Origin: Pontibacillus sp. HMF3514
Lineage (GTDB): Bacteria; Bacillota; Bacilli; Bacillales; BH030062
NCBI RefSeq assembly: GCF_009858175.1
Contig: NZ_CP047393.1
Coordinates: 3,906,001 to 3,970,000 of the forward strand
DNA length: 64,000 nt
Direction of reading: 5' to 3'
This document shows positions 1 to 64,000 of this stretch, one piece after another. The notes below the pieces were generated by a model. That model saw nothing but the letters and a program-made list of their open reading frames with translations. It was not told the origin of the DNA and did not search any database. A program made the translations under genes and the position numbers. Each line of letters begins with the position of its first letter. Positions within the stretch are counted from its first letter, which is position 1.

Positions 1-228
1 CCTCTGAAAAGTTTTCATTCATTTTTTGAACACACCTTACAGTTTTATAACAAGGTATGCATATACAATTCAAAATGGGAATGAATGGAGTGAAGATAAG
101 CCATAATACTTCGCTATCCACTCCCCCAATGCCAAATTTCCGCACAAGTCTTCTATTATACGTCCAATCCTCTCTTCATTGAGAAGCATAAGATATCGTG
201 TTCTCAAAAAATGAAAGGGAGTGATGTA

Positions 229-2082
<1,854 letters not shown>

Positions 2083-2110
2083 GAATGCCCAACAACTTAA
2101 TAAAATAATT

Positions 2111-2146
2111 AAAACAAGGCATAGATGCAAGCATCTATGCCTTTTA
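2111..2146. terminator. Bidirectional rho-independent terminator
   Basis: A 13-bp perfect stem (2116-2128 with 2131-2143) sits between the convergent genes ending at 2082 and 2158, with A-rich sequence on the left and T-rich sequence on the right, so it can serve both strands. Confidence 0.85.
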
Positions 2147-2157
2147 ATTGAATCCTC

Positions 2158-3888
2158 TTATTTTATAATTTCCTTTAATTTATTTTTAATATTAAATATA
2201 AATTCAGGATAAGAAGCAGAATCCCCTAACAAACAAATTTTCTCATATAAAGATTGTTCTTTTTTACCATCTAAAAGAATCGAAAGGAAATCCAGTTCAG
2301 AAGAAAGCTTATTATGATGCTGCTCAACCCAGTCTTGCAGCTTAGATTTTGCCTCATACTTACGTTGAAGATGGTATAAACATAAAATGATCCACCGAAA
2401 ATAAATTGGTTTTCTTATTTGCTCCGACTCATTCAAAAGAGTTGTGAATTCATCAATTGCCTCATCAAAATTTCTTTTATAAAACGCTTGATAAGCTTTT
2501 TTGTCTAAAACTGCAAGAGGATTAATAGGTGAGACAGGACAATAACACTTTTCTAGTCGAGTATTCATAGGTTGTTTTCGACTAGCAACTACCTCCCAGC
2601 GGGCCACTTCAAGGGAATCATCCATACTATAAACGACTGGTACCTGTACTAAATCAGCTTCAGAATGCTGTATAAACTTCTCAAACTTCATAAAATCCTC
2701 TTCTTGTAAAAACATATTTTCTGTTAGGATCATATCCCATTCGTCTAAATTACATTTAGGAAGTACTCTATATTTTGATATTGCCTTATAAAAATGCAGT
2801 ACTTCTTTTGTTATTTGATCCCAGCTATATTTCCTGGCTGTCAACAAACCATTTTGGATAAGATTTTCTCGTAATGATTTATCCTTAAAAAACACTTTTA
2901 AATTTTCAGCAATATCCCCCGAACTCTTCATTTCAGAAATAAGAGCATTTTCTTCATGAACAGCATATTCCATAACCCCTTTATTATTAGTTGTAACCAC
3001 CGGGCACCCACATGCCATTGCCTCTAACGGAGGTAAAGAAAAACTTTCATAGTGTGAGCCTGAGACATACACACTCGCCCCTCTATATAGCTGAGCGATA
3101 GTATCTTGATTTGGTTGAACAAAATACTTAGTCACCTTGCTTTTCATTTCACCACTAGGTTCCTCAGGAGTAACCCAATATAGATCTAACTGCAGATCTG
3201 TGTCTTTTATTATCTGGTAAGCTTCTATAATATCTTTTATTCCCTTAAACTTCGCTGATTCTGCCCCCACCATTAATAGATAAGGATTATTCGCTTCATA
3301 CTTTACAACTTGATCAGAAAAAACCGTCTCATCAATAGCATTATGGATAACTTTGGCTTCCCGATTATAGATCTCTTCAATATATTGAGCAGTGCTTTCT
3401 GATACTGTATAAATAAATTCAGGTAATTCAAATTGTTTTGTAATGAATTTTTTTAATGTAGCATTCATCTTTTCATACTCAAAAAGATGAAAATCACCTT
3501 GCTCAAAATAAACAACTGGTGCAATCCCCGTTTCAACACATGCTTGGATATGATCCCAATACGTAGCCACAATGACCTGGCAATCAGGAATCCCTTTAGC
3601 AAGCTCTAAATCAAATGGAACCTGGATATAGTCAGCCTCTATCGGATACCACGTTGGTTTTTCAAAATGAGAGACGATCGAAACCTCTACACCTGATTTC
3701 TTTAAACGATTCACATGTTCAAATATAACTTTTACTCCTCCACTTACCCCAACATGACTCATCACATATACAACATGAAGATTTTCTGATGAATCAATTT
3801 GATTCTTCTTAATCAATTGTTGTTTCTGCGCTAGAGGGAGACGCTCTAGTCGTTTGTTAAACTCTTTTAACTTCAGTTCTTGTATCAT
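2158..3888 (-). CDS. Glycosyltransferase family 4 with C-terminal helical extension
   Basis: A 576-residue GT-B glycosyltransferase, predicted to transfer a sugar from a nucleotide donor. A short charged helix (residues 1-35) precedes the GT-B fold. MSHVGVSGGVKVIFEHVN (about 43-60) is the acceptor-side glycine loop. YESFSLPPLEAMACGCPVV (about 281-300) is the conserved E-x7-E donor phosphate motif of GT4 enzymes. The last 120 residues are helical and TPR-like, unusual for plain GT4 enzymes. ATG is preceded by GGAGGTCGAC-type spacing. It is convergent with the collagen-like gene and divergent from the GT2 fusion gene. Given the context it may glycosylate the Thr-rich collagen tract; donor and acceptor are unknown. 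Confidence 0.85.
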   Translation of the reverse strand: MIQELKLKEFNKRLERLPLAQKQQLIKKNQIDSSENLHVVYVMSHVGVSGGVKVIFEHVNRLKKSGVEVSIVSHFEKPTWYPIEADYIQVPFDLELAKGIPDCQVIVATYWDHIQACVETGIAPVVYFEQGDFHLFEYEKMNATLKKFITKQFELPEFIYTVSESTAQYIEEIYNREAKVIHNAIDETVFSDQVVKYEANNPYLLMVGAESAKFKGIKDIIEAYQIIKDTDLQLDLYWVTPEEPSGEMKSKVTKYFVQPNQDTIAQLYRGASVYVSGSHYESFSLPPLEAMACGCPVVTTNNKGVMEYAVHEENALISEMKSSGDIAENLKVFFKDKSLRENLIQNGLLTARKYSWDQITKEVLHFYKAISKYRVLPKCNLDEWDMILTENMFLQEEDFMKFEKFIQHSEADLVQVPVVYSMDDSLEVARWEVVASRKQPMNTRLEKCYCPVSPINPLAVLDKKAYQAFYKRNFDEAIDEFTTLLNESEQIRKPIYFRWIILCLYHLQRKYEAKSKLQDWVEQHHNKLSSELDFLSILLDGKKEQSLYEKICLLGDSASYPEFIFNIKNKLKEIIK

Positions 3889-4000
3889 GTCGACCTCCGA
3901 TATTGATATTTTAACCTTCTATATTTTATTAACGAGCGTTTATGTAGTGAGTAGTATTTAGGTGAAATGTTGGTTTTGAGTAAACCCCCTACACCTCCCC

Positions 4001-4028
4001 ACACATAAGGGTTTACCTCGCATATAGT
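4001..4028 (+). promoter_or_regulatory. Candidate sigma-K-type promoter
   Basis: ACAC at 4001-4004, a 16-base spacer, then CATATAGT at 4021-4028 match the mother-cell sigma-K pattern (AC, 16-17 bases, CATAnnnT), with a G just before the -10. It lies about 43 bases upstream of the GTG start at 4071. The match is short and was found by eye, so it is only suggestive, but late mother-cell expression would fit a spore-surface glycosylation gene. Confidence 0.35.
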
Positions 4029-4070
4029 GCATAAGAATAGAAACATATGACCTTATTTGGGAGGGATACT

Positions 4071-6284
4071 GTGGCAACGATTAGCCTATGTATGATCGTT
4101 AAAGATGAAGAAGAAGTACTACACAATTGTTTGGAAAGTGTAAAAGAAGCATGTGATGAAATCATAATTGCTGATACAGGGTCATCAGACAAGACAAAAG
4201 AAATTGCGGCTAACTATACAGATAAAGTTATCGAGTTTGAGTGGATAGATGACTTTTCAGCTGCTAGAAATTTTGTCTTTAGTCATGCAAAGATGGATTA
4301 CATCCTTTGGTTGGATGCAGATGATATTGTAAAAGAGCAAGACCTAAATAAACTACTAAAGCTGAAAAAGAACTTGGATCCGTCAGTTGATGCAGTTTCT
4401 ATGTTTTATCATCTCTCTTTTGACGAGCATGAAAACCCAGCTTTCAGCATGCGTCGCAACCGTCTTGTTAAACGTGAGAGAGATTTTAAATGGCATGGAG
4501 TTGTTCATGAGTATTTAGAGGTTTCTGGAAATATTATCAGTTCTGATATTGCAATTACTCATAACAAACATAAAAAGAAAAACACCAGCATTGAAGAGGG
4601 ACGAAACCTAAGAATTTATGAAAAAAAGCTAAAGAGAGGAGAATCATTTTCACCCAGAGATTTGTATTATTATGCAAATGAATTGAAAGACAATCAACAC
4701 TATAAAAAAGCCACCCTCTACTATAAAGAATTTTTAGCAACAAAAAAGGGATGGATTGAAGATGAAATAATGGCTTGTCTCAATATGTCTGACTGCTATA
4801 GTCGCCTTGGTGACAAAGATGAAGAATTAGATGCTTTATGTAAATCTTTTCAATATGATTTACCTCGTCCAGAAGTATGCTGTCGTCTAGGTGGATATTT
4901 TATGGAAAAAAAAGATTTTCAAAGTGCTATTTTTTGGTACGGTACTGCTATTAACACGAAACAAAAAGATAATGGAGGGTTTAAACAACCAGCTTATTCA
5001 ACTTGGTTCCCCCACCTACAGTTAGTGTTATGTTACTGGGAGTTAGGACATATGGAAAAATCGTATGAACATAACAAAATGGCCGAGAAGTTTATCCCTA
5101 ATGACCCAAGTGTTGCGTATAATAACAACTTTTTTAAGGACTATTTCAAGGAGGGGTCTAATCCTATCTCTAACGGAAAAAAGAAAATTTTATATATAGG
5201 TTGGATCGGACATAAAAACCTTGGCGATGAGTTAATGTGGGATCTTTTCAAAGAAAAATTTGATGAGACATTTGGAAATGAAAATTGGGAACTGCAAGGT
5301 ACTATACGAAGTCAGGCTAAAAATTATGACATAGATAACTATGACTTAATAGTCCTAGGCGGAGGATCCATTATTTGTAAAAATAACACCCCTGTTTTAC
5401 GTAGAGCAATTGAAAAAGGTAAAAAAGTGATGATTTGGGGATCAGGAATAGATAGGATTGATAAAAGTGACATTGAATTATTAGAGGGTGGAAAAAAGGT
5501 CTATATTCAAAAGTATTTTACGACAGATATCCAGAAAAAACTTGTAGAAGTAATTGAACATGCTGAATTTGCTGGAGTAAGAGGACCTTTAACTTACGAA
5601 CTCTTAAGACAGATGGGAGCAAATGAAGAAAAATTAAAAATTAGTGGAGATCCCGGATTACTTCTTAAGAATATAGATAAAATTGATGAAAAAGATAAAC
5701 ACATCACTTCCCCATTTAAAGGAAGTAAGATTATTGGAGTGAATTGGGGGACATCATTTAACCACGTGTACGGAGGAAATGAGAAATTTGTTGAAGATCA
5801 ATTGGCAGAAGCGCTAAAGAACTTTATTAAAAAGGGATATCAAATTTATTTATATAGTGTTTGGAACGATGATATTCCTGCTATGAAAAGGTTATATAAA
5901 AAAGTTAATGATCAAGAGAATGTTATTTTAGATACCAAGTACTATGATGTGAATTTGTTAATAAAATTACTCTCTCAATTCCATTTTACAATCAACTTCA
6001 AACTACACGCTAACCTTATTTCATTAGCTGCCAACACACCTGCAATCGCATTAGCTTACCGATTTAAAGTGTATGATTTTGTACAATCGGTTGATTTGCA
6101 TAAACTCGTTATTTCAACTGATTCCAACAATATCAATCATGAATTAATGAACTTAGAGACTTTCATAAATAAAGAACGAGATACGATTATGAATAAGGTG
6201 AACCACAAAAAGGGAGATTATATAAACATGATCAACACTCCATTTGATCAGAAGCTTTATTTAAAGGGTGAGGAAGGTGTTTAA
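4071..6284 (+). CDS. GT2 glycosyltransferase - TPR - polysaccharide pyruvyltransferase fusion
   Basis: A 737-residue fusion protein. Residues 1-230 are a GT-A family 2 glycosyltransferase of the SunS/TPR type (SLCMIVKDEEEVL, then ADTGSSDKT, then the metal-binding WLDADD). Residues about 230-360 are tetratricopeptide-like, ending in a HLQLxxCYWELG...PNDPSV module. Residues about 371-700 are a polysaccharide pyruvyltransferase (CsaB-like) domain with IGWIGHKNLGDELM, LGGGSIICKN and a late NFKLHANLISLAANTPAIA motif. GTG at 4071 is chosen because GGGAGG lies 6 bases upstream; the in-frame ATG at 4047 has no ribosome binding site. It overlaps the next gene by up to 17 bases and so is cotranscribed with it. 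It could add a sugar and a pyruvyl ketal to the same surface glycan; this is inference. Confidence 0.85.
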   Translation: MATISLCMIVKDEEEVLHNCLESVKEACDEIIIADTGSSDKTKEIAANYTDKVIEFEWIDDFSAARNFVFSHAKMDYILWLDADDIVKEQDLNKLLKLKKNLDPSVDAVSMFYHLSFDEHENPAFSMRRNRLVKRERDFKWHGVVHEYLEVSGNIISSDIAITHNKHKKKNTSIEEGRNLRIYEKKLKRGESFSPRDLYYYANELKDNQHYKKATLYYKEFLATKKGWIEDEIMACLNMSDCYSRLGDKDEELDALCKSFQYDLPRPEVCCRLGGYFMEKKDFQSAIFWYGTAINTKQKDNGGFKQPAYSTWFPHLQLVLCYWELGHMEKSYEHNKMAEKFIPNDPSVAYNNNFFKDYFKEGSNPISNGKKKILYIGWIGHKNLGDELMWDLFKEKFDETFGNENWELQGTIRSQAKNYDIDNYDLIVLGGGSIICKNNTPVLRRAIEKGKKVMIWGSGIDRIDKSDIELLEGGKKVYIQKYFTTDIQKKLVEVIEHAEFAGVRGPLTYELLRQMGANEEKLKISGDPGLLLKNIDKIDEKDKHITSPFKGSKIIGVNWGTSFNHVYGGNEKFVEDQLAEALKNFIKKGYQIYLYSVWNDDIPAMKRLYKKVNDQENVILDTKYYDVNLLIKLLSQFHFTINFKLHANLISLAANTPAIALAYRFKVYDFVQSVDLHKLVISTDSNNINHELMNLETFINKERDTIMNKVNHKKGDYINMINTPFDQKLYLKGEEGV

Positions 6285-7464
6285 CCTTTCAAAAAGTGAG
6301 TGGGAAAATCTTAGAAAGTTCGGTTTTGTCGAAGTAGGGGATAATAAAAACCTAGCTACTGAAGGACTTTATTATGGTGGAGAAAAACTTATAGAAAACA
6401 AACTAAAGAAATATCACTATATGCCCTACAATATTGAGGAAATTATCAGTGCAGGGCTAGAAAAATTAAATGATAAGAAAATTAAATTGAAAAATGCTGG
6501 AGAGATAGCTAATGAAATAAGGAAAGCCCTCAAAGAACAACAAGGCTATTCGCTTATTCGCTTAGGAGATGGAGAGTTAACTTTTTTATCACATGACTTA
6601 TTGTTTTCTAGTGAAGAAATTGAAAAGGAACCAAGGTTAAAATTTTTAGGTTATGCAGGAGTTTCATTACCTAATCATGAAGCAAGAAATTATCTAACTT
6701 CCAAATTACTTCAATCCAATGCCATTGGAATCCCTCTAGCAAGATTCCCTATGTTCCAAACTTTGTTTACCAAATTAGCAAACCATCATAAGTGGGATTT
6801 AACTAAAATGAACCTGACCAGTTCAACTATTAATTTTGATTTATTTCATTACACCACATTACTCCATGAAATCTTGAGTAACTATAAAGTGTTGTTAATT
6901 GGAAATAAGATGGAGCAAGGAAAGGATTATCTTGAGAAGCTTGGGTATAAAAATATAGTAGGTAACATTCCAGTTAAAGGAATCAAATCCGTATCAGATG
7001 TTGTAAAAAAAGCAAAAAACTTTGATTATGATGTTGCAATCGTTTCATCTGGAATTCCAGCTACTCTAATTTGCAACTTGTTGGCAGAAGATCATAAAGT
7101 AGCGATTGATTTCGGGCATACCATAGACTGGTTATTAAGCAGTTATGCTCAAATTAGATCATTAGATAACGGAACCATTAATTCTGAGAATTGCTGTGAA
7201 ATAGCTTATTACTATTTCAATAGAGACGACTTTGAAACAGCAGCCTATTGGTATAAGCAAGCTGTTAAAATTGGTGAATCTACAGGGAACCATACTCCAA
7301 TGGCTACAACTACTCCTCACCTCCAATTATCTGTATGTTATTGGCACTTAGGTGATGTAAAAAAAGCTCATGATCATAATGAACTAGCAAGAGACTTTGA
7401 ACCAAACAACCCAAGTGTACTCCTAAATAAAGATTTTTTTGAAAGAGTATTAAAAAATGAATAA
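6268..7464 (+). CDS. GT-D fold glycosyltransferase (DUF1792-like) with TPR-like tail
   Basis: A protein of up to 398 residues. The central part (about 80-290) matches GT-D fold glycosyltransferases (DUF1792, the fold first described for a streptococcal Fap1/GspB-type adhesin-modifying enzyme): SLIRLGDGELTFL carries the DxE-type metal motif. Residues about 300-398 are a helical pair including HLQLSVCYWHLG and EPNNPSVLLN, clearly homologous to the TPR module of the upstream protein. Start is uncertain: GTG at 6268 or GTG at 6277, both inside the end of the upstream gene and close to an AAAGGGTGAGG ribosome binding site. The known family acts late in glycosylating serine-rich surface adhesins, which suggests a role in extending an O-glycan here. 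Confidence 0.8.
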   Translation: MRKVFNLSKSEWENLRKFGFVEVGDNKNLATEGLYYGGEKLIENKLKKYHYMPYNIEEIISAGLEKLNDKKIKLKNAGEIANEIRKALKEQQGYSLIRLGDGELTFLSHDLLFSSEEIEKEPRLKFLGYAGVSLPNHEARNYLTSKLLQSNAIGIPLARFPMFQTLFTKLANHHKWDLTKMNLTSSTINFDLFHYTTLLHEILSNYKVLLIGNKMEQGKDYLEKLGYKNIVGNIPVKGIKSVSDVVKKAKNFDYDVAIVSSGIPATLICNLLAEDHKVAIDFGHTIDWLLSSYAQIRSLDNGTINSENCCEIAYYYFNRDDFETAAYWYKQAVKIGESTGNHTPMATTTPHLQLSVCYWHLGDVKKAHDHNELARDFEPNNPSVLLNKDFFERVLKNE

Positions 7465-7473
7465 AACAATAAT

Positions 7474-7515
7474 TTTAAAATACCATAGCATCCACTTCGG
7501 CTATGGTATTTTAAA
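7474..7515. terminator. Bidirectional terminator
   Basis: A perfect 16-bp stem (7474-7489 with 7500-7515) and 10-base loop, with an A/T-rich edge on both sides, follow the GT-D gene and also face the end of the convergent CgeB-like gene. Confidence 0.85.
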
Positions 7516-7644
7516 TAGCTCCTACTTTGTTTTATGACATAAAAAAGACTTGCCAATTAACAAGTCTATATACACTCTTCTCTTATATCCTAGCTACAAA
7601 TACAGCCTTTAACACCAAGGAAGATCCCCTTACTTATCTGTGTT

Positions 7645-8583
7645 CTATCTTTGTTCTAATATCCTTTCTATTTCATTTACTAATTCTTTTGCGCGCACAT
7701 GAAGTGTATGCTTTTCGTGTACCATTTTAAATCCATTGAATGCAATTTGTTTTCCAATTGTTTCATAATTCTTATTGTAATATTTAGCTTTCTGAAAAAA
7801 ATCATCTTTTGTAATAGGGACATAATGAACATTTGGGATAAAACCGATATCTTCTAATTCTTTTAAATATGGCGCTAACAATAAAGTATTACAAGCTAGT
7901 GTTTCAAAGTACTTCATTAATGAATAATGGAATATGGAATCACAAGTAAAAAATATCTTTGCCTTATTTATTTCTTCTGCATATCTATGTCCAACCAAAA
8001 AGTCTTTTTCATTGTAGTTCCTGTGATGATAACCGGGATGTGCATGTTGAACAAATTCAGGTATTTTTTTCATTTTCGTTTCTATCGTACTTCTTAACGG
8101 ATAGAACTCTCCAATCGTACTCCCCATTAACAGATACTCATATTCCTTTTTGTGTTGATAGTCTTTAAAAACCTCTTGATTAATAAAATGAGGGAACCAA
8201 ATCATCCTGTCCTCATATTCAGGGAAATATCTCAGAAATGCATCTCGATAATGTGTAAATAGAAAACGAATATTATTTTTTTTAATCCATTCTTTACGCT
8301 TCTCCTTATTATAATGCAAGTCATGCATTATCGCCCCTACGGGAATTGAACATTGAGCTAGACCTGAAATTTTCGGACTCCTAGATGGTCGAAGGTCATT
8401 TATAAGAATAAAATCGGGCTCATCTTGTAGTTTCTTTAATATATCTAAAATGTGACCGGGTTTATTCCAAACTGTTAAATGGGTGAGCTTCTCAAGATGT
8501 TTTGAAAGAAAATAATTATTTCTCTCAATTCCTTTGGACCAATCCTTCGTAATAAAAAGTAACTTAATAGGCTGTTCACTCAT
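7645..8583 (-). CDS. CgeB-like glycosyltransferase
   Basis: A 312-residue GT-B protein resembling spore maturation protein CgeB. The N-terminal half has a Rossmann-like region (LLFITKDWSKG) and a conserved HDLHY; the C-terminal half contains MGSTIGEFYPLR and the donor-side YSLMKYFETLACNTLLLAP, equivalent to the E-x7-E region of Glyco_trans_1_2 domains. AAAGGATT upstream of the ATG supports the start. In Bacillus subtilis cgeB belongs to a late mother-cell operon that modifies the outermost spore layer (known for the family). It is convergent with the GT2/GT-D operon, and a second CgeB-like gene lies at 14231-15220. Confidence 0.75.
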   Translation of the reverse strand: MSEQPIKLLFITKDWSKGIERNNYFLSKHLEKLTHLTVWNKPGHILDILKKLQDEPDFILINDLRPSRSPKISGLAQCSIPVGAIMHDLHYNKEKRKEWIKKNNIRFLFTHYRDAFLRYFPEYEDRMIWFPHFINQEVFKDYQHKKEYEYLLMGSTIGEFYPLRSTIETKMKKIPEFVQHAHPGYHHRNYNEKDFLVGHRYAEEINKAKIFFTCDSIFHYSLMKYFETLACNTLLLAPYLKELEDIGFIPNVHYVPITKDDFFQKAKYYNKNYETIGKQIAFNGFKMVHEKHTLHVRAKELVNEIERILEQR

Positions 8584-8830
8584 AACAGGAATCCTTTCGT
8601 GATTTTAATTTTATTTATGTTATTCAGTTAAAGAAAGGTTTATAACACTACTATATAGTATGAATTGAAATGCAGTTCTGTGTAGGTAGAAATCTAAGCA
8701 TGAATAAATAAATGATTATCATTCCACATGTGAATTATGAGAATATATTTAATGAATTTCCACATTTCAATTGATATGAGAATCGATTTCCTGAAGTCTT
8801 TTAACTTATTCAACCTATTATAATTTAGAG
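8584..8830. other. Non-coding, A+T-rich intergenic stretch
   Basis: No convincing reading frame is seen. A partly palindromic ATGATTATCATT around 8712 resembles half of a Fur box but matches the 19-bp consensus at only about 13 positions. The stretch lies between the divergent CgeB-like gene and the hairpin before ahpC. Confidence 0.5.
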
Positions 8831-8876
8831 AAATAACTCCTGATTTATGAAGAAATTAGGAGTTATTTGTTTTTTC
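8831..8876 (+). terminator. Terminator hairpin with no obvious upstream gene
   Basis: AAATAACTCCT pairs with AGGAGTTATTT (8831 to 8868, extended through a G-U pair to about 16 bp, loop of 6) and is followed by GTTTTTTCTT. It is strong on the plus strand, yet no plus-strand gene precedes it within 1.3 kb apart from one with its own terminator. It may insulate ahpC or end a small untranslated RNA. Confidence 0.7.
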
Positions 8877-8924
8877 TTGTATATTTTTACATAAGCAAAA
8901 TAAACTTATTTACATTATAGATTC

Positions 8925-8979
8925 TTGACAAAAAAACATAGATTGTATAATATAAATTACTGAATTAGAATTATTATAA
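8925..8979 (+). promoter_or_regulatory. ahpC promoter with PerR box
   Basis: TTGACA at 8925-8930 and TAATAT at 8948-8953 (17-base spacer; TATAAT at 8946-8951 is an alternative -10). TTAGAATTATTATAA at 8965-8979 matches the PerR operator TTATAATnATTATAA at 13 of 14 defined positions and overlaps the expected transcription start. PerR is the peroxide-sensing repressor of ahpCF, katA and mrgA in Bacillus (established). Repression relieved by hydrogen peroxide is expected. Confidence 0.85.
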
Positions 8980-9040
8980 ATTAATAACTCTTTTTCATGA
9001 GTCTATTAATTTAACTATTCTTCCTAGGAGGCTATACATT

Positions 9041-9604
9041 ATGAACTTAATCGGAACTGAAGTAAAACCATTTAGCGCAAAAGCATTCAAAAACGGAGAA
9101 TTTATTGATGTAACTAATGAAAGTCTAAAAGGCCAATGGAGCGTTATTTGCTTCTACCCAGCAGACTTTACATTCGTTTGCCCAACTGAACTAGAAGACC
9201 TCCAAAATAACTATGAAACGCTTAAAGAGCTTGGCGTAGAAGTATATTCTGTTTCAACAGATACGCACTTCACTCACAAAGGCTGGCACGATAGCTCTGA
9301 AACAATTAACAAAATTGAGTATGCAATGGTTGGTGACCCTTCCCAAACATTATCTCGTAACTTCGAAGTACTAAACGAAGAAGAAGGCCTAGCTGATCGC
9401 GGTACGTTTGTAATCGATCCAGATGGCGTTATTCAAACAGTAGAGGTAAACGCTGGCGGAATCGGTCGCGATGCAGACACACTTGTACAAAAAATTAAAG
9501 CAGCACAATACGTTCGCAACAATCCAGGTGAAGTTTGCCCAGCGAAATGGGAAGAGGGATCAGAGACTCTTAAGCCTAGTCTAGATCTTGTAGGCAAGAT
9601 TTAA
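9041..9604 (+). CDS. ahpC: Alkyl hydroperoxide reductase subunit C (2-Cys peroxiredoxin)
   Basis: A 187-residue typical 2-Cys peroxiredoxin of normal family length. It reduces hydrogen peroxide and organic hydroperoxides in the cytosol and is recycled by AhpF. The peroxidatic Cys47 lies in [10 protein letters not shown] and the resolving Cys166 in [21 protein letters not shown] is the AhpC-type signature before the tail. AGGAGG precedes the ATG. ahpF follows after 23 bases with its own ribosome binding site, so the pair is one operon controlled by the PerR box upstream. Confidence 0.97.
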
Positions 9605-9627
9605 TAGATTTAAGGAGTGCATGAACC

Positions 9628-11151
9628 ATGCTTGAAGCAGATATTAAGTCACAATTAGAACAATATCTCCAATTAATGGAGAATGATATACTGCTTAAAG
9701 TTAGTGCAGGTTCAGATGATGTATCTAAGGAGATGCTAGCTCTTGTCGAAGAGCTAGCATCTATGTCTTCTAAGATTAATTATGAGGAAGCAGAACTATC
9801 TAGAACCCCTAGCTTTAGTGTAAATCGTATTGGAGAAGACACTGGAGTTACGTTTGCTGGTATTCCTTTAGGACATGAGTTTACTTCTCTAGTGTTAGCT
9901 CTTCTACAAGTGAGCGGTAGAGCTCCTAAGATTGATCAAGACAAAATTGATCAAATTAAAAATATCAGCGGAGAGTACAACTTTGAATCATACGTAAGCT
10001 TAAGCTGTCATAATTGTCCTGATGTTGTACAAGCCCTAAACATGATGAGTATTTTAAACCCAGGAATTACTCATACCATGATTGATGGTGCAACGTTCAA
10101 GGATGAAGCAGAGAGCAAAAATGTTATGGCAGTACCATCTGTTCACTTAAATGGTGAATTCTTTAGTGGCGGTCGTATGACACTTGAAGAAATCCTTGAT
10201 AAGTTAGTTGAGGGCCCAAGTGCTGAAGAGCTTTCAAGTAAAGATCCTTACGATGTCCTTGTTGTCGGCGGAGGTCCTGCTGGCGCAAGTGCCGCAATCT
10301 ATGCTGCACGTAAAGGCATCCGCACAGGCATCGTTGCAGAGCGCTTTGGTGGACAAGTTCTTGACACAATGAGCATTGAAAACTTTATCAGCGTATCCCA
10401 TACAGAAGGCCCTAAACTTGTCTCAAGCCTAGAGGAACACGTCAAAGATTATGATATTGATGTCATGAATCTTCAGCGTGCAAGCGGCTTACAAAAGAAT
10501 GATATGTTCGAACTTGAGCTCGATAATGGTGCAGTTCTGAAAAGTAAAAGTGTCATTGTATCAACAGGCGCTCGCTGGCGTCAGCTCGGAGTTCCTGGTG
10601 AAAAGGAATTCCAAAACAAAGGCGTAGCGTATTGCCCTCACTGTGATGGACCATTGTTTGAAGGAAAAGACGTAGCTGTTATCGGTGGGGGTAACTCTGG
10701 AGTTGAAGCAGCGATTGACCTTGCAGGTATCGTTAAACATGTAACGGTCCTTGAGTTTGGTGCAGAAATGAAAGCAGATGAAGTTCTACAGAATCGCCTG
10801 CACAGCCTTCCAAACGTTACAGTCAAAACCAATGCCCAAACAACCGAAATCACAGGTACAGACAACGTCGACGGCCTAACCTATATCGATCGCGAAACCG
10901 AAGAAGAACACCGCATTGATTTAGAAGGAGTCTTCGTCCAAATCGGACTTATTCCAAACACTGAATGGCTTGAAGGCGTTGACACGAACCGCATTGGTGA
11001 AATCGTAGTCGATAAGACAAACGCTACAAACATCCCTGGCCTATACGCAGCAGGAGATGTCACAGACAATCCTAACAATCAGATCATCATTGCCATGGGC
11101 GATGGTGCAAATGCTTCATTAGGGGCTTTTGATTATCTGATTCGGAACTAA
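9628..11151 (+). CDS. ahpF: Alkyl hydroperoxide reductase subunit F
   Basis: A 507-residue FAD/NADH-dependent disulfide reductase that returns electrons to AhpC. The N-terminal tandem thioredoxin-fold domain carries Cys127 and Cys130 (CHNC). A FAD-binding [17 protein letters not shown] follows at about 211, then the active disulfide Cys336/Cys339 (CPHC), the NAD-binding [10 protein letters not shown], and the C-terminal [10 protein letters not shown]. Length and all redox centres are intact. TAAGGAG lies upstream of the ATG. It is the second gene of the PerR-regulated operon and is followed by a terminator. Confidence 0.97.
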
Positions 11152-11165
11152 TATTTTTTACTAAG

Positions 11166-11202
11166 AGTCGCTTTTCACCGATATAGGTGTAAAGCGATTT
11201 TT
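11166..11202 (+). terminator. ahpCF terminator
   Basis: A 14-bp stem with one mismatch and one G-U pair (11166-11179 with 11186-11199), loop of 6, followed by a run of T. Confidence 0.8.
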
Positions 11203-11223
11203 AATATAATAAAAAAATAACAA

Positions 11224-11269
11224 AAGCCCAGAACCTTCAATCTATTGGTAGAACAAAGGTTTTGGGCTT
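11224..11269. terminator. Terminator between ahpF and mqo
   Basis: A 14-bp stem (11224-11237 with 11256-11269, one G-U) flanked by T-rich sequence on the minus strand; it probably ends mqo transcripts and backs up the ahpCF terminator. Confidence 0.75.
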
Positions 11270-11331
11270 CTTCTCTATTTTACAATCACAGCTTTTTAAA
11301 TTCATAAAATTACTCTTTGAGGTCTACACAA

Positions 11332-12834
11332 TCAACTATAAACTGCCTCTTTACCATTCAACCCAAGCGTCTCCGCAGTCGAAGCATGAATCTCCTGCAG
11401 AAGCTCCGGATTCTCTCCAAGCGACACCCCATAAGAAGGAATCATTTCTTTTATTTTAGGCTCCCATTCTTTCACATGTTCCGGGAAGCATTTTTCTATA
11501 ACTTCTAACATGACGTGAACAGCAGTAGAAGCACCTGGAGATGCTCCTAACAACGCAGCCACCGAGCCATCAGAAGAACTGACTACTTCAGTACCGAATT
11601 GAAGCGTTCCTTTCCCTTCCGTATCCGTATCTTTAATAATTTGCACACGCTGTCCTGCTTCTACTAAGTGCCAATCCTCGCTTTTTGCGTTAGGGATAAA
11701 CTCTCGCAGATCTTCCATACGCTGTTCTTTTGATGATATCACTTGTTCGATTAAATACTTCGTTAAAGATGCGTTTTTCATGCCAGCTGCTGACATTGTT
11801 ACAAAATTATCTGATTTTACAGATGTTAACAAATCAAGCATAGATCCAGTTTTTAAAAATCTTGGTGAAAAGCCGGCAAACGGTCCAAATAGCAGTGATT
11901 TCTCATTGTCGATAAATCTGGTATCTAGGTGAGGCACAGACATAGGCGGTGCGCCTACCTTTGCCTTACCATACACTTTGGCATGATGCTCTGCTACCAC
12001 TTCTGGATTATTACAAACCATAAATAACCCACTTACCGGAAATCCTCCAATGTGTTTCGATTCAGGAATACCCGTTTTCTGAAGTAAGTGCAGACTACCT
12101 CCACCACCACCGATAAAGACAAAGTCAGTTGTATGGTATTCAAGTCTATGGTTAACCATATCATATACTTTTACTTCCCACTCGCCATCGCTATTTCGCT
12201 TAATATCTTGAACACTATGGCTGTAGTTTACCTCGACGTCTTGGCTTTCTAATTGATCAAACATTTTACGAGTAATTGATCCGAAGTTCACATCTGTTCC
12301 AGAATCAATTTTTGTTGCTGCTATAGGTTCATTCGTTGTTCGTTCATTCATCATAAGTGGAATCCATTGCTTTAGTTGCTCTGGATCATCAGAAAACTCC
12401 ATATCTCGAAATAATGGATGGTCCCCCATTGTTTGATAACGCTTTCTCAAAAATTCGACGTTTTGATCCCCTTGCACAAAGCTCATATGAGGTAATGGCA
12501 TAATAAAATCTTGTGGGTTACGTATTTTATTACTGTTTACAAGGTAAGACCAAAATTGCTTTGAAACCTGAAATTGTTCATTCACATTTATCGCTTTCGT
12601 AATATCAATTGATCCATCAGGTTGTTCATTCGTATAGTTTAATTCGCATAATGCAGCATGTCCGGTACCTGCATTATTCCATACATTTGAACTCTCTTCC
12701 CCTGCTCTTTCAAGTTTCTCAAACACTCTAATATTCCAATTTGGTGCTAATTCTTTCAACAACGTCCCTAATGTGGCACTCATAATTCCTGCACCAATTA
12801 GGATAGCGTCTGTTTTATGATAATTTTTGCTCAT
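11332..12834 (-). CDS. mqo: Malate:quinone oxidoreductase
   Basis: A 500-residue FAD-dependent peripheral membrane enzyme that oxidises malate to oxaloacetate and passes electrons to the quinone pool. The N-terminal FAD motif is [18 protein letters not shown], followed by [21 protein letters not shown], characteristic of Mqo. [17 protein letters not shown] (about 240) and the C-terminal [16 protein letters not shown] are family signatures. Length is typical. GGGAGAATGGGAC precedes the ATG. It stands alone between the ahpCF operon and the disrupted csaB-like gene, and supplements NAD-dependent malate dehydrogenase. Confidence 0.95.
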
Positions 12835-13020
12835 GTCCCATTCTCCCTATGTGTACAGAAAAGATGTAACCGTAGATCTTGAGGTATAAACAGACAAGTT
12901 TCGACCAAATTACACATCTTTTCTAAAAATTTATAATCTAATACTAGTGTATCATTATTTTAAAAGATTAAAAAATTCTTAAGTAATTTTTTTATAGGTT
13001 AATTTAGCTACTAAACAGAA

Positions 13021-13048
13021 GAATAGCACCCTCATATGAGTGCTATTT
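13021..13048 (-). terminator. Terminator downstream of csaB-like gene
   Basis: AATAGCAC pairs with GTGCTATT around a 10-base loop, just past the end of the minus-strand csaB-like and CgeB-like genes. The T run is short. Confidence 0.55.
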
Positions 13049-13068
13049 CATTAGGAAATCCTTAATTT

Positions 13069-14189
13069 CTACGCTTCTGATAATTTAGCCAAACACTTCT
13101 GTTTCATATTTTGTATAGTCGATATATAGTTCTCTTTATTTATGTCCCCATTTAAAATGAGTTGTGCTGATTCTAGTAGCTGCTTATTGGTAACCGTGTT
13201 ATATGAAAATAGGAACTGTTCTTGTTTAATAGATCTCATAAAGTGATTAACTTTTGGGTCATAGGATAGACCAATTACTGGAACGTTTTGAGATGCTGCT
13301 AAAATTAGGGAATGTAATCTCATCCCAATCATAAGTGAAAGACTACTACATAACCCTTGAATATATTTAGATGATTTATTTTTCGGGTTAATGAAATAAC
13401 TGGAACCTTTAGGTAAATATTGTTTAACTCTTTTCATTAATGTAATATCGCCTTGATACTGACTAAAAGGGATCAAGACAAATCGAACGTTATATTGTTT
13501 ATAAAGTTCCTCCCCTACTTGACCAATTTTTTTCAACAACTCTTGTTCCTTTTTTCCTTTAAAAAACCATGGTCTTAAACAAATACCAACTAGCTTATAA
13601 TTTGATGGTAACTTTTCTTTTTTCAAAATCTGCTTCCTTCTCTCAGGAGGAACTGCTTTTAAACACATTGCCGGATCTGTAATAAGACTAATCTTTTCAT
13701 TATCGATATGTTTCTTTACGAATTGAAATGAATTAGGATCCCTAACAGCAATCATTTCACCCTTACGCAATAAGGTTATAGCATATTCTTCCGCTGCTTT
13801 CTCCTTGAATGGTCCGATACCAATTCCATAAAAATAGATTGGAATTTTGTAAGCATGTGCCATATCAATAAATTGACTATAATAATTCATACTTTTAGCT
13901 TTATTTCCTAATGCATTTTGTGGCTTCCAACCGGAATAATCTTGTAGAATTCCCCCCCACCTAAGATAAATCGATCACAAGACTTTATTGCCAACCTTAT
14001 TTTCTCTACCTCACTGGACTTATTAACCGAAACTTTTCTCGGGCCTTTATACGCTGATTTAACGCCTTTTGAAATTACTGTAAAACGGGCATTTTGATCA
14101 TCAAGAAAAATACTATCTATAATTGATTCTAAAATAGCGTCGTCTCCAATATTCCCAGCACCATAGTATCCATGTAATACGTAATGCAT
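13069..14189 (-). pseudogene. csaB: CsaB-like polysaccharide pyruvyltransferase, frameshifted at a G7 tract
   Basis: Two adjoining frames together give one intact CsaB-like pyruvyltransferase of about 373 residues. The first part (14189 to about 13952) has HGYYGAGNIGDDAILES and reads into FILGGG. The second part (from the same spot to 13069) carries GIGIGPF, VGICLRPWF and GMRLHSLILAASQNVPVIG. The join falls exactly in a run of seven G (C7 at 13952-13958 on the plus strand). Adding one G restores LGGGGILQDYSGWKPQNAL, the family's catalytic glycine motif, with no stop codon in between. CsaB pyruvylates secondary cell wall polymer for S-layer anchoring (known). This is either a true loss, a sequencing error, or slippage-based phase variation. 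It is cotranscribed with the CgeB-like gene upstream. Confidence 0.85.
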
Positions 14190-14230
14190 TCTTCATCATT
14201 CCTTTTATTGAATTACTTTCCACCTTACAT

Positions 14231-15220
14231 TTAGTTTAGTAACCCAATTTCTGCAAATAATTTATCAAACCTTTTTTCCCATGTATGTTCTCTTTTGCAA
14301 CGCTCTTTACCATTCTGACCAATTCTTTTTGCCTCTTCAGGATTTTGTAAATAAAAACGAATTTTATCAACTAGATCTTCTTTAGTTTGATATCCAATGA
14401 CTTCATGACCGTATTCAAAAAGTTTTTCCATTTCATCAAAATACTCAGTAAATAACAACTTTCCTGTTGCTGTTGCTTCAAGTACACCAACCTTTATATT
14501 TGTATAACCTTTTACTGTGCGTGGAAAATTAACCAATATTTTTGTTGAATAGGCCGCTTTAAACCACTCTTCACCTCTTACTTCTCCCCTTCTACATTTA
14601 GGTGTTGTAGTCCAATTCCTTCCATACAGCTTTGTGTTAAAATTCTTACATAATTCTTCTGCAATAGGATATCGATCTGGACGACCGTGCCCTATAACAG
14701 CTACATCTGCTTCATATCCTGGGTCAGTTGATCTATCTTTAAAAAAACGACTATCAATTCCAAATGGCATATGATATATATTCGTAAAACCTTCATTTTT
14801 GTATTTTTCATATGTCAATAACGAATTGGTGGTATGCCAAGTGAAATGTTTTGCGTATTTTGAAACAGTACTGAATACGTCGGGATCACTTAAACTGATT
14901 CCAAGAACAGGAATCCCCCTATCTTTTAACCAATTCATATCTTGTTTTTTAAAGGTAAGTCCTCCTGCATTACAGATTATTAAATCTGGATTAAAGTCTA
15001 TTAATTTTTCCCTTATTTGGGATAACTTAATATAAACTGGACCATTCCCTCCAACATGGTTTCGAGGGTTATATACCCACTCAGGATGTTCTCCTGTATT
15101 CCATTCCTGAACTTTATGACCTAAATTACATAAGGATAAATACATACTTCTTACAATATCTGTATCACCTTCACCATACCTTCCAAAGTGAGCGATCTTT
15201 AATGTTCTTTGATTTTTCAT
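14231..15220 (-). CDS. CgeB-family glycosyltransferase
   Basis: A 329-residue GT-B protein of the CgeB/DUF3880 type. IAHFGRYGEGD opens the N-terminal domain; PDLIICNAGG and LSDPDVFSTVSKYAKHF follow; the C-terminal domain has VAVIGHGRPDRYPI, NFPRTVKGYTNIKVGVLEAT and a GYQTKEDLVDKIRFYLQNPE segment. AAAAGGAGG sits before the ATG. Forty-one bases separate it from the frameshifted csaB-like gene, so they form one operon. Known CgeB proteins act in maturation of the outer spore surface; the sugar here is not known. Confidence 0.82.
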   Translation of the reverse strand: MKNQRTLKIAHFGRYGEGDTDIVRSMYLSLCNLGHKVQEWNTGEHPEWVYNPRNHVGGNGPVYIKLSQIREKLIDFNPDLIICNAGGLTFKKQDMNWLKDRGIPVLGISLSDPDVFSTVSKYAKHFTWHTTNSLLTYEKYKNEGFTNIYHMPFGIDSRFFKDRSTDPGYEADVAVIGHGRPDRYPIAEELCKNFNTKLYGRNWTTTPKCRRGEVRGEEWFKAAYSTKILVNFPRTVKGYTNIKVGVLEATATGKLLFTEYFDEMEKLFEYGHEVIGYQTKEDLVDKIRFYLQNPEEAKRIGQNGKERCKREHTWEKRFDKLFAEIGLLN

Positions 15221-15640
15221 TCCTTTTCCTCCTTTTAATAATTATTTGCAGGATATTCCCCCCATGAAGCTTATTACATACGTTAAATTTGTTAGTTTTT
15301 TCCTTGTGTTTTCTCTAATAACATTAATAATCATTATTTTTTGACGTGTATATATCACATAAACTAGTCCTTCCTTTAATTATTGGAAGCATATTGTATT
15401 TTATTATTCTAGGTAAGTTGTTGTTTGTACTTTAAACTAGATTCACCCTAATTCATTAAAAACCCTATATAAAACAGATGAAATTGCCACTTCATCCAAG
15501 CAAACTTCTACTATGAGGTTCATGTTACTAATGTGGGAGTTTGGCTACAGCTTTCTTCAGATTCTGGGTCGCTCCAGACACCCTTGCCTTTGCCGCTCGG
15601 GACGTCAACCTAAAGCTTGTGAACATGCCGGGTACACAAT
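15221..15640. other. Intergenic region, possible interspersed repeat in its right half
   Basis: The left part is A+T-rich and holds the upstream region of the CgeB-like gene. From about 15500 to 15640 composition changes to mixed, GC-richer sequence (CTCGGGACGTCAACC and similar) without a reading frame, which looks like a degenerate interspersed element. No gene is seen. Confidence 0.35.
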
Positions 15641-15678
15641 AAAAAAGAGATAATCCTGAAGAGGAGTTATCTCTTTTT
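15641..15678 (-). terminator. Terminator of the amidase gene
   Basis: AAAAAGAGATAA pairs with TTATCTCTTTTT, with a further four pairs after a one-base bulge, just beyond the stop codon at 15694. T-rich on the minus strand. Confidence 0.85.
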
Positions 15679-15693
15679 AGCAAGATCGTACTA

Positions 15694-17028
15694 TTAAGCT
15701 TTTACTTCTTGCAGTGTTTTTTCTAAATTTTGTATTGATTTTTCTAGCATATGTTCATAAATTGATAAAATAGATTGTCCATAGTTATCACCTGGTACAG
15801 CCCATTTACCATTTAATGCTTCCCATGTGGTAGCTGAACCTCTTGTTACAAGATCAAAGCGAGGGTCTACTAATGGATATTCATTTGGGAGTAGTTCGGT
15901 TGAAGCATATGCATATAAATGTTGTATATGAGCAAGCACACCATCTTCAGGAGTATCAAAACTAACTCCTGGATCATCTGGTCCTGTAGTACCAAGTCCA
16001 CAAAAGTTGTTTTGCTCAGGCTGTACAACTCCAGTAAAACGGAGGTAATCTGTTTCATGCATAGACTGTGCGAAGGCTATGTCACCTCTAATCCCATAAT
16101 ACTGACCGAATATTAGATAATACATACCTAACTCTAATGCATCAGGATTAATGCTTTTGAGAAATTGATTCATTTGTTCAGGGGATAGTTTTGTCTCTCC
16201 TAAAATAGTATATCCTATTGGCTCAGTGCTAACTTCTTCGGTAATAATATAAGCATCATCAATTCCTAACAGTTTTACTTCTCCTAAGCGTACTTCAGCA
16301 TTTTCCAAGGTTGAAAAGGCTCCGGCCTGTACACGGTACCATTGTTTACCAGAAACAATAACGGGGTCAATAAATGCTCCTATCCCCTTTGAATCAAGAA
16401 AGGTTACGCGTTTTTCAGCATTTTTTCTTGACCTGAACGTTCCTGCAATCACTTTATAAATAAATAGTATATTGCCTGGTTTGGGTTTAAGGTTAAATGC
16501 CATTGCTAATCCATTTACATGACCTTGGGCAACTTTTTCACGCCATGATGGCTGTTTTAATAAGGCTGCATCTTCTTCGTTATCAATAAATCCATTCTCG
16601 GTTAAGAGTGCTGGCATTACTGATTCACGTAAAACATGGAAGTTAGCTTTTTTTTGACCACGGTCCATTAGCTCATTTACCTTCATTACTTCTGCATGAA
16701 TGATATGTTGATAGTGTGCAGTAATGGATGTGTCGGATAAGCTATCATGAATAAAATCCTCATATCCTCTTGTAGTACCATTATAAGCATTACAGTGAAT
16801 AGATAGATAATAATCAGCGCCCCAGGTATTAGCCTCATCGGTTCTATCAGTTAAACTTACCGTGCTATCATCAGTTCGGCTCATCATTACTTCAACATTC
16901 TCATAACCATTTAGTAATATTGAGCGTATTCTTAATGCAATATCTAAGTTTAAATCTTTTTCTACTAAACCATTTCCTTGAGCACCAGAATCTGTTCCTC
17001 CATGTCCTGGATCTAAATAAAGTTTCAA
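15694..17028 (-). CDS. N-acetylmuramoyl-L-alanine amidase - SPOR - glucosaminidase
   Basis: A 444-residue bifunctional peptidoglycan hydrolase. Residues 1-175 are an Amidase_3 zinc amidase: LDPGHGGTDSG (zinc His), the metal Glu in GLVEKDLNLD, SIHCNAY (second His) and LTENGFIDNEED (catalytic Glu). Residues about 190-262 are a SPOR domain. Residues about 280-440 are a GH73-type glucosaminidase with FAQSMHETDYLRFTG, NNFCGLGTTG and NGKWAVPG. TTG at 17028 is chosen: GGAGG lies 8 bases upstream, and the longer frame would run through that site. No signal peptide is present. CwlC-like amidases without signal peptide lyse the mother cell in late sporulation, so a similar role is likely. Confidence 0.85.
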   Translation of the reverse strand: MKLYLDPGHGGTDSGAQGNGLVEKDLNLDIALRIRSILLNGYENVEVMMSRTDDSTVSLTDRTDEANTWGADYYLSIHCNAYNGTTRGYEDFIHDSLSDTSITAHYQHIIHAEVMKVNELMDRGQKKANFHVLRESVMPALLTENGFIDNEEDAALLKQPSWREKVAQGHVNGLAMAFNLKPKPGNILFIYKVIAGTFRSRKNAEKRVTFLDSKGIGAFIDPVIVSGKQWYRVQAGAFSTLENAEVRLGEVKLLGIDDAYIITEEVSTEPIGYTILGETKLSPEQMNQFLKSINPDALELGMYYLIFGQYYGIRGDIAFAQSMHETDYLRFTGVVQPEQNNFCGLGTTGPDDPGVSFDTPEDGVLAHIQHLYAYASTELLPNEYPLVDPRFDLVTRGSATTWEALNGKWAVPGDNYGQSILSIYEHMLEKSIQNLEKTLQEVKA

Positions 17029-17610
17029 TAAATTAACCTCCAATCTTTAAGGGATATTTTTGTTACACCTTTAATATATGATTGATAACAGGAATGGAAT
17101 AGGTCAATGTTATTCTTTATGGAAAAATGGATATATAGCGGATGATCTATTTCTATTAATTTTCGACTAAATAAGACAAAGCGATCTATCCAGCATATCA
17201 GTACAAAGCAATGACTAGGGATGCTTTTGAACCTACCACCAAATCGAATGATTTAGTTCTAATATGTTACTTATATAATAAATAGTTTATTTTCTGCCTA
17301 ATGGTTTTGGAATTGTTGTTGTACTACTAAGTGGAGTAATCAAAAATTTATGATACGGCTCACCTTAATAATTCAACAGAGTTTTCCACTAAAAAAAGTA
17401 AGTTCATAATTATTTTTCTATTTTTTACTGTTCTTCATTATTCATATTTGTGACATAAAAGTACCTACCATCCTTTTCCTCTTCGAAGGTCATCAAACTG
17501 ATCCAATCTGAATTCCGCACTTTAATTTATACCTCAATGCCAGAAACCAAAAAATATCACTTTCTCAACATTTACCCAATCAAAGTGATGCCCCTTGTAT
17601 ATGATAGCAG
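17029..17610. other. Non-coding intergenic region
   Basis: About 580 A+T-rich bases between the divergent amidase and the Cys-rich gene. No conserved reading frame, tRNA or strong hairpin is seen; promoters for both flanking genes must lie here. The only candidate frames overlap the Cys-rich gene on the opposite strand and look like shadows. Confidence 0.45.
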
Positions 17611-17625
17611 TAGGAGGTGATACTT

Positions 17626-17919
17626 CTGTGTAATTGTAAAAAACACCATAATGCTCATGAGTGCCCTTGTCAAAAGCGGTTCTGTTGTCAATGTAGGATT
17701 CAATGTTGCTGTTCAAGCACAAGACATCATCATTGCTGCATAGAAGATTGCTATTGTCATAAACCAGCAAAATGTCACTGCTGTAGTCATCAAGTTTGTA
17801 TTCGCGAGTGTAGTAAGTGTTGCTGTAAGTCGAACACTACTACTTATAAGCAAACGATAATTACTTGTAATTGTGTAAAATGCAAAGAGAAAAAGAAATA
17901 CCATTGTTCTTACGAGTAA
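17626..17919 (+). CDS. Small cysteine- and histidine-rich protein, probable spore coat component
   Basis: A 97-residue protein with 26 Cys and about ten His, arranged in CxC, CC and CCC clusters with no transmembrane segment. I do not recognise a named family. The pattern resembles small Cys-rich coat or exosporium proteins that crosslink by disulfides or bind metal. AGGAGG at 17612-17617 lies 8 bases before a CTG codon at 17626, which is the best-placed start; the in-frame GTG at 17617 overlaps the ribosome binding site. It precedes the SPOCS gene group on the same strand. A coding role is supported by the strong site, the composition and codon usage free of stops. Confidence 0.65.
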   Translation: MCNCKKHHNAHECPCQKRFCCQCRIQCCCSSTRHHHCCIEDCYCHKPAKCHCCSHQVCIRECSKCCCKSNTTTYKQTIITCNCVKCKEKKKYHCSYE

Positions 17920-18071
17920 AGTTTTGTACCCATCAAATGCATAAACCGGAAAGGTATCCTGATTCTATTGGATGCCTTGTATGGTTTATCTCCTCCTTAT
18001 CTAAAAGGTATAACTTTATATTAGGACTCATATCTTTATATTAGTTTATCAACAGTCAAGGGGGATAAAAT

Positions 18072-19046
18072 GTGGGATCACCTAATATATATTTCTTGCA
18101 AAATAACAAGTTAAATCCAGACCATACACATTATTGTCCTTGCCAACTTAAACAAGAATCTTTCACAGATACCATCTCTCTATCTGATACACAGCCCTCT
18201 ATAAAAAAAGCGATGGATATATATGTTGCATCAGAAATTTCAGCTGTTCATCAAGTAAAGAGTTTTTATGGTGAAAGGGTGATGGTCGATATCAAAATCC
18301 ACTACAAATTGATTTATCAGTCTATAGAAAAAGAAACATTACATACAGTCAGTTATTCAGCTTTTCATAAAACACTTTTAATGGGGGTGAACATTAAAAA
18401 TCTAACTGTAAGTTCTTTTATAGATACATGTAATATCAATGAATTAACACAGCAGAGTGTGTCCATTTTTACTGTGATGACAATTGTTCCAACGTATCCG
18501 GACTATAACAGAAACAGAACAGGATATTGTGATATTCATAAAGAACCATTCCAAGACAACACAAAGTACTGTTATAACGGTCAAAAACAATTAGATCAAG
18601 GTCCCCCCAAAACTCATGGGGATTCTTATAATATTGATCAGGATGTACAAGCCTGCTTAAGTAAGGTTCTCCTTAACAAAAATGAAGGTAAACCAACGTT
18701 TACCGAAAAAAATGAAGATACCAATGACCATAATGCCTATGTAAAAGATAATAAAGTTAATCAGTTTAACCATAGGGAAAATCAATTTCACGATTCCAAT
18801 AAAGTAGAATCAATCAAGTTATATTCTAGTGTGTATTCACCAATTCCAAGAAAAAATACCCGTAATGAATTTTCCAAAAGTAAATCAAAGCAAAAGAAAA
18901 GTAATCAGAACAACACAGAAAATGTTTTTTTGTCCAACTTGATTAAAAGAAATCATAACTTAAAATCACCTAAGATCAACAAACAAAGAAAAGATGTGAC
19001 AATCCCCTTATCTTTTTCCGACTTAAGTAACTTGAAGCTATTCTAA
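18072..19046 (+). CDS. SPOCS-domain protein with long basic tail
   Basis: A 324-residue protein. Residues about 35-150 form a divergent SPOCS/DUF3794 domain (PSIKKAMDIYVASEISAVHQ, then YKLIYQSIEKETLHTVSYSA) lacking the usual KPDIE. Residues 150-324 are low-complexity, rich in Asn, Lys, Ser and His, ending in a strongly basic segment and a short hydrophobic SFSDLSNLKLF. GTG at 18072 follows AAGGGGG at a good distance; the ATG two bases earlier is in a different, short frame. It leads the array of SPOCS genes. The disordered basic tail could bind polyanionic glycan or other coat proteins (inference). Confidence 0.7.
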   Translation: MGSPNIYFLQNNKLNPDHTHYCPCQLKQESFTDTISLSDTQPSIKKAMDIYVASEISAVHQVKSFYGERVMVDIKIHYKLIYQSIEKETLHTVSYSAFHKTLLMGVNIKNLTVSSFIDTCNINELTQQSVSIFTVMTIVPTYPDYNRNRTGYCDIHKEPFQDNTKYCYNGQKQLDQGPPKTHGDSYNIDQDVQACLSKVLLNKNEGKPTFTEKNEDTNDHNAYVKDNKVNQFNHRENQFHDSNKVESIKLYSSVYSPIPRKNTRNEFSKSKSKQKKSNQNNTENVFLSNLIKRNHNLKSPKINKQRKDVTIPLSFSDLSNLKLF

Positions 19047-19071
19047 ACTTTACGAGGAGGCTGACCAAGTC

Positions 19072-19530
19072 ATGCACCATGGCGAGATGATTCTATATAC
19101 CGGCATTACACCACATGAAGAATATCCATGTAATCCAACTGCTTATAAGCAAGTTATCCTTAATAGTAAAATTGAAATTCCCTGTCCTAAACCAGATTTA
19201 GAAGCCATTATTAAAGTGGTCTCAGAAGTTGAGCTTCGCACTCAACGTTATATCCAAACCCCTTATGACTTTAAAGTTATCGTAGAGGGGACGGTTCATC
19301 AAACCTTTTTATATTCAGCTGATGTACCTGAACAATCTGTACATACCTTTCATGGCCAGGTACCTTTTTGTGAATTTTTGACAATAAGTAACGAGTGTAA
19401 AAAAGCCTATCTAAAACAGAATTTATCCACAAAGGTGTTTTTAGAAGATGTTTTTGTATTCAATCAGAGTTCTCGTTATATCGAAGAATGTAAAATGTTA
19501 TGCATTATTTTACTAAACAACAATTGTTAA
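19072..19530 (+). CDS. SPOCS-domain (DUF3794) protein
   Basis: A 152-residue single-domain protein. EIPCPKPDLEAIIKVVSEVEL (around 36-56) matches the SPOCS opening strand, and LYSADVPEQSVHTFHGQVPF (around 82-101) the conserved core before a Cys-rich C-terminus. GAGGAGG precedes the ATG by 11 bases. SPOCS domains occur in SipL and other spore coat proteins of Firmicutes, where they mediate protein-protein contact with coat morphogens (known). It lies 25 bases after the preceding gene, so it is cotranscribed. Confidence 0.8.
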   Translation: MHHGEMILYTGITPHEEYPCNPTAYKQVILNSKIEIPCPKPDLEAIIKVVSEVELRTQRYIQTPYDFKVIVEGTVHQTFLYSADVPEQSVHTFHGQVPFCEFLTISNECKKAYLKQNLSTKVFLEDVFVFNQSSRYIEECKMLCIILLNNNC

Positions 19531-19617
19531 TCTTAAATTCTTATTTTCTTAGCATACATCTTTTTTAAAAACATATATTTTCCATGTGCTTATCTTACAA
19601 AAGGAGGGTTATGCATT

Positions 19618-20154
19618 ATGGTTAATGTAAATTCAAGTGTAGTAGAAGTTTGCCCTGTCTATCCCGATCGACCCGCTAAGTATTTTACAGAACTATTTGC
19701 TTCTAAAACATTCAAGATTCCAGAACAGAAGCCCGATAAAGATGAAATTGTAAAGGTTAAACATTTTGTGGAATTAGTTGACGTCGAAGTAATTGATGTA
19801 TTTTTGCCTGACAATGACACTGACACACCAAATGGGAAAAAGATCTTTGTTGCGGGGAATGTATACTTAGATGTTCAATATGTTTCAACCAGAGAAGAAC
19901 AGACTGTCCACTTTGTCCGATATCAATTGCCATTCCAAACAATACTTTTAAGAGATTGTGCTGAATTCGCAGATCCAAAAGAAAATGGATTAATCCCGAA
20001 TGATGATACCATCTTTCCTGATAATTTTGTTGTTCATGTCTGTGTTGAAAACATTGTTGAAAAGCAATTAGATGAAAGAACAATTTTCTTTGAAGTTTTA
20101 TTATTAGTTTGGTTAGAGCAGATTGAAGATGTTGGTCCTCCTCCACAACCTTAA
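19618..20154 (+). CDS. SPOCS-domain (DUF3794) protein
   Basis: A 178-residue protein. FKIPEQKPDKDEIVKVKHF (around 31-49) and YVSTREEQTVHFVRYQLPF (around 89-107) are the two SPOCS signatures; an acidic insert (about 120-140) and a Pro-rich end follow. AAAGGAGGG precedes the ATG. Its closest relative in the window is the next gene: both share an acidic spacer containing a conserved DD...F/T and the ending LLxWLE. An 87-base gap separates it from the previous gene. Likely a coat or exosporium structural protein. Confidence 0.82.
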   Translation: MVNVNSSVVEVCPVYPDRPAKYFTELFASKTFKIPEQKPDKDEIVKVKHFVELVDVEVIDVFLPDNDTDTPNGKKIFVAGNVYLDVQYVSTREEQTVHFVRYQLPFQTILLRDCAEFADPKENGLIPNDDTIFPDNFVVHVCVENIVEKQLDERTIFFEVLLLVWLEQIEDVGPPPQP

Positions 20155-20189
20155 GGAGAACCCTATATAAAAATTAAGGAGGGATTACT

Positions 20190-20741
20190 TTGGATTGTCC
20201 TAATACATTAGAAAGCTTGTCTACGGTAAAATGTCCACCTGATAATACCACTTTAGACTATTTCACACAGATTATACTTTGTGATTTTCTTGATATTCCT
20301 GATGCAAAGCCTGATATTGAATTCATCACGAACACATTGAATGAGATAGCCATAACCAAAATTGATGTTATCAATGTTGATTTGGGTGATAGAGATCCAG
20401 CTTCGGAAAATATCCGAGAAAAGGTAATCGCAAGAGGAACGGTACGTTTAGGAATTGAATATTCAGCTGATGAAGCAGAGCAGAATGTCCATTTCGCCCA
20501 TTTTGATATCCCATTTCAAGGTATTATCGGAGAGCGTCCATGTGAAAATGGGGGGATTGACCCGAATACAGGGCAACCAAATGGAGACGGAAATAGGGGA
20601 TTAATTGATGATTCCACTTTTGACATCGACAATTATGATATCCATGTTTGCCTTGAGCATGTTCAATTTCATGAAATTGATTCAAGGACAATTCAAGCTG
20701 TATTAGTTTTATTAATATGGCTTGAAGAAAAAACAGCCTAA
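20190..20741 (+). CDS. SPOCS-domain (DUF3794) protein
   Basis: A 183-residue acidic protein. LDIPDAKPDIEFITNTLNE (around 33-51) and EYSADEAEQNVHFAHFDIPF (around 89-108) define the SPOCS domain; a Gly/Asn-rich acidic loop (about 115-145) and VLLIWLEE end it. The start is TTG with AAGGAGGG 7 bases upstream. Sister gene of the one just upstream (tandem duplication is likely). The spacing of 35 bases indicates one operon. Confidence 0.82.
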   Translation: MDCPNTLESLSTVKCPPDNTTLDYFTQIILCDFLDIPDAKPDIEFITNTLNEIAITKIDVINVDLGDRDPASENIREKVIARGTVRLGIEYSADEAEQNVHFAHFDIPFQGIIGERPCENGGIDPNTGQPNGDGNRGLIDDSTFDIDNYDIHVCLEHVQFHEIDSRTIQAVLVLLIWLEEKTA

Positions 20742-20765
20742 TAATATTAAAAAGGAGGGAATGAA

Positions 20766-21185
20766 ATGGCATTAACGTTTACAGATGTCTTTAAACAGCT
20801 CCCCATCAACTCTAAACTAATTATCCCGCCACAGAAACCAGATATAGAATGTATTTTAGATAGTAATGTGGAAGTGGAGATCACTAAGAAAGAAGTGATC
20901 GATACTCCATTAAACTACCCAGAAGATCCAACTGAACCCTTAAGAAAAGTGATCCTTACAGGTAAAGTTAAAATTATTATAAAATATTCGGCTCTAGTGC
21001 CAAGTCAGAAAGTTCATGCTGCTCACTTTGAAGTCCCTTTTTGTACATTAATCGAGTGGCCTGACGGACCACCACAAGGTACCCCTATAACAGTCGAACC
21101 AGTCATCGAGAAGAAAGTATTTAAGCGTGAAGATGAGCGTAAAATATATAAAGCTTTATTGATTCGTTTCGATGTCTACCGTTAA
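20766..21185 (+). CDS. SPOCS-domain (DUF3794) protein, short form
   Basis: A 139-residue protein made almost only of the SPOCS domain: LIIPPQKPDIECILDSNVEV (19-38) and KYSALVPSQKVHAAHFEVPF (77-96). It lacks the acidic insert of the two preceding paralogues. AAGGAGGG precedes the ATG; 24 bases separate it from the gene upstream. Its stop is followed by a strong terminator, so it closes the first SPOCS operon. Confidence 0.82.
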   Translation: MALTFTDVFKQLPINSKLIIPPQKPDIECILDSNVEVEITKKEVIDTPLNYPEDPTEPLRKVILTGKVKIIIKYSALVPSQKVHAAHFEVPFCTLIEWPDGPPQGTPITVEPVIEKKVFKREDERKIYKALLIRFDVYR

Positions 21186-21212
21186 CGAATAATAATTTAT
21201 AAACCGTTTGAA

Positions 21213-21250
21213 GGCAAATTCATTGTAACATAATGAATTTGTCTTTTTTT
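21213..21250 (+). terminator. Terminator of first SPOCS operon
   Basis: A 12-bp stem (21213-21224 with 21232-21243, one G-U) with a 7-base loop and a run of seven T. Confidence 0.9.
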
Positions 21251-21407
21251 ATTTTTAGATAATATTCCTTCTCTCAAACATATATAAAGCAAAAAATCAT
21301 GTCATCCGCCTCTTTTATATCTTATATGAATAGGAGGGAACTAAAGAAATTACATTTACATATGATGGACTAACATATGTTCTCTTTATAAAAAGGAGGT
21401 GTTTGTT

Positions 21408-21887
21408 TTGGCGAAGGTTGTAAAAGACTTAATTGAATTTGAGTGGCCATCCAAACCTATACCCGAATTTTCTTCTCCAATAAGCGCTTTCAAAGAATTC
21501 AATATCCAGGACACACTTGAAATTCCCGAAGCTAAGCCTGACATTGAGCAATTAGTAAGCGTAAAGTCTAAGCTTGTCCTTCATAGTACAAAAGTAATTA
21601 AGACACCCAAAGCTCAGTCATTGGAAAGGCAAACTTTAACAGGATGGAAACTAATTATTGAAGCTGAACTTAAGCATGTTATCCGGTATGTAGCAGATGA
21701 ACCTTCTCAAAAAGTCCATGGTGTTCATTTTAATATACCTTTTAGTACTTTTATTGTTCTCCCACCAGACTTTGATGAAAACTCGTGTTTAAGTATAGAG
21801 AGCTATATTGAAGACATTTATGCCTGTCAAATTAGTAAACGCGGTATTTTTACAAACACAACATTATTAATGGTATGGCCTGGTTGA
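21408..21887 (+). CDS. SPOCS-domain (DUF3794) protein
   Basis: A 159-residue protein. LEIPEAKPDIEQLVSVKSKL (around 36-55), SLERQTLTGWKLIIEAEL, RYVADEPSQKVHGVHFNIPF and SYIEDIYACQISKRGIF show that it belongs to the same subgroup as the next gene and as the C-terminal domain of the giant protein. TTG at 21408 is chosen because AAAGGAGG (21392-21399) lies 8 bases upstream; the longer GTG frame begins inside that site. It starts the second SPOCS transcription unit, after a terminator. Confidence 0.83.
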   Translation: MAKVVKDLIEFEWPSKPIPEFSSPISAFKEFNIQDTLEIPEAKPDIEQLVSVKSKLVLHSTKVIKTPKAQSLERQTLTGWKLIIEAELKHVIRYVADEPSQKVHGVHFNIPFSTFIVLPPDFDENSCLSIESYIEDIYACQISKRGIFTNTTLLMVWPG

Positions 21888-21907
21888 TCAAGAAAGGAGG
21901 TTTTAAA

Positions 21908-22405
21908 ATGGTCAACAATTCTTCAGTGAAAACCAATGGTGTTGCTCAGAATTTGCCTGAGAATCCAATATACTTTACACAGATCTCTATACCAGAGATC
22001 TTAACAATTCCAGATCAAAAACCAGATATTGAAGAACTAGTTTCTGTCACCGTTCAGGCTGAAGTAGCAGCATATAACCTAATTGATACGCCTTGCATGA
22101 AATCTTTTGAAGGACAGTTACTAAGTGGGAAAAAGCTAATTTTAGAACTCAAAATTATTGAAAAAATTGTCTATGTAGCAGATGAGCCAACACAGACTAA
22201 TCATGCAGCACATTTTGAAAATACAATGAAAAGTATTTTTATCGTTGTTCCTCAAGAAATCGAAGGAACTTCTATGGAATCATTGTTTAATCAAAATAGA
22301 ATTGAAATAACACCTTATATTGAAGATATTTATGTATTGCAAAGGGATAAAAGAACAATCTTTAAAAACCTAACCATGTTAATCGATGTAACTTTATCTT
22401 GTTAA
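21908..22405 (+). CDS. SPOCS-domain (DUF3794) protein
   Basis: A 165-residue protein with LTIPDQKPDIEELVSVTVQA, SFEGQLLSGKKLILELKI, VYVADEPTQTNHAAHFENTM and YIEDIYVLQRDKRTIFKNLT. ATG at 21908 follows AAAGGAGG by 7 bases; the frame extends upstream into the previous gene but has no ribosome binding site there. Twenty bases separate it from that gene. It is a close paralogue of its neighbour and of the last 138 residues of the following giant gene, suggesting that the three interact or form a layer together. Confidence 0.83.
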   Translation: MVNNSSVKTNGVAQNLPENPIYFTQISIPEILTIPDQKPDIEELVSVTVQAEVAAYNLIDTPCMKSFEGQLLSGKKLILELKIIEKIVYVADEPTQTNHAAHFENTMKSIFIVVPQEIEGTSMESLFNQNRIEITPYIEDIYVLQRDKRTIFKNLTMLIDVTLSC

Positions 22406-22459
22406 AACCTGTCATTCGAATATGTTTATAACATTTTATTTTTAGAAAGGAGTGTAAGA

Positions 22460-25400
22460 ATGGCGATTGAAAATTTTCAAGCCGGCACATTAATCATACC
22501 GATGGATACCACATATCAAAATAGCGGAATGTATAAAGCATATGGCTTGGCTCATAATTTGCTATGGAACGGCATTCCGGTTAAATGGGCAATTGCACAG
22601 GGAAAAGCTTTTAACGGGGTTGACTTTACAGCATCAGCACAGGATATTGCTACCAATGCAATAATCAATAATCATGGATATAGTGGCGGCCCTTTTATTA
22701 TAGATTCTGCAAACGCAGCAGCAGCCTTACCCTTTATCACCGCATGGCAAGCACTTTACCCAACGGTTGCCGTTCATAATGCAACATCCCCGTTTAATGC
22801 AGATATCGTAGCTACGATGAATCGCCCTTCGAGGATTGCCGTAGAAGAAGATAACTACGGTATTGTTGAAAATTATTTAAACTTGGCATCAATCACAAAT
22901 ACATTCAATAATCCATGGGATGGAAGTGCCAACAATGAACCTGATGCCCATGACGCTACAGAAATCGGTCAAGGGGCATTATTTGGATTTGTAACACCAA
23001 GCCAAGACCCGTGTAGAAAAAGAGCCTATGATCTTTTCATTTCTCCCCACACAGGAAATTCGACATGGACAAATCAAACCAATTCAGATGAATTGAAAAA
23101 TTTCTTACAAGTAGGCGGCAACCTTCATGCGATGTGCGAATCAATTGAATCAATCGAAGACTTCCCCCTGTTAAATCCTAACTACCTATTGACACAAACG
23201 GGGATTCCAAATGATCAGAATGATGGGGATACCAACACCTTCACGGTCAATTTTCCAAACTTTCCTATAACCCAAGCTGTGAGTACAGGACTTTCTCAAG
23301 GGTTACCTGGAGGGAGCATCTCAACTTGGAGAAATTCATTAGCAAGCTATTACCCTCAAACAAAGGTGTTGGCAAACTTTATTGAACAACCACTCGGTAA
23401 TAATATTCAGTATGATTTCACAATTGGTGGTCCTTACAAAGGTGGAACCGGTGCAGGTTATGTTGTGTATGAGGGTGGTCATGATTATTCACCAAAAGTA
23501 CCTTACCTTGGTACTGAAGATGAAAACCTTTACTATCGTTTTGTATTGAATTCAGTATTTTATTCTGTAGCTAAACCTTTTCTTGACTTAGAAATCACAC
23601 CCACGACAATATTCCAAAATGTAAACAATACCATTACATTTGACATTGTTAACACTGGGGGGAGTCCTGCCACCAACACCACGTTCTCTGTCACATTAGA
23701 TGCCGGTGTCAGCTATAATAATGATGCCAGTATTCCACCAACGAGTATAGTAGGTCAGACATTAACTTGGAACTTAGGAACGGTGGACCCTGGTACAGCT
23801 GTAACCTTTACAGCGGATTATCAACCAGCAGTAATAACTACCGCTGATAGCTTAGCCACTTTTTCTACCTCATATGGAGATAATTTCTCCCAGACCTTTT
23901 CGCTAGACTATTGTGTAGCTGCCGAGGTTCAGCAATTCGAACAAGCTACACTTGATCCTGTGAAGAGCGTAGATAAAGACTTTGCCACAGTCGGAGATAC
24001 GTTAACTTATACGACGACCATCACAAATACGGATGCAACGATCACAGCAACAAATGTCGTATTTACGGATATTCCACCGCCTGGAACAACTTTTGTCCCT
24101 GGATCGTTGACGATCAACGCTGTCCCACAACCCGCTGCAGATCCTAGTGTGGGTGTGGCTTTACCTGATATTCCTCCTTTGGGGGTCGTGACCGTCGCCT
24201 TTGATGTCACAGTGGACGATACTTTACCTGAACCCAATCCAATTGTAAATGATTCAAGGGTAGACTGGTCGTTCACCAATAACGCAGGAACATTTGACTC
24301 GTTCGCCATAAGCAATCAGGTACAGACACAAATTAACTTAGGTGATCTTTCCTTAGAAAAGAGCGCAGACAAAGTATTTGCCACAATAGGAGATACAATA
24401 ACGTACACAACGGTCCTGACAAACACAGGAAATGTCGCTGTAGATAATGTGGTCTTTCAGGATTCACAACCAGCTGGAACAAGCTTCATCCCAGGAACGT
24501 TTAAGTTAGATGGTATCGTACAGCCAGCAGCAAGCCCAATAGCAGGGGTCAACATCGGAAGTATTGGACCGGGAGCTTTTGTCACCGTTTCCTTTGAGGT
24601 ATCTGTTAATTCGATACCGGAACCCCCCGAACTAGTAAACACATCAAATGCGACCTTTACGTATAAAGTCGATCCACAAGGGGCAGATATTCCAGATGCT
24701 TCTGTCAGTAACGCTGTTATTACTCAACTAAGAGAAGCTACAATTGAAATTACAAAAACCGCTGATAAAAATTTTGTAGAGGTTGGAGATACGTTAACTT
24801 ACACAGTAGTGGTAACAAATACGGGTGATGTTGATTTAACGAATGTTGTCATTACAGATACACCACCTGCCGACACTACGTTTATTCCCGGCAGTGTGAC
24901 AGTGAATGCCAACCCACAACCCGGGGCAAATCCAATTGCCGGTGTAAACGTGGGTACCATTGCACCGGGTGGCATTGTCACCATGACCTATAGTGTGACA
25001 GTTGATAGCTTACCCATGTCAGGTGAAATAAGTAATACCGCTTCAGTGGATTTTGAGTTTCAAATTGATCCAGACGGTCCAATCGATTCAGGCAGCCAGG
25101 AAAGCGAACCGGTCATTACCCAGGTAGAAATCGGAGAAATAGAAGTAGTCAAAAGTGTAGACAAAGCGTTTGTCGAAGTCGGAGATTCAGTCAATTACAC
25201 AATCGTAGTTACCAATACAGGAACAGTGACAGCAGAAAATGTAGTTATCACCGACACACCACCACCCGACACCTCATTTGTTCCCAATAGTGTCGAAGTA
25301 GATGGAGTGCCACAACCTGGAGTTGACCCAACAATTGGTATAAATCTAGGTGACATCGCACCTGGAAACTTCAAGACAGTTAGCTTTGTCGTAACAGTAG

Positions 25401-27130
25401 ATAGTCTTCCAGCTAGCAGGATCATTACGAACAGTGCTTTAGCAGCATTCGATGTGAGGATTGATCCCGACGGGCCGCCAGACTCCAGACAAACACCAAG
25501 TAACCCTGTTGAATCACAAGTAGAGCTTGCTGACATTTCTGTAGTAAAATCTTCTAACAGCGATTTTGTTGAAGTTGGGGATACTTTAACCTATACAACA
25601 ACGATTACCAACACGGGAACAGTAACTGTTGATAATGTGATCTTTAATGATTCCCCGCCAGTCGGAACAACCTTCATCCCAGGATCATTTAGATTAAATG
25701 GGGTCCTGCAACCAGGCGCAGACCCTAATGCAGGCGTTAACATTGGAAGCATTGCACCAGGCGGGGTTAAAACAGTCAGCTTTAGAGTGACTGTCGATGT
25801 TCTTCCGCCAGGTGGTCAAATTACGAATATTTCCTCCATTGACTATGAATTTAAAATTGATCCGAATGGACCAACCGATACAAGAACTGAACCAAGTAAT
25901 CCTGTCACAACCAATGTAGAGCAGGTACAGATACTCATTCTTAAAGATGTTGATAAATCTGTAGCCACCTTAGGAGAAACACTCAATTACACCATCAACG
26001 TAGCCAATGCCGGAACTGTAACTGCTACGAATATTGTGGTAATTGATGCGATACCGGATGGCACTTCCTTTGTGGAAAATAGTGTGAAGGTTAATGGAGT
26101 TGTGCAGCCTGGTCTCAACCCTGAGTTTGGCATCCCAATCGGAGATCTCCCACCAGGAGGTTTTGCAACTGTAGAGTTTAGCGTTGTCGTTGAAGAACTT
26201 TTAGAACCACCTGAAGTTGTCAACACAGCAGCTGTGACCTATACCGTTCAAGTCGATCCAGATGAGCCAGCTGAAGAAAGAACCGAAGAAAGCGAACCTG
26301 TTGTTACTGCAGTGGAAGTCGTCGAACTAACAGCCATCAAAACAGCAGACAAATCGGCCGTACAGGTTGGAGACACGCTCACCTATACAGTAGAGATAAC
26401 CAATACAGGGACCCTCCCTGTCGAGAATGTCTTGTTTAAAGATCAGATACCAGACGGAACGACCCTTGTACCAAATAGCGTCACGATAGATGGTGTCCCG
26501 CAGCCTGGAGCAAATCTCTCAATTGGCGTAGTAATCGGTACCATTCAACCGGGAATAACGGTGGTCATTACATTTGAGGTAACCATTGAAGAATCCCCTT
26601 GTCCACCAGAGCTAATCAATCAGGCCGTTATCACTTTCGACTATTTGCTCGAATCCTCAGGACCATTATTAAGTGGCAGTACAACAAGTAATGAAGTACT
26701 GACTGATGTAGGGCTAACGATCTTTAAGCAAATAAGTGTAGATGAAAACTTAACCATCCCACCACAGAAACCAGATGCAGAAGACTTATTGGATGTCTCA
26801 GTTGACGTTGAAATCACCTCAACTATCATTATAAAAACTCCTATTGGTACTTCCTTTGAAGGGCAGAGGCTAACAGGATGGAAATTAATCGTAGAAGGAA
26901 AACTAAAACAAATTATCACCTATATTGCCGATGTCCCCCAACAAACGGTTCATTCAGCCCATTTTGATGTGCCCTTCAGCACCTTCCTTGTATTACCTGA
27001 AAATTATCAACCATGTCAGGAAGTACATGTTGCAGGGTTTGTCGAAGATGTTTATAGCTTACTCCTAGATCCAAGAACAATATTTAAAAACGTAACATTA
27101 AGAATAGAGGGTATTGAAGACTGCAAATAA
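22460..27130 (+). CDS. Giant DUF11-repeat protein with C-terminal SPOCS domain
   Basis: A 1556-residue protein without a signal peptide. Residues 1-375 are a domain I cannot name; GGNLHAMCESIE (Cys226) and YVVYEGGHDYSP (His341) resemble class I glutamine amidotransferase/ThuA-like folds. An atypical DUF11-like repeat follows (about 376-490). Then come seven regular DUF11/DUF7507 repeats of about 131 residues, each opening with a K-x-DK-x-F-x-x-x-GD-x-(L/V)-x-YT strand, starting near 497, 631, 762, 893, 1025, 1157 and 1289. Residues about 1419-1556 are a SPOCS domain (LTIPPQKPDAEDLLDVSVDV, YIADVPQQTVHSAHFDVPF). AAAGGAG precedes the ATG. It lies 54 bases after the SPOCS gene upstream, so probably shares its transcript. 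The architecture suggests a long rod docked on the spore coat by the SPOCS domain. Confidence 0.85.
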   Translation: MAIENFQAGTLIIPMDTTYQNSGMYKAYGLAHNLLWNGIPVKWAIAQGKAFNGVDFTASAQDIATNAIINNHGYSGGPFIIDSANAAAALPFITAWQALYPTVAVHNATSPFNADIVATMNRPSRIAVEEDNYGIVENYLNLASITNTFNNPWDGSANNEPDAHDATEIGQGALFGFVTPSQDPCRKRAYDLFISPHTGNSTWTNQTNSDELKNFLQVGGNLHAMCESIESIEDFPLLNPNYLLTQTGIPNDQNDGDTNTFTVNFPNFPITQAVSTGLSQGLPGGSISTWRNSLASYYPQTKVLANFIEQPLGNNIQYDFTIGGPYKGGTGAGYVVYEGGHDYSPKVPYLGTEDENLYYRFVLNSVFYSVAKPFLDLEITPTTIFQNVNNTITFDIVNTGGSPATNTTFSVTLDAGVSYNNDASIPPTSIVGQTLTWNLGTVDPGTAVTFTADYQPAVITTADSLATFSTSYGDNFSQTFSLDYCVAAEVQQFEQATLDPVKSVDKDFATVGDTLTYTTTITNTDATITATNVVFTDIPPPGTTFVPGSLTINAVPQPAADPSVGVALPDIPPLGVVTVAFDVTVDDTLPEPNPIVNDSRVDWSFTNNAGTFDSFAISNQVQTQINLGDLSLEKSADKVFATIGDTITYTTVLTNTGNVAVDNVVFQDSQPAGTSFIPGTFKLDGIVQPAASPIAGVNIGSIGPGAFVTVSFEVSVNSIPEPPELVNTSNATFTYKVDPQGADIPDASVSNAVITQLREATIEITKTADKNFVEVGDTLTYTVVVTNTGDVDLTNVVITDTPPADTTFIPGSVTVNANPQPGANPIAGVNVGTIAPGGIVTMTYSVTVDSLPMSGEISNTASVDFEFQIDPDGPIDSGSQESEPVITQVEIGEIEVVKSVDKAFVEVGDSVNYTIVVTNTGTVTAENVVITDTPPPDTSFVPNSVEVDGVPQPGVDPTIGINLGDIAPGNFKTVSFVVTVDSLPASRIITNSALAAFDVRIDPDGPPDSRQTPSNPVESQVELADISVVKSSNSDFVEVGDTLTYTTTITNTGTVTVDNVIFNDSPPVGTTFIPGSFRLNGVLQPGADPNAGVNIGSIAPGGVKTVSFRVTVDVLPPGGQITNISSIDYEFKIDPNGPTDTRTEPSNPVTTNVEQVQILILKDVDKSVATLGETLNYTINVANAGTVTATNIVVIDAIPDGTSFVENSVKVNGVVQPGLNPEFGIPIGDLPPGGFATVEFSVVVEELLEPPEVVNTAAVTYTVQVDPDEPAEERTEESEPVVTAVEVVELTAIKTADKSAVQVGDTLTYTVEITNTGTLPVENVLFKDQIPDGTTLVPNSVTIDGVPQPGANLSIGVVIGTIQPGITVVITFEVTIEESPCPPELINQAVITFDYLLESSGPLLSGSTTSNEVLTDVGLTIFKQISVDENLTIPPQKPDAEDLLDVSVDVEITSTIIIKTPIGTSFEGQRLTGWKLIVEGKLKQIITYIADVPQQTVHSAHFDVPFSTFLVLPENYQPCQEVHVAGFVEDVYSLLLDPRTIFKNVTLRIEGIEDCK
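23950..26700 (+). repeat. Tandem DUF11 repeat-coding region
   Basis: Seven protein-level repeats with a period of about 393-396 bases inside the giant gene. Each has the opening K(S/T)xDK strand, VTNTG, a DxxPxGTxF(I/V)PxS turn, a PGAxPxxGxxxGxIxPG loop and an NxAxxxF end. DNA identity between copies is only moderate, so the duplications are old and selection has kept the fold. Confidence 0.9.
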
Positions 27131-27167
27131 AACATTTGATGATTTATTACTTTTAAATTCAATAAAA

Positions 27168-27230
27168 CAGGAGTTATTTTTAACACTCCTGGATAGGCTG
27201 TCGAGAAAGTTTCGGCAGCTTTATTTTTTT
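27168..27230 (+). terminator. Two-hairpin terminator after the giant gene
   Basis: A 7-bp hairpin (27168-27191) is followed by a second hairpin, GCTGTCGA with TCGGCAGC (27197-27219), and TTTATTTTTTT. The second overlaps the end of rlmH on the other strand. Confidence 0.8.
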
Positions 27231-27708
27231 ATTTATGGTACGGTTCATTACGCATAATCCGGAACGCTCGATACACCTGTTCCAATAACACCAACCTCAT
27301 TAACTGATGAGGAAACGTTAATTTCGAAAATGACAAAGCAAAATCCGATCGTTTTAGAACTTCTTCACTTAAGCCCAGTGATCCACCAATCACAAATGCA
27401 ACTTTACTCTTCCCATATGTAGCAAGTTGGTCAAGTTGCTCAGCGAGCTTTTCAGATGTGATCATCTTTCCTTCAATCTCAAGTGTAATAACATAAGTAT
27501 CCTGACTAATTTTCGAAAGAATGCGTTCTCCTTCTTTTTGCTTAACCTCTAACATTTGGGCTTCACTTAAATTTTCCGGTGCTTTCTCGTCTGGTACTTC
27601 CTGAATATCTATAGAAGCATAAGGACCTAAGCGTTTTATGTATTCTTGAATACCTTGTTTCAGATATTTTTCTTTCAGCTTCCCTACTGAAATGATGGAT
27701 ATTTTCAT
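27229..27708 (-). CDS. rlmH: 23S rRNA (pseudouridine1915-N3)-methyltransferase RlmH
   Basis: A 159-residue SPOUT methyltransferase that methylates pseudouridine 1915 of 23S rRNA in the assembled 70S ribosome. [20 protein letters not shown] opens it; [16 protein letters not shown] and [20 protein letters not shown] form the trefoil knot, ending [10 protein letters not shown], the invariant tail. ATG at 27708 gives the exact family length; AAAGGA lies upstream and the longer frame has no support. Called yydA in Bacillus subtilis, where it lies in the same position beyond the wal operon and htrA-like gene. Confidence 0.96.
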
Positions 27709-27756
27709 GAGGATCTTCCTTTCTTCGTACAACTTCTTCTTCCTAGTTTACTACAT

Positions 27757-28030
27757 AAGAAAAGCACAAGTGCCCGTTTAGCTACGAAGGGAGTGGACTG
27801 AGCCCGTAGTAAGATTAACCAAACTTGTTGATTGGCAAGCCGACAGGCGCAGGCAGAAGCTTAGTTGCCGTGGTACTTTCACCTAAAAATGTTAACTGCA
27901 TCGAGTTCCTTCGTTGTTAAAAATTCATGTCACAAACGTGTAAAGGAAACACGGTGGGCTTGCGAATCGATGTTGACTTATCGACGGAGGCTAGGGAACT
28001 CCCTTCTTTACTGAGCGCTGGAGCTAGACA
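27757..28030. repeat. Degenerate Bacillaceae interspersed intergenic repeat
   Basis: The stretch begins with an AAAAGCACAAGTGCCCGTTTAG type edge and ends GCGCTGGAGCTAGAC, both of which I recognise from memory as edges of small repeats common between genes in Bacillaceae, with GGCTAGGGAACTCCC-like inner segments. It has no credible reading frame and a base composition unlike both neighbours. Copy number cannot be judged from one window. Confidence 0.5.
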
Positions 28031-28086
28031 TCTATGCACCCATTTTATACTTTCTTTACTTTTGAAAAAAGAGTGCTCCACTTGGA

Positions 28087-28263
28087 TCACCCTTTTCGTT
28101 TCTCCATCCACTTTTGTAATAACAGAAAGATAAAACCACCTACACCAGCAAAAATACCCGCCAAAATTGCATTTTTAATATCAGAGAAGTTACTTGTTAT
28201 ATAATAGCCAATGAAACCTCCTATCATAAACGCAATGGGGGTCCAGTTTCGATTCATTTGCAT
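28087..28263 (-). CDS. Small membrane protein (58 aa), unknown function
   Basis: ATG at 28263 (or the in-frame ATG at 28257) opens a 58-residue frame with GGGAGCTGT upstream. It contains two hydrophobic segments (PIAFMIGGFIGYYI and AILAGIFAGVGGFIFLLL) separated by a short polar loop and ends in the basic WMEKRKG. Gly-rich helices and the positive tail suggest a small two-pass membrane protein with the C-terminus in the cytosol. It lies between glutamate dehydrogenase and the intergenic repeat on the same strand. I do not recognise a family. Confidence 0.65.
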   Translation of the reverse strand: MQMNRNWTPIAFMIGGFIGYYITSNFSDIKNAILAGIFAGVGGFIFLLLQKWMEKRKG

Positions 28264-28330
28264 ACAGCTCCCTAGTCAAATCGTTGTAGGTCAATACCCT
28301 CATTATACTAGAAAGTAACCCTAATATAAA

Positions 28331-28354
28331 AAACTGACCTTAAATAGTCAGTTT
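28331..28354 (-). terminator. Glutamate dehydrogenase terminator
   Basis: AAACTGAC pairs with GTCAGTTT (8 bp, loop of 8), followed on the minus strand by a T-rich stretch, right after the stop at 28361. Confidence 0.8.
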
Positions 28355-28360
28355 CTTATA

Positions 28361-29668
28361 CTACAACTTTGATAAATCTCCGTTTTTAATCCATCCACGA
28401 GCACGCAATGCAGTAACAATATGATTAATTCCAACCATATAGGCAGCTTGGCGCATACCGCATTCTTTGTCACTTTTCATATCGTGTACACGTGTAAAAG
28501 CAGAAATCATTTTCTCTTCTAGTTCACGATTGATCTTTTCTTCTTTCCAGTAATAGTTCATCGTATTTTGAACCCATTCGAAATACGAAACCGTTACTCC
28601 ACCAGCATTACACAGAATATCCGGGATAATAAACGTACCTTTTTCCTCCAAAATATCATTTCCTTCTGGAGTAGTTGGCCCATTCGCCGCTTCTGCTACG
28701 ATTTTTGCTTGAATACTTGGTGCTGTCTCCGCTGTGATCTGATTTTCAATCGCTGCTGGGATTAGTATATCGACAGGCAACGCAAACATTTTTTCATTCG
28801 ATATGGAATCTGCTTTGTTAAAATCAGCAATAACTTCGCCTTGGTCCACATGTTCAATTAATGCTTGTATATCAAGTCCATCCTCTTTGTAAATTCCACC
28901 AGATGCATCTGTAATAGCTACAATTTTGACACCTAACTCATCTAGGAATTTAGCTGTTGCACTTCCGACGTTACCAAACCCTTGAATCGCAGCTGTAGCA
29001 TTTGATAAATCCATATTCAAGACATTAGCCGCTTCTCTTATTGTAATGACGACACCTCTACCCGTCGCATCAAGTCGTCCCTGGGAACCTCCAAGGACTA
29101 TTGGCTTCCCTGTAATGAGTCCTGGAATATTATAGCCACGAAGCTTATCGTATTCGTCAATCATCCATCCCATAACCTCTGGGTCTGTATTCATATCTGG
29201 AGCTGGGATATCTTTTTCCGGTCCAATGATCGGAGTTATTTTGCGAATAAAATTACGACTTAATTCTTCTAATTCGCGCTCATTTAAATCATCCGGATCA
29301 ACAATGACGCCCCCTTTTCCTCCACCAAGTGGCAATTCAATGATTGCAGACTTTAAAGACATCCAGATAGACAAAGCTTTCACTTCATCTAACGTTACAG
29401 ACGGATGAAAACGGATCCCGCCTTTTGTTGGTCCTAAAATATCTATGTGTTGAGATCGATAAGCTGTAAAGTTCTCCATTTTACCATCATCCTTACGAAG
29501 TGGTATGGATACTTCAAGTACACGCATTGGTTTTTTCAAAATTTGATAAATGCTTTCATCCAATCCTAGGCTATCAATGGATTCCTTTAAAAGTTCTTTT
29601 ACAATATCATATGGGTTTTGATCATGTGTCGAGATATCCGCCTCGACTTTATGTTCTTCTGCAGTCAT
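28361..29668 (-). CDS. Glutamate dehydrogenase (RocG/GudB type)
   Basis: A 435-residue NAD-type glutamate dehydrogenase that deaminates glutamate to 2-oxoglutarate and ammonium. GGIRFHPSVTLDEVKALS and PLGGGKGGVIVDP (catalytic Lys) mark the catalytic domain; AIQGFGNVGSATAKFL is the nucleotide-binding loop; LCNAGGVTVSYFEWVQN is near the C-terminus. ATG at 29668 has GGAGG at a spacing of 7; the ATG at 29674 is too close to it. RocG cannot be told from GudB by eye. It is divergent from the malic enzyme gene, which together with NhaC forms a carbon- and sodium-related group. Confidence 0.94.
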   Translation of the reverse strand: MTAEEHKVEADISTHDQNPYDIVKELLKESIDSLGLDESIYQILKKPMRVLEVSIPLRKDDGKMENFTAYRSQHIDILGPTKGGIRFHPSVTLDEVKALSIWMSLKSAIIELPLGGGKGGVIVDPDDLNERELEELSRNFIRKITPIIGPEKDIPAPDMNTDPEVMGWMIDEYDKLRGYNIPGLITGKPIVLGGSQGRLDATGRGVVITIREAANVLNMDLSNATAAIQGFGNVGSATAKFLDELGVKIVAITDASGGIYKEDGLDIQALIEHVDQGEVIADFNKADSISNEKMFALPVDILIPAAIENQITAETAPSIQAKIVAEAANGPTTPEGNDILEEKGTFIIPDILCNAGGVTVSYFEWVQNTMNYYWKEEKINRELEEKMISAFTRVHDMKSDKECGMRQAAYMVGINHIVTALRARGWIKNGDLSKL

Positions 29669-29818
29669 ATTCATTCCTCCACAATTACATGGTTGTATTC
29701 GTAATGTGCCTCTATTTCGTGCTTCTTATGTAAAACAATCCGAAAACTTCTCATATTTCACCAATGGAAGTGGAACGCTAATGCTAATGAAGTTTGAAGA
29801 CAGAAAGGAAGACCTAAT

Positions 29819-31225
29819 ATGTCTAGAGCAATGATGAGTATCATTCTTCGATTAGAAATGGAAAAAGAGAATGTCTCTTTTGGGGAAATTGCAACGATCG
29901 TAAGCAATGTCGGAGGCGATATTGTTGCGATTGATGTCATTAAAGAAGGTAAGCATAAAACGACACGAGATATTAGTATTAATGTGAATGATGAGACCAA
30001 ACAAGAAAGAATTATTCAGTCGATTAAGCAACTTCCTGGCGTGGTGATTAAACACATATCTGATCGTACTTTTTTAGTACACCTTGGGGGTAAAATCCAT
30101 GTATCCTCAAAAGTAGAAATTGATAATCGAGAGGAAATGTCACGTGTTTACACGCCTGAAGTAGCACGTGTCTGTGAAGCGATTGATGAGGACCCCAACC
30201 TAGCTTATCAATTTACAATAAAACGAAATACAGTAGCTGTCATATCGGATGGGACAGCTGTGCTAGGACTCGGAACAATTCGTCCAGAAGCAGCTATGCC
30301 CGTTATGGAAGGGAAAGCTATGCTCTTTAAGCAATTTGCTAATGTTGATGCATTCCCAATTTGTATTAATCCTTGTAACCCAGAAGAAACCATACGCATT
30401 GTGAAGGCTCTTAGTCCTACTTTTGGAGGCATTAATCTAGAGGATATTGGATCTCCTCAATGTTTTGAAATTGAAGAGCGATTAAAACAAGAACTAGACA
30501 TTCCTGTCTTTCATGATGATCAGCATGGAACAGCCATAGTTGCTTTAGCAGGACTCTTAAATGCTCTACACATCGTGAATAAAGATATCGCTTCTTGTAA
30601 GATTATTGTATGTGGTATCGGCGCAGCAGGAATGGCCATTACAAATATGTTGCTGACTGCAGGCGCTACGAACATAATAGGTGTAGATATGGAAGGAGCT
30701 CTTACCAGAGATAAGTTTTATGATCGTCCTGGTTGGAATGACTTCGCTGACAAAACAAACCCTCGAAAAGAAACAGGTGCGTTGCACGATGTCATTCAAG
30801 ATGCAGACGTTTTTATTGGTGTATCAGCTCCAGGGATTCTTAAAAATGGTAACATAAAATCGATGGCTAAAGATCCGATTGTATTTGCACTGGCAAATCC
30901 TCACCCTGAAATTACACCTGATGAAGCTAAGCCATATGCCAAGGTGATGGCTACTGGACGGTCTGATTATCCAAACCAAGTTAATAATGTTCTTTGCTTT
31001 CCAGGTATCTTCCGTGGTGCTCTCGATTGTAGAGCTCGTGAAATTAATGAAGAAATGAAACTTGCGGCTGCGAAAGCGATCGCTTCTACCATAAGCGAGG
31101 ATGAGGTTAATGAAGATTACATCATTCCTAGTGTGTTTAATGAACATGTCGTTCAATCGATACGAAATGCTGTCATAGAGGCTGCGATAAAGACGGGTGT
31201 AGCAAGAAGAAATCCTGATCAGTAA
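29819..31225 (+). CDS. Malic enzyme with N-terminal ACT domain
   Basis: A 468-residue enzyme that decarboxylates malate to pyruvate with NAD(P). Residues 1-75 are an ACT-like regulatory domain (MMSIILRLEMEKENVSFGEI, then TTRDISINVNDE). The catalytic part contains SRVYTPEVARVCEAI, TVAVISDGTAVLGLG (a malic N signature), FHDDQHGTAIV and the nucleotide loop GIGAAGMAI. AAAGGAAG precedes the ATG. ACT-linked malic enzymes are a known Firmicutes form (YtsJ/MalS relatives); the effector is not known. It is divergently arranged with glutamate dehydrogenase and followed by NhaC. Confidence 0.93.
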   Translation: MSRAMMSIILRLEMEKENVSFGEIATIVSNVGGDIVAIDVIKEGKHKTTRDISINVNDETKQERIIQSIKQLPGVVIKHISDRTFLVHLGGKIHVSSKVEIDNREEMSRVYTPEVARVCEAIDEDPNLAYQFTIKRNTVAVISDGTAVLGLGTIRPEAAMPVMEGKAMLFKQFANVDAFPICINPCNPEETIRIVKALSPTFGGINLEDIGSPQCFEIEERLKQELDIPVFHDDQHGTAIVALAGLLNALHIVNKDIASCKIIVCGIGAAGMAITNMLLTAGATNIIGVDMEGALTRDKFYDRPGWNDFADKTNPRKETGALHDVIQDADVFIGVSAPGILKNGNIKSMAKDPIVFALANPHPEITPDEAKPYAKVMATGRSDYPNQVNNVLCFPGIFRGALDCRAREINEEMKLAAAKAIASTISEDEVNEDYIIPSVFNEHVVQSIRNAVIEAAIKTGVARRNPDQ

Positions 31226-31382
31226 AGTTGATTGTTTGTTCGAAATAAACAAATGTTTACTGTTGAAAGAATTTACTGCACAAAAATTCTTGCCATTCCA
31301 CTTCTCCACTTTTACAATGTTATATAACACATCATGCAACAAAGTATAATATAGGATGTATGGTTAAGGAGGTTGTTCAATT

Positions 31383-32858
31383 ATGACAAAAGACGATGAT
31401 CAACAAATTCAAGATGCACGAGAAGCAGTTGGTGACCATCAGATTACGAAGCTAGATTTTTATGGTGGTGCTTTTGCAGCAACAATCCCATTAATTTTCT
31501 TTATTATTTGGGCAATTACTCTAAGTACGATGAAACTGGTAACCGAAGAAGCTCTTGTTCTCGGTATGGTGATTGGTGTAGCAATTGGTTTATTCTTTTG
31601 TAAATCCCAATGGAAAGATTATGCTCAAGGACTCGTTCAAGGTATGGCGCAACCTATTGGTGTTATTGCCGTAATTGCTTGGTTTTGGGCAGGTATGTTC
31701 GCTAAGCTATTAGCTGCAGGTGGACTTGTAGACGGACTTATCTGGTTCGGCTTTCAGACAGGTTTAGAAGGTGGCTTTATTGTTGGACTAACCTTCATAC
31801 TAGCAGCCATTTTCTCTACAGCAGTGGGTACAGGTTATGGAACTGTTGCAACGTTTGGTATTCTGATGTACCCAGCAGGCATTATTTTAGGTGCCGATCC
31901 CGTTATTCTTCTGGCAGCTATTTTAAGTGGTGCTGTATTTGGAGATAACTTAGCACCGGTATCAGATACAACAATTGTATCTGCAACAACACAGGATGCT
32001 GACGTACCTGGAGTAGTACGTTCTCGTTTTAAGTATTCAATAACTGCTGCTATTCCGGCTCTAATATTATTTGTTATTTTCGGCGGTGGCGGATCTGGTG
32101 GAAACCAAGAAGCCTTTACACAATTGAAGGAACAAGTTTCAGCAGAAGGATTGATCATGCTCCTTCCATTTGCTCTAGTTCTATATTTAGCATTATCAGG
32201 TCGCCACTTACTTACATCTCTTACAATCGGTATTTTGGCTTCTATTATTGTAATGCTCTTTACAGGAACTCCATTTACAGAAGTTATCCATATTTATCGT
32301 AATGATGCAGGTGATGCTGCTATTGGCGGTGCCCTAATGAATGGTATTGGCGGCTATTTTAACATGGCCATTCTTATTCTGTTCATTTTAGCAGCGGCTC
32401 ACCTAATGGAATTAGCGGGCACAATGGAAGCAATCAAAAACTTCTTCCTTAAACTCATTAATGGCGTTGTAAAACGTGCTGAGTTATCAATCTATGGTAT
32501 TGTAGCTTTCCTAAACTTATTTATTACGATCAATACGGCTGCTGAGATTGCAGCTGGACCATTTGTGCGTAAGCTAGGGAAAGAGTTTAACATTCACCCT
32601 TATCGACGCGCGAACTTCTTAGATACGGTTTCCTCTTCTCTAGGTTATATTTTCCCTTGGAGTGGTGGTGTTCTACTAGCATGGGCAACAATTAAAGGTG
32701 CTGCAGATGAGTATGGATTCATTCCAATTGTCGGACCTGCTGAAGTATTCCCATACGTATTCCAAGGTTGGGGATTACTCATCGTAATGCTTATCGCTGC
32801 ACTTACTGGCTGGGGCTTACGTTTCGAAGGAAAAAATGGTGAAGAAGTTAAAAAATAA
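31383..32858 (+). CDS. NhaC-family Na+/H+ antiporter
   Basis: A 491-residue membrane protein with about 11-12 hydrophobic segments. AVIAWFWAGMFAKLLAAGG, FSTAVGTGYGTVATFG and SGAVFGDNLAPVSDTTIVSA are characteristic NhaC motifs, the last being the substrate-site region. It is expected to export sodium in exchange for protons, or to work as a malate-H+/Na+-lactate type exchanger as some members do. TTAAGGAGG precedes the ATG. It stands alone after the malic enzyme with a terminator behind it; the link to malate is suggestive but unproven. Confidence 0.92.
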   Translation: MTKDDDQQIQDAREAVGDHQITKLDFYGGAFAATIPLIFFIIWAITLSTMKLVTEEALVLGMVIGVAIGLFFCKSQWKDYAQGLVQGMAQPIGVIAVIAWFWAGMFAKLLAAGGLVDGLIWFGFQTGLEGGFIVGLTFILAAIFSTAVGTGYGTVATFGILMYPAGIILGADPVILLAAILSGAVFGDNLAPVSDTTIVSATTQDADVPGVVRSRFKYSITAAIPALILFVIFGGGGSGGNQEAFTQLKEQVSAEGLIMLLPFALVLYLALSGRHLLTSLTIGILASIIVMLFTGTPFTEVIHIYRNDAGDAAIGGALMNGIGGYFNMAILILFILAAAHLMELAGTMEAIKNFFLKLINGVVKRAELSIYGIVAFLNLFITINTAAEIAAGPFVRKLGKEFNIHPYRRANFLDTVSSSLGYIFPWSGGVLLAWATIKGAADEYGFIPIVGPAEVFPYVFQGWGLLIVMLIAALTGWGLRFEGKNGEEVKK

Positions 32859-32870
32859 TGTTTCATACAA

Positions 32871-32900
32871 AAATGGCTCCTCTATTAGGAGCCATTTTTC
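32871..32900 (+). terminator. nhaC terminator
   Basis: A 10-bp perfect stem AAATGGCTCC/GGAGCCATTT with a 7-base loop and T run. Confidence 0.9.
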
Positions 32901-33227
32901 TTTATTCCATAAAAGTTCACTGTCGATGGTACCATAGCATTTAGTTTACTTTGTAACTTCTTATAAAGGATTACTGCTGTTGCATCCACAATTGGCTCAG
33001 CAAGCTCTCTTAAAGATTGGATATGCGCCTCTCCTTCTTTCGGAGTCACCATCATGCATTCCTGATAACCTAATAGCACTTCTATTATGTAAAAATTCTG
33101 GGATGAATGGGGCTGGAGGCGATGTCATCATCAAGCTAACATCATTGGAAGCTTTATCTATATATTCATCAAGTCTTTGATAATATTGTTTGGCATCTTT
33201 GTAGTCATACATGACATCAATAGTTGC
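32885..33227 (-). pseudogene. Frameshifted small gene of unknown function
   Basis: Two overlapping minus-strand frames read as one protein of about 110 residues broken once. The first ends ...PAPFIPEFLHNRSAI and the second continues LGYQECMMVTPKEGEAH and then RELAEPIVDATAVILYKK; both have even, protein-like composition. The break lies near 33068-33077 (change of one base in frame). GAGGAG around 33228 would serve a start near the YDYKDAKQYYQRL segment. I do not recognise the family. It is either decayed or a sequencing error. It lies between nhaC and the DnaA-box cluster. Confidence 0.55.
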
Positions 33228-33299
33228 TCCTCGTACGCTTATCTTGATTCAAAGCCTTCCATATTAGGGGGCGATTATAAAATAAGCATCAAAAAAATA

Positions 33300-33325
33300 A
33301 AACGTCTAGGATCCCAGACGTTTTT
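33300..33325. terminator. Bidirectional hairpin terminator
   Basis: AAACGTCT pairs with AGACGTTT with T-rich sequence on either side (33300-33325). It lies between the broken small gene and the DnaA-box cluster. Confidence 0.7.
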
Positions 33326-33434
33326 ACATTCTTGTTTTTGATTTCTTGCTGAATGAACTTTTGAGTAACCTGACATGTTTCATTTCATATTTAAACTTGA
33401 ACTACATATACAAACCAATAGTTAAATTTAAAGG

Positions 33435-33676
33435 TTATCCACAAGTTTGTGCACACGCTCTATATTCACATGTTATTAACGACAGAGAACAACTTATACA
33501 CAAAGTTATCCACATATACACAACTCACAACCCCTTATATGGTAGAAGAACCAGTGTTCGCTACCATATATGCTGCGTTATCCTCACAATATTCACAGTC
33601 TGTGGATATGTCCGCTTCTTCAAATGCAGGAAATGTTCCATATTCATCTACGACTACATCCATTGCTTTATCCACA
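33435..33676. promoter_or_regulatory. DnaA-box cluster near the yyzF-like gene
   Basis: Three perfect TTATCCACA boxes (33435-33443, 33506-33514, 33668-33676), TTATACACA (33494-33502) and an inverted ATATCCACA (33601-33609) with one mismatch each, and ATATTCACA copies (33462, 33589) with two. Five sites within one mismatch in 242 bases is far above chance. It is not an origin gene context, since dnaA is over 30 kb away. Bacillus subtilis has titration-type DnaA-box clusters outside oriC and I recall one next to yydA (rlmH), the same neighbourhood as here. Probably it binds DnaA to restrain initiation. Confidence 0.75.
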
Positions 33677-33702
33677 TGTTGAGAACACACATATACTTTC
33701 AT
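33535..33702 (-). CDS. yyzF: YyzF-like CxxH/CxxC zinc-ribbon-type protein (BA_5709 family)
   Basis: A 55-residue protein. MKVYVCSQHVDKAMDVVVDE contains the CxxH pair and DCEYCEDNAAYMVAN the CxxC pair, the hallmark of this small Bacillaceae family; the four residues probably bind zinc. ATG at 33702 follows AGAGGTG; an ATG one codon earlier is possible. It sits upstream of nothing on its strand except the DnaA-box cluster and immediately beyond htrA, as in Bacillus subtilis. The DnaA boxes at 33589-33676 fall inside its coding sequence. Function is unknown. Confidence 0.88.
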   Translation of the reverse strand: MKVYVCSQHVDKAMDVVVDEYGTFPAFEEADISTDCEYCEDNAAYMVANTGSSTI

Positions 33703-33725
33703 CATTTCACCTCTTTCACGTAGAA

Positions 33726-33755
33726 AAAGCAGGGACACTTTAAGTCCCCGCTTTC
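33726..33755 (-). terminator. htrA terminator
   Basis: AAAGCGGGGACTT pairs with AAGTGTCCCTGCTTT (minus strand, small mismatches) directly after the htrA stop, followed by T-rich sequence. Confidence 0.8.
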
Positions 33756-33760
33756 TTTAT

Positions 33761-34999
33761 TTAGTAACTAGACGATGACAGTTCCATTGTAATCGTTTGT
33801 TTTTCTCCCTCACGATATAACGTTACTTCCATTTGATCGCCTACTTCTTTCTCTTGATACAAGTGTTTTCTTAAATCAACGATATCTTTAATCTGTTTAC
33901 CATCTAACTGAGTAATCACGTCGTACTTTTGAAGACCAGCAGCATCAGCTGGGGAAGCAGATTCTACTCTGCGCAAGAATACACCTTGTGTTACCTGCTC
34001 AGGCAGTTTAAGTGTACGCTCCCATTCAGCTCTAGGAACATCGGCTAGTGAGTATGCTTCAACCCCCATATATGGACGTGTTACTTCACCATCTTCTTCG
34101 ATATCCTGAATGATTGGCTTCGCGATGTCAATTGGGATAGCAAACCCTATCCCTTCTACTGCTGATTTAGCAATTTTCATGGAGTTAATTCCAATTAATT
34201 CACCTTTAATATTGATTAAGGCCCCTCCACTATTACCTGGGTTAATCGCGGCATCGGTTTGGACTACTTCCGCATTCCAATCGACTCGACCATCTCCATT
34301 TAAATCTTGTGGGATCGCTCTTTCTTTACCACTAATAATGCCTTTCGTAACGGATCCCGCAAACTCAAGGCCTAATGGGTTCCCAATTGCTAAAGCAGGC
34401 TCACCCACTTTTAGATTATCTGATGACCCTAGCTTAATGGCTTTACCCACCTTTTCAGAACTCATCTCTAAAACTGCCAAATCCATATATGGATCACTTC
34501 CAAGTAACTGCGCTTCGATACGAGTACCATCGATTAGTTCAATTTCGAGCTCGTCTGCGCCTTGTATAACATGGTGATTCGTCACCACATAAGCTTTTCC
34601 ATCCGCTTTTTTGTAAATGACTCCTGAACCCGTACCTTGTTGAGCTGATTGACTTTCAAAAAAGTTAGATGAACCACGACGAATATTGATAACACCCACA
34701 ACAGTTTCTTGAACATCATCCACTACTTTCGTTACTTGTGTAGTGACATCTACATTTACATCTTGTGTTTCTGTAGTCGTATCATTATCATTTTGGTTTT
34801 CATCTTCATCAGCTTGCACCTGATCATTTGTTTCGTCAGGAGTTGTAATGTCATACGGTAATATGTTGGATTGAATTAATGCTGGCAATGCCAAAATAAT
34901 AAGTACAGCTCCTAGTATGAGACCAACAACGGTCGGCATGATCCAGCCTGGACGTTTATGTTGGTTTCGGCTAGAAACATGATCATCATAATAACCCAT
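33761..34999 (-). CDS. htrA: HtrA-like serine protease (YyxA type)
   Basis: A 412-residue membrane-anchored quality-control protease. A cytosolic tail is followed by one transmembrane helix (about 22-45), an acidic Asp/Asn/Thr-rich linker, a trypsin-like domain with the triad His (VVTNHHVI), Asp (MDLAVLEM) and Ser (NPGNSGGAL), and a C-terminal PDZ domain (about 315-405). ATG at 34999 follows an AGAGAGG; a longer frame starts at 35026 but has no clear ribosome binding site, so the start is uncertain. It lies just downstream of walJ, as in Bacillus subtilis, and may be partly cotranscribed with the wal operon. It degrades or refolds misfolded secreted proteins. Confidence 0.93.
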   Translation of the reverse strand: MGYYDDHVSSRNQHKRPGWIMPTVVGLILGAVLIILALPALIQSNILPYDITTPDETNDQVQADEDENQNDNDTTTETQDVNVDVTTQVTKVVDDVQETVVGVINIRRGSSNFFESQSAQQGTGSGVIYKKADGKAYVVTNHHVIQGADELEIELIDGTRIEAQLLGSDPYMDLAVLEMSSEKVGKAIKLGSSDNLKVGEPALAIGNPLGLEFAGSVTKGIISGKERAIPQDLNGDGRVDWNAEVVQTDAAINPGNSGGALINIKGELIGINSMKIAKSAVEGIGFAIPIDIAKPIIQDIEEDGEVTRPYMGVEAYSLADVPRAEWERTLKLPEQVTQGVFLRRVESASPADAAGLQKYDVITQLDGKQIKDIVDLRKHLYQEKEVGDQMEVTLYREGEKQTITMELSSSSY

Positions 35000-35072
35000 T
35001 CCCTCACCAATCCTCTCTTTGTTCATAGGATTTTATCATTCTTTACTAAATGATTCCTCCATCAAAAATTGG

Positions 35073-35876
35073 TTAAACATCGTTCAGCGTATAGATCGGG
35101 GTTGCTGATTTTGGATCTGTGTCATATAAATCAATGGAGTTTCCTAGAGGTATGCCTCGTTCATTCAAAATATTCCCCACAGACATACGTGCAAGGTCTT
35201 TCATATTGTTATCTTGACTTAAATGGGCTAAATAAATACGCTTGGTTCTATTTCCAATTATATCTGTTAATGCGATAGCCGAATCCTCATTCGAAACGTG
35301 ACCTTTATCTCCAAGAATTCTTCGCTTCACATTCCATGGATAACGTCCCATACGCAACATTTCAACATCATGATTAGACTCAAAAATATAAGCATCTGCA
35401 TCTTCAATTGTTTTCTTTATACGGTCTGAAACATAACCCATATCTGTAGCTAAGGCAACCTTTTTCCCTCCATTACGAAACACAAAAAACATCGGTTCTG
35501 CCGCATCATGTGAGACACCAAAGGATTCAACTTCAATATCTCCAAAATCTTTTACAGAAGCCATCGGAAATTCAAACTTTTGATCCGTTGAAATCTTTCC
35601 AATATGATCCTCCATTGCCATCCATGTTTTCTCATTCGCATAGATCGGTAGTTGATAGCGCCTGGCCATGATCCCTAGTCCTTTAATATGATCACTGTGC
35701 TCATGAGTCACTAAGATTCCATCGAGCTCATTTGGATCAATATTTACTTCATTCATGAGACGCTCCATTTGCTTGCCGCTTAAACCTGCATCAACAAGCA
35801 ATTTTTGATTGTCTGTTCCTATATAAAAAGCATTTCCGGTACTTCCTGATGCCAACACACTAAAGTGCAAACTCAT
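35073..35876 (-). CDS. walJ: WalJ (YycJ) metallo-beta-lactamase-fold hydrolase
   Basis: A 267-residue protein with the metal-binding [10 protein letters not shown] motif (about 55-64), VLASGSTGN at the N-terminus, ATDMGYVSD and SNHDVEML. It is a cytosolic MBL-fold exonuclease-like protein linked to cell division and wall homeostasis; the exact substrate is not settled. ATG at 35876 follows GGAGTGGAG; the extra four codons of the longer frame lack support. It is the last gene of the walRKHIJ operon, 18 bases after walI. Confidence 0.95.
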
Positions 35877-35894
35877 ATAGTTCTCCACTCCAAA

Positions 35895-36734
35895 TTATTG
35901 TTCTATCTGATCTAGAAGGTTTTGAATTGTATCTTCTACAAACGTACTTTCATCCATAGATATCAATTGTCCTTCCATTGCATTCACATAATACTGACGT
36001 TCCTCATTCACAAGAATCTTCCATGTTGGTGCAAACACCTGTAATCCATTCGAAAGTGGAACGAGCGTGTAATATCCTAAATTCATATCCGATACATTAT
36101 CACCGTTATATAACTCATTACGAGAGAATAATGTAATTGCTGCTTGCTTAGGTTTAATAAGCTCTTGCTTTTCACCTGTTTTATTGAAATCATCAAGCAT
36201 GGTTTGAACATAACGAGTCATTTCCTGATCTTCATTTAGAAAAACAATTACAACGCCACTTTCATTAAAGAAAATGGGGTTATTTTTATAGGATTGGAAG
36301 AAAAGAAGTTTATTTGCTTCTTTATTATATCCCCAATACTCATAGTTGTCCCCATATAAAATCTGATCCTTTACTTTGGTTGTTATATCCTCATCAGATG
36401 CTTCAACATCTATAGGGACAGATTCTTCAAGCTCCGATAATAATATCGTTTCATCATTAAAAAACTCGTAGGATTGATTTTCTAATTCATCAAGCTTCTT
36501 CTGATCCTCATCATTAAAGACATAACGGCGTGCAGAAATATATGTCTCTTTTATACTTTCTTTAGGCAAATCACCGAGCGTGATTTTTTCTGCTTCCAAC
36601 TGTTCTTCAATGGTTGAATCAGGTAACAATCCTATCTGTGCTTGCTCCCTTTTTTCAAAGAATTGTTGAACGAGAAAGACATCTAGAATCAGAAAGCAAA
36701 TAATAAATAGTGTTTTAATTTGTCCCCATTGCAC
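35895..36734 (-). CDS. walI: WalI (YycI) regulatory protein of WalRK
   Basis: A 279-residue protein with one N-terminal transmembrane helix (TLFIICFLILDVFLVQQFF) and an extracytoplasmic YycI fold. With WalH it binds WalK through the membrane helix and restrains or adjusts the kinase (established in Bacillus subtilis). The start is GTG overlapping the walH stop by one base (TAGTG), with AAGGAGG just inside the end of walH, so translation is coupled. Length is normal. Confidence 0.93.
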   Translation of the reverse strand: MQWGQIKTLFIICFLILDVFLVQQFFEKREQAQIGLLPDSTIEEQLEAEKITLGDLPKESIKETYISARRYVFNDEDQKKLDELENQSYEFFNDETILLSELEESVPIDVEASDEDITTKVKDQILYGDNYEYWGYNKEANKLLFFQSYKNNPIFFNESGVVIVFLNEDQEMTRYVQTMLDDFNKTGEKQELIKPKQAAITLFSRNELYNGDNVSDMNLGYYTLVPLSNGLQVFAPTWKILVNEERQYYVNAMEGQLISMDESTFVEDTIQNLLDQIEQ

Positions 36735-38047
36735 TATCTACCGCCTCCTTGATTCATAAGTCCTTCATCAAATGTGATTTTTTGCCAATCATTCAACTTA
36801 ATAAACCACGCAGGCTCCAATGTATACACCTCTGCAGATGAACCTGTTCGTTTCATTTCATACCCAACCGCAATATCTTTAATTAAATATGGAGGGTAAT
36901 TCTTCCAGGCTTCTTCAAGATAAGCAAGAACGTCACTACCTGAACGTAATGTGATTTCCTGACTACCAAATGGTGGTTGTAGTTGAATAAGTGCACGTTG
37001 ATATTCAAATATCTCTTGGTTCTTCCATCTCTGTTCAATCAGAGTGCGGTTTTCATCATCAAATACTGGATATCCTTCTTTAATTAAACGGTAACGAATG
37101 TAATTCTGATTCTGACTAAGATGATAAATATTATAATTATCTGTCCAACCATTATGGTCATTGACAAATTCTAAGCTTTGTCTAATCAAGCCCGAACGGT
37201 CCATAAGTGTATATTCTGTTTCCGCGGGGTTTATAAATTCCATCATAGTCTCATTTTCATAAATACGTAATCTTGTTGTTCCATCTGAATAATATTCCTC
37301 TCCTATATTTGAGGAGTTTGGACGGACTAGATTTGGATTACTAAAGAGAACATTAATGAAGGTATCTGGATTGATTGATCTTGTTGGATACGTGTTCATC
37401 GGAAGAGTTACTTGCCCCTCAGGTAAATAAATTGGTGATTTACGATTTTTCTCATAAGCTAAGTAATTTACTTGACCATACGGATTCACAAGATAATCTT
37501 CTACATTACTATACACATCAAAGTTTTGAATTTCAGCTTTAATATTTTCTTCGCTATCACTTGATACAAAGTAAACTAGGCTCGAGGATTGCTGCTGAGA
37601 CATCTGTATTAACATACGATCAACAGTAAGCTCAGGTAAGTCTTCTTTCTCTTTCTCTTTCACAGTGTACGTATTGACAAGCGTTTGGATTGGAACAGGT
37701 GTTGGAAATACAACCTCTATCGTAGAATCTCTTTCATATGTGCCTTTCGCACGATATTGAAAATCAGTGAGTGGCCAAGTTCTAATTTCTTTATATAGCT
37801 CATTTTCTTCAGATAACTGAGCTAAAGAAAAGATGCGATTGTTTTGATGGAAAATAATATGTTTTGGTTGTATGATACTTTTAACCGATTCCTTGCTACC
37901 ACTTCTTATTTTCGTTGAATCGTTAATTATATTTTCTTTATCAAGGACATCATATTGAGGTTGGTAATTCCAAATCGCGAGTGTAAGTAGTAGACTTGTA
38001 CCTACTAAAATAGTTAATAAAACTGACTTGACATTTTCCCACGTCAT
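36734..38047 (-). CDS. walH: WalH (YycH) regulatory protein of WalRK
   Basis: A 437-residue protein with an N-terminal membrane helix (VLLTILVGTSLLLTLAIW) and a large extracytoplasmic YycH domain. It works with WalI to control WalK activity. Its ATG overlaps the walK stop by four bases (ATGA), indicating translational coupling. The C-terminus MNQGGGR contains the ribosome binding site of walI. The length and order in the operon are as in Bacillus. Confidence 0.94.
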   Translation of the reverse strand: MTWENVKSVLLTILVGTSLLLTLAIWNYQPQYDVLDKENIINDSTKIRSGSKESVKSIIQPKHIIFHQNNRIFSLAQLSEENELYKEIRTWPLTDFQYRAKGTYERDSTIEVVFPTPVPIQTLVNTYTVKEKEKEDLPELTVDRMLIQMSQQQSSSLVYFVSSDSEENIKAEIQNFDVYSNVEDYLVNPYGQVNYLAYEKNRKSPIYLPEGQVTLPMNTYPTRSINPDTFINVLFSNPNLVRPNSSNIGEEYYSDGTTRLRIYENETMMEFINPAETEYTLMDRSGLIRQSLEFVNDHNGWTDNYNIYHLSQNQNYIRYRLIKEGYPVFDDENRTLIEQRWKNQEIFEYQRALIQLQPPFGSQEITLRSGSDVLAYLEEAWKNYPPYLIKDIAVGYEMKRTGSSAEVYTLEPAWFIKLNDWQKITFDEGLMNQGGGR

Positions 38048-39891
38048 TCTTCATCACCCCGCGATTGACTCATGAGCGGAAGTGTGAAGAGAACCGTTGT
38101 TCCTTCTCCTTCCTTACTTTCAGCCCAGATGTTACCACCGTGTGCTTCGATCATTTCCCTGGAAATAGCTAAACCTAAGCCTGTTCCTCCAAGATTTCTC
38201 GAACGTGCCTTATCTACACGATAGAAGCGTTCAAAAATCTTATTAAGCTTTTCTTCCGGAATACCTACACCTTCATCTGATATTTTTACAACAAGCTTCT
38301 GCTGTTGTTTCATTACATCTACGATAAATGTAATCGTTCCTCCCTCTGGAGAATACTTAATGGCGTTAGAAATAATGTTATCGAGTACTTGAGTCATTTT
38401 ATCTTTATCAATCCATACCCAAACTTCTTCTTCAGGTAAATGGCGTACAAACTCTATTTGCTCCGTCTTATTAAACTCAAATCGTTCAATTGTATGTTGA
38501 AACAAACCTGTAAAATCTACTTGTTCTTTATACATCTTGTAGTCTTTATTATCCATTTTAGACAGTTGAAGCAAATCATTTACCAGACGAATCATACGTT
38601 CTGTTTCATTTTGAGTAACACCTAGAAAACGTGGAGCAATTTCTTTGTCTTCCCACGCACCATCTGTTAAAGCTTCTAAATAACTCCTCATTGTTGTAAG
38701 AGGCGTCCTTAATTCATGTGAAACGTTAGCCACAAACTCTCGACGTTCTCTCTCAATCTTTTCTTGCTCCGTGACATCACTAAGTACGGTAATAAAACCA
38801 TTCATCTCTTCACTTTCAAATTGAACCCTAGAGAAGCTAGCTTTAAGAAGTAATTGTTGGTCTTCTTCACTGAAGTCAATAATAATAGAGCCTGTATCTT
38901 GGATTTCATTTATGTCATCAAGACGATCATGTATATTAAGTACATCTAATAATGGTTCGCCTTCTACATCATCTATACGCTTACCAATAAGCCTCGCAGC
39001 CGGCTCATTCATTAATATAATTGATCCAGTTTGGTCCGTAGCAATAACTCCTTCAGTCATGTTGGAAAGTACTGAGCTCAATTTCCTTCTTTCACTCTCT
39101 GTAGTTGCTTGAGCAACTTTTAACTTATCATTTAATTCATTAAAAGACAGAGCTAATTGGCCAATCTCATCTCGTCCATATACATTTACTTTTTGAGAAA
39201 AGTCTCCGTCTCCCATTAACTTAGCTTGCTTTCTCATTTCAGTAATCGGCTTTGTAATGGTCCGTGCAATCACAATACCGAGCAAAACGGATATTGATAC
39301 ACCTAAAAATGTTCCATTGGCAAAAATACGGTTAATTTCTTGAAGCTGCCCATAAACCCCTTCAAGGCTTGCTTCTAAGTAAATAACCCCGGCCACATTC
39401 TCTTGATCACCATTCCCATTAGATTGATAAATAGGAACCGTCATAACTAACGTTCGATCACCCGTGTTTTTATTTAGTAAAACTTCTTCATCGCTTTGCC
39501 CCAATACTAATGTACGGTTTACTCTGTAATCTATTGTTCGTTTTCCTACGTCGCTTTGATCTAATTGGTTAGTTGTTCCTATTACACGACTTTTGTTATT
39601 GATTACCCGAAGTTCTGATATGGACTCCGCATCAAAATCAGAAAGAATCGATTGGACTTCCTTTTGCAAAGATGGATCTTCCTCAGACCGCTCCTTAGCA
39701 AAAGCCTGTTCGAGCTGATAATTTAACAGCTCAACATTATCGACAATCGATTCTTTAAAATTTTGTAGTAGTTGGGTTTCTAATTGCTGGGCAAAATATG
39801 CTCCTATTACCTGAATAGGAAATAGCAGCAGCAATATGATGACAATAATGAACTTTAAACGAATGGACTGAAAAAATCCGACTTTCTTCAT
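38044..39891 (-). CDS. walK: WalK sensor histidine kinase
   Basis: A 615-residue sensor kinase. Transmembrane helices at about 14-34 and 183-205 flank an extracytoplasmic Cache-like domain. Then come a HAMP domain, a PAS domain (about 265-370), the phosphoacceptor His in FVANVSHELRTPLTTMRS, and an HATPase domain with DNIISNAIKYSPEGG, DEGVGIPEEKLNKIFERF and GGTGLGLAIS. AGGAG precedes the ATG. It phosphorylates WalR to control wall hydrolases in response to wall state and is essential in most Firmicutes. Five bases separate it from walR. Confidence 0.97.
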   Translation of the reverse strand: MKKVGFFQSIRLKFIIVIILLLLFPIQVIGAYFAQQLETQLLQNFKESIVDNVELLNYQLEQAFAKERSEEDPSLQKEVQSILSDFDAESISELRVINNKSRVIGTTNQLDQSDVGKRTIDYRVNRTLVLGQSDEEVLLNKNTGDRTLVMTVPIYQSNGNGDQENVAGVIYLEASLEGVYGQLQEINRIFANGTFLGVSISVLLGIVIARTITKPITEMRKQAKLMGDGDFSQKVNVYGRDEIGQLALSFNELNDKLKVAQATTESERRKLSSVLSNMTEGVIATDQTGSIILMNEPAARLIGKRIDDVEGEPLLDVLNIHDRLDDINEIQDTGSIIIDFSEEDQQLLLKASFSRVQFESEEMNGFITVLSDVTEQEKIERERREFVANVSHELRTPLTTMRSYLEALTDGAWEDKEIAPRFLGVTQNETERMIRLVNDLLQLSKMDNKDYKMYKEQVDFTGLFQHTIERFEFNKTEQIEFVRHLPEEEVWVWIDKDKMTQVLDNIISNAIKYSPEGGTITFIVDVMKQQQKLVVKISDEGVGIPEEKLNKIFERFYRVDKARSRNLGGTGLGLAISREMIEAHGGNIWAESKEGEGTTVLFTLPLMSQSRGDEE

Positions 39892-39896
39892 ACAAA

Positions 39897-40601
39897 CTAC
39901 TCCTGCTCAGGATTTCTTAAATAGTAGCCGACCCCTCTTCTTGTCACGATCCACATTGGTGTACTTGGGTTCTCTTCAATCTTTTCTCGAAGTCGACGTA
40001 CCGTTACGTCGACTGTACGCACATCTCCGTAATAATCATATCCCCATACCGTTTCAAGAAGATGTTCACGCGTCATTACCTGTCCAATACTTCTAGCTAA
40101 ATAATGCAGCAATTCAAATTCACGATGAGTAAGCTCAATCTGCTCTCCATCACGCGTAACGGTATATGCATCTGGATGAATAACCAGTTTTCCAATTTTT
40201 ATATCATTATTGGTCTTCGTTCTATCCTCAGGCTGCTGTTGATGGCGTCGTAAATTTGCTTTAACACGCGCAATTAACTCACGATTGTTAAACGGCTTCG
40301 TTACGTAATCATCAGCTCCTAATTCAAGCCCCAATACTTTATCAATTTCAGAATCCTTTGCTGTCAGCATGATAATCGGCATATTGTGGTTTTTTCGAAT
40401 TTCTCGACAAACCTCCATACCATCTTTACTAGGCAACATAATATCTAACAAAACTAAGTTCGGTTTTTCCTGATTAGCGAGCTCAATGGCCTCGTCACCA
40501 TCATAGGCACATACTACCTGATATCCTTCTTTTTCAAGATTAAATTTCAAAATATCTGCAATGGGTTTTTCATCATCTACTACTAGAACTTTAAAACTCA
40601 T
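39897..40601 (-). CDS. walR: WalR response regulator
   Basis: A 234-residue OmpR-family regulator. The receiver domain has Asp9/Asp10, phosphoacceptor Asp53 (LLDIMLP), and Lys in [10 protein letters not shown]; the winged-helix output domain has [13 protein letters not shown] and RRGVGYYL. It binds TGTWAH-N5-TGTWAH sites before wall hydrolase genes; one such site is found at 42509-42525 in front of the M23 gene. AGAAGGAAGG precedes the ATG. First gene of walRKHIJ. Confidence 0.98.
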
Positions 40602-40731
40602 TTTTATCCCTTCCTTCTATAAGGACATATATTTCTTTAATTCTTTATTTTAACGTATTATATCCGAAATGTCTTTCAGAGCAAAATGATGTTGGTTCTA
40701 CTTTCTTAACTTGTCCCATATATTAAATAAG

Positions 40732-40763
40732 AAAACCCCTAGTTTTGTTTCACTAGAGGTTTT
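40732..40763 (-). terminator. Terminator between M23 gene and walR
   Basis: An 11-bp stem with one mismatch, loop of 10, followed on the minus strand by TTTTCTTATTT, just past the M23 gene stop at 40773. Confidence 0.8.
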
Positions 40764-40772
40764 ACAATATTT

Positions 40773-42242
40773 TTACCGACTTATATATTTTAATGGGTTT
40801 TGAACGCTGCCATTTTTATAAAGTTCAAAATGGAGGTGCACTCCGGTTGAGTGTCCTGTTGTACCCATGACGCCGATCGCTTGACCTTTTCTTACTGTCT
40901 GACCAGCTTTTACTTTAACAGATGACATGTGTGCATATACGGTTTTGTAGCCATTATTATGATCAATAACAACTTTGTTGCCATAACCACCTTGCCATCC
41001 AGCTGATTTAACAACACCATTATCAGCAGCTTTAAGTGTGCGATTACTTACGCCTGCAATATCAATGCCTTTGTGGTAAGAGCCCCATCTCCAACCAAGC
41101 TTACTAGTGATCACACCACCAACTGCTGGCCAGCTAAAGTTTCCAGTACCACGAGATGGGATAACTTTTGTGCCCTTAATTACAATTTTCTTAACAGGTT
41201 CTTTTAGCACTTTTTCCTTGAGCAATTCTTTCTCAACAACTTCACCATTCATTTTGATGACTTTAAAATGCATTTCTTTAGAACCTTCTTGCCCTTTTTG
41301 TTCTACTTTCTTTTGACCTTTATACATATCATCTGATTCTTTTACTTCCGTCTCATAATCAATTGTTTCTCTCTTACGGATTTCCTCTGTTACCTTAACA
41401 TCTAATAAAGAATCAGGAGCAGTCACTTTAACTTTTTGACCTACATGTAAAATGGAATTTTGTTTTAAATCAGGGTTTAAGTCCAACATTTCTTGGGTAG
41501 ATAAATTATAGTTACTCGCTACATTACCTAATACTTCTCCAGATTTAATCGTGTGAACCTTTTCTTTTAAGGTCCCTTTTTCTAAAAGCTTTACTAACTG
41601 TTTTACTGAAAAAATCTCTTGAGGAACTACTTTTTCCTCTGAAAATGAAACTTTTTGAGATAGTGAAACGTCTAATACTGTAGAATCACCAATTTCCAAA
41701 TCAATAGTACTTGAATCAAAGTTAGATTTAGAAACTTTATCTAAAACAGCTTTTGACACATACTTTTGCTTAATTTGCTCAATTGCTTGATCAGCATCTT
41801 TGCGATCCTCTACATAGCCAAGCAGTTCACCATCGATTTCGATCCTGGTAGCTTCTACTTTTATTGATAAGTCTTCTTTTAAACTACTTAATACCTTTTT
41901 ATTGTTATAAGATGGTCTGAACATCTTCTCAGGTATGTAGGTTACATTTTCTCCAATTGTTAAATCTAAATCTTTGAATTGTTGTTCAGCTTGATCTACA
42001 CGTTCACCAATATAAGATTCTACAACTTCACGGTCATCTACCGTGCCAATATGCTCACCATCCACATAAACATGATACACCGTTGGAATTGAACTCTCGA
42101 AACTCTCGGCATATACAGACCCTGCTGTTATACCTAAACCTAAACAGGTTGTTAGAATAACTTTTTTCCAGATCGGAGCTGAATCTTGTTTTGTGGCATC
42201 CATTTGATTGCTTTTTTTCGCATTACGCTTCTTCGGCCACAC
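40773..42242 (-). CDS. LysM-G5-M23 cell wall endopeptidase
   Basis: A 489-residue murein hydrolase. A cytosolic tail is followed by a signal-anchor (about 27-47, ending SVYAES). A region of unknown fold runs to about 235. A LysM domain follows (about 238-283; GEVLGNVASNYNLSTQEML), then a G5 domain (about 290-365), then an M23 domain with HKGIDIAG, HMSSVKVKAG and STGVHLHFELYKNG, the zinc ligands of a D,D-endopeptidase. The start is GTG, 8 bases after GGAGG. It lies immediately before walR but has its own terminator and a perfect WalR box in its leader, so WalR probably regulates it. Likely role: cleaving peptide crosslinks during growth. Confidence 0.9.
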   Translation of the reverse strand: MWPKKRNAKKSNQMDATKQDSAPIWKKVILTTCLGLGITAGSVYAESFESSIPTVYHVYVDGEHIGTVDDREVVESYIGERVDQAEQQFKDLDLTIGENVTYIPEKMFRPSYNNKKVLSSLKEDLSIKVEATRIEIDGELLGYVEDRKDADQAIEQIKQKYVSKAVLDKVSKSNFDSSTIDLEIGDSTVLDVSLSQKVSFSEEKVVPQEIFSVKQLVKLLEKGTLKEKVHTIKSGEVLGNVASNYNLSTQEMLDLNPDLKQNSILHVGQKVKVTAPDSLLDVKVTEEIRKRETIDYETEVKESDDMYKGQKKVEQKGQEGSKEMHFKVIKMNGEVVEKELLKEKVLKEPVKKIVIKGTKVIPSRGTGNFSWPAVGGVITSKLGWRWGSYHKGIDIAGVSNRTLKAADNGVVKSAGWQGGYGNKVVIDHNNGYKTVYAHMSSVKVKAGQTVRKGQAIGVMGTTGHSTGVHLHFELYKNGSVQNPLKYISR

Positions 42243-42500
42243 GGTATAAACCTCCTCCCCACAAATTACCAGTCGTTTTTTATCTATATTTTGTCTTTAT
42301 CTCTAAAATTTAAATCTTTTTTCTCTGTTTTTGTTTACACTTAAATAATTTATCATACTTCCTAATTAGTATGAAATAGATTAGGAGATGATGTAATAAA
42401 CTTGTATTATAATTTCCACAATACTACCAAATAACTGATTTCAATTAACTCCATTAGTGTATAATCACACTATTATGGAAGCGTTTTTTTCGTAATTTTT
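42243..42500. other. Long A+T-rich leader of the M23 gene
   Basis: No gene is seen. The region separates the WalR box from the M23 start and probably holds the promoter and a long 5' untranslated leader, as is known for some wall hydrolase mRNAs. No structured RNA is evident by eye. Confidence 0.4.
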
Positions 42501-42508
42501 GCTCTAAT

Positions 42509-42525
42509 GTTACAGTTATATTACA
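42509..42525 (-). promoter_or_regulatory. WalR-binding site
   Basis: On the minus strand TGTAATATAACTGTAAC fits TGTWAH-N5-TGTWAH at every defined position. It lies 267 bases upstream of the GTG start of the M23 endopeptidase, with a long leader between, in which no riboswitch is recognised. Activation of a wall hydrolase by its neighbouring regulator is the likely role. Confidence 0.6.
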
Positions 42526-42611
42526 AACATATACTTTCGAATTATGTCATTAGTCCCACATTATTCCTAAACTGGATTCGACATTATTCCTAGAAAACTG
42601 TAGTTCTATAG

Positions 42612-42653
42612 AAATAAAAAGAGAGGATAAACCATGATGGTTTATCCTCTCTT
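42612..42653 (-). terminator. tRNA operon terminator
   Basis: A perfect 16-bp stem (42619-42634 with 42638-42653), 3-base loop, then TTTTTATTTC on the minus strand, shortly after tRNA-Phe. Confidence 0.92.
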
Positions 42654-42660
42654 AAATAGA

Positions 42661-42733
<73 letters not shown>

Positions 42734-42734
42734 A

Positions 42735-42891
42735 TAGGAGTATGGTGCCGCTACTTTTGTGTGGTGTTTGAGATGTTTAATCAGTGATGTTCATTCTTGC
42801 TGTGCTCGTCACGACCCAAGCTTTTTCTGCTAGATGATGGGCTGTTCCTCGCAGATCCTACAATGATGATGCTCATCAAAGTTTACGGATC
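42735..42891. other. Spacer between tRNA-Phe and its duplicated 5' fragment
   Basis: A 157-base stretch with no reading frame or cloverleaf. It holds short inverted runs such as GATGATG/CATCATC. It probably arose with the partial tRNA duplication. Confidence 0.4.
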
Positions 42892-42918
42892 CTCTACCGA
42901 CTGAGCTACCGAGCCATA
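42892..42918 (-). pseudogene. tRNA-Phe 5'-half fragment (pseudo-tRNA)
   Basis: Twenty-seven bases are identical to the 5' half of the intact tRNA-Phe gene, from just before the acceptor strand through the D arm to GTAGAG. Beyond it the sequence continues GATCCG, which may be a remnant of the anticodon stem, and there is no T arm. It cannot fold into a tRNA. It lies between tRNA-Asp and tRNA-Phe on the same transcript. Confidence 0.85.
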
Positions 42919-42975
42919 CAAATGTTAAAGTACCGACTTTTTTGCAATGTTTGCCGCTTCATTTTGTAAAGAATA

Positions 42976-43052
42976 TGGCGGTCCGGACGGGACTCGAACC
43001 CGCGACCTCCTGCGTGACAGGCAGGCATTCTAACCAACTGAACTACCGGACC
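42976..43052 (-). tRNA. tRNA-Asp (GTC)
   Basis: A complete cloverleaf with acceptor GGTCCGG/CCGGACC, anticodon GTC in CCTGTCACG, GGTTCGAGTCC T arm, discriminator G and an encoded CCA. Confidence 0.95.
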
Positions 43053-43071
43053 TCATACTGCTATGTATTAG

Positions 43072-43146
43072 TGGTGACCCGTACGGGATTCGAACCCGTG
43101 TTACCGCCGTGAAAGGGCGGTGTCTTAACCACTTGACCAACGGGCC
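43072..43146 (-). tRNA. tRNA-Glu (TTC)
   Basis: A complete cloverleaf with acceptor GGCCCGT/ACGGGTC, anticodon TTC in CCTTTCACG, GGTTCGAATCC T arm and an encoded CCA. First of the three tRNAs. Confidence 0.95.
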
Positions 43147-43286
43147 ACTTTTTGAAGCTCAATTAGTGACAGCGATAATAATATTAGCATGATCCAATTT
43201 ATTTTACAATACATTTTTGAAAATTTTATCGAAAAAGGTAAAACATCTTAGTATCCTGACACCTATAATAATCTTAATTGATTTTT

Positions 43287-43904
43287 TTAGTAATGATTAA
43301 GTACGTTACTTATTCCTTTTAAAACATTTTTTATATACGATGTTTCATGTGGAACAAAATTTTCCAAACTCACCTTGCTATGGATGAAGTTATTCTTGTA
43401 ATCTATGCCTTCAACAACTATATGATCGGTTTTTCCAGACCATAAATCTATGAATTGATCTAAATCAACTTTAACTATCCCAGAGACTTCATCTTCTTGC
43501 AACCTAAAGTCTTTTATTTCTCCATTCCACATCAATAAAAACACATTTGTTAACTCATGATCTATTATTTCATCCGTTACCAAACAATCTTTCATGACTC
43601 CGAGAGATATTAGATCTTTAAAGGCTACATTTATACCTAGTTCCTCTTCTACTTCTCTTACACCCTCTCTAACGGTTTCATTTTCAAGCAAATGACCAGC
43701 TGCTGTTATATCAAGTAAGTTTGGGAAATCTTTTTTTGTCTTACTCCTTAATTGTAGATAAATAAAATATGTATCTTTATTTTTGCTAACTAACCAACAA
43801 TGAAATGTCTCGTGCCAAAGTCCCTTCTTATGTACTTCATCACGAGATGCTATACCTTGACTCTGATACTCTTCATTAAACACTTTGAGCATTTCTATTT
43901 CCAT
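43287..43904 (-). CDS. Nudix hydrolase
   Basis: A 205-residue protein with a full Nudix box, GHLLENETVREGVREVEEEL (G-x5-E-x7-REVEEE), at about residues 71-90, which coordinates magnesium for hydrolysis of a nucleoside diphosphate linked to another group. The N-terminal HKKGLWHETFHCWLV resembles isopentenyl-diphosphate-isomerase-like Nudix proteins (YfcD type). GGGGGTT precedes the ATG. Substrate unknown. It lies alone between purA and the tRNA cluster. Confidence 0.85.
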   Translation of the reverse strand: MEIEMLKVFNEEYQSQGIASRDEVHKKGLWHETFHCWLVSKNKDTYFIYLQLRSKTKKDFPNLLDITAAGHLLENETVREGVREVEEELGINVAFKDLISLGVMKDCLVTDEIIDHELTNVFLLMWNGEIKDFRLQEDEVSGIVKVDLDQFIDLWSGKTDHIVVEGIDYKNNFIHSKVSLENFVPHETSYIKNVLKGISNVLNHY

Positions 43905-43980
43905 TTTTAACCCCCTTTACTCTTCTTACTATTAAAGAGCTTTTTTTATCCTTCGTCAATGTATATGTACCATTAATAAA

Positions 43981-44010
43981 GCGTGCAAAATGAGTTTTCA
44001 TTCTGCACGC
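43981..44010 (-). terminator. purA terminator
   Basis: GCGTGCA pairs with TGCACGC, with further AATGA/TCATT pairing inside, just after the purA stop at 44019. Confidence 0.75.
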
Positions 44011-44018
44011 CAAAACTA

Positions 44019-45305
44019 TTATTTATATACATCAATTAACACATTCGTCTGTACACGATCAGGACCTACTGAAAATACAGCAATTGGTATGCCCGTTAAT
44101 TCAGAAATACGATTCACATAGTTCTGTGCATTCTCAGGGAGGTCTTCAAAGTGACGAACTCCTGTGATATCTTCTGTCCATCCTGGCATTTCCTCATATA
44201 CCGGTTCACACTCAGCTAATACATTTAAGTTAGCTGGGTATTCATCCAACACATCACCATTATATTTATAACCTGTGCAAATTTTTAACGTTTCAATTCC
44301 TGTTAATACATCAATAGAATTGAGAGACAATGCTGTAATTCCGCTCACACGACGCGCATGACGAACAACTACAGTATCGAACCATCCAACACGTCTTGGA
44401 CGACCAGTTGTTGTTCCATATTCACGACCTACTTCTCGAATTTGATCTCCTGTTTCATCATGTAATTCAGTTGGAAAAGGGCCATCTCCGACACGCGTTG
44501 TATAGGCTTTCGATACGCCCACAACTTGTTTTATTTGAGTAGGTCCTACGCCGGCACCTACCGTTACACCACCAGCAGAAGGGTTAGAAGATGTAACAAA
44601 TGGGTATGTTCCATGATCAATGTCCAACATAACCCCTTGTGCCCCTTCAAAAAGAACTGGCAGATCTTCATCAATTGCGTTATTAAGAAGTTTAGATGTA
44701 TCACATACATAAGCAGAGAATTGCTCTGCATATTCATAGTATTCATCTAGAATATCTTCTACCTTATAAGGTTCTACACCATATACGTGTTCCAACACAG
44801 CGTTCTTTTCTTTCAAGTTCGTTTCTAACTTCTCGCGGAACATCTCTTTATCTAATAAATCAGCGATACGAATGCCGTTACGTCCAACTTTATCCATGTA
44901 AGCTGGACCAATACCTTTTTTCGTTGTACCAATTTTATTCGTTCCCTTGTGTTGTTCCTGCATCTCATCTAATTTGAGATGATACGGCAAAATAACATGC
45001 GCACGGTTACTAATTCTAAGATTATCGGTTGAGATACCTCGATCATGTAAATATTTAAGTTCTCTTACCAATGCCTTTGGGTTAATAACCATTCCATTTC
45101 CCATTACACAATCCTTATCTTTGTAAAAGATACCAGATGGGATCAAGTGAAGCTTGTAGGTTTCTCCTTCAAATTGAATAGTGTGACCTGCATTGTCACC
45201 ACCTTGATAGCGAGCGACAACCTTCGCTTGTTCAGATAAAAAATCTGTAATCTTACCCTTACCTTCATCTCCCCATTGTGTACCGACAACTACTACTGAA
45301 GACAT
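44019..45305 (-). CDS. purA: Adenylosuccinate synthetase
   Basis: A 428-residue enzyme that joins IMP and aspartate with GTP in the first AMP-specific step. [20 protein letters not shown] is the N-terminal P-loop signature; [41 protein letters not shown] and [13 protein letters not shown] are all present. ATG at 45305 gives the usual length and follows GGAGGTG at 10 bases; the upstream frame extension is not conserved. It is monocistronic and preceded by a PurR-type operator. Confidence 0.97.
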
Positions 45306-45357
45306 ATATAAATGGCACCTCCGCCTATATAATTTCCGCTTTATTAACAACGTATGT

Positions 45358-45433
45358 AGCGTATCAATTCATATCGCAAAAGTCAATCCAAAATACGAAC
45401 GATAACGATGTAACATTAATATTCGTTCGTTTA
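45358..45433 (-). promoter_or_regulatory. purA promoter with paired PurR boxes
   Basis: On the minus strand TTGACT (45386-45381), a 17-base spacer and TACGCT (45363-45358) make a weak promoter. Upstream, CGAAC at 45396-45400 (plus strand) and its inverted partner GTTCG at 45425-45429 are separated by 24 bases and have A/T-rich shoulders, like the two PurBoxes bound by the purine repressor PurR in Bacillus purA and pur operons. Confidence 0.55.
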
Positions 45434-45990
45434 AGGGCTGAGGGAGTTATTCAGTTATATGGCAGTTATCTTGAATAAGTTGGTGCTGGGTGGTTCCGTT
45501 ATGTCTTTGCAGTTGGGCGGGCTGTGGAAATGAACCGCAGCTATCGTAAGATTTTCTTGTTTAGAATATGTGGTTACATCATATATACATCAAAGTGATC
45601 TAAAGCATTGTATGTGAAGGGTTTGAGTATCTGAAATCGCATTTTCCTTATGCAAGAGATTAAATGATTTCAGCCATGAGTCCGTTAATTTCCATAACAG
45701 CAAAGGGGGGGAGGGAAACGGCAAACTCCTTCGGTAGAAAGGGCGGACGAGATCCCGCAAGAAGCGTAGCGGATGAGGAAGCTGAAAGTAAAAAAGGAAG
45801 TTCGACTAAGAACGCCACATCGTGTAGCATCGTCGACCTATCCAACGTCGTGTGGGGCAGCAGGAGTATTGCCGTTTCACTGAACCCCTTACTCTCACGA
45901 AAGCAACGGACTCCTCTCACTTTATCTCGATTCCAAGTCTCCCATATAAGGGTGCTTTACTGAAAACCCACCAACAATAAGATTTAACAC
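45434..45990. repeat. Probable interspersed repeat region, non-coding
   Basis: About 550 bases without a believable gene. From about 45705 to 45935 the sequence has the mixed GC-richer texture of Bacillaceae intergenic repeats (GATCCCGCAAGAAGCGTAGC and similar, and the palindromic GACCTATCCAACGTCGTG). Reading frames of 86-99 codons occur on both strands but have composition unlike the genes here and no ribosome binding sites. Nothing else is seen. Confidence 0.45.
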
Positions 45991-45994
45991 ATTC

Positions 45995-46025
45995 AAAAAA
46001 GCCCAGTGCAATCACTGGGCTTTTT
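45995..46025. terminator. dnaB terminator
   Basis: GCCCAGTG pairs with CACTGGGC (loop CAAT) with six A on one side and five T on the other; its T side overlaps the helicase stop codon. Confidence 0.9.
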
Positions 46026-47385
46026 ACGCAGGTGGGATATCACTCTGATCATAGCGATGATCCAAATCTACGAATTTGTTGTATTCTTTTACGAAGGCTA
46101 GTTCAACTGTCCCAACTGGACCGTTACGTTGCTTTGCCAAGATGATCTCAATGATGTTTTGTTTTTCTGATTCTTGGTCATAGTAATCATCACGATATAA
46201 GAATCCTACAATATCGGCATCCTGCTCGATACTTCCTGATTCACGGATATCGGACATCATTGGACGCTTATCCTGACGTCCTTCAACGCCACGAGATAGC
46301 TGAGATAGTGCAATTAGTGGAACATTAAGTTCACGAGCTAGTCCTTTTAAGGCACGTGAGATTTCAGAAACCTCTTGTTGACGGTTTTCTTTAGAGTTAC
46401 CGTTACCTTGAATTAACTGAAGGTAGTCAATTAAGATCATTCCAAGACCGTGCTCCTGTTTAAGTCGGCGACACTTGGAACGAATCTCGTTTACTTTAAT
46501 ACCTGGTGTATCATCAATGAATACGCCTGCGTTAGACAAGCTCCCCATTGCCATGGTGAGTTTACCCCAGTCTTCCTCTTCAAGGCTTCCTGTACGGAGT
46601 TTCTGAGCGTTGATATTTCCTTCTGCACATAGCATACGCATAACAAGCTGATCTGCTCCCATCTCAAGTGAGAAGATCGCAACATTTTCTTGTGCAGTAA
46701 CCGCTACGTTTTGCGCGATATTTAAAGCAAAAGCTGTCTTACCTACTGAAGGACGAGCAGCTACAATAATTAGGTCGTTCTTTTGGAATCCTGAAGTGAT
46801 TTGATCTAAGTCACGGAAACCAGTAGGAACCCCTGTAACCTCTTCATCATTATTATGAAGTTGCTCAATATTATCATAGACATCAATCAAGACATCTTTT
46901 ATATTTTTAAATCGCCCGGAGTCCTTACTTTGGGCTACTTCTAAAATACTCTTCTCTGCTTCATTTAAGACGCTCTCAACTTCACCTTCATCTGAATACC
47001 CACTTGTAACAATATTTGTAGCTGTTTTTATAAGTCTGCGTAAAATGGACTTTTCTTCTACAATCTTTGTGTAGTATTCAATATTGGCTGCTGTTGGTAC
47101 AGAGTTTGCTAGATCACTAAGGTAGGATACCCCACCTACTTCATCTAGAACGCTCTGATTGGAAAGTGCAGTCGTTACAGTTACAAGGTCAATTGGCTCT
47201 CCTTTTTCAGAAAGTTTCGTCATAACCTCATAAATACGCTGGTGACTAGCTCGATAAAAATCCTCTGGTAAAAGAACTTCTGAAGCTGTTGCTATGGCTT
47301 GTGGCTCTAAGAAAATGGCACCCAACACAGCTTGTTCAGCTTCAATATTATGGGGCGGTGTACGGTCATTCATTACATCGTTCAA
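46024..47385 (-). CDS. dnaB: Replicative DNA helicase (DnaB; DnaC of Bacillus)
   Basis: A 453-residue hexameric helicase that unwinds DNA ahead of the fork and binds primase. NIEAEQAVLGAIFLEP opens the N-terminal collar; VAARPSVGKTAFALNIA is the Walker A; MILIDYLQLI is Walker B; SQLSRGVEGRQDKRP and SDIRESGSIEQDADIVGFLYR are DnaB motifs. The start is TTG with AAGGGGGG 8-9 bases upstream; it gives MNDVMNDRTPP, matching the Bacillus N-terminus. It lies 40 bases after rplI. Confidence 0.97.
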   Translation of the reverse strand: MNDVMNDRTPPHNIEAEQAVLGAIFLEPQAIATASEVLLPEDFYRASHQRIYEVMTKLSEKGEPIDLVTVTTALSNQSVLDEVGGVSYLSDLANSVPTAANIEYYTKIVEEKSILRRLIKTATNIVTSGYSDEGEVESVLNEAEKSILEVAQSKDSGRFKNIKDVLIDVYDNIEQLHNNDEEVTGVPTGFRDLDQITSGFQKNDLIIVAARPSVGKTAFALNIAQNVAVTAQENVAIFSLEMGADQLVMRMLCAEGNINAQKLRTGSLEEEDWGKLTMAMGSLSNAGVFIDDTPGIKVNEIRSKCRRLKQEHGLGMILIDYLQLIQGNGNSKENRQQEVSEISRALKGLARELNVPLIALSQLSRGVEGRQDKRPMMSDIRESGSIEQDADIVGFLYRDDYYDQESEKQNIIEIILAKQRNGPVGTVELAFVKEYNKFVDLDHRYDQSDIPPA

Positions 47386-47425
47386 GCTGTATTCCCCCCT
47401 TCAGCTTTTAAGAGGATGAATTCCT

Positions 47426-47872
47426 TTACTTTTCTGATACGTGGACTTTAATTGTGCCCATTACTTCATTATGCAACTTAACAGGCACGTTCGTATATCC
47501 AAGAGTACGAATTGGTGAATCCATCTCAATTTTTCTTTTATCAATTTTGATATTGTGATTTTTCTTTAACTCATCAGAGATATGCTTACTCGTTATAGAC
47601 CCGAAAAGACTTCCCTTATCTCCAGATTTTGCTTGTAGTTCAACTGTAAGATTTTCTAGAGTTTCTTTAAGGCGTTTTGCCTCATCGATTTCTGCTTGTG
47701 CTTCTTTTTGCTTCTTATTTTCTTGCGCCTCATGTTCTTTTAAGTTCGCTTTAGTAGCTTCAACAGCAAGATTATGCTTTAAAAGGTAGTTACGAGCATA
47801 ACCATCTGAGACATTTTTTACTTCTCCTTTTTTCCCTTTACCTTTTACATCTTGTTTGAAAATTACTTTCAT
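47426..47872 (-). CDS. rplI: 50S ribosomal protein L9
   Basis: A 148-residue protein with the classic [21 protein letters not shown]-terminal domain, a long connecting helix rich in Lys, Glu and Gln, and the C-terminal RNA-binding domain ([16 protein letters not shown]). Its ATG overlaps the gdpP stop by four bases (ATGA), so translation is coupled. Length is typical. Confidence 0.98.
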
Positions 47873-49842
47873 GATTCACTACCCCCTTCAAAATACTCAT
47901 CGATAATCTCTTTAAGTTGATCTGCAGCATCTTCAATGGAAGAATCATCTAATTGTGTTGCTGCATTGGTTAAGTGTCCTCCACCGTCCATACTTTCCAT
48001 AATGACTTGGACGTTGATATCCCCGAGAGAGCGAGCACTTATTCCAATTCGACCATCTGAACGTTCTGAGATGACAAATGAAGCGACAACCCCACTCATT
48101 GTAAGGAGTGTATCTGCAGCTTGTGCTATAAGAACAGGTCCATAAGTTTCACCTGATTCTGCTTTTGAAATCGCAATGCCATCACGATAAATTTCAGCAT
48201 TTTCAATAAGCTGACTTCGTCGAACATAAACGTCTAAGTCTTCTTTCATAAACTTCTGCACAAGTACTGTGTCTGCACCTTTTGCTCTTAAATAACTCGC
48301 AGCATCAAAAGTTCTGGACCCAGTACGTAAAGTAAAGCTTTTTGTATCTACGATTATACCAGCTAATAAAGCTGTAGATTCAAGCATATTTAGTTTTAAT
48401 TTCTTTGGTTGATATTCTAACATCTCTGTCACGAGCTCTGCTGTAGAAGATGCATACGGCTCCATATAAACGAGTGTAGGATCTTTAATGAACTCTTCTG
48501 CTCGTCGGTGGTGATCGATCACCACGACGTGTTCTGTTCGATTTAGAAGCTTTTCTTCAATTACAAGAGAAGGTTTATGTGTATCAACAACAACAAGGAG
48601 CGTATTTTTATTAACAACCTCATGGGCCTCATCTGGCGTGATAAACCAAGACCACAATTGTTCATTCTCCTGAACCTCATCCATTAATCGTTGTACGCCT
48701 GTATTCATATCATCAGGATCGTACACGACAAAGCCATCTTTATCATTGGCCTGTGCGACCTTTAAAATTCCTATACAAGCTCCTATAGAGTCCATATCAG
48801 GATTTTTGTGTCCCATAACGATGACTTTGTCAGCATCTTGTACAAGCTCTTTTAATGCATGAGAAATGACTCGGGCACGTACACGTGTACGTTTCTCCAT
48901 AGGATTTGTTTTACCACCATAGAAGCGCACTTTCCCATTCTCATCCTTAACAACGACTTGGTCTCCACCTCGTCCAAGAGCTAGATCTAAACTGGATTGA
49001 GCTATTTCTCCAAGTTCAGGAAGTGAAGCTTCTCCTACCCCAATACCAAAGCTCAGGGTAAGTGGTACATTTTTATCTGATATGAGTTCACGAACTTCGT
49101 CTAAAATTTCGAACTTCGTTTTCTCAAGTTTTGTTAAAATCCCTTTGTTCATAACAGCAAAAAATCGATCTTGAGATGAACGTTTTAAATAGATCCCATT
49201 CTCTTGTGACCACTGATTTAAAATGGAGGTCACTTGGGAGTTAATATGGCTCTTAGCTGTATCGTCCATTGCTTGCGTAATTTCTTCATAGTTATCTAAG
49301 AAGATAATCGCAATAACGGTACGATCGTGTTCATAGATATTCTGGAGTTCTGTTTGCTTCGTACGATCAAAAAGATAAAGCAACCGCTCATCTTTCTTCA
49401 CTAGTGTCTGAAGCTCATACTTCCCAACTGAAACCCAAACTTCTTCCTTGTCTTCTTTAATATTTGGAATCAGTTGGCCAGAGATCTCATTCAATGATTC
49501 CCCAACTAAGGTATCTTGGGGAAAGAATTTGTTCATATAAGGATTTGCCCATTCAATATTGTAATCTTCACTAAATAGAACAATCCCAATTGGCATTTCC
49601 ATTAACGCTTCCTCACCTACTTTTTTCACTCGGTAAGAAAGTGTTGAAATGTACTCCTCCGTTTCATTTATTAAGTGCTTTTCTGTTCGCACACTATAAT
49701 AAATGGAGGCAATCAAAAAAGAGGCCATCACAAATCCTAACTTCCACTCATAATAGAAGATCAGAAACAAAAGTAATACAGAAAGTGTATATATGACCCA
49801 TAAGTGACTGCTCAATGTTGGTTTTTTAAAGAAATTCGGCAT
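47869..49842 (-). CDS. gdpP: GdpP (YybT) cyclic-di-AMP phosphodiesterase
   Basis: A 657-residue membrane enzyme that hydrolyses c-di-AMP. Two transmembrane helices (about 14-52), a PAS-like domain (about 75-140), a degenerate GGDEF domain (about 170-300; no GGDEF motif), a DHH domain ([29 protein letters not shown]) and DHHA1 ([12 protein letters not shown]). ATG at 49842 follows AGGAG by 9 bases; the frame's earlier ATG is too near. c-di-AMP controls potassium, turgor and wall stress, relevant to a salt-tolerant organism. It lies in the yybS-gdpP-rplI operon. Confidence 0.95.
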
Positions 49843-49873
49843 AACCGTCATCTCCTACATCACGAATCCTAAT

Positions 49874-50815
49874 CTACTTCTTCTTTGCTAAGCGTTCTCG
49901 TAAAGAAAAACCTAAGTCAATTATACCTAAGATTCGTACAGGATAAAGCAACAAGAATGAAAATAATAAAGAGATTACTACACCAATGATTGGCACCTTT
50001 TTAGATAACCCCTTAATATCGGCATAAGCGAACATAAACGAAAAGCCTTGTAAGGTAAAGAGTGCTCCTGTAAGGACATATACATTCTGAGCAGCATCTC
50101 CCCATATACTTCCGCTTTCAAATTCAATAAATGTCACAAGTAGAGCAATAAAATAATACCAAATAATTGCCCTTGGAAACGAAAGTTTTTTTACTGGCGG
50201 AAAGTAATGTTGTTCACGAAACTGTTTATTCAATATTTTAAACCCTATCCAAAGAGTTATAAAGGCAAAAGATATAGCCATAATTCCCATAATGCTTGGA
50301 AGCATTGAAGGAATATTTCCGAACTGGCTTTCAAGAGCCTCTAGTTGTTCTTGTGAGACATCCCCACTTACTGATTCAATAAGCTCAACTGAATTTGCAA
50401 TCGATTGATCTATAGTTTTACGAATCTCTTCGATCCAATTGATTTTGAATAACCAAAGAGATATGAGGTATGTGAGTAATAAACCGACTACATTCCCAAC
50501 AGTACCTTGCGCCCATGCTTCATAAGGACTCTTCTCCTGGTATAAGGCACTTCCTAATGCAATTCCGCCAAAACCAGCTACAATCGTAAATGGCAATGTA
50601 ACGATGTGTACTGCTAAAGTTGTAATAAATAAGACTATACTAATTAAAACGAGAGAAGCCTTCCATCCATTTCGTCTTGAGAAAATTAAAAACGGAATTG
50701 GCAAAAGAAACATTGTGATCAGACCAATAGCTGGTATAAATAGACTGACCAATAACAAAGCCAAATATATACTTGAATAGATTAAGCCTTCCCGCATGAT
50801 ACTAGAACCTTTCAT
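49874..50815 (-). CDS. YybS family (DUF2232) membrane protein
   Basis: A 313-residue integral membrane protein with about eight helices, e.g. LIYSSIYLALLLVSLFIPAI and SLFIPAIGLITMFLLPIPFL, and a cytosolic loop at about 130-165. It has the length and location of Bacillus YybS, upstream of gdpP. The first ATG is kept because the Bacillus N-terminus aligns (MK...IMxEG); the ATG six codons in also has an AAAGG. Function is not established; the family resembles energy-coupling transporter S components. Confidence 0.85.
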   Translation of the reverse strand: MKGSSIMREGLIYSSIYLALLLVSLFIPAIGLITMFLLPIPFLIFSRRNGWKASLVLISIVLFITTLAVHIVTLPFTIVAGFGGIALGSALYQEKSPYEAWAQGTVGNVVGLLLTYLISLWLFKINWIEEIRKTIDQSIANSVELIESVSGDVSQEQLEALESQFGNIPSMLPSIMGIMAISFAFITLWIGFKILNKQFREQHYFPPVKKLSFPRAIIWYYFIALLVTFIEFESGSIWGDAAQNVYVLTGALFTLQGFSFMFAYADIKGLSKKVPIIGVVISLLFSFLLLYPVRILGIIDLGFSLRERLAKKK

Positions 50816-51100
50816 ATAACAATGCGCTCCTCTTTAAGCAAACATTAGAAAATACACCCTTATTTAAGAGAAAGTTTAAAGCTTTATCAATAAGAAACTA
50901 TAAGAGTATATTTTCTAAAGTTAAGTTCATAACCATAATAATAACATTACCAAACGACCTTTTCTCTTTTCAAATAATCTTAAGCCTTCTTCCCCATTTT
51001 ACCCCAAATTAGTAGAAAACAGAATGAAATTAAAGACTTAGCCCTATTGGTTTTAAAGGAAAAGTGAAAGCAACCGTTTAACTGCTAACATGTAAAAACA
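50816..51100. other. Non-coding intergenic region
   Basis: An A+T-rich stretch between yybS and the rpsR terminators. No gene or structured RNA is recognised; the yybS-gdpP-rplI promoter is expected here. Confidence 0.45.
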
Positions 51101-51126
51101 AAAACTCGCCAAAAGGCGAGCTTTAT
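51101..51126 (-). terminator. Second rpsF-operon hairpin
   Basis: CTCGCC pairs with GGCGAG around AAAA; on the minus strand it is followed by TTTTTGTTTTT. Confidence 0.75.
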
Positions 51127-51167
51127 ACAAGTGGTATTAACTTCCTAAATAGACGTTCTTTAGAGAA

Positions 51168-51195
51168 AAAAGCACAGCGCGATGCTGTGCTTTAA
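51168..51195 (-). terminator. rpsR terminator
   Basis: AAAGCACAGC pairs with GCTGTGCTTT (loop of 5) and is followed by TTTTTTCTC on the minus strand, 20 bases after rpsR. Confidence 0.9.
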
Positions 51196-51213
51196 TCCTT
51201 ACGACAAAAGATA

Positions 51214-51441
51214 TTAGTCGTTCACGTATGGCAATAATGCCATCTGACGTGCACGCTTAATCGCTTTTGTAAGTTTACGTTGATATTTTGCAGATGTTCC
51301 AGTTACACGGCGAGGAAGAATCTTTCCACGTTCAGATACGAAACGTTTAAGAAGATCTACATCTTTATAATCGATGTGTGTAATTCCGTTCGCTGTGAAG
51401 AAACACACCTTTTTACGCTTTGCGCGACCACGACGAGCCAT
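51214..51441 (-). CDS. rpsR: 30S ribosomal protein S18
   Basis: A 75-residue protein with [20 protein letters not shown] and [17 protein letters not shown], the invariant S18 core that pairs with S6 on the 30S platform. GGAGG precedes the ATG. Third gene of the rpsF-ssb-rpsR operon. The Cys-type zinc ligands found in some S18 proteins are absent except for one Cys. Confidence 0.98.
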
Positions 51442-51466
51442 AGGTGATAACCTCCCTTAGATTAAT

Positions 51467-51946
51467 TTAAAATGGTAAATCATCGTCAGATATATCAATT
51501 GGATCTCCATTATTCGAGAATGGGTCCTCTTGGTTTTGGTTCGATTGTTGATTTTGATTGTTATTTCCAAATTGGTTCTGATTATTATTCTGGAATCCTT
51601 GAGAACCTGCGCCACCTGATCCAGAGCCTTTTGATTCTAAGAATTGTACACTATCAGCTACAACCTCAGTCACAAATACTCTCTTACCTTCTGAGTTGTC
51701 AAAACTGCGGCTTTGCAATCTTCCATCAACACCAACCTGGCTACCTTTTTTCATAAAGTTCGCAAGGTTTTCTGCAGCACGACGCCAAACAACACAGTTA
51801 ATGAAGTCTGCGTCCTTTCCTCCCTGTTGACTGTTAAAAGGTCGGTTTACTGCAATTGTAAAGTTCGCAACGGCTACTCCGTTGGGTGTATAGCGCAAAT
51901 CAGGATCCTTCGTTAATCTGCCGACAAGCACGACACGATTTAACAC
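51467..51946 (-). CDS. ssb: Single-stranded DNA-binding protein
   Basis: A 159-residue SSB. An OB-fold ([20 protein letters not shown] to about 110) is followed by a Gly/Asn/Gln-rich flexible linker and the acidic tip DISDDDLPF, which recruits replication and repair partners. It lies between rpsF and rpsR as in other Firmicutes, so SSB supply follows ribosomal protein expression. AAGGAGTGG upstream of the ATG. Confidence 0.97.
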
Positions 51947-51957
51947 AGAACCACTCC

Positions 51958-52248
51958 TTATTGATCGTCTTCGCGTACAGCGATATGACGAATAATATCG
52001 TCAGAATACTTCGCTAAGCGGTCGAATTCATTAATCGCTTCACGTTCACCGTTGAATTTAAGGACTACGTAATAACCATCACGGAAGTCGTTAATTTCAT
52101 AAGCAAGGCGACGCTTACCGATTTCTTTTGTTTCATTAATCTCCGCACCCTGTTCAGTAAGAACGTTGTTGAAACGCTCAATTACTGATTTTTGAGATTC
52201 CTCATCAATGTTTGGGCGGATGATGTACATGATTTCATAATTTCTCAT
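51958..52248 (-). CDS. rpsF: 30S ribosomal protein S6
   Basis: A 96-residue S6 with [39 protein letters not shown] and [20 protein letters not shown]. It forms a heterodimer with S18. AAAGGAGGTGAAG precedes the ATG. It leads the operon; a hairpin in the leader may mediate autoregulation. Confidence 0.98.
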
Positions 52249-52257
52249 CCGTCTTCA

Positions 52258-52295
52258 CCTCCTTTTGGACTTACGGCTCCTCTTGGGAGCAAGGA
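52258..52295 (-). promoter_or_regulatory. Candidate S6:S18 autoregulatory leader hairpin
   Basis: On the minus strand GCTCC pairs with GGAGC around a 5-base loop (52276-52290), immediately followed by a CCG-containing strand (GGAGCCGTAAG) and then the rpsF ribosome binding site. rpsF leaders of many bacteria carry a hairpin with a CCG element that binds the S6:S18 complex and blocks translation (known). The match is by eye only. Confidence 0.4.
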
Positions 52296-52377
52296 GTAAA
52301 TCATTTCGATTACTCACACAATTTAGTATTATAACAAACTTGTCTTCAAAGCACAATAGCCTATCCTGATTTGCGAA

Positions 52378-53478
52378 CTATACATTAAAGCGGAAGTGAA
52401 TAACGTCTCCGTCTTTCACTAAATACTCTTTACCTTCTAAGCGAACTGTTCCTTGTTCTTTTGCAACCGACATTTTACCAGCCTTTACTAGGTCATCATA
52501 AGATACCGTCTCAGCACGGATGAATCCACGCTCGAAGTCAGTGTGAATGATACCAGCAGCCTGTGGTGCTGTCATTCCTTCTTTAAACGTCCAAGCACGT
52601 ACTTCTTGCTCACCTGCTGTAAAGTACGTAGCTAAGCCTAGTAGATTGTAAGCAGCTTTAATCAGCTGATCTAGACCTGATTCTGCAATACCTAGATCAT
52701 CTAAGAATTCTTGCTTTTCTTCTCCTTCAAGCTCAGCAATTTCAGATTCTATCTTCGCACATACAACGATTACTTGAGCACCTTCTTGATCTGCATACTC
52801 ACGAACTTGTTGTACATATTCATTACCACTTGGATCTGCTACTTCATCCTCGCTTACGTTAGCTACATAAAGCACAGGTTTGCTTGTTAGTAGATGCAGA
52901 CCTTTAACTAGCTTTTGCTGATCTTCAGTAAACTCAACGGCACGAGCTGGTGTTTCATTTTCTAAAGCTTCCTTTAGTTTTTCAAGAACTTCGTGTTCAG
53001 CTAAAGCTTCTTTATCTTTTTGGCGAACTAATTTTTGCACACGTTCTAGTCGCTTGTTAACCGATTCAAGGTCTGCAAGAATTAACTCCAAGTTAATCGT
53101 TTCAATATCAGCAATTGGATCAACTCCACCTGATACGTGCGTGATGTTATCGTCTTTGAAGCAACGAACAACATGAGAGATCGCGTCTACCTGACGAATG
53201 TGAGATAGGAATTGGTTTCCAAGACCCTCTCCTTTACTTGCACCCTTAACGATCCCAGCAATATCTGTAAATTCAAATGCTGTTGGTACTGTTTTCTTTG
53301 GATTTACTAATTCTGTTAACTTCTCTAGGCGGTAATCAGGCACTTCCACAATCCCTACATTGGGATCAATTGTACAGAAAGGATAGTTTGCTGATTCTGC
53401 ACCTGCTTGCGTTATTGCATTAAACAACGTTGATTTACCTACGTTTGGTAAGCCTACAATTCCTGTTGTAAGAGACAT
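52378..53478 (-). CDS. ychF: YchF/OLA1-family translation-associated ATPase
   Basis: A 366-residue P-loop protein that prefers ATP over GTP and associates with ribosomes. TTGIVGLPNVGKSTLFNAIT is the P-loop, FTDIAGIVKGASKGEGLGNQ the switch II region, a coiled-coil insert lies at about 130-185, and a TGS domain ends it (YFTAGEQEVRAWTFKEGMTA to HFRFNV). ATG at 53478 follows AAGGAG; the longer frame lacks support and the chosen start gives the usual length. Called yyaF in Bacillus subtilis. Confidence 0.96.
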   Translation of the reverse strand: MSLTTGIVGLPNVGKSTLFNAITQAGAESANYPFCTIDPNVGIVEVPDYRLEKLTELVNPKKTVPTAFEFTDIAGIVKGASKGEGLGNQFLSHIRQVDAISHVVRCFKDDNITHVSGGVDPIADIETINLELILADLESVNKRLERVQKLVRQKDKEALAEHEVLEKLKEALENETPARAVEFTEDQQKLVKGLHLLTSKPVLYVANVSEDEVADPSGNEYVQQVREYADQEGAQVIVVCAKIESEIAELEGEEKQEFLDDLGIAESGLDQLIKAAYNLLGLATYFTAGEQEVRAWTFKEGMTAPQAAGIIHTDFERGFIRAETVSYDDLVKAGKMSVAKEQGTVRLEGKEYLVKDGDVIHFRFNV

Positions 53479-53578
53479 AATACATTTCCACTCCTTAAGG
53501 ATTTCCGTCCATATGAACGTTCTGCATGAATCCAATTATAGATGACAGTTGAACATATTGACAAGCTACTAAAATAGA

Positions 53579-53604
53579 AAAACAAGGGAATTGAATCCCC
53601 TGTT
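53579..53604 (-). terminator. Terminator after the DUF951 gene
   Basis: AACAGGGGA pairs with TCCCTTGTT on the minus strand (one G-U), followed by TTTTCTATTTT, between the DUF951 gene and ychF. Confidence 0.75.
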
Positions 53605-53682
53605 TCTCATAATTTCCATAATAAAATTTCTATTTCCCACTATTTCCAAAGAACTATTTCACATTTTTAATAAGTTTTAATT

Positions 53683-53698
53683 TGTTCCACGTGAAACA
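53683..53698. promoter_or_regulatory. parS-like site (one mismatch)
   Basis: TGTTCCACGTGAAACA differs from the consensus parS TGTTTCACGTGAAACA at one position. It lies in the short space between ychF and the DUF951 gene. ParB is expected to load here as a CTP-dependent clamp. Confidence 0.85.
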
Positions 53699-53707
53699 TT
53701 TGGCTCA

Positions 53708-53908
53708 TTATTCTTCTTCATGTTTTTCAAGAACCTTCTTCATTTTTGTTTCAAATCGACGACGTGGAATCATAACACTATGTCCACACCCTTCACATTT
53801 AATGCGGATGTCCATACCTAAGCGAATGATTCTCCATCGATTTTCTCCACACGGATGAGGTTTTTTCATTTGAACAACATCATTTAAACTATATTCTTTG
53901 TCTGTCAT
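53708..53908 (-). CDS. DUF951 family protein (YyzM-like)
   Basis: A 66-residue protein with DVVQMKKPHPCGENRWRIIR and IKCEGCGHSVMIPRRRFE, giving one Cys in PHPCG and a CxxC, which suggests a zinc- or nucleic-acid-binding small domain. ATG at 53908 follows GAGGTG by 7 bases; a TTG one codon earlier is less well spaced. It overlaps no gene and sits 11 bases after the mscS gene, in the same order as in Bacillus. Function is not known. Confidence 0.88.
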   Translation of the reverse strand: MTDKEYSLNDVVQMKKPHPCGENRWRIIRLGMDIRIKCEGCGHSVMIPRRRFETKMKKVLEKHEEE

Positions 53909-53919
53909 CAATTTTCACC

Positions 53920-54807
53920 TCATTTGCTTTCTATTTCTGATGTTTCTTCTTCTTGTCTACTATACATGACTAAGCGAGGGAATGGAATCTCAATTCCTCG
54001 TTCATCTAGACGATTTTTCAACTCTTTTCTAATCTTCCTAGCCATACTCCAATGTTCCATAGGAATGACTTCAGCGACAACACGAAGAACAACATCTGAA
54101 GATCCTAGATTTTGAACTCCTAATAACTCAGGTGCGCCGACAATTTCTTCATATTTTTCAGGTAACTCTGTTAAGAGCTCTTCGATCGTTTGTTCCGCTG
54201 TTGCTATATCCCCTTCATAAGCAATACTAATATCAACTATTGCCAAGCTATTATGGATAGAATAGTTCGTTACTTCATTAATACTTCCGTTTGGAATAAT
54301 ATGAAGTAGTCCAGACCAACTCTTTATCTTCGTCGTTCTGAGCCCAATTTCCTCTACAAAACCTTCGAAGTTTGATGTTTTTATGTAGTCGCCTACTGAA
54401 AACTGATCCTCAAAGATAATGAAAAATCCTGTTATTATATCTTTCACTAAGTTTTGAGCACCAAATCCAATGGCAAGACCTGCAATACCAGCACCGGCTA
54501 AAAGAGCGCCTACTTGGATATTAATGGTTTCAAGCATCATAATAACTGCTGCAAAATACACGGTATAAGTTAGCGTATTCTCTAGGAGCTTAATTAAAGT
54601 GGTTTCTCTCCGAGGTGTTATTTGAAACGGACCTCTTTTTCTTCGTTTAAATAGATTACGTATGACACTTTTCCCAACTCGAATAATGAGAAAAGATAGC
54701 AGAAAAATGACTATGATCTTACCTATCCCAAGTCCAATGGTAGCCCAAAGATCAGGTCCAGCCACGTATTTTATAAATTCATTTAGTTTATCATAAAACC
54801 AATCCAA
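53920..54807 (-). CDS. MscS-type mechanosensitive channel
   Basis: A protein of about 295 residues with three N-terminal hydrophobic helices (IGLGIGKIIVIFLLSFLII, TVYFAAVIMMLETI, VGALLAGAGIAGLAIGFGAQ, the last being the pore-lining TM3) and a cytosolic MscS beta/alpha-beta cage (EDQFSVGDYIKTSNFEGFVE, then IPNGSINEVTNYS). It opens on hypo-osmotic shock to release solutes. The frame is open from 54849, but GGGGAGGTG lies about 10 bases before a TTG at 54807, which is the best start. Useful for an organism facing salinity changes. Confidence 0.88.
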   Translation of the reverse strand: MDWFYDKLNEFIKYVAGPDLWATIGLGIGKIIVIFLLSFLIIRVGKSVIRNLFKRRKRGPFQITPRRETTLIKLLENTLTYTVYFAAVIMMLETINIQVGALLAGAGIAGLAIGFGAQNLVKDIITGFFIIFEDQFSVGDYIKTSNFEGFVEEIGLRTTKIKSWSGLLHIIPNGSINEVTNYSIHNSLAIVDISIAYEGDIATAEQTIEELLTELPEKYEEIVGAPELLGVQNLGSSDVVLRVVAEVIPMEHWSMARKIRKELKNRLDERGIEIPFPRLVMYSRQEEETSEIESK

Positions 54808-54861
54808 TACAGGTCCACACCTCCCCATAACATGTCCATGATATTCCATTGTATCAGTTTT

Positions 54862-55881
54862 TTACTGGCTTTTGTATCGGTTTGTTAATGGATAGAGCAA
54901 AAGGGATGAGAGCACATAAAGATTTAACAATCCATATAACGGATATAAATACTTAATCAATGTAGAAAAACCAAAACTCGTTAATGGTGCCATCAAGACA
55001 ATCGTTAACAGTGCAAGTAACCACATAGGACCTGTGAAGCGTGTACGAAAACGTGTAATTAACCCAAGCATACCTGAAGCAGCTGTTGTGAATATCGCAA
55101 TCCATAAAAGTACTGATATGAATAGGAACATCTCATATGGGTAATGTTTAAGAATCGCGAACAGGGGAATTTCATATAGTAAAATATCTTCTGAAATCTG
55201 GATCAAACTATTGTTATAGATAAAGGATATTGTTCCTAAGATCAAGCCACTTCCAACACTCGCAATCCATATTTCTCCCTTAACCTTCATTTGGTTACCG
55301 ACAGCTCCTAGAACAGCAATTAACGGGAGAATGTTTAAAGCAGTAAATGGAAATGCGGCTGTCCAATTTTTCTGTTCACCAAGATGAGCAAATATTGATA
55401 AGTCTTGTTGCACTGTAAATAAGATAAGCACATATAATAAACCACCTATTAAAAGAGGCAAAATAAAGCTATTCATCGATAAGATACCTTTTATGTCCCA
55501 AACAAACACTAGAACTAACGGTATAGCGATAGCTAAAATCCCAACCCAGTAAGAAAAATGAAACGCTTGCCATGTTGCTCCACTACCAGCCAACATGATT
55601 ACAGTTGTCGTAAATAAATATAGAAGAATCATCCCATCATATAAAAGGGTTAAGTGTTTTCCAACGATCGTACGAAGAACTGGAAGGTAATGCTGGGATT
55701 GCTTCTCGTAACTTATAGACAAAATAACGTAACAACAAATCGAAAATAATATTGTAAATAAAAATATAGCTAGTCCACTATCATGGCCAAAAAATTGCCA
55801 CAACTCTCTACCTGAGGCATATCCTGCACCAATCATTGTTCCAACAATTAAAAACATCCACTTCATACCAGATCGAATCAT
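54862..55881 (-). CDS. YkvI-family membrane transporter
   Basis: A 339-residue protein with about ten transmembrane helices. The first, FLIVGTMIGAGYASGRELWQFF, is the unwound helix typical of APC-superfamily (LeuT-fold) transporters and of YkvI-type proteins. GGAGG precedes the ATG. Substrate is unknown. It is divergent from yyaC and followed by the mscS gene after 12 bases. Confidence 0.82.
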   Translation of the reverse strand: MIRSGMKWMFLIVGTMIGAGYASGRELWQFFGHDSGLAIFLFTILFSICCYVILSISYEKQSQHYLPVLRTIVGKHLTLLYDGMILLYLFTTTVIMLAGSGATWQAFHFSYWVGILAIAIPLVLVFVWDIKGILSMNSFILPLLIGGLLYVLILFTVQQDLSIFAHLGEQKNWTAAFPFTALNILPLIAVLGAVGNQMKVKGEIWIASVGSGLILGTISFIYNNSLIQISEDILLYEIPLFAILKHYPYEMFLFISVLLWIAIFTTAASGMLGLITRFRTRFTGPMWLLALLTIVLMAPLTSFGFSTLIKYLYPLYGLLNLYVLSSLLLYPLTNRYKSQ

Positions 55882-55972
55882 GTAAATTTCCTCCTACCTT
55901 CTAGCTTCGTCCATGTATAGATTTCTGAAAATAGCTGTATACTAATAACAATATGACTACGGAGGAAAAGCT

Positions 55973-56605
55973 ATGAATCTAAAGCGGAGACTTTTTTCTC
56001 AAAAACAAGAAGAACGTTATCATTATGAAGATGAGAAAATGATTCTTCATATGACGCAGACCCTAAAAGAATGGGTACCTGCTAATCGGGATGTTGTTAT
56101 TGTTTGCATTGGTACAGACCGTTCGACAGGGGATTCCCTTGGACCATTGATTGGCAGCCTTTTAGAAGATGCGAATTTAAAACACATAAAAGTGTACGGG
56201 ACTTTAGATGAACCTGTTCATGCTGTAAATCTTCAAGAAAAACTTGATATCATTAAGGAAAGACACCGACGACCTTACATTATTGGTATCGATGCGTGCC
56301 TTGGTAAAGTATCATCAGTTGGTAATATTATTTTAGGCGAAGGCCCAGTGAAGCCTGGTGCTGCTGTTAAAAAGCAACTTCCTGATGTAGGTGAAATTCA
56401 CGTGACAGGTGTCGTAAATGTGAGTGGGTTTATGGAATACTTTGTTTTACAAAACACACGACTAAACATTGTTATGCATATGGCAAAACGGATATCGAAG
56501 ACCTTTGAGAATTTTGACCAACAAATTGGCTTAAATCGTACAATCACTCCCTCTCCAGAGGCTTTAACAAAAAAGTGGAATCAATTCACTCCTGTTAAAG
56601 AATAA
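55973..56605 (+). CDS. yyaC: YyaC sporulation protein (GPR-related)
   Basis: A 210-residue protein related to the germination protease fold. VVIVCIGTDRSTGDSLGPLI at about 42-61 and GIDACLGKVSSVGNIILGEG are the YyaC hallmarks; GEIHVTGVVNVSGFMEYFVL follows. The family is restricted to spore formers and is forespore expressed in Bacillus (known). ACGGAGG precedes the ATG. It is the only plus-strand gene in the right 30 kb, so it is transcribed against the replication fork. Confidence 0.93.
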   Translation: MNLKRRLFSQKQEERYHYEDEKMILHMTQTLKEWVPANRDVVIVCIGTDRSTGDSLGPLIGSLLEDANLKHIKVYGTLDEPVHAVNLQEKLDIIKERHRRPYIIGIDACLGKVSSVGNIILGEGPVKPGAAVKKQLPDVGEIHVTGVVNVSGFMEYFVLQNTRLNIVMHMAKRISKTFENFDQQIGLNRTITPSPEALTKKWNQFTPVKE

Positions 56606-56611
56606 GGAAAT

Positions 56612-56650
56612 AAAAAGCTGACTGTTCATGAAAAGAACGGTCAGCTTTTT
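56612..56650. terminator. Bidirectional terminator after yyaC
   Basis: AAAAAGCTGACTGTTC pairs with GAACGGTCAGCTTTTT (16 bp, one G-U), loop of 7, between the convergent yyaC and the DUF554 gene. Confidence 0.92.
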
Positions 56651-56682
56651 GTCAGAGTTCAGGTATTCTCTTCTATCCAGTG

Positions 56683-57390
56683 CTATCCAGTGATCCGTGT
56701 ACTAACATAAAGAACAAATCCAACCATTACTAAGCTTGGCAATAAGTTTGCCACCCTTATTTTTGTAATGTTTAATAAGTTAAGGCCAATTGCAATAATT
56801 AGTAACCCGCCAGTAGCTGTCATTTCTACAATAAACCCATCTAAGAAGGTTTCAGGTACCCATTTTTGAATCTGAGTAGCTAATAAAGTTATGCCACCTT
56901 CATATAACAAGACAGGAATGATTGAAAATAAAACTCCAAAACCTAATGTCGTAGATAAAACTAACGCCACAAAACCATCGATAATGGCTTTTGTTACTAA
57001 AACATCATGATCACCACGGATACCGCTATCTAGTGCACCAACTACCGCCATAGCCCCAATCACAAATATTAATGAAGCTGTCATAAAACCCTGGGAGACA
57101 CTGGAGGAACTATTCTTTTTGAATCGCTTTTCAACCCAACCTCCAAGATTTTCAAACTTTTCCTCTAATCTTAAGCCTTCACCTATGAAAGCACCTAATA
57201 ACAAGCTTAATAATAATACAATAATTTCATTAGACTGAATGGCCATTTGCAACCCTATTAAAAGTACCGCTAAACCTATACCGTTCATGGTAGTTTCTTT
57301 AACACGCTCGGGTACCCTATTTAAAAATAGTCCTAGAACTCCCCCTACTAATATTCCCAATCCATTCATTAACGTTCCGAACAAAACCAT
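56683..57390 (-). CDS. DUF554 membrane protein (YdfK-like)
   Basis: A 235-residue integral membrane protein with about seven helices; GTLMNGLGILVGGVLGLFL and GALDSGIRGDHDVLVTKAII (with a conserved acidic pair) are typical DUF554. Its ATG overlaps the upstream gene's stop (TGATG) and uses the GGAGG in that gene's last codons, so the two are translationally coupled. It may be a small-molecule transporter; function is not known. Confidence 0.9.
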   Translation of the reverse strand: MVLFGTLMNGLGILVGGVLGLFLNRVPERVKETTMNGIGLAVLLIGLQMAIQSNEIIVLLLSLLLGAFIGEGLRLEEKFENLGGWVEKRFKKNSSSSVSQGFMTASLIFVIGAMAVVGALDSGIRGDHDVLVTKAIIDGFVALVLSTTLGFGVLFSIIPVLLYEGGITLLATQIQKWVPETFLDGFIVEMTATGGLLIIAIGLNLLNITKIRVANLLPSLVMVGFVLYVSTRITG

Positions 57391-58550
57391 CAGAAACCTC
57401 CTTGCAATCCGACTTTAATTTCTTCAATAGCTCTTATGAATTGTTCTACTTCCTCAATCGTATTATAGGGACCAAAGCTTACACGGACAGCTCCTCCATC
57501 CTCTATAGTATTCATAGATTCATGACTTAGGGGTGTACAATGAATCCCACCTCTTACACAAATCTCATAATGTTGATCTAAAATCATTGTCACTTCTTGC
57601 GATGGAATTCCATCGATATTAAACGCAATAACACCTACGCGACTTTGGAGGTCTTTTGAACCATACACTGTAACTCCTTCTATACCATCCAGTCCATGTG
57701 AACAACGTTCTAGTAACATTGTTTCACGTGAAACAATTTCTTCCATACCCCATTCCTCAATTGCTTTTATGGAAGCATTCAAACCTGCTATCCCAGGAGT
57801 GTTTAATGTTCCACTTTCATATTGTTCTGGCCAAACAGTAGGTTGGTCTACAGATTCGGAGTATTTACCTGTTCCACCGTGAATAAGTGGAAGTAAAGGA
57901 ATTTCCCCTTCTACTATCAGGACTCCTATACCTTGAGGTCCTAACAAACCTTTATGCCCCGGAATAGCTAGCATATCAATTTGCTCCTCCTTCATTGATA
58001 TAGGAAGGATCCCAGCTGTTTGTGAAGCATCAAGAAGTACTTTAATTCCTTTTGATTTTGCTACGCGTATCATGGAATGAATAGGTAAAATGTCTCCTGT
58101 GAGATTGGAAGCATGATTTAGAATGAGCAGTTTAGTATTTGATTGAATAACTTCTCTTAAAACCTGTTCGATATTACCTTCACCCAAGGGATTTATATAT
58201 GTAACCTGTAAGTTTTTATTTTTCCTAATGGCTTCCAATGGACGACGAACAGCATTATGTTCAAAGGTTGTAGTTATAACATGATCGCCTTCTTGAAAGG
58301 GAAAACCTTTTATGGCCTGGTTCAATCCAGCTGTTGCACTGGGCAAAAAAAGAACTTTCTCAGGATGAGAGCTATCAAAAAAAACAGATAGACGTTTCCT
58401 GGTTTCATCAATTACCTCAGTAGCTTTTCGAGATAAGGCATGTCCCCCTCGCCCTGGATTAGCACCATACTCTGTTAACGCTTGAGTAACAGCCTCAACT
58501 ACACCTGGTGGTTTCGGAAAAGAAGATGCCGCTTGATCGAAGTAAATCAT
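57390..58550 (-). CDS. Class V aminotransferase / cysteine desulfurase-like enzyme
   Basis: A 386-residue PLP enzyme. YFDQAASSFPKPPGVVEAV opens it; FEHNAVRRPL is the cofactor-stacking His region; LLDASQTAGILPI binds PLP; AIPGHKGLLGPQGIGVL holds the Schiff-base Lys; the active-site Cys lies in ICVRGGIHCTPLSHE. It resembles the cysteine-desulfurase family protein group related to CsdA/SufS, which may mobilise sulfur from cysteine. A perfect parS site lies inside its coding sequence. It is coupled to the DUF554 gene downstream. Confidence 0.88.
   Translation of the reverse strand: MIYFDQAASSFPKPPGVVEAVTQALTEYGANPGRGGHALSRKATEVIDETRKRLSVFFDSSHPEKVLFLPSATAGLNQAIKGFPFQEGDHVITTTFEHNAVRRPLEAIRKNKNLQVTYINPLGEGNIEQVLREVIQSNTKLLILNHASNLTGDILPIHSMIRVAKSKGIKVLLDASQTAGILPISMKEEQIDMLAIPGHKGLLGPQGIGVLIVEGEIPLLPLIHGGTGKYSESVDQPTVWPEQYESGTLNTPGIAGLNASIKAIEEWGMEEIVSRETMLLERCSHGLDGIEGVTVYGSKDLQSRVGVIAFNIDGIPSQEVTMILDQHYEICVRGGIHCTPLSHESMNTIEDGGAVRVSFGPYNTIEEVEQFIRAIEEIKVGLQGGF
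57720..57735. promoter_or_regulatory. parS site (perfect) inside the cysteine desulfurase-like gene
   Basis: TGTTTCACGTGAAACA, an exact 16-bp palindromic parS. Many Bacillus parS sites lie within genes near oriC, and this one is inside codons that encode ETM-type sequence without harm to the frame. Confidence 0.93.
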
Positions 58551-58680
58551 CTAAACACCCTTCCTATTAGAATTTAAATTTGATTCTACAATGTTTTTGG
58601 GATAACGAGCAGGATTATGATGATTATACAGTACACCTATGAATCTAACCCACACAATAACGTTTAACATGGCCATTAAA

Positions 58681-58714
58681 AAAAAGCCCGCTACTTATGA
58701 AAAAGTAGCAGGTT
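58681..58714 (-). terminator. parAB terminator
   Basis: CCTGCTACTT pairs with AAGTAGCGGG on the minus strand and is followed by CTTTTTTTT, just after the parB stop at 58723. Confidence 0.9.
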
Positions 58715-58722
58715 AGTTATGA

Positions 58723-59565
58723 TTATTGATCGAGTACTTGTAAAATACGATTTAAATCATCTTCAGAGAAAAATTCTATTTCAATTTTCCCTTTACGTTT
58801 CCCTTTATGAATTTTCACTCCAGTGCCAAACCTTTCTTGTAAAGCATTTTCGCGCTCTTGAATGAAAACATCTTTTTTCTCTTTTGATTTCTTTCTTTTC
58901 TGAACTGCTTTTTCATTCATATTTATAATGATCTGTTCAACTTGGCGTACATTTAAGCCTTCTTTTCGAATCTTTTCTACGAGTGGCATGAGCTGCTCTT
59001 TATTCTTTAAACCAAGTAAAGCTCGTCCATGGCCCATCGTTAGTTCACCATTATTAATCAAGGCCCCAACTTGTTCAGGAAGTGATAGTAAACGAACAAG
59101 GTTAGCAATATGCGGTCTACTTTTTCCAAGTCGTTTGGCTAATTGTTCCTGAGTCATTCCGAGCTCTTTCATTAAATTTGAATACGCCTGGGCTTCTTCC
59201 ATAGGTGTTAAATCTTCTCGTTGTAGGTTTTCTAGCAATGCTAATTCCATCATGTTGTCATCAGTTAAGTCTCGGATTACTGCAGGAATGGTATCTAAAC
59301 CGGCTTCTTTAGCTGCTCTAAAGCGTCTTTCTCCAACTACAATTTCGTATCCTTTAATACTAGTACGAACAATAATTGGTTGAAGAATACCATGTTGAAT
59401 AATGGATTCTTTTAGCTCTTCAATAGCATCAGCATGAAACGATTTACGAGGTTGATAAGGATTTGGTCTACATTCCTTAACAGGGACCTCTTGAACAGCC
59501 TCTTCCTCTTTTGCTTCTATATCAGGAAAAAAAGCGCTTATTCCTTTACCCAACCCTCTGGCCAT
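58723..59565 (-). CDS. parB: ParB (Spo0J) chromosome partitioning protein
   Basis: A 280-residue ParB/CTPase clamp. The N-terminal CTP-binding motif contains VGERRFRAAKEAGL (GERRxRA box); the HTH includes LGMTQEQLAKRLGKSRPHIA; the C-terminal dimerisation domain ends HKGKRKGKIEIEFFSEDDL. The ATG lies 20 bases inside the end of parA with AAAGGAAG in front. It binds parS, spreads on DNA, loads SMC and regulates ParA and DnaA. Confidence 0.97.
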   Translation of the reverse strand: MARGLGKGISAFFPDIEAKEEEAVQEVPVKECRPNPYQPRKSFHADAIEELKESIIQHGILQPIIVRTSIKGYEIVVGERRFRAAKEAGLDTIPAVIRDLTDDNMMELALLENLQREDLTPMEEAQAYSNLMKELGMTQEQLAKRLGKSRPHIANLVRLLSLPEQVGALINNGELTMGHGRALLGLKNKEQLMPLVEKIRKEGLNVRQVEQIIINMNEKAVQKRKKSKEKKDVFIQERENALQERFGTGVKIHKGKRKGKIEIEFFSEDDLNRILQVLDQ

Positions 59566-60319
59566 TAGACATCACTTCCTTTGCTAATTCTAAGTACACT
59601 TCGGCTCCGCGTGACTTAGGATCATATAAAATGATTGGCTGACCGTGACTTGGTGCCTCCCCTAATCGAATGTTACGAGGGATAACAGATTGGTAGACTT
59701 TGTCTTGGAAGTATTTCTTTACTTCCTCAATCACCTGTAAGCCTAAATTCGTACGTGCATCCAACATCGTCAATAGTACACCCTCGATCATAAGTTGCTT
59801 GTTTAGGTGTTTTTGAACTAATCGAACAGTATTTAATAACTGACTTAATCCTTCTAAAGCATAATATTCACACTGAACAGGAATTAATACGGTATCAGAT
59901 GCAGTTAAAGAATTGATCGTCAATAATCCTAATGATGGCGGGCAATCTATAATAACAAAATCATATCCGTCTTTTACAGAGTCAATTGCTTTTTTCAACC
60001 GAACCTCACGTGAGATTGTTGGGACTAACTCAATCTCCGCTCCTGCCAATTGAATAGTAGCCGGAATACAATCCAGATTTTCAACCATCGTAGAAACGCA
60101 TACATCTTCTGCTTCAGCGTTTTCGACTAGTACATCATACACACATTGATCCATATCAGCTTTGTCCAGTCCTACACCACTTGTCGCATTTCCCTGAGGG
60201 TCGATATCAACAAGTAGAACCTTATGATTTAAATAGGCTAAGCAAGCACTTAAATTTACCGCTGTTGTTGTTTTTCCTACTCCGCCTTTTTGGTTGGCAA
60301 CGGAGATCACTTTGCCCAT
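59546..60319 (-). CDS. parA: ParA (Soj) ATPase
   Basis: A 257-residue Walker-type ATPase with a deviant Walker A (ANQKGGVGKTTTAVNLSA), Walker A' (VLLVDIDPQGNATSG) and FVIIDCPPSLGLLTINSL. With ParB it moves origins and as monomer or dimer inhibits or stimulates DnaA (known in Bacillus). AGGTGACATC precedes the ATG. First gene of the parAB operon. Confidence 0.97.
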   Translation of the reverse strand: MGKVISVANQKGGVGKTTTAVNLSACLAYLNHKVLLVDIDPQGNATSGVGLDKADMDQCVYDVLVENAEAEDVCVSTMVENLDCIPATIQLAGAEIELVPTISREVRLKKAIDSVKDGYDFVIIDCPPSLGLLTINSLTASDTVLIPVQCEYYALEGLSQLLNTVRLVQKHLNKQLMIEGVLLTMLDARTNLGLQVIEEVKKYFQDKVYQSVIPRNIRLGEAPSHGQPIILYDPKSRGAEVYLELAKEVMSNGQRVG

Positions 60320-60485
60320 GATGTCACCTACCCCTATACTGACAAATCTATAATCCCTATTTTATCATTTTTTTCAAAAAATGAAGAAAAATTTTAAAAT
60401 CTAATTAAAAAACACAACTTAACACCCATTAAAAGGGATGTAAACGATTGCTTTTTAGCTGAAACTCAATAAACGGTTCAAAAAA

Positions 60486-60517
60486 TACCCATCTTAAGTT
60501 TAAACAGAAGATGGGAT
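60486..60517 (-). terminator. noc terminator
   Basis: CCCATCTT pairs with AAGATGGG (loop of 12), with T-rich sequence on the minus strand, eight bases after the noc stop. Confidence 0.8.
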
Positions 60518-60523
60518 AAAAAG

Positions 60524-61426
60524 CTACTTACGATTGTTTTTTGGTAATTTGATCGTGATTTGATAATAATCATCATGTTCTTCTTCATCAGTTTCAACAT
60601 TAATTCCTGTATCTGAAACCATGGTCAATGACTGACGAATTGTATTCATAGCAATTCGCATGTCTTTACTGATGCCTTTTAGCTTTGGCTTACTTTTCTT
60701 TGGGTCAGAAGTATCAAGCATTTTGGCAACGCGTTCTTCTGTTTGTTTTACATTTAAGCTCTTTTCGATAATCTCATTCAACAGCTTTTCTTGTTTTTCT
60801 GGATCTTTAAGAGCTATAAGTGCACGCGCATGTCTTTCCGTAATACTTTTTTCTAAGATTGCGTATTGGACAGCTTCAGGCAATTTCAATAACCTTAACT
60901 TATTAGCAATGGTCGATTGACTCTTACCAAGTCGTTGAGCTAAAGCTTCCTGTGTCAGGCCGTGTACTTCTAACAATTTGGCATAAGCCATTGCTTCCTC
61001 AATAACCGATAACTCTTCACGTTGGAGGTTCTCAATTAATGCTACAGATGCCGTTTGGGTCTCATCCATTTCACGGATAATAGCAGGTACCTCTCCCCAG
61101 CCAAGAGACTGAGCAGCTCTCCACCTACGTTCACCAGCAATTAGTTCAAAGCCTTCCGCTTCCTCTTGAAGCCTACGTACGACAATAGGTTGAATTAACC
61201 CGTGTGTATGTATTGTTTGGGCTAGTTCCTCAATTTTTTCATCATTAAAGATTGATCTTGGTTGGTAACGGTTTGGCTGAATTTGGTTTACAGGAACTTG
61301 AATCACTTCATCTGGATGATAGTCAGGTTCTTTCTCTTGTTCTTGCTCCTGACCTTGCTCGCCTGTTTCTTGATCCTCATCTGCTTTATCTCCAATTCCA
61401 AACAAACGGCTGAATGGGTGTTTCAT
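60524..61426 (-). CDS. noc: Noc nucleoid occlusion protein
   Basis: A 300-residue ParB paralogue. It starts [14 protein letters not shown], an amphipathic N-terminal membrane-binding helix typical of Noc, then an acidic Glu/Gln-rich linker, a [18 protein letters not shown] box and the [23 protein letters not shown]. It is distinguished from ParB by this N-terminus and by its place between rsmG and parA. It blocks FtsZ ring assembly over the nucleoid. Confidence 0.95.
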
Positions 61427-61474
61427 CCTTGGTCACCACCTTCTTTACTCTCACAATGCTTAGGTAATCATGAA

Positions 61475-61490
61475 TGTTTCACGTGAAACA
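61475..61490. promoter_or_regulatory. parS site (perfect) upstream of noc
   Basis: TGTTTCACGTGAAACA, an exact parS palindrome 49 bases upstream of the noc start. ParB bound here could also affect noc transcription. Confidence 0.95.
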
Positions 61491-61710
61491 TGAACAGCAA
61501 TCCATTTAAAGAAAACTTATTTTTAACGTGCAAAAAAGCGCTTCAGCGGGAATGCTGCCGCGCATGCAATACCGTTTCTATCAACTCTATTTTTATTTTA
61601 TCATATTTATTAGAAAAATAGCAGTGACTGCTAGAAAATCTTTTCATTTCTTCCATAGTTCAAAACATTCATATGAACCTATCATAGCGATAGTAATAGT
61701 ATAAGAACAA

Positions 61711-62394
61711 CTATTTTGCTTTTTCTCCTTCTGGAACATAGGATATAGCTTGTTGGCCCATTTGCTTCCAACTGGCAATAAACTTCTCTTGGTCTATTTT
61801 ACGGTGAGGTTTGCTGTATAATGGATCATGGATATAGAAGTCATTACGATCATAACCTGTGATTAAAACACTATGTTCCTCAAAAGTTAGAGGGAATTCT
61901 CCTTGTTTCGTTTTCCATGATTGAAATTGTTCCTCAGATAATGGTTCAAATAAACTATTCGTGATCACCCAAACTGGTATTCCTCTATCTAGCATTGAAT
62001 ATAAATGTTTTTGACCTTTGCCCGTTAGATCTAAAACCCGATTGGGTATATATTTATTAGCTAGTTCATAGATAGGACCATGATAGACACCAAATCCAGG
62101 TATATTAAAGTCATACATATCACCGACGAACCCTTCATAGGGATTTCCCCTAAATCCATCTCCCATATAGAAAGGTACCTTTTTCACTTCAGAAGCAAGC
62201 TTCATTTTATCCACGTTCACCCCGGCATGCTGAAGTAGCATAGCCAAACTAGTTACTTCACACCCTCGTGGTAATTCTGGCATTTGTCGAATAAAAGGTG
62301 CTGAGATTCGTTTTTTGGCTCGAACTTTTCGTGTTGGAATAAAAATGGTTAGCAAAAACAAAAAGATTACCGTTATCGTTCGTAATAACTTCAT
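61711..62394 (-). CDS. C39-like cysteine peptidase, secreted
   Basis: A 227-residue protein with a signal peptide (MKLLRTITVIFLFLLTIFI, cleavage near VRA). The mature part is a peptidase_C39-like papain fold: catalytic Cys in LPRGCEVTSLAMLLQHAG, His in FEEHSVLITGYD, Asp in YIHDPL. ATG at 62394 follows GGGGGGAG; the in-frame codons before it have no support. Substrate is unknown; such secreted C39-like proteins are common near cell wall genes. It may be coupled to the gene 9 bases upstream. Confidence 0.87.
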   Translation of the reverse strand: MKLLRTITVIFLFLLTIFIPTRKVRAKKRISAPFIRQMPELPRGCEVTSLAMLLQHAGVNVDKMKLASEVKKVPFYMGDGFRGNPYEGFVGDMYDFNIPGFGVYHGPIYELANKYIPNRVLDLTGKGQKHLYSMLDRGIPVWVITNSLFEPLSEEQFQSWKTKQGEFPLTFEEHSVLITGYDRNDFYIHDPLYSKPHRKIDQEKFIASWKQMGQQAISYVPEGEKAK

Positions 62395-62418
62395 TTTATC
62401 TCCCCCCACTCTATATAT

Positions 62419-62829
62419 TTAAAAATTGAACATATTTTCAGTAAACTCAAAATTAATTTTCCCTGTTGAGTCAATTGATTTGGCAGTAACTGTAATCGTT
62501 CCAAAGTATCCTTTTTCAAAATATCCAATTGCTGTTTCTTTGTGTACCTGCCCCTTTTGGTCTTTATAATATAAGTTCATGTCGCTTTCTCCAGCTAAGT
62601 TTAATGGATTAACATGAAGATTGGAATTTCCTCCAGGAGATATGGGTTGTATTCTTATATCACCATCACTCCCTTTATATGATAAAAATAACTCAGGAGT
62701 CTCAGACTCAGTTTCATTTTTGAAGGTGAAATCAAAACCTTCGGAATCTAAGTACACTTCTTTCCAACCTATCGCAAAAGCTAAACCTACAACCAAAATG
62801 ATGCTTGCTATCGCTACATATTTTTTCAT
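62419..62829 (-). CDS. Small membrane-anchored or secreted protein of unknown function
   Basis: A 136-residue protein with an N-terminal hydrophobic helix (VAIASIILVVGLAFAIGW) and a beta-rich extracytoplasmic domain with repeated polar strands (GYFGTITVTAKSIDSTGKI). No Cys for lipidation is present, so it is anchored or cleaved. GGAGGGGAA precedes the ATG. It lies upstream of the C39-like peptidase on the same strand, and the two probably act together outside the cell. I do not recognise a family. Confidence 0.75.
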   Translation of the reverse strand: MKKYVAIASIILVVGLAFAIGWKEVYLDSEGFDFTFKNETESETPELFLSYKGSDGDIRIQPISPGGNSNLHVNPLNLAGESDMNLYYKDQKGQVHKETAIGYFEKGYFGTITVTAKSIDSTGKINFEFTENMFNF

Positions 62830-62966
62830 ATAAGTTCCCCTCCTTATAGGTACTGATTCCCTAATGGAAAACCTTTACTCTTTATGTTTAAATTTATTTT
62901 ATCTACATCTATATTTTTCCACATAATACAATAAAACAATCTAGCGTATGTCTTTACTTATATAAA

Positions 62967-63004
62967 AAGCACAGGAAGCATTTAAAAAAATACCTCCTGT
63001 GCTT
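62967..63004 (-). terminator. rsmG terminator
   Basis: AAGCACAGGA pairs with TCCTGTGCTT, with a long A+T-rich loop, and T-rich sequence on the minus strand after the rsmG stop. Confidence 0.85.
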
Positions 63005-63010
63005 AACTCC

Positions 63011-63733
63011 TTACTCTGCTGATAAGGGACTTTTATTTGGTGTTCCAGCTTTTCTTGGATACTTCTTTGGCGTTTTACGACGTTTATCAATAATAGCGAT
63101 ATTACGCTCACTATCCTCTTCTGGTAACGAGAAGGCGTGTACATCACGTACTTCTCCACCTAGAAATTGAACAGCAAACTCTGCATCCTTCATTTCATCC
63201 TTGAAGCCTGAAGCTTTCATTACGAGGAAGGCGCCCCCCACTTTAGTTAGTGGAAGACATAATTCACTTAATACAGATAAGCGTGCAACCGCTCGAGCTG
63301 TCACTACGTCGTATTGCTCACGGAACTTAGCATTTTTACCAAAATTCTCAGCGCGATCATGATAAAACGCTACATCAGTAAGCTCTAATTGAGTTGCTAA
63401 GTGGTTTAAGAATGTGATTCGCTTCTTTAATGAATCTACAATCGTTACTTTTAAATCGGGAAAAACAATTTTAAGTGGAATGCTTGGGAAACCTGCACCT
63501 GCTCCAACATCACAGATATGAAGAGGTTGGTTAAAATCCATATAGAAAGCTGCTGTTAACGAGTCATAGAAGTGTTTTAAATATACTTCTTGCTGATCTG
63601 TTATGGCAGTTAAATTCATCTTTTCATTCCACTCAACAAGTGTTTGAAAATACGTTTCAAATTGACTCATTTGTTTATCATTTAAGGTAATACCCTGCTC
63701 TTGTAAGGCTTGATAGAATGCTTCCGTATTCAT
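63011..63733 (-). CDS. rsmG: 16S rRNA (guanine527-N7)-methyltransferase RsmG
   Basis: A 240-residue SAM methyltransferase (formerly gidB) that methylates G527 of 16S r[20 protein letters not shown] is the SAM-binding motif; [32 protein letters not shown] and VMKASGF follow. GAAGGGATTGG precedes the ATG. The C-terminal tail is basic ([17 protein letters not shown]), as in the Bacillus protein. It is cotranscribed with mnmG. Confidence 0.97.
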
Positions 63734-63751
63734 AGATCCAATCCCTTCACT

Positions 63752-64000
63752 TTAGGATTCATCCGCTACTTTAGCGATTTTCCCTTGTTCAATATAAACA
63801 AGTAAAATGGATACATCCGCAGGGTTAACCCCAGAAATACGTGAAGCTTGCCCAACAGATAATGGACGAACTTCTTTCAATTTTTCACGTGCTTCAGATG
63901 CAAGTCCATGAATATCATCATAATCGATATTTTCTGGGATCTTTTTCGTTTCCATCTTACGCATACGTTCAATTTGCTGATTGGATTTTTGGATATATCC
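63752..64000 (-). CDS. mnmG: MnmG (GidA) tRNA uridine modification enzyme, C-terminal part
   Basis: The 5' part of this gene lies past the right edge; 82 C-terminal residues are visible. [40 protein letters not shown] and [20 protein letters not shown] match the helical C-terminal domain that contacts MnmE and tRNA. The complete enzyme, with MnmE, makes the cmnm5 modification of wobble uridine. Its presence shows that mnmE and dnaA/oriC are just beyond the window. Confidence 0.97.

Follow-up and report, generated by a model that had tools for sequence, protein, structure and literature searches.

The SPOCS gene array

The window, by which we mean the whole 64-kb stretch of Pontibacillus sp. 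HMF3514 DNA analysed here, carries on its forward strand a run of small genes followed by a giant one. The open reading frames of this array were found at the positions given in the initial annotation, which had read them as seven consecutive SPOCS genes with an eighth SPOCS domain at the end of the giant. We searched them with the SPOCS (DUF3794) profile PF12673. It exceeded its cut-off in five of the eight claimed proteins (19072, 20190, 20766, 21399 and the giant's tail), fell short of it in ORF 19618 (18.8 versus 23.6 bits) and did not match 18072 or 21875/21908. A leave-one-out array profile recovered all seven core domains (E ≤ 3.5e-24), including those of 19618 and 21908, while ORF 18072 reached E 0.055 against the array profile and 0.52 and 0.04 against larger ones. 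By these searches, seven SPOCS domains are certain, in six small proteins and the giant's tail, and that of 18072 is doubtful; the claimed run of seven small SPOCS genes shrinks to six secure ones accordingly.

The doubtful member (18072..19046) encodes 324 aa without a Pfam match, with a possible degenerate SPOCS domain at approximately aa 27-136 and a Lys/Asn-rich tail. The 152-aa SPOCS protein that follows (19072..19530; PF12673, 37.6 bits) pairs in the tree with L015_8633 (99/96, long branch), which belongs to a SPOCS triplet of the congener G004. The next three genes make up the trio A-B-C, each falling into the clade of its letter: A (19618..20154; leave-one-out E 2.1e-28), B (20190..20741; PF12673, 28.1 bits) and C (20766..21185; 139 aa; PF12673, 43.5 bits). 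A second trio, D'-E'-T, begins with D' (21408..21887; PF12673, 39.4 bits), from a clade of 13 rows (98/95); its TTG start at 21408, with good Shine-Dalgarno spacing, looks better by eye than the mechanical one at 21399. E' (21908..22405; leave-one-out E 2.4e-34; mechanical ORF from 21875) belongs to a clade of 19 rows (98/95), and T, the SPOCS tail of the giant (26714..27109, aa 1419-1550; PF12673, 36.0 bits), to one of 15 rows (100/97). The array proteins have one SPOCS domain per chain. None of the nine proteins of the array region matched LysM, nor the Pfam profiles of the fibre subunits DUF3992 and DUF4183.

The giant (22460..27130) is a 1556-aa protein composed of an uncharacterised N-terminal domain (NTD; 22460..23578, aa 1-373), a CARDB/DUF11-like domain, a stalk of seven DUF11 repeats of approximately 131 aa (23945..26710, aa 496-1417; 298 bits with the Pfam profile) and the SPOCS tail. 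No leader peptide was seen in it. Its tail is closest to its two neighbours, with 41% and 44% identity, compared with 25-38% for the remaining four small proteins. The sequence pattern ascribed to these three proteins proved nearly right: it appears as SFEGQLLSGKKL in 21908 and as SFEGQRLTGWKL in the tail, whereas 21408 has SLERQTLTGWKL, and the three end in YIEDIY..RGIF, YIEDIY..RTIF and FVEDVY..RTIF.

A collagen/DUF7852 gene (211-2082) lies 16 kb away from the array. Considered as a further SPOCS protein, it was rejected (profile E 37 and 10); DUF7852 weakly matches one of 31 SPOCS members (E 0.0018).

Gene order, distribution and promoters

The D', E' and T genes were contiguous in 9 of the 12 tree loci holding both D' and E', and each trio position has its own clade across distant genomes. 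The trio is also collinear with three genes of locus L061 (genome G859), whose gene order and similar lengths are those published for the ribbon-appendage cluster of Clostridium taeniosporum, CRD1-HYPO1-HYPO2-HYPO3-CRD2-P29a-GP85-P29b-CL2 (PMC5749712). Identity reached 39% over 156 columns between 21408 and the HYPO2-like protein of L061, 47% over 149 columns between 21908 and the HYPO3-like protein, and 35% over 401 columns between the C-terminal 400 aa of the giant and the CRD2-like protein, in which the NTD had no match. The L061 cluster also has collagen genes and glycosyltransferase-like neighbours.

SPOCS genes were detected by the profile used in 6 of 397 genomes of the window's order, and the NTD in 1 of 397. 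Given that SPOCS distribution, the array is, on profile evidence, accessory, unlike core coat scaffolds. PF12673 had no match elsewhere in the HMF3514 genome, which, by that profile, therefore lacks SipL. The cluster was probably acquired from Clostridia. A plasmid origin was considered and discarded, as neither the NTD nor the tail matched any of 72,556 plasmid records. GC content (0.338 in the small genes, 0.430 in the giant and 0.373 in the rest of the window) is not decisive for transfer.

Upstream of the A-B-C trio, a sigma-K-like promoter is predicted at 19570..19597 on the forward strand (AACA-N15-CTTATCTTA, one mismatch) from its match to the consensus, and it is the one such site among four scanned SPOCS-gene upstream regions of the window. 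Across the loci compared, sigma-K-like sites preceded 11 of 31 SPOCS genes, against 1.6 expected, and 11 of 75 neighbour genes, against 3.3 expected (Fisher p 0.018). Sigma-E-like sites showed no useful excess.

SPOCS genes tend to occur in threes

We counted same-strand runs of SPOCS genes in 36 stretches, allowing a gap of up to 70. The 83 resulting runs comprised 39 of one gene, 19 of two, 23 of three and 2 of six, with none of four or five. Counted by domains, 36 runs had one, 17 two, 28 three and 2 six, again with none of four or five. Against a geometric law these counts gave P 2.8e-5, uncorrected for relatedness; a count over 27 stretches, without L053, L054, L055, L057, L059 and four others, gave P 8e-5. 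At a gap of up to 120, one run of four and two of five genes appeared and P rose to 0.0024. Within the window's order, three SPOCS genes in a row were present in each of four other genomes with SPOCS, two of them nearly identical, and in G004. Where genes are fused, the total is still three domains, as 2+1 in L021, L043 and L060 or within a single chain in L042 and L045. In locus L024 the trios A-B-C and D-E-T are joined by a further triplet, whose members fall within the D, B and C clades or close to them.

The NTD in other phyla

The NTD was matched in 12 Bacillota proteins, of which 10 were intact, one had a broken frame and one was partial and exported-looking, without SPOCS. All 10 intact proteins share the arrangement NTD-stalk-SPOCS, lack a leader and lie beside small SPOCS genes, an adjacency seen in nine of nine genomes. 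Outside Bacillota, in records titled Myxococcales, Deltaproteobacteria, Chloroflexota, Armatimonadota, Bacteroidota and others, the NTD stands behind an exported-looking N-terminus. An N-terminal extension, mostly signal-peptide-like by eye, precedes it in 13 of 13 cases (NTD starting between residues 24 and 107). None of the nine complete non-Bacillota proteins contains SPOCS, and three of the seven that were scanned have sorting tails over the cut-off (two T9SS type B, one MYXO-CTERM). Because the NTD is accompanied by SPOCS without a leader in Bacillota and by export and sorting signals elsewhere, SPOCS looks like the means by which rods assembled within the mother cell are anchored.

No Pfam match was found for the NTD in any of 17 members. 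Four residues of the domain, H106, H197, C226 and H341, are near-invariant. Attempts to assign it to a known fold failed: the best PDB sequence match had E 0.27, and a first structural model was poor (pLDDT 51.9) and gave no Foldseek match at E ≤ 0.001. A second model, of the Thermosyntropha giant, was good (pLDDT 88.7); the 50 Foldseek matches listed for it were long alignments of poor superposition, for the most part with Ig-type rods and complement/macroglobulin chains; on this modelling they fit a rod and are uninformative on the NTD or SPOCS. The SPOCS profile had no match in the PDB up to E 5.

A candidate spore-surface rod module

We consider it likely that the array encodes a rod module docked on the spore surface through SPOCS. 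The docking of a rod-like protein by SPOCS, already suggested in the initial annotation, gains support from a gene order that is conserved, from the replacement of SPOCS by export and sorting signals in other phyla and from the absent leader. The mother cell would build the module late in sporulation. In sets of three (A-B-C; D'-E'-T), the small SPOCS proteins would form a base seated on the coat or exosporium of the spore, and the giant's SPOCS tail would complete the second set as its third subunit. The DUF11 stalk would stand off the spore and carry the NTD outward as a working tip, perhaps for adhesion or ligand binding. To our knowledge, few cases of spore-surface mounting of proteins from the mother-cell cytoplasm are known, namely BclA/ExsF, ENA anchors and CsxA. 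Since one and the same head domain has SPOCS as its partner among spore formers, but export and sorting signals in other phyla, SPOCS is itself a candidate signal for anchoring.

SPOCS domains have been described in the coat-assembly proteins SpoVID, CotE and SipL (PMC10659427, PMC10867305), and SipL of C. difficile combines three of them with a LysM domain (PMC6436350). The array might, then, be an inner coat scaffold like SipL or SpoVID, in which the small SPOCS proteins would arrange the coat layers and the giant would be a spacer bridging coat and exosporium, and the lack of PF12673 matches elsewhere in the genome fits such a role. We regard it as unlikely, however, given the exported look and sorting tails of the NTD relatives in other phyla, the match of the trio to a cluster whose layout is like that of an external-appendage locus and which has collagen genes and glycosyltransferase-like neighbours, and the accessory distribution of the array. 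Many prokaryotes are also described as having DUF11 in proteins of the cell envelope (PMC5749712), so that the giant could be an ordinary vegetative cell-surface adhesin beside unrelated coat genes. This is very improbable for a protein in which no leader was seen, whose tail is orthologous to those of other SPOCS-tailed rods and whose intact relatives consistently adjoin small SPOCS genes.

Under the preferred reading of a SPOCS-docked rod, the tendency of SPOCS genes to threes, together with the three domains in the single chain of SipL, leads us to propose that the small proteins may form a heterotrimeric docking base (A-B-C; D'-E'-T). The threes could instead reflect repeated duplication of a three-gene operon, with no heterotrimers and perhaps homo-oligomers or lattices of each protein. 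The triplets of L024 look copied as units, and many runs hold a single gene or two, yet three-domain totals survive gene fusion and the clades of the individual positions stay separate in distant genomes; we regard duplication as plausible without being probable. Held just as tentatively is a broader idea, in which SPOCS would be a general docking code of spore surfaces: a three-subunit socket (three genes, 2+1 fusions or the SipL chain) on which any rod (NTD-DUF11, other DUF11/Ig rods or ribbon-appendage CRD proteins) would be mounted via a third SPOCS subunit as its tail, much as rods are mounted on ordinary cells by sorting signals. A rule of three makes a prediction of stoichiometry that is simple and quick to test.

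Comparison with known systems

The array shares its domain family and three SPOCS units with SipL (PMC6436350). SipL, however, is a single chain with a C-terminal LysM domain, which binds SpoIVA (PMC6436350), whereas the window has separate genes, no LysM match and a rod. F-Anchor-3 of F-ENA fibres (DUF4183-DUF11x4-CsxA-like-DUF4183x2), described in a preprint, likewise fuses a DUF11 rod to an anchoring domain; in the models of that preprint, this domain and two copies of a small lattice protein make up a heterotrimer (PMC11952670). F-Anchor-3 differs in its CsxA-like anchor and DUF4183 fibre, the latter domain being matched by none of the nine array proteins. Collagen nap proteins of the BclA type are also rods on the spore surface, but with a collagen stalk and an N-terminal leader as anchor (PMC7333573, PMC11952670), in place of the DUF11 stalk and C-terminal SPOCS of the window.

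A further likeness is to the C. taeniosporum cluster, the homology to that species running through the L061 layout only: 21408, 21908 and the C-terminal part of the giant are collinear with the HYPO2-, HYPO3- and CRD2-like genes of L061 and orthologous to them, DUF11 repeats occur in both, and sigma-K promoter candidates are named there too (PMC5749712). The proteins proven in the C. taeniosporum appendage are P29a and P29b, of 269 aa with two DUF11 domains, and the collagen GP85 (PMC5749712). None of the three has a counterpart in the array, and no P29-like gene lies within the 64-kb window, where the giant is the sole ORF matching DUF11. The window rod, moreover, has 1556 aa and an NTD, against 413 aa for CRD2 (PMC5749712), and the A-B-C trio is an addition. 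The initial annotation, correct in outline, did not make this appendage connection, and its description of an undescribed layer needs qualifying, given the homology in order of the final trio to a cluster with the C. taeniosporum layout, although the main text of PMC5749712 mentions neither DUF3794 nor SipL. Read from its genes, the array is most likely a surface module of the spore-appendage type, and as such a variation on a kind of system already known. Through its likeness to the C. taeniosporum layout, it in turn suggests what part of the long-known ribbon-appendage system may be in molecular terms, namely DUF11 rods on SPOCS bases.

The array and its SPOCS domains

The genome is a single contig of 3.98 Mb, with the window at positions 3,906,001-3,970,000. 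The array (19072-27130) lies entirely on the + strand and comprises six genes for small SPOCS proteins and a giant gene, with a possible degenerate SPOCS gene upstream (18072-19046). The initial annotation had claimed eight SPOCS domains here. In a PF12673 search, five of the eight exceeded the cut-off and the other three did not; with an array profile built without the query, all seven core domains were recovered (E<=3.5e-24), while ORF 18072 reached only E=0.055, leaving seven domains well supported and the eighth doubtful. PF12673 used alone therefore under-calls the array. The genome contains just these five PF12673 matches, every one inside the array; therefore, no separate SipL is seen elsewhere in it by that profile. 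Elsewhere, the genome encodes four CotZ-family proteins and thus does possess a Bacillus-type family of coat or exosporium proteins.

Just upstream of the array, an ORF with a good ribosome-binding site and an uncertain start codon (17617-17919) encodes a 100-residue Cys/His-rich protein, for which a search for a family match found none; it is perhaps a coat cross-linker. Also beside the array, an Amidase_3-SPOR-glucosaminidase protein (15694-17043, - strand) combines two peptidoglycan-cleaving domains in one chain and perhaps serves mother-cell lysis. A group-II-D1D4-3 Rfam match (15429-15578, - strand), barely over its cut-off (33.3 bits against 32), is perhaps an intron remnant.

The giant protein and the relatives of its N-terminal domain

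The giant protein lacks a leader: a 373-residue N-terminal domain (NTD) without a Pfam match begins at residue 1, followed by a CARDB/DUF11-like domain (residues 377-455), seven DUF11 repeats of ~131 residues each (496-1417) and a C-terminal SPOCS tail. Ig-like domains are ~4-5 nm long each, and at that length per repeat the stalk would measure ~30-40 nm. An AlphaFold2 model of the 1029-residue Thermosyntropha giant (30-row alignment; mean pLDDT 88.7) showed a well-predicted NTD and SPOCS, the latter with six long strands, and strand-rich stalk domains in between; a Foldseek search with this model returned no match bearing on the NTD or SPOCS.

The uncharacterised NTD has near-invariant residues H106, H197, C226 and H341 (window protein numbering; alignment A3), and its family spans record titles from at least six phyla. 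It was found in one of 397 genomes of the order, namely the window's own, in 6 of 398 genomes of the phylum, and at 18 loci in a scan of genome contigs. Including loci reached through SPOCS, there are 12 Bacillota matches, with ten intact proteins in nine genomes (the window, L016, L019, L021, two in L022, L023=L017, L024=L018, L048 and L049). All ten have a SPOCS domain at the end, an NTD starting by residue 11 and adjoining small SPOCS genes. The match in L037, also within a SPOCS array, has its frame broken after 64 residues, and that in G493 (L020) is partial, behind a signal-peptide-like segment and without a SPOCS match.

In all 13 loci whose record titles place them outside Bacillota, the NTD starts at residue 24 to 107, mostly after a hydrophobic segment (N-terminal sequences seen for 12, L032 missing). 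The maximum 15-residue hydropathy of 1.43-2.73 there overlaps the range of 0.58-1.88 within the N-terminal 45 residues of 17 SPOCS-tailed proteins from Bacillota. None of the 13 loci has a SPOCS match; four (L025, L029, L030 and L032) run off their contigs, so the count is stated as 0 of 9 complete proteins. An NCBIfam scan of seven non-Bacillota proteins detected a T9SS type B sorting domain at the end of L036 and L038 and MYXO-CTERM at the end of L028 (over cut-off) and L027 (below it), and no sorting model in L031, L034 or L035. Thus, the ten intact Bacillota proteins are SPOCS-tailed without a leader, whereas those elsewhere mostly look exported and, where complete, lack SPOCS. SPOCS accompanies the absence of an export signal and takes the place of the sorting tail of some exported forms.

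SPOCS tails were also found on long proteins without an NTD match (1213 residues in L039, 1418 in L046, 1810 and 1805 in L050, 2762 in L051, 2437 in L052, 1767 in L055 and 1320 in L056). Several of them start with MAATITG..., which may be SdrD-B-like. Different rods thus have one kind of tail in common. A SPOCS match occurs in 50 of the 206 genomes of Clostridiaceae, the family to which Oceanirhabdus belongs.

Runs of SPOCS genes and a proposed rule of three

The census of SPOCS runs took in 35 loci plus the window, 36 stretches in all. Runs were defined as same-strand SPOCS genes with gaps of at most 70 bases, leaving out four that a contig edge truncates. Several of the stretches belong to one genome (L016/L043, L022/L047, L037/L046, L052/L053/L061, L054/L055 and L057/L058) or come from close relatives (L019/L024 and L063/L064), and the run statistics ignore kinship. 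Counted in domains, 36 runs had one, 17 two, 28 three, two six and none four or five; counted in genes, 39 had one, 19 two, 23 three and two six. With kinship ignored, and at a 70-base threshold chosen once the gaps had been seen, the shortage of runs of at least four departs from a geometric law (P=2.8e-5). With gaps of up to 120 bases, 30, 13, 24, 1, 2, 1 and 2 runs had one, two, three, four, five, six and nine domains, respectively (P=0.0024).

The total of three domains is kept despite fusion, as 2+1 in L021, L043 and L060 and within the SipL-like proteins of L042 and L045. SPOCS matches were present in 6 of 397 genomes of the order, the window's own among them; G004 was seen before the rule of three was framed, and G071, G132, G276 and G388 were read after. 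Each of these four has exactly three consecutive SPOCS genes, G071 and G132 being nearly identical and the G388 trio including one gap of 107 bases. A collagen-like gene directly precedes the trio in three of the four, and these three also have one divergent SPOCS gene. We infer that SPOCS trios would be physical heterotrimers.

Candidate sporulation-type promoters and surroundings

A sigma-K-like site was defined as an AC-type -35 plus a CATANNNTA -10 with at most one mismatch in all. Such sites precede 11 of 31 SPOCS genes with promoter room (1.6 expected from shuffles). In these stretches they also precede 11 of 75 genes of other kinds (3.3 expected), some of which look spore-related (Fisher p=0.018 between the two sets). 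In the window, the sole site among four scanned SPOCS-gene regions precedes the A gene (19618), with one mismatch. These sites support sporulation expression of SPOCS genes without proving it.

Cys-rich proteins of 251-264 residues lie beside the SPOCS arrays of L019 (3211-4911 and 15835-16620) and L024 (6353-7138), two with perfect sigma-K-like sites, and are candidate lattice proteins. In the window, the gene at 211-2082 has a sigma-K-like site 24 bases ahead of it and encodes a collagen-like protein with DUF7852 at its N-terminus and GPT repeats, likely a spore-surface glycoprotein. Near this gene (2158-8583 and 13069-15220) lie several genes for glycosyltransferases and polysaccharide pyruvyl transferases, possibly serving spore-surface glycosylation; those at 8583 (-) and 4047 (+) have sigma-K-like sites. 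One pyruvyl transferase gene (13069-14189) is seemingly split, the ORF at 13069-13890 matching from profile position 83 and that at 13908-14189 immediately preceding it on that strand.

Origin of the array

Among the compared sequences, those of G520, a genome outside the class, are closest to D' (21408; 61%), E' (21908; 67%) and the NTD (58-59%) of the window, and the G520 tail is the nearest tree neighbour of the giant's tail. In the tree, A, B and C (19618, 20190 and 20766) are closest to clostridial loci. Of nine genomes in the family, just one besides the window's matches PF12673, and its triplet is a different one. The array was probably transferred from Clostridia; GC content gives no decision.

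Comparison with known spore appendages

Three clades of a 99-row tree contain the last three array members: D' (13 rows, support 98/95) includes 21408, E' (19 rows, 98/95) includes 21908 and T (15 rows, 100/97) includes the giant's tail. In nine of the 12 tree loci with D' and E', the genes D', E' and T are adjacent in this order and share a strand (the window, L016, L021, L046, L048, L049, L050, L051 and L061); the exceptions are L039 (order T-D'-E'), L052 (T divergent) and L037 (D'-E' only).

The Clostridium taeniosporum ribbon-appendage locus has the order CRD1 (564 residues), HYPO1, HYPO2 (158), HYPO3 (160), CRD2 (413), P29a (269), GP85 (collagen), P29b (269) and CL2 (collagen); four of these nine proteins are reported to contain DUF11, and HYPO2/HYPO3 to resemble CRD1 and CRD2 in their C-terminal parts (PMC5749712). 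L061 of genome G859 encodes, in turn, proteins of 556 (DUF11x3-SPOCS), 161, 166 (SPOCS), 160 (SPOCS), 413 (DUF11x2-SPOCS), 269 (DUF11x2), 289 (collagen), 268 (DUF11x2) and 486 residues (collagen), followed by genes that by eye resemble glycosyltransferases. DUF11 is thus in four of nine proteins in both, but the lengths differ slightly from the published ones; therefore, we take L061 as a relative's version. The order of D', E' and the giant is that of the HYPO2-, HYPO3- and CRD2-like genes of L061, with identities of 39% (156 columns), 47% (149 columns) and 35% (401 columns), respectively. P29a, P29b and GP85, the established fibril proteins, have no counterpart beside the window's array, where a DUF11 search matched only the giant.

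Among the papers listed by a literature search covering few subscription papers, none described rods with SPOCS tails or triplets of SPOCS genes; we therefore regard the array as probably a surface module of the spore-appendage type, with a so far unrecognised anchoring domain, a new putative tip domain and a proposed, testable threefold base. Three DUF3794 domains are present in C. difficile SipL (PMC6436350), and an F-ENA anchor has a CsxA-like domain that is modelled in a heterotrimer together with two copies of CsxA (PMC11952670, preprint), which parallels the proposed SPOCS base of one rod tail and two small partners.
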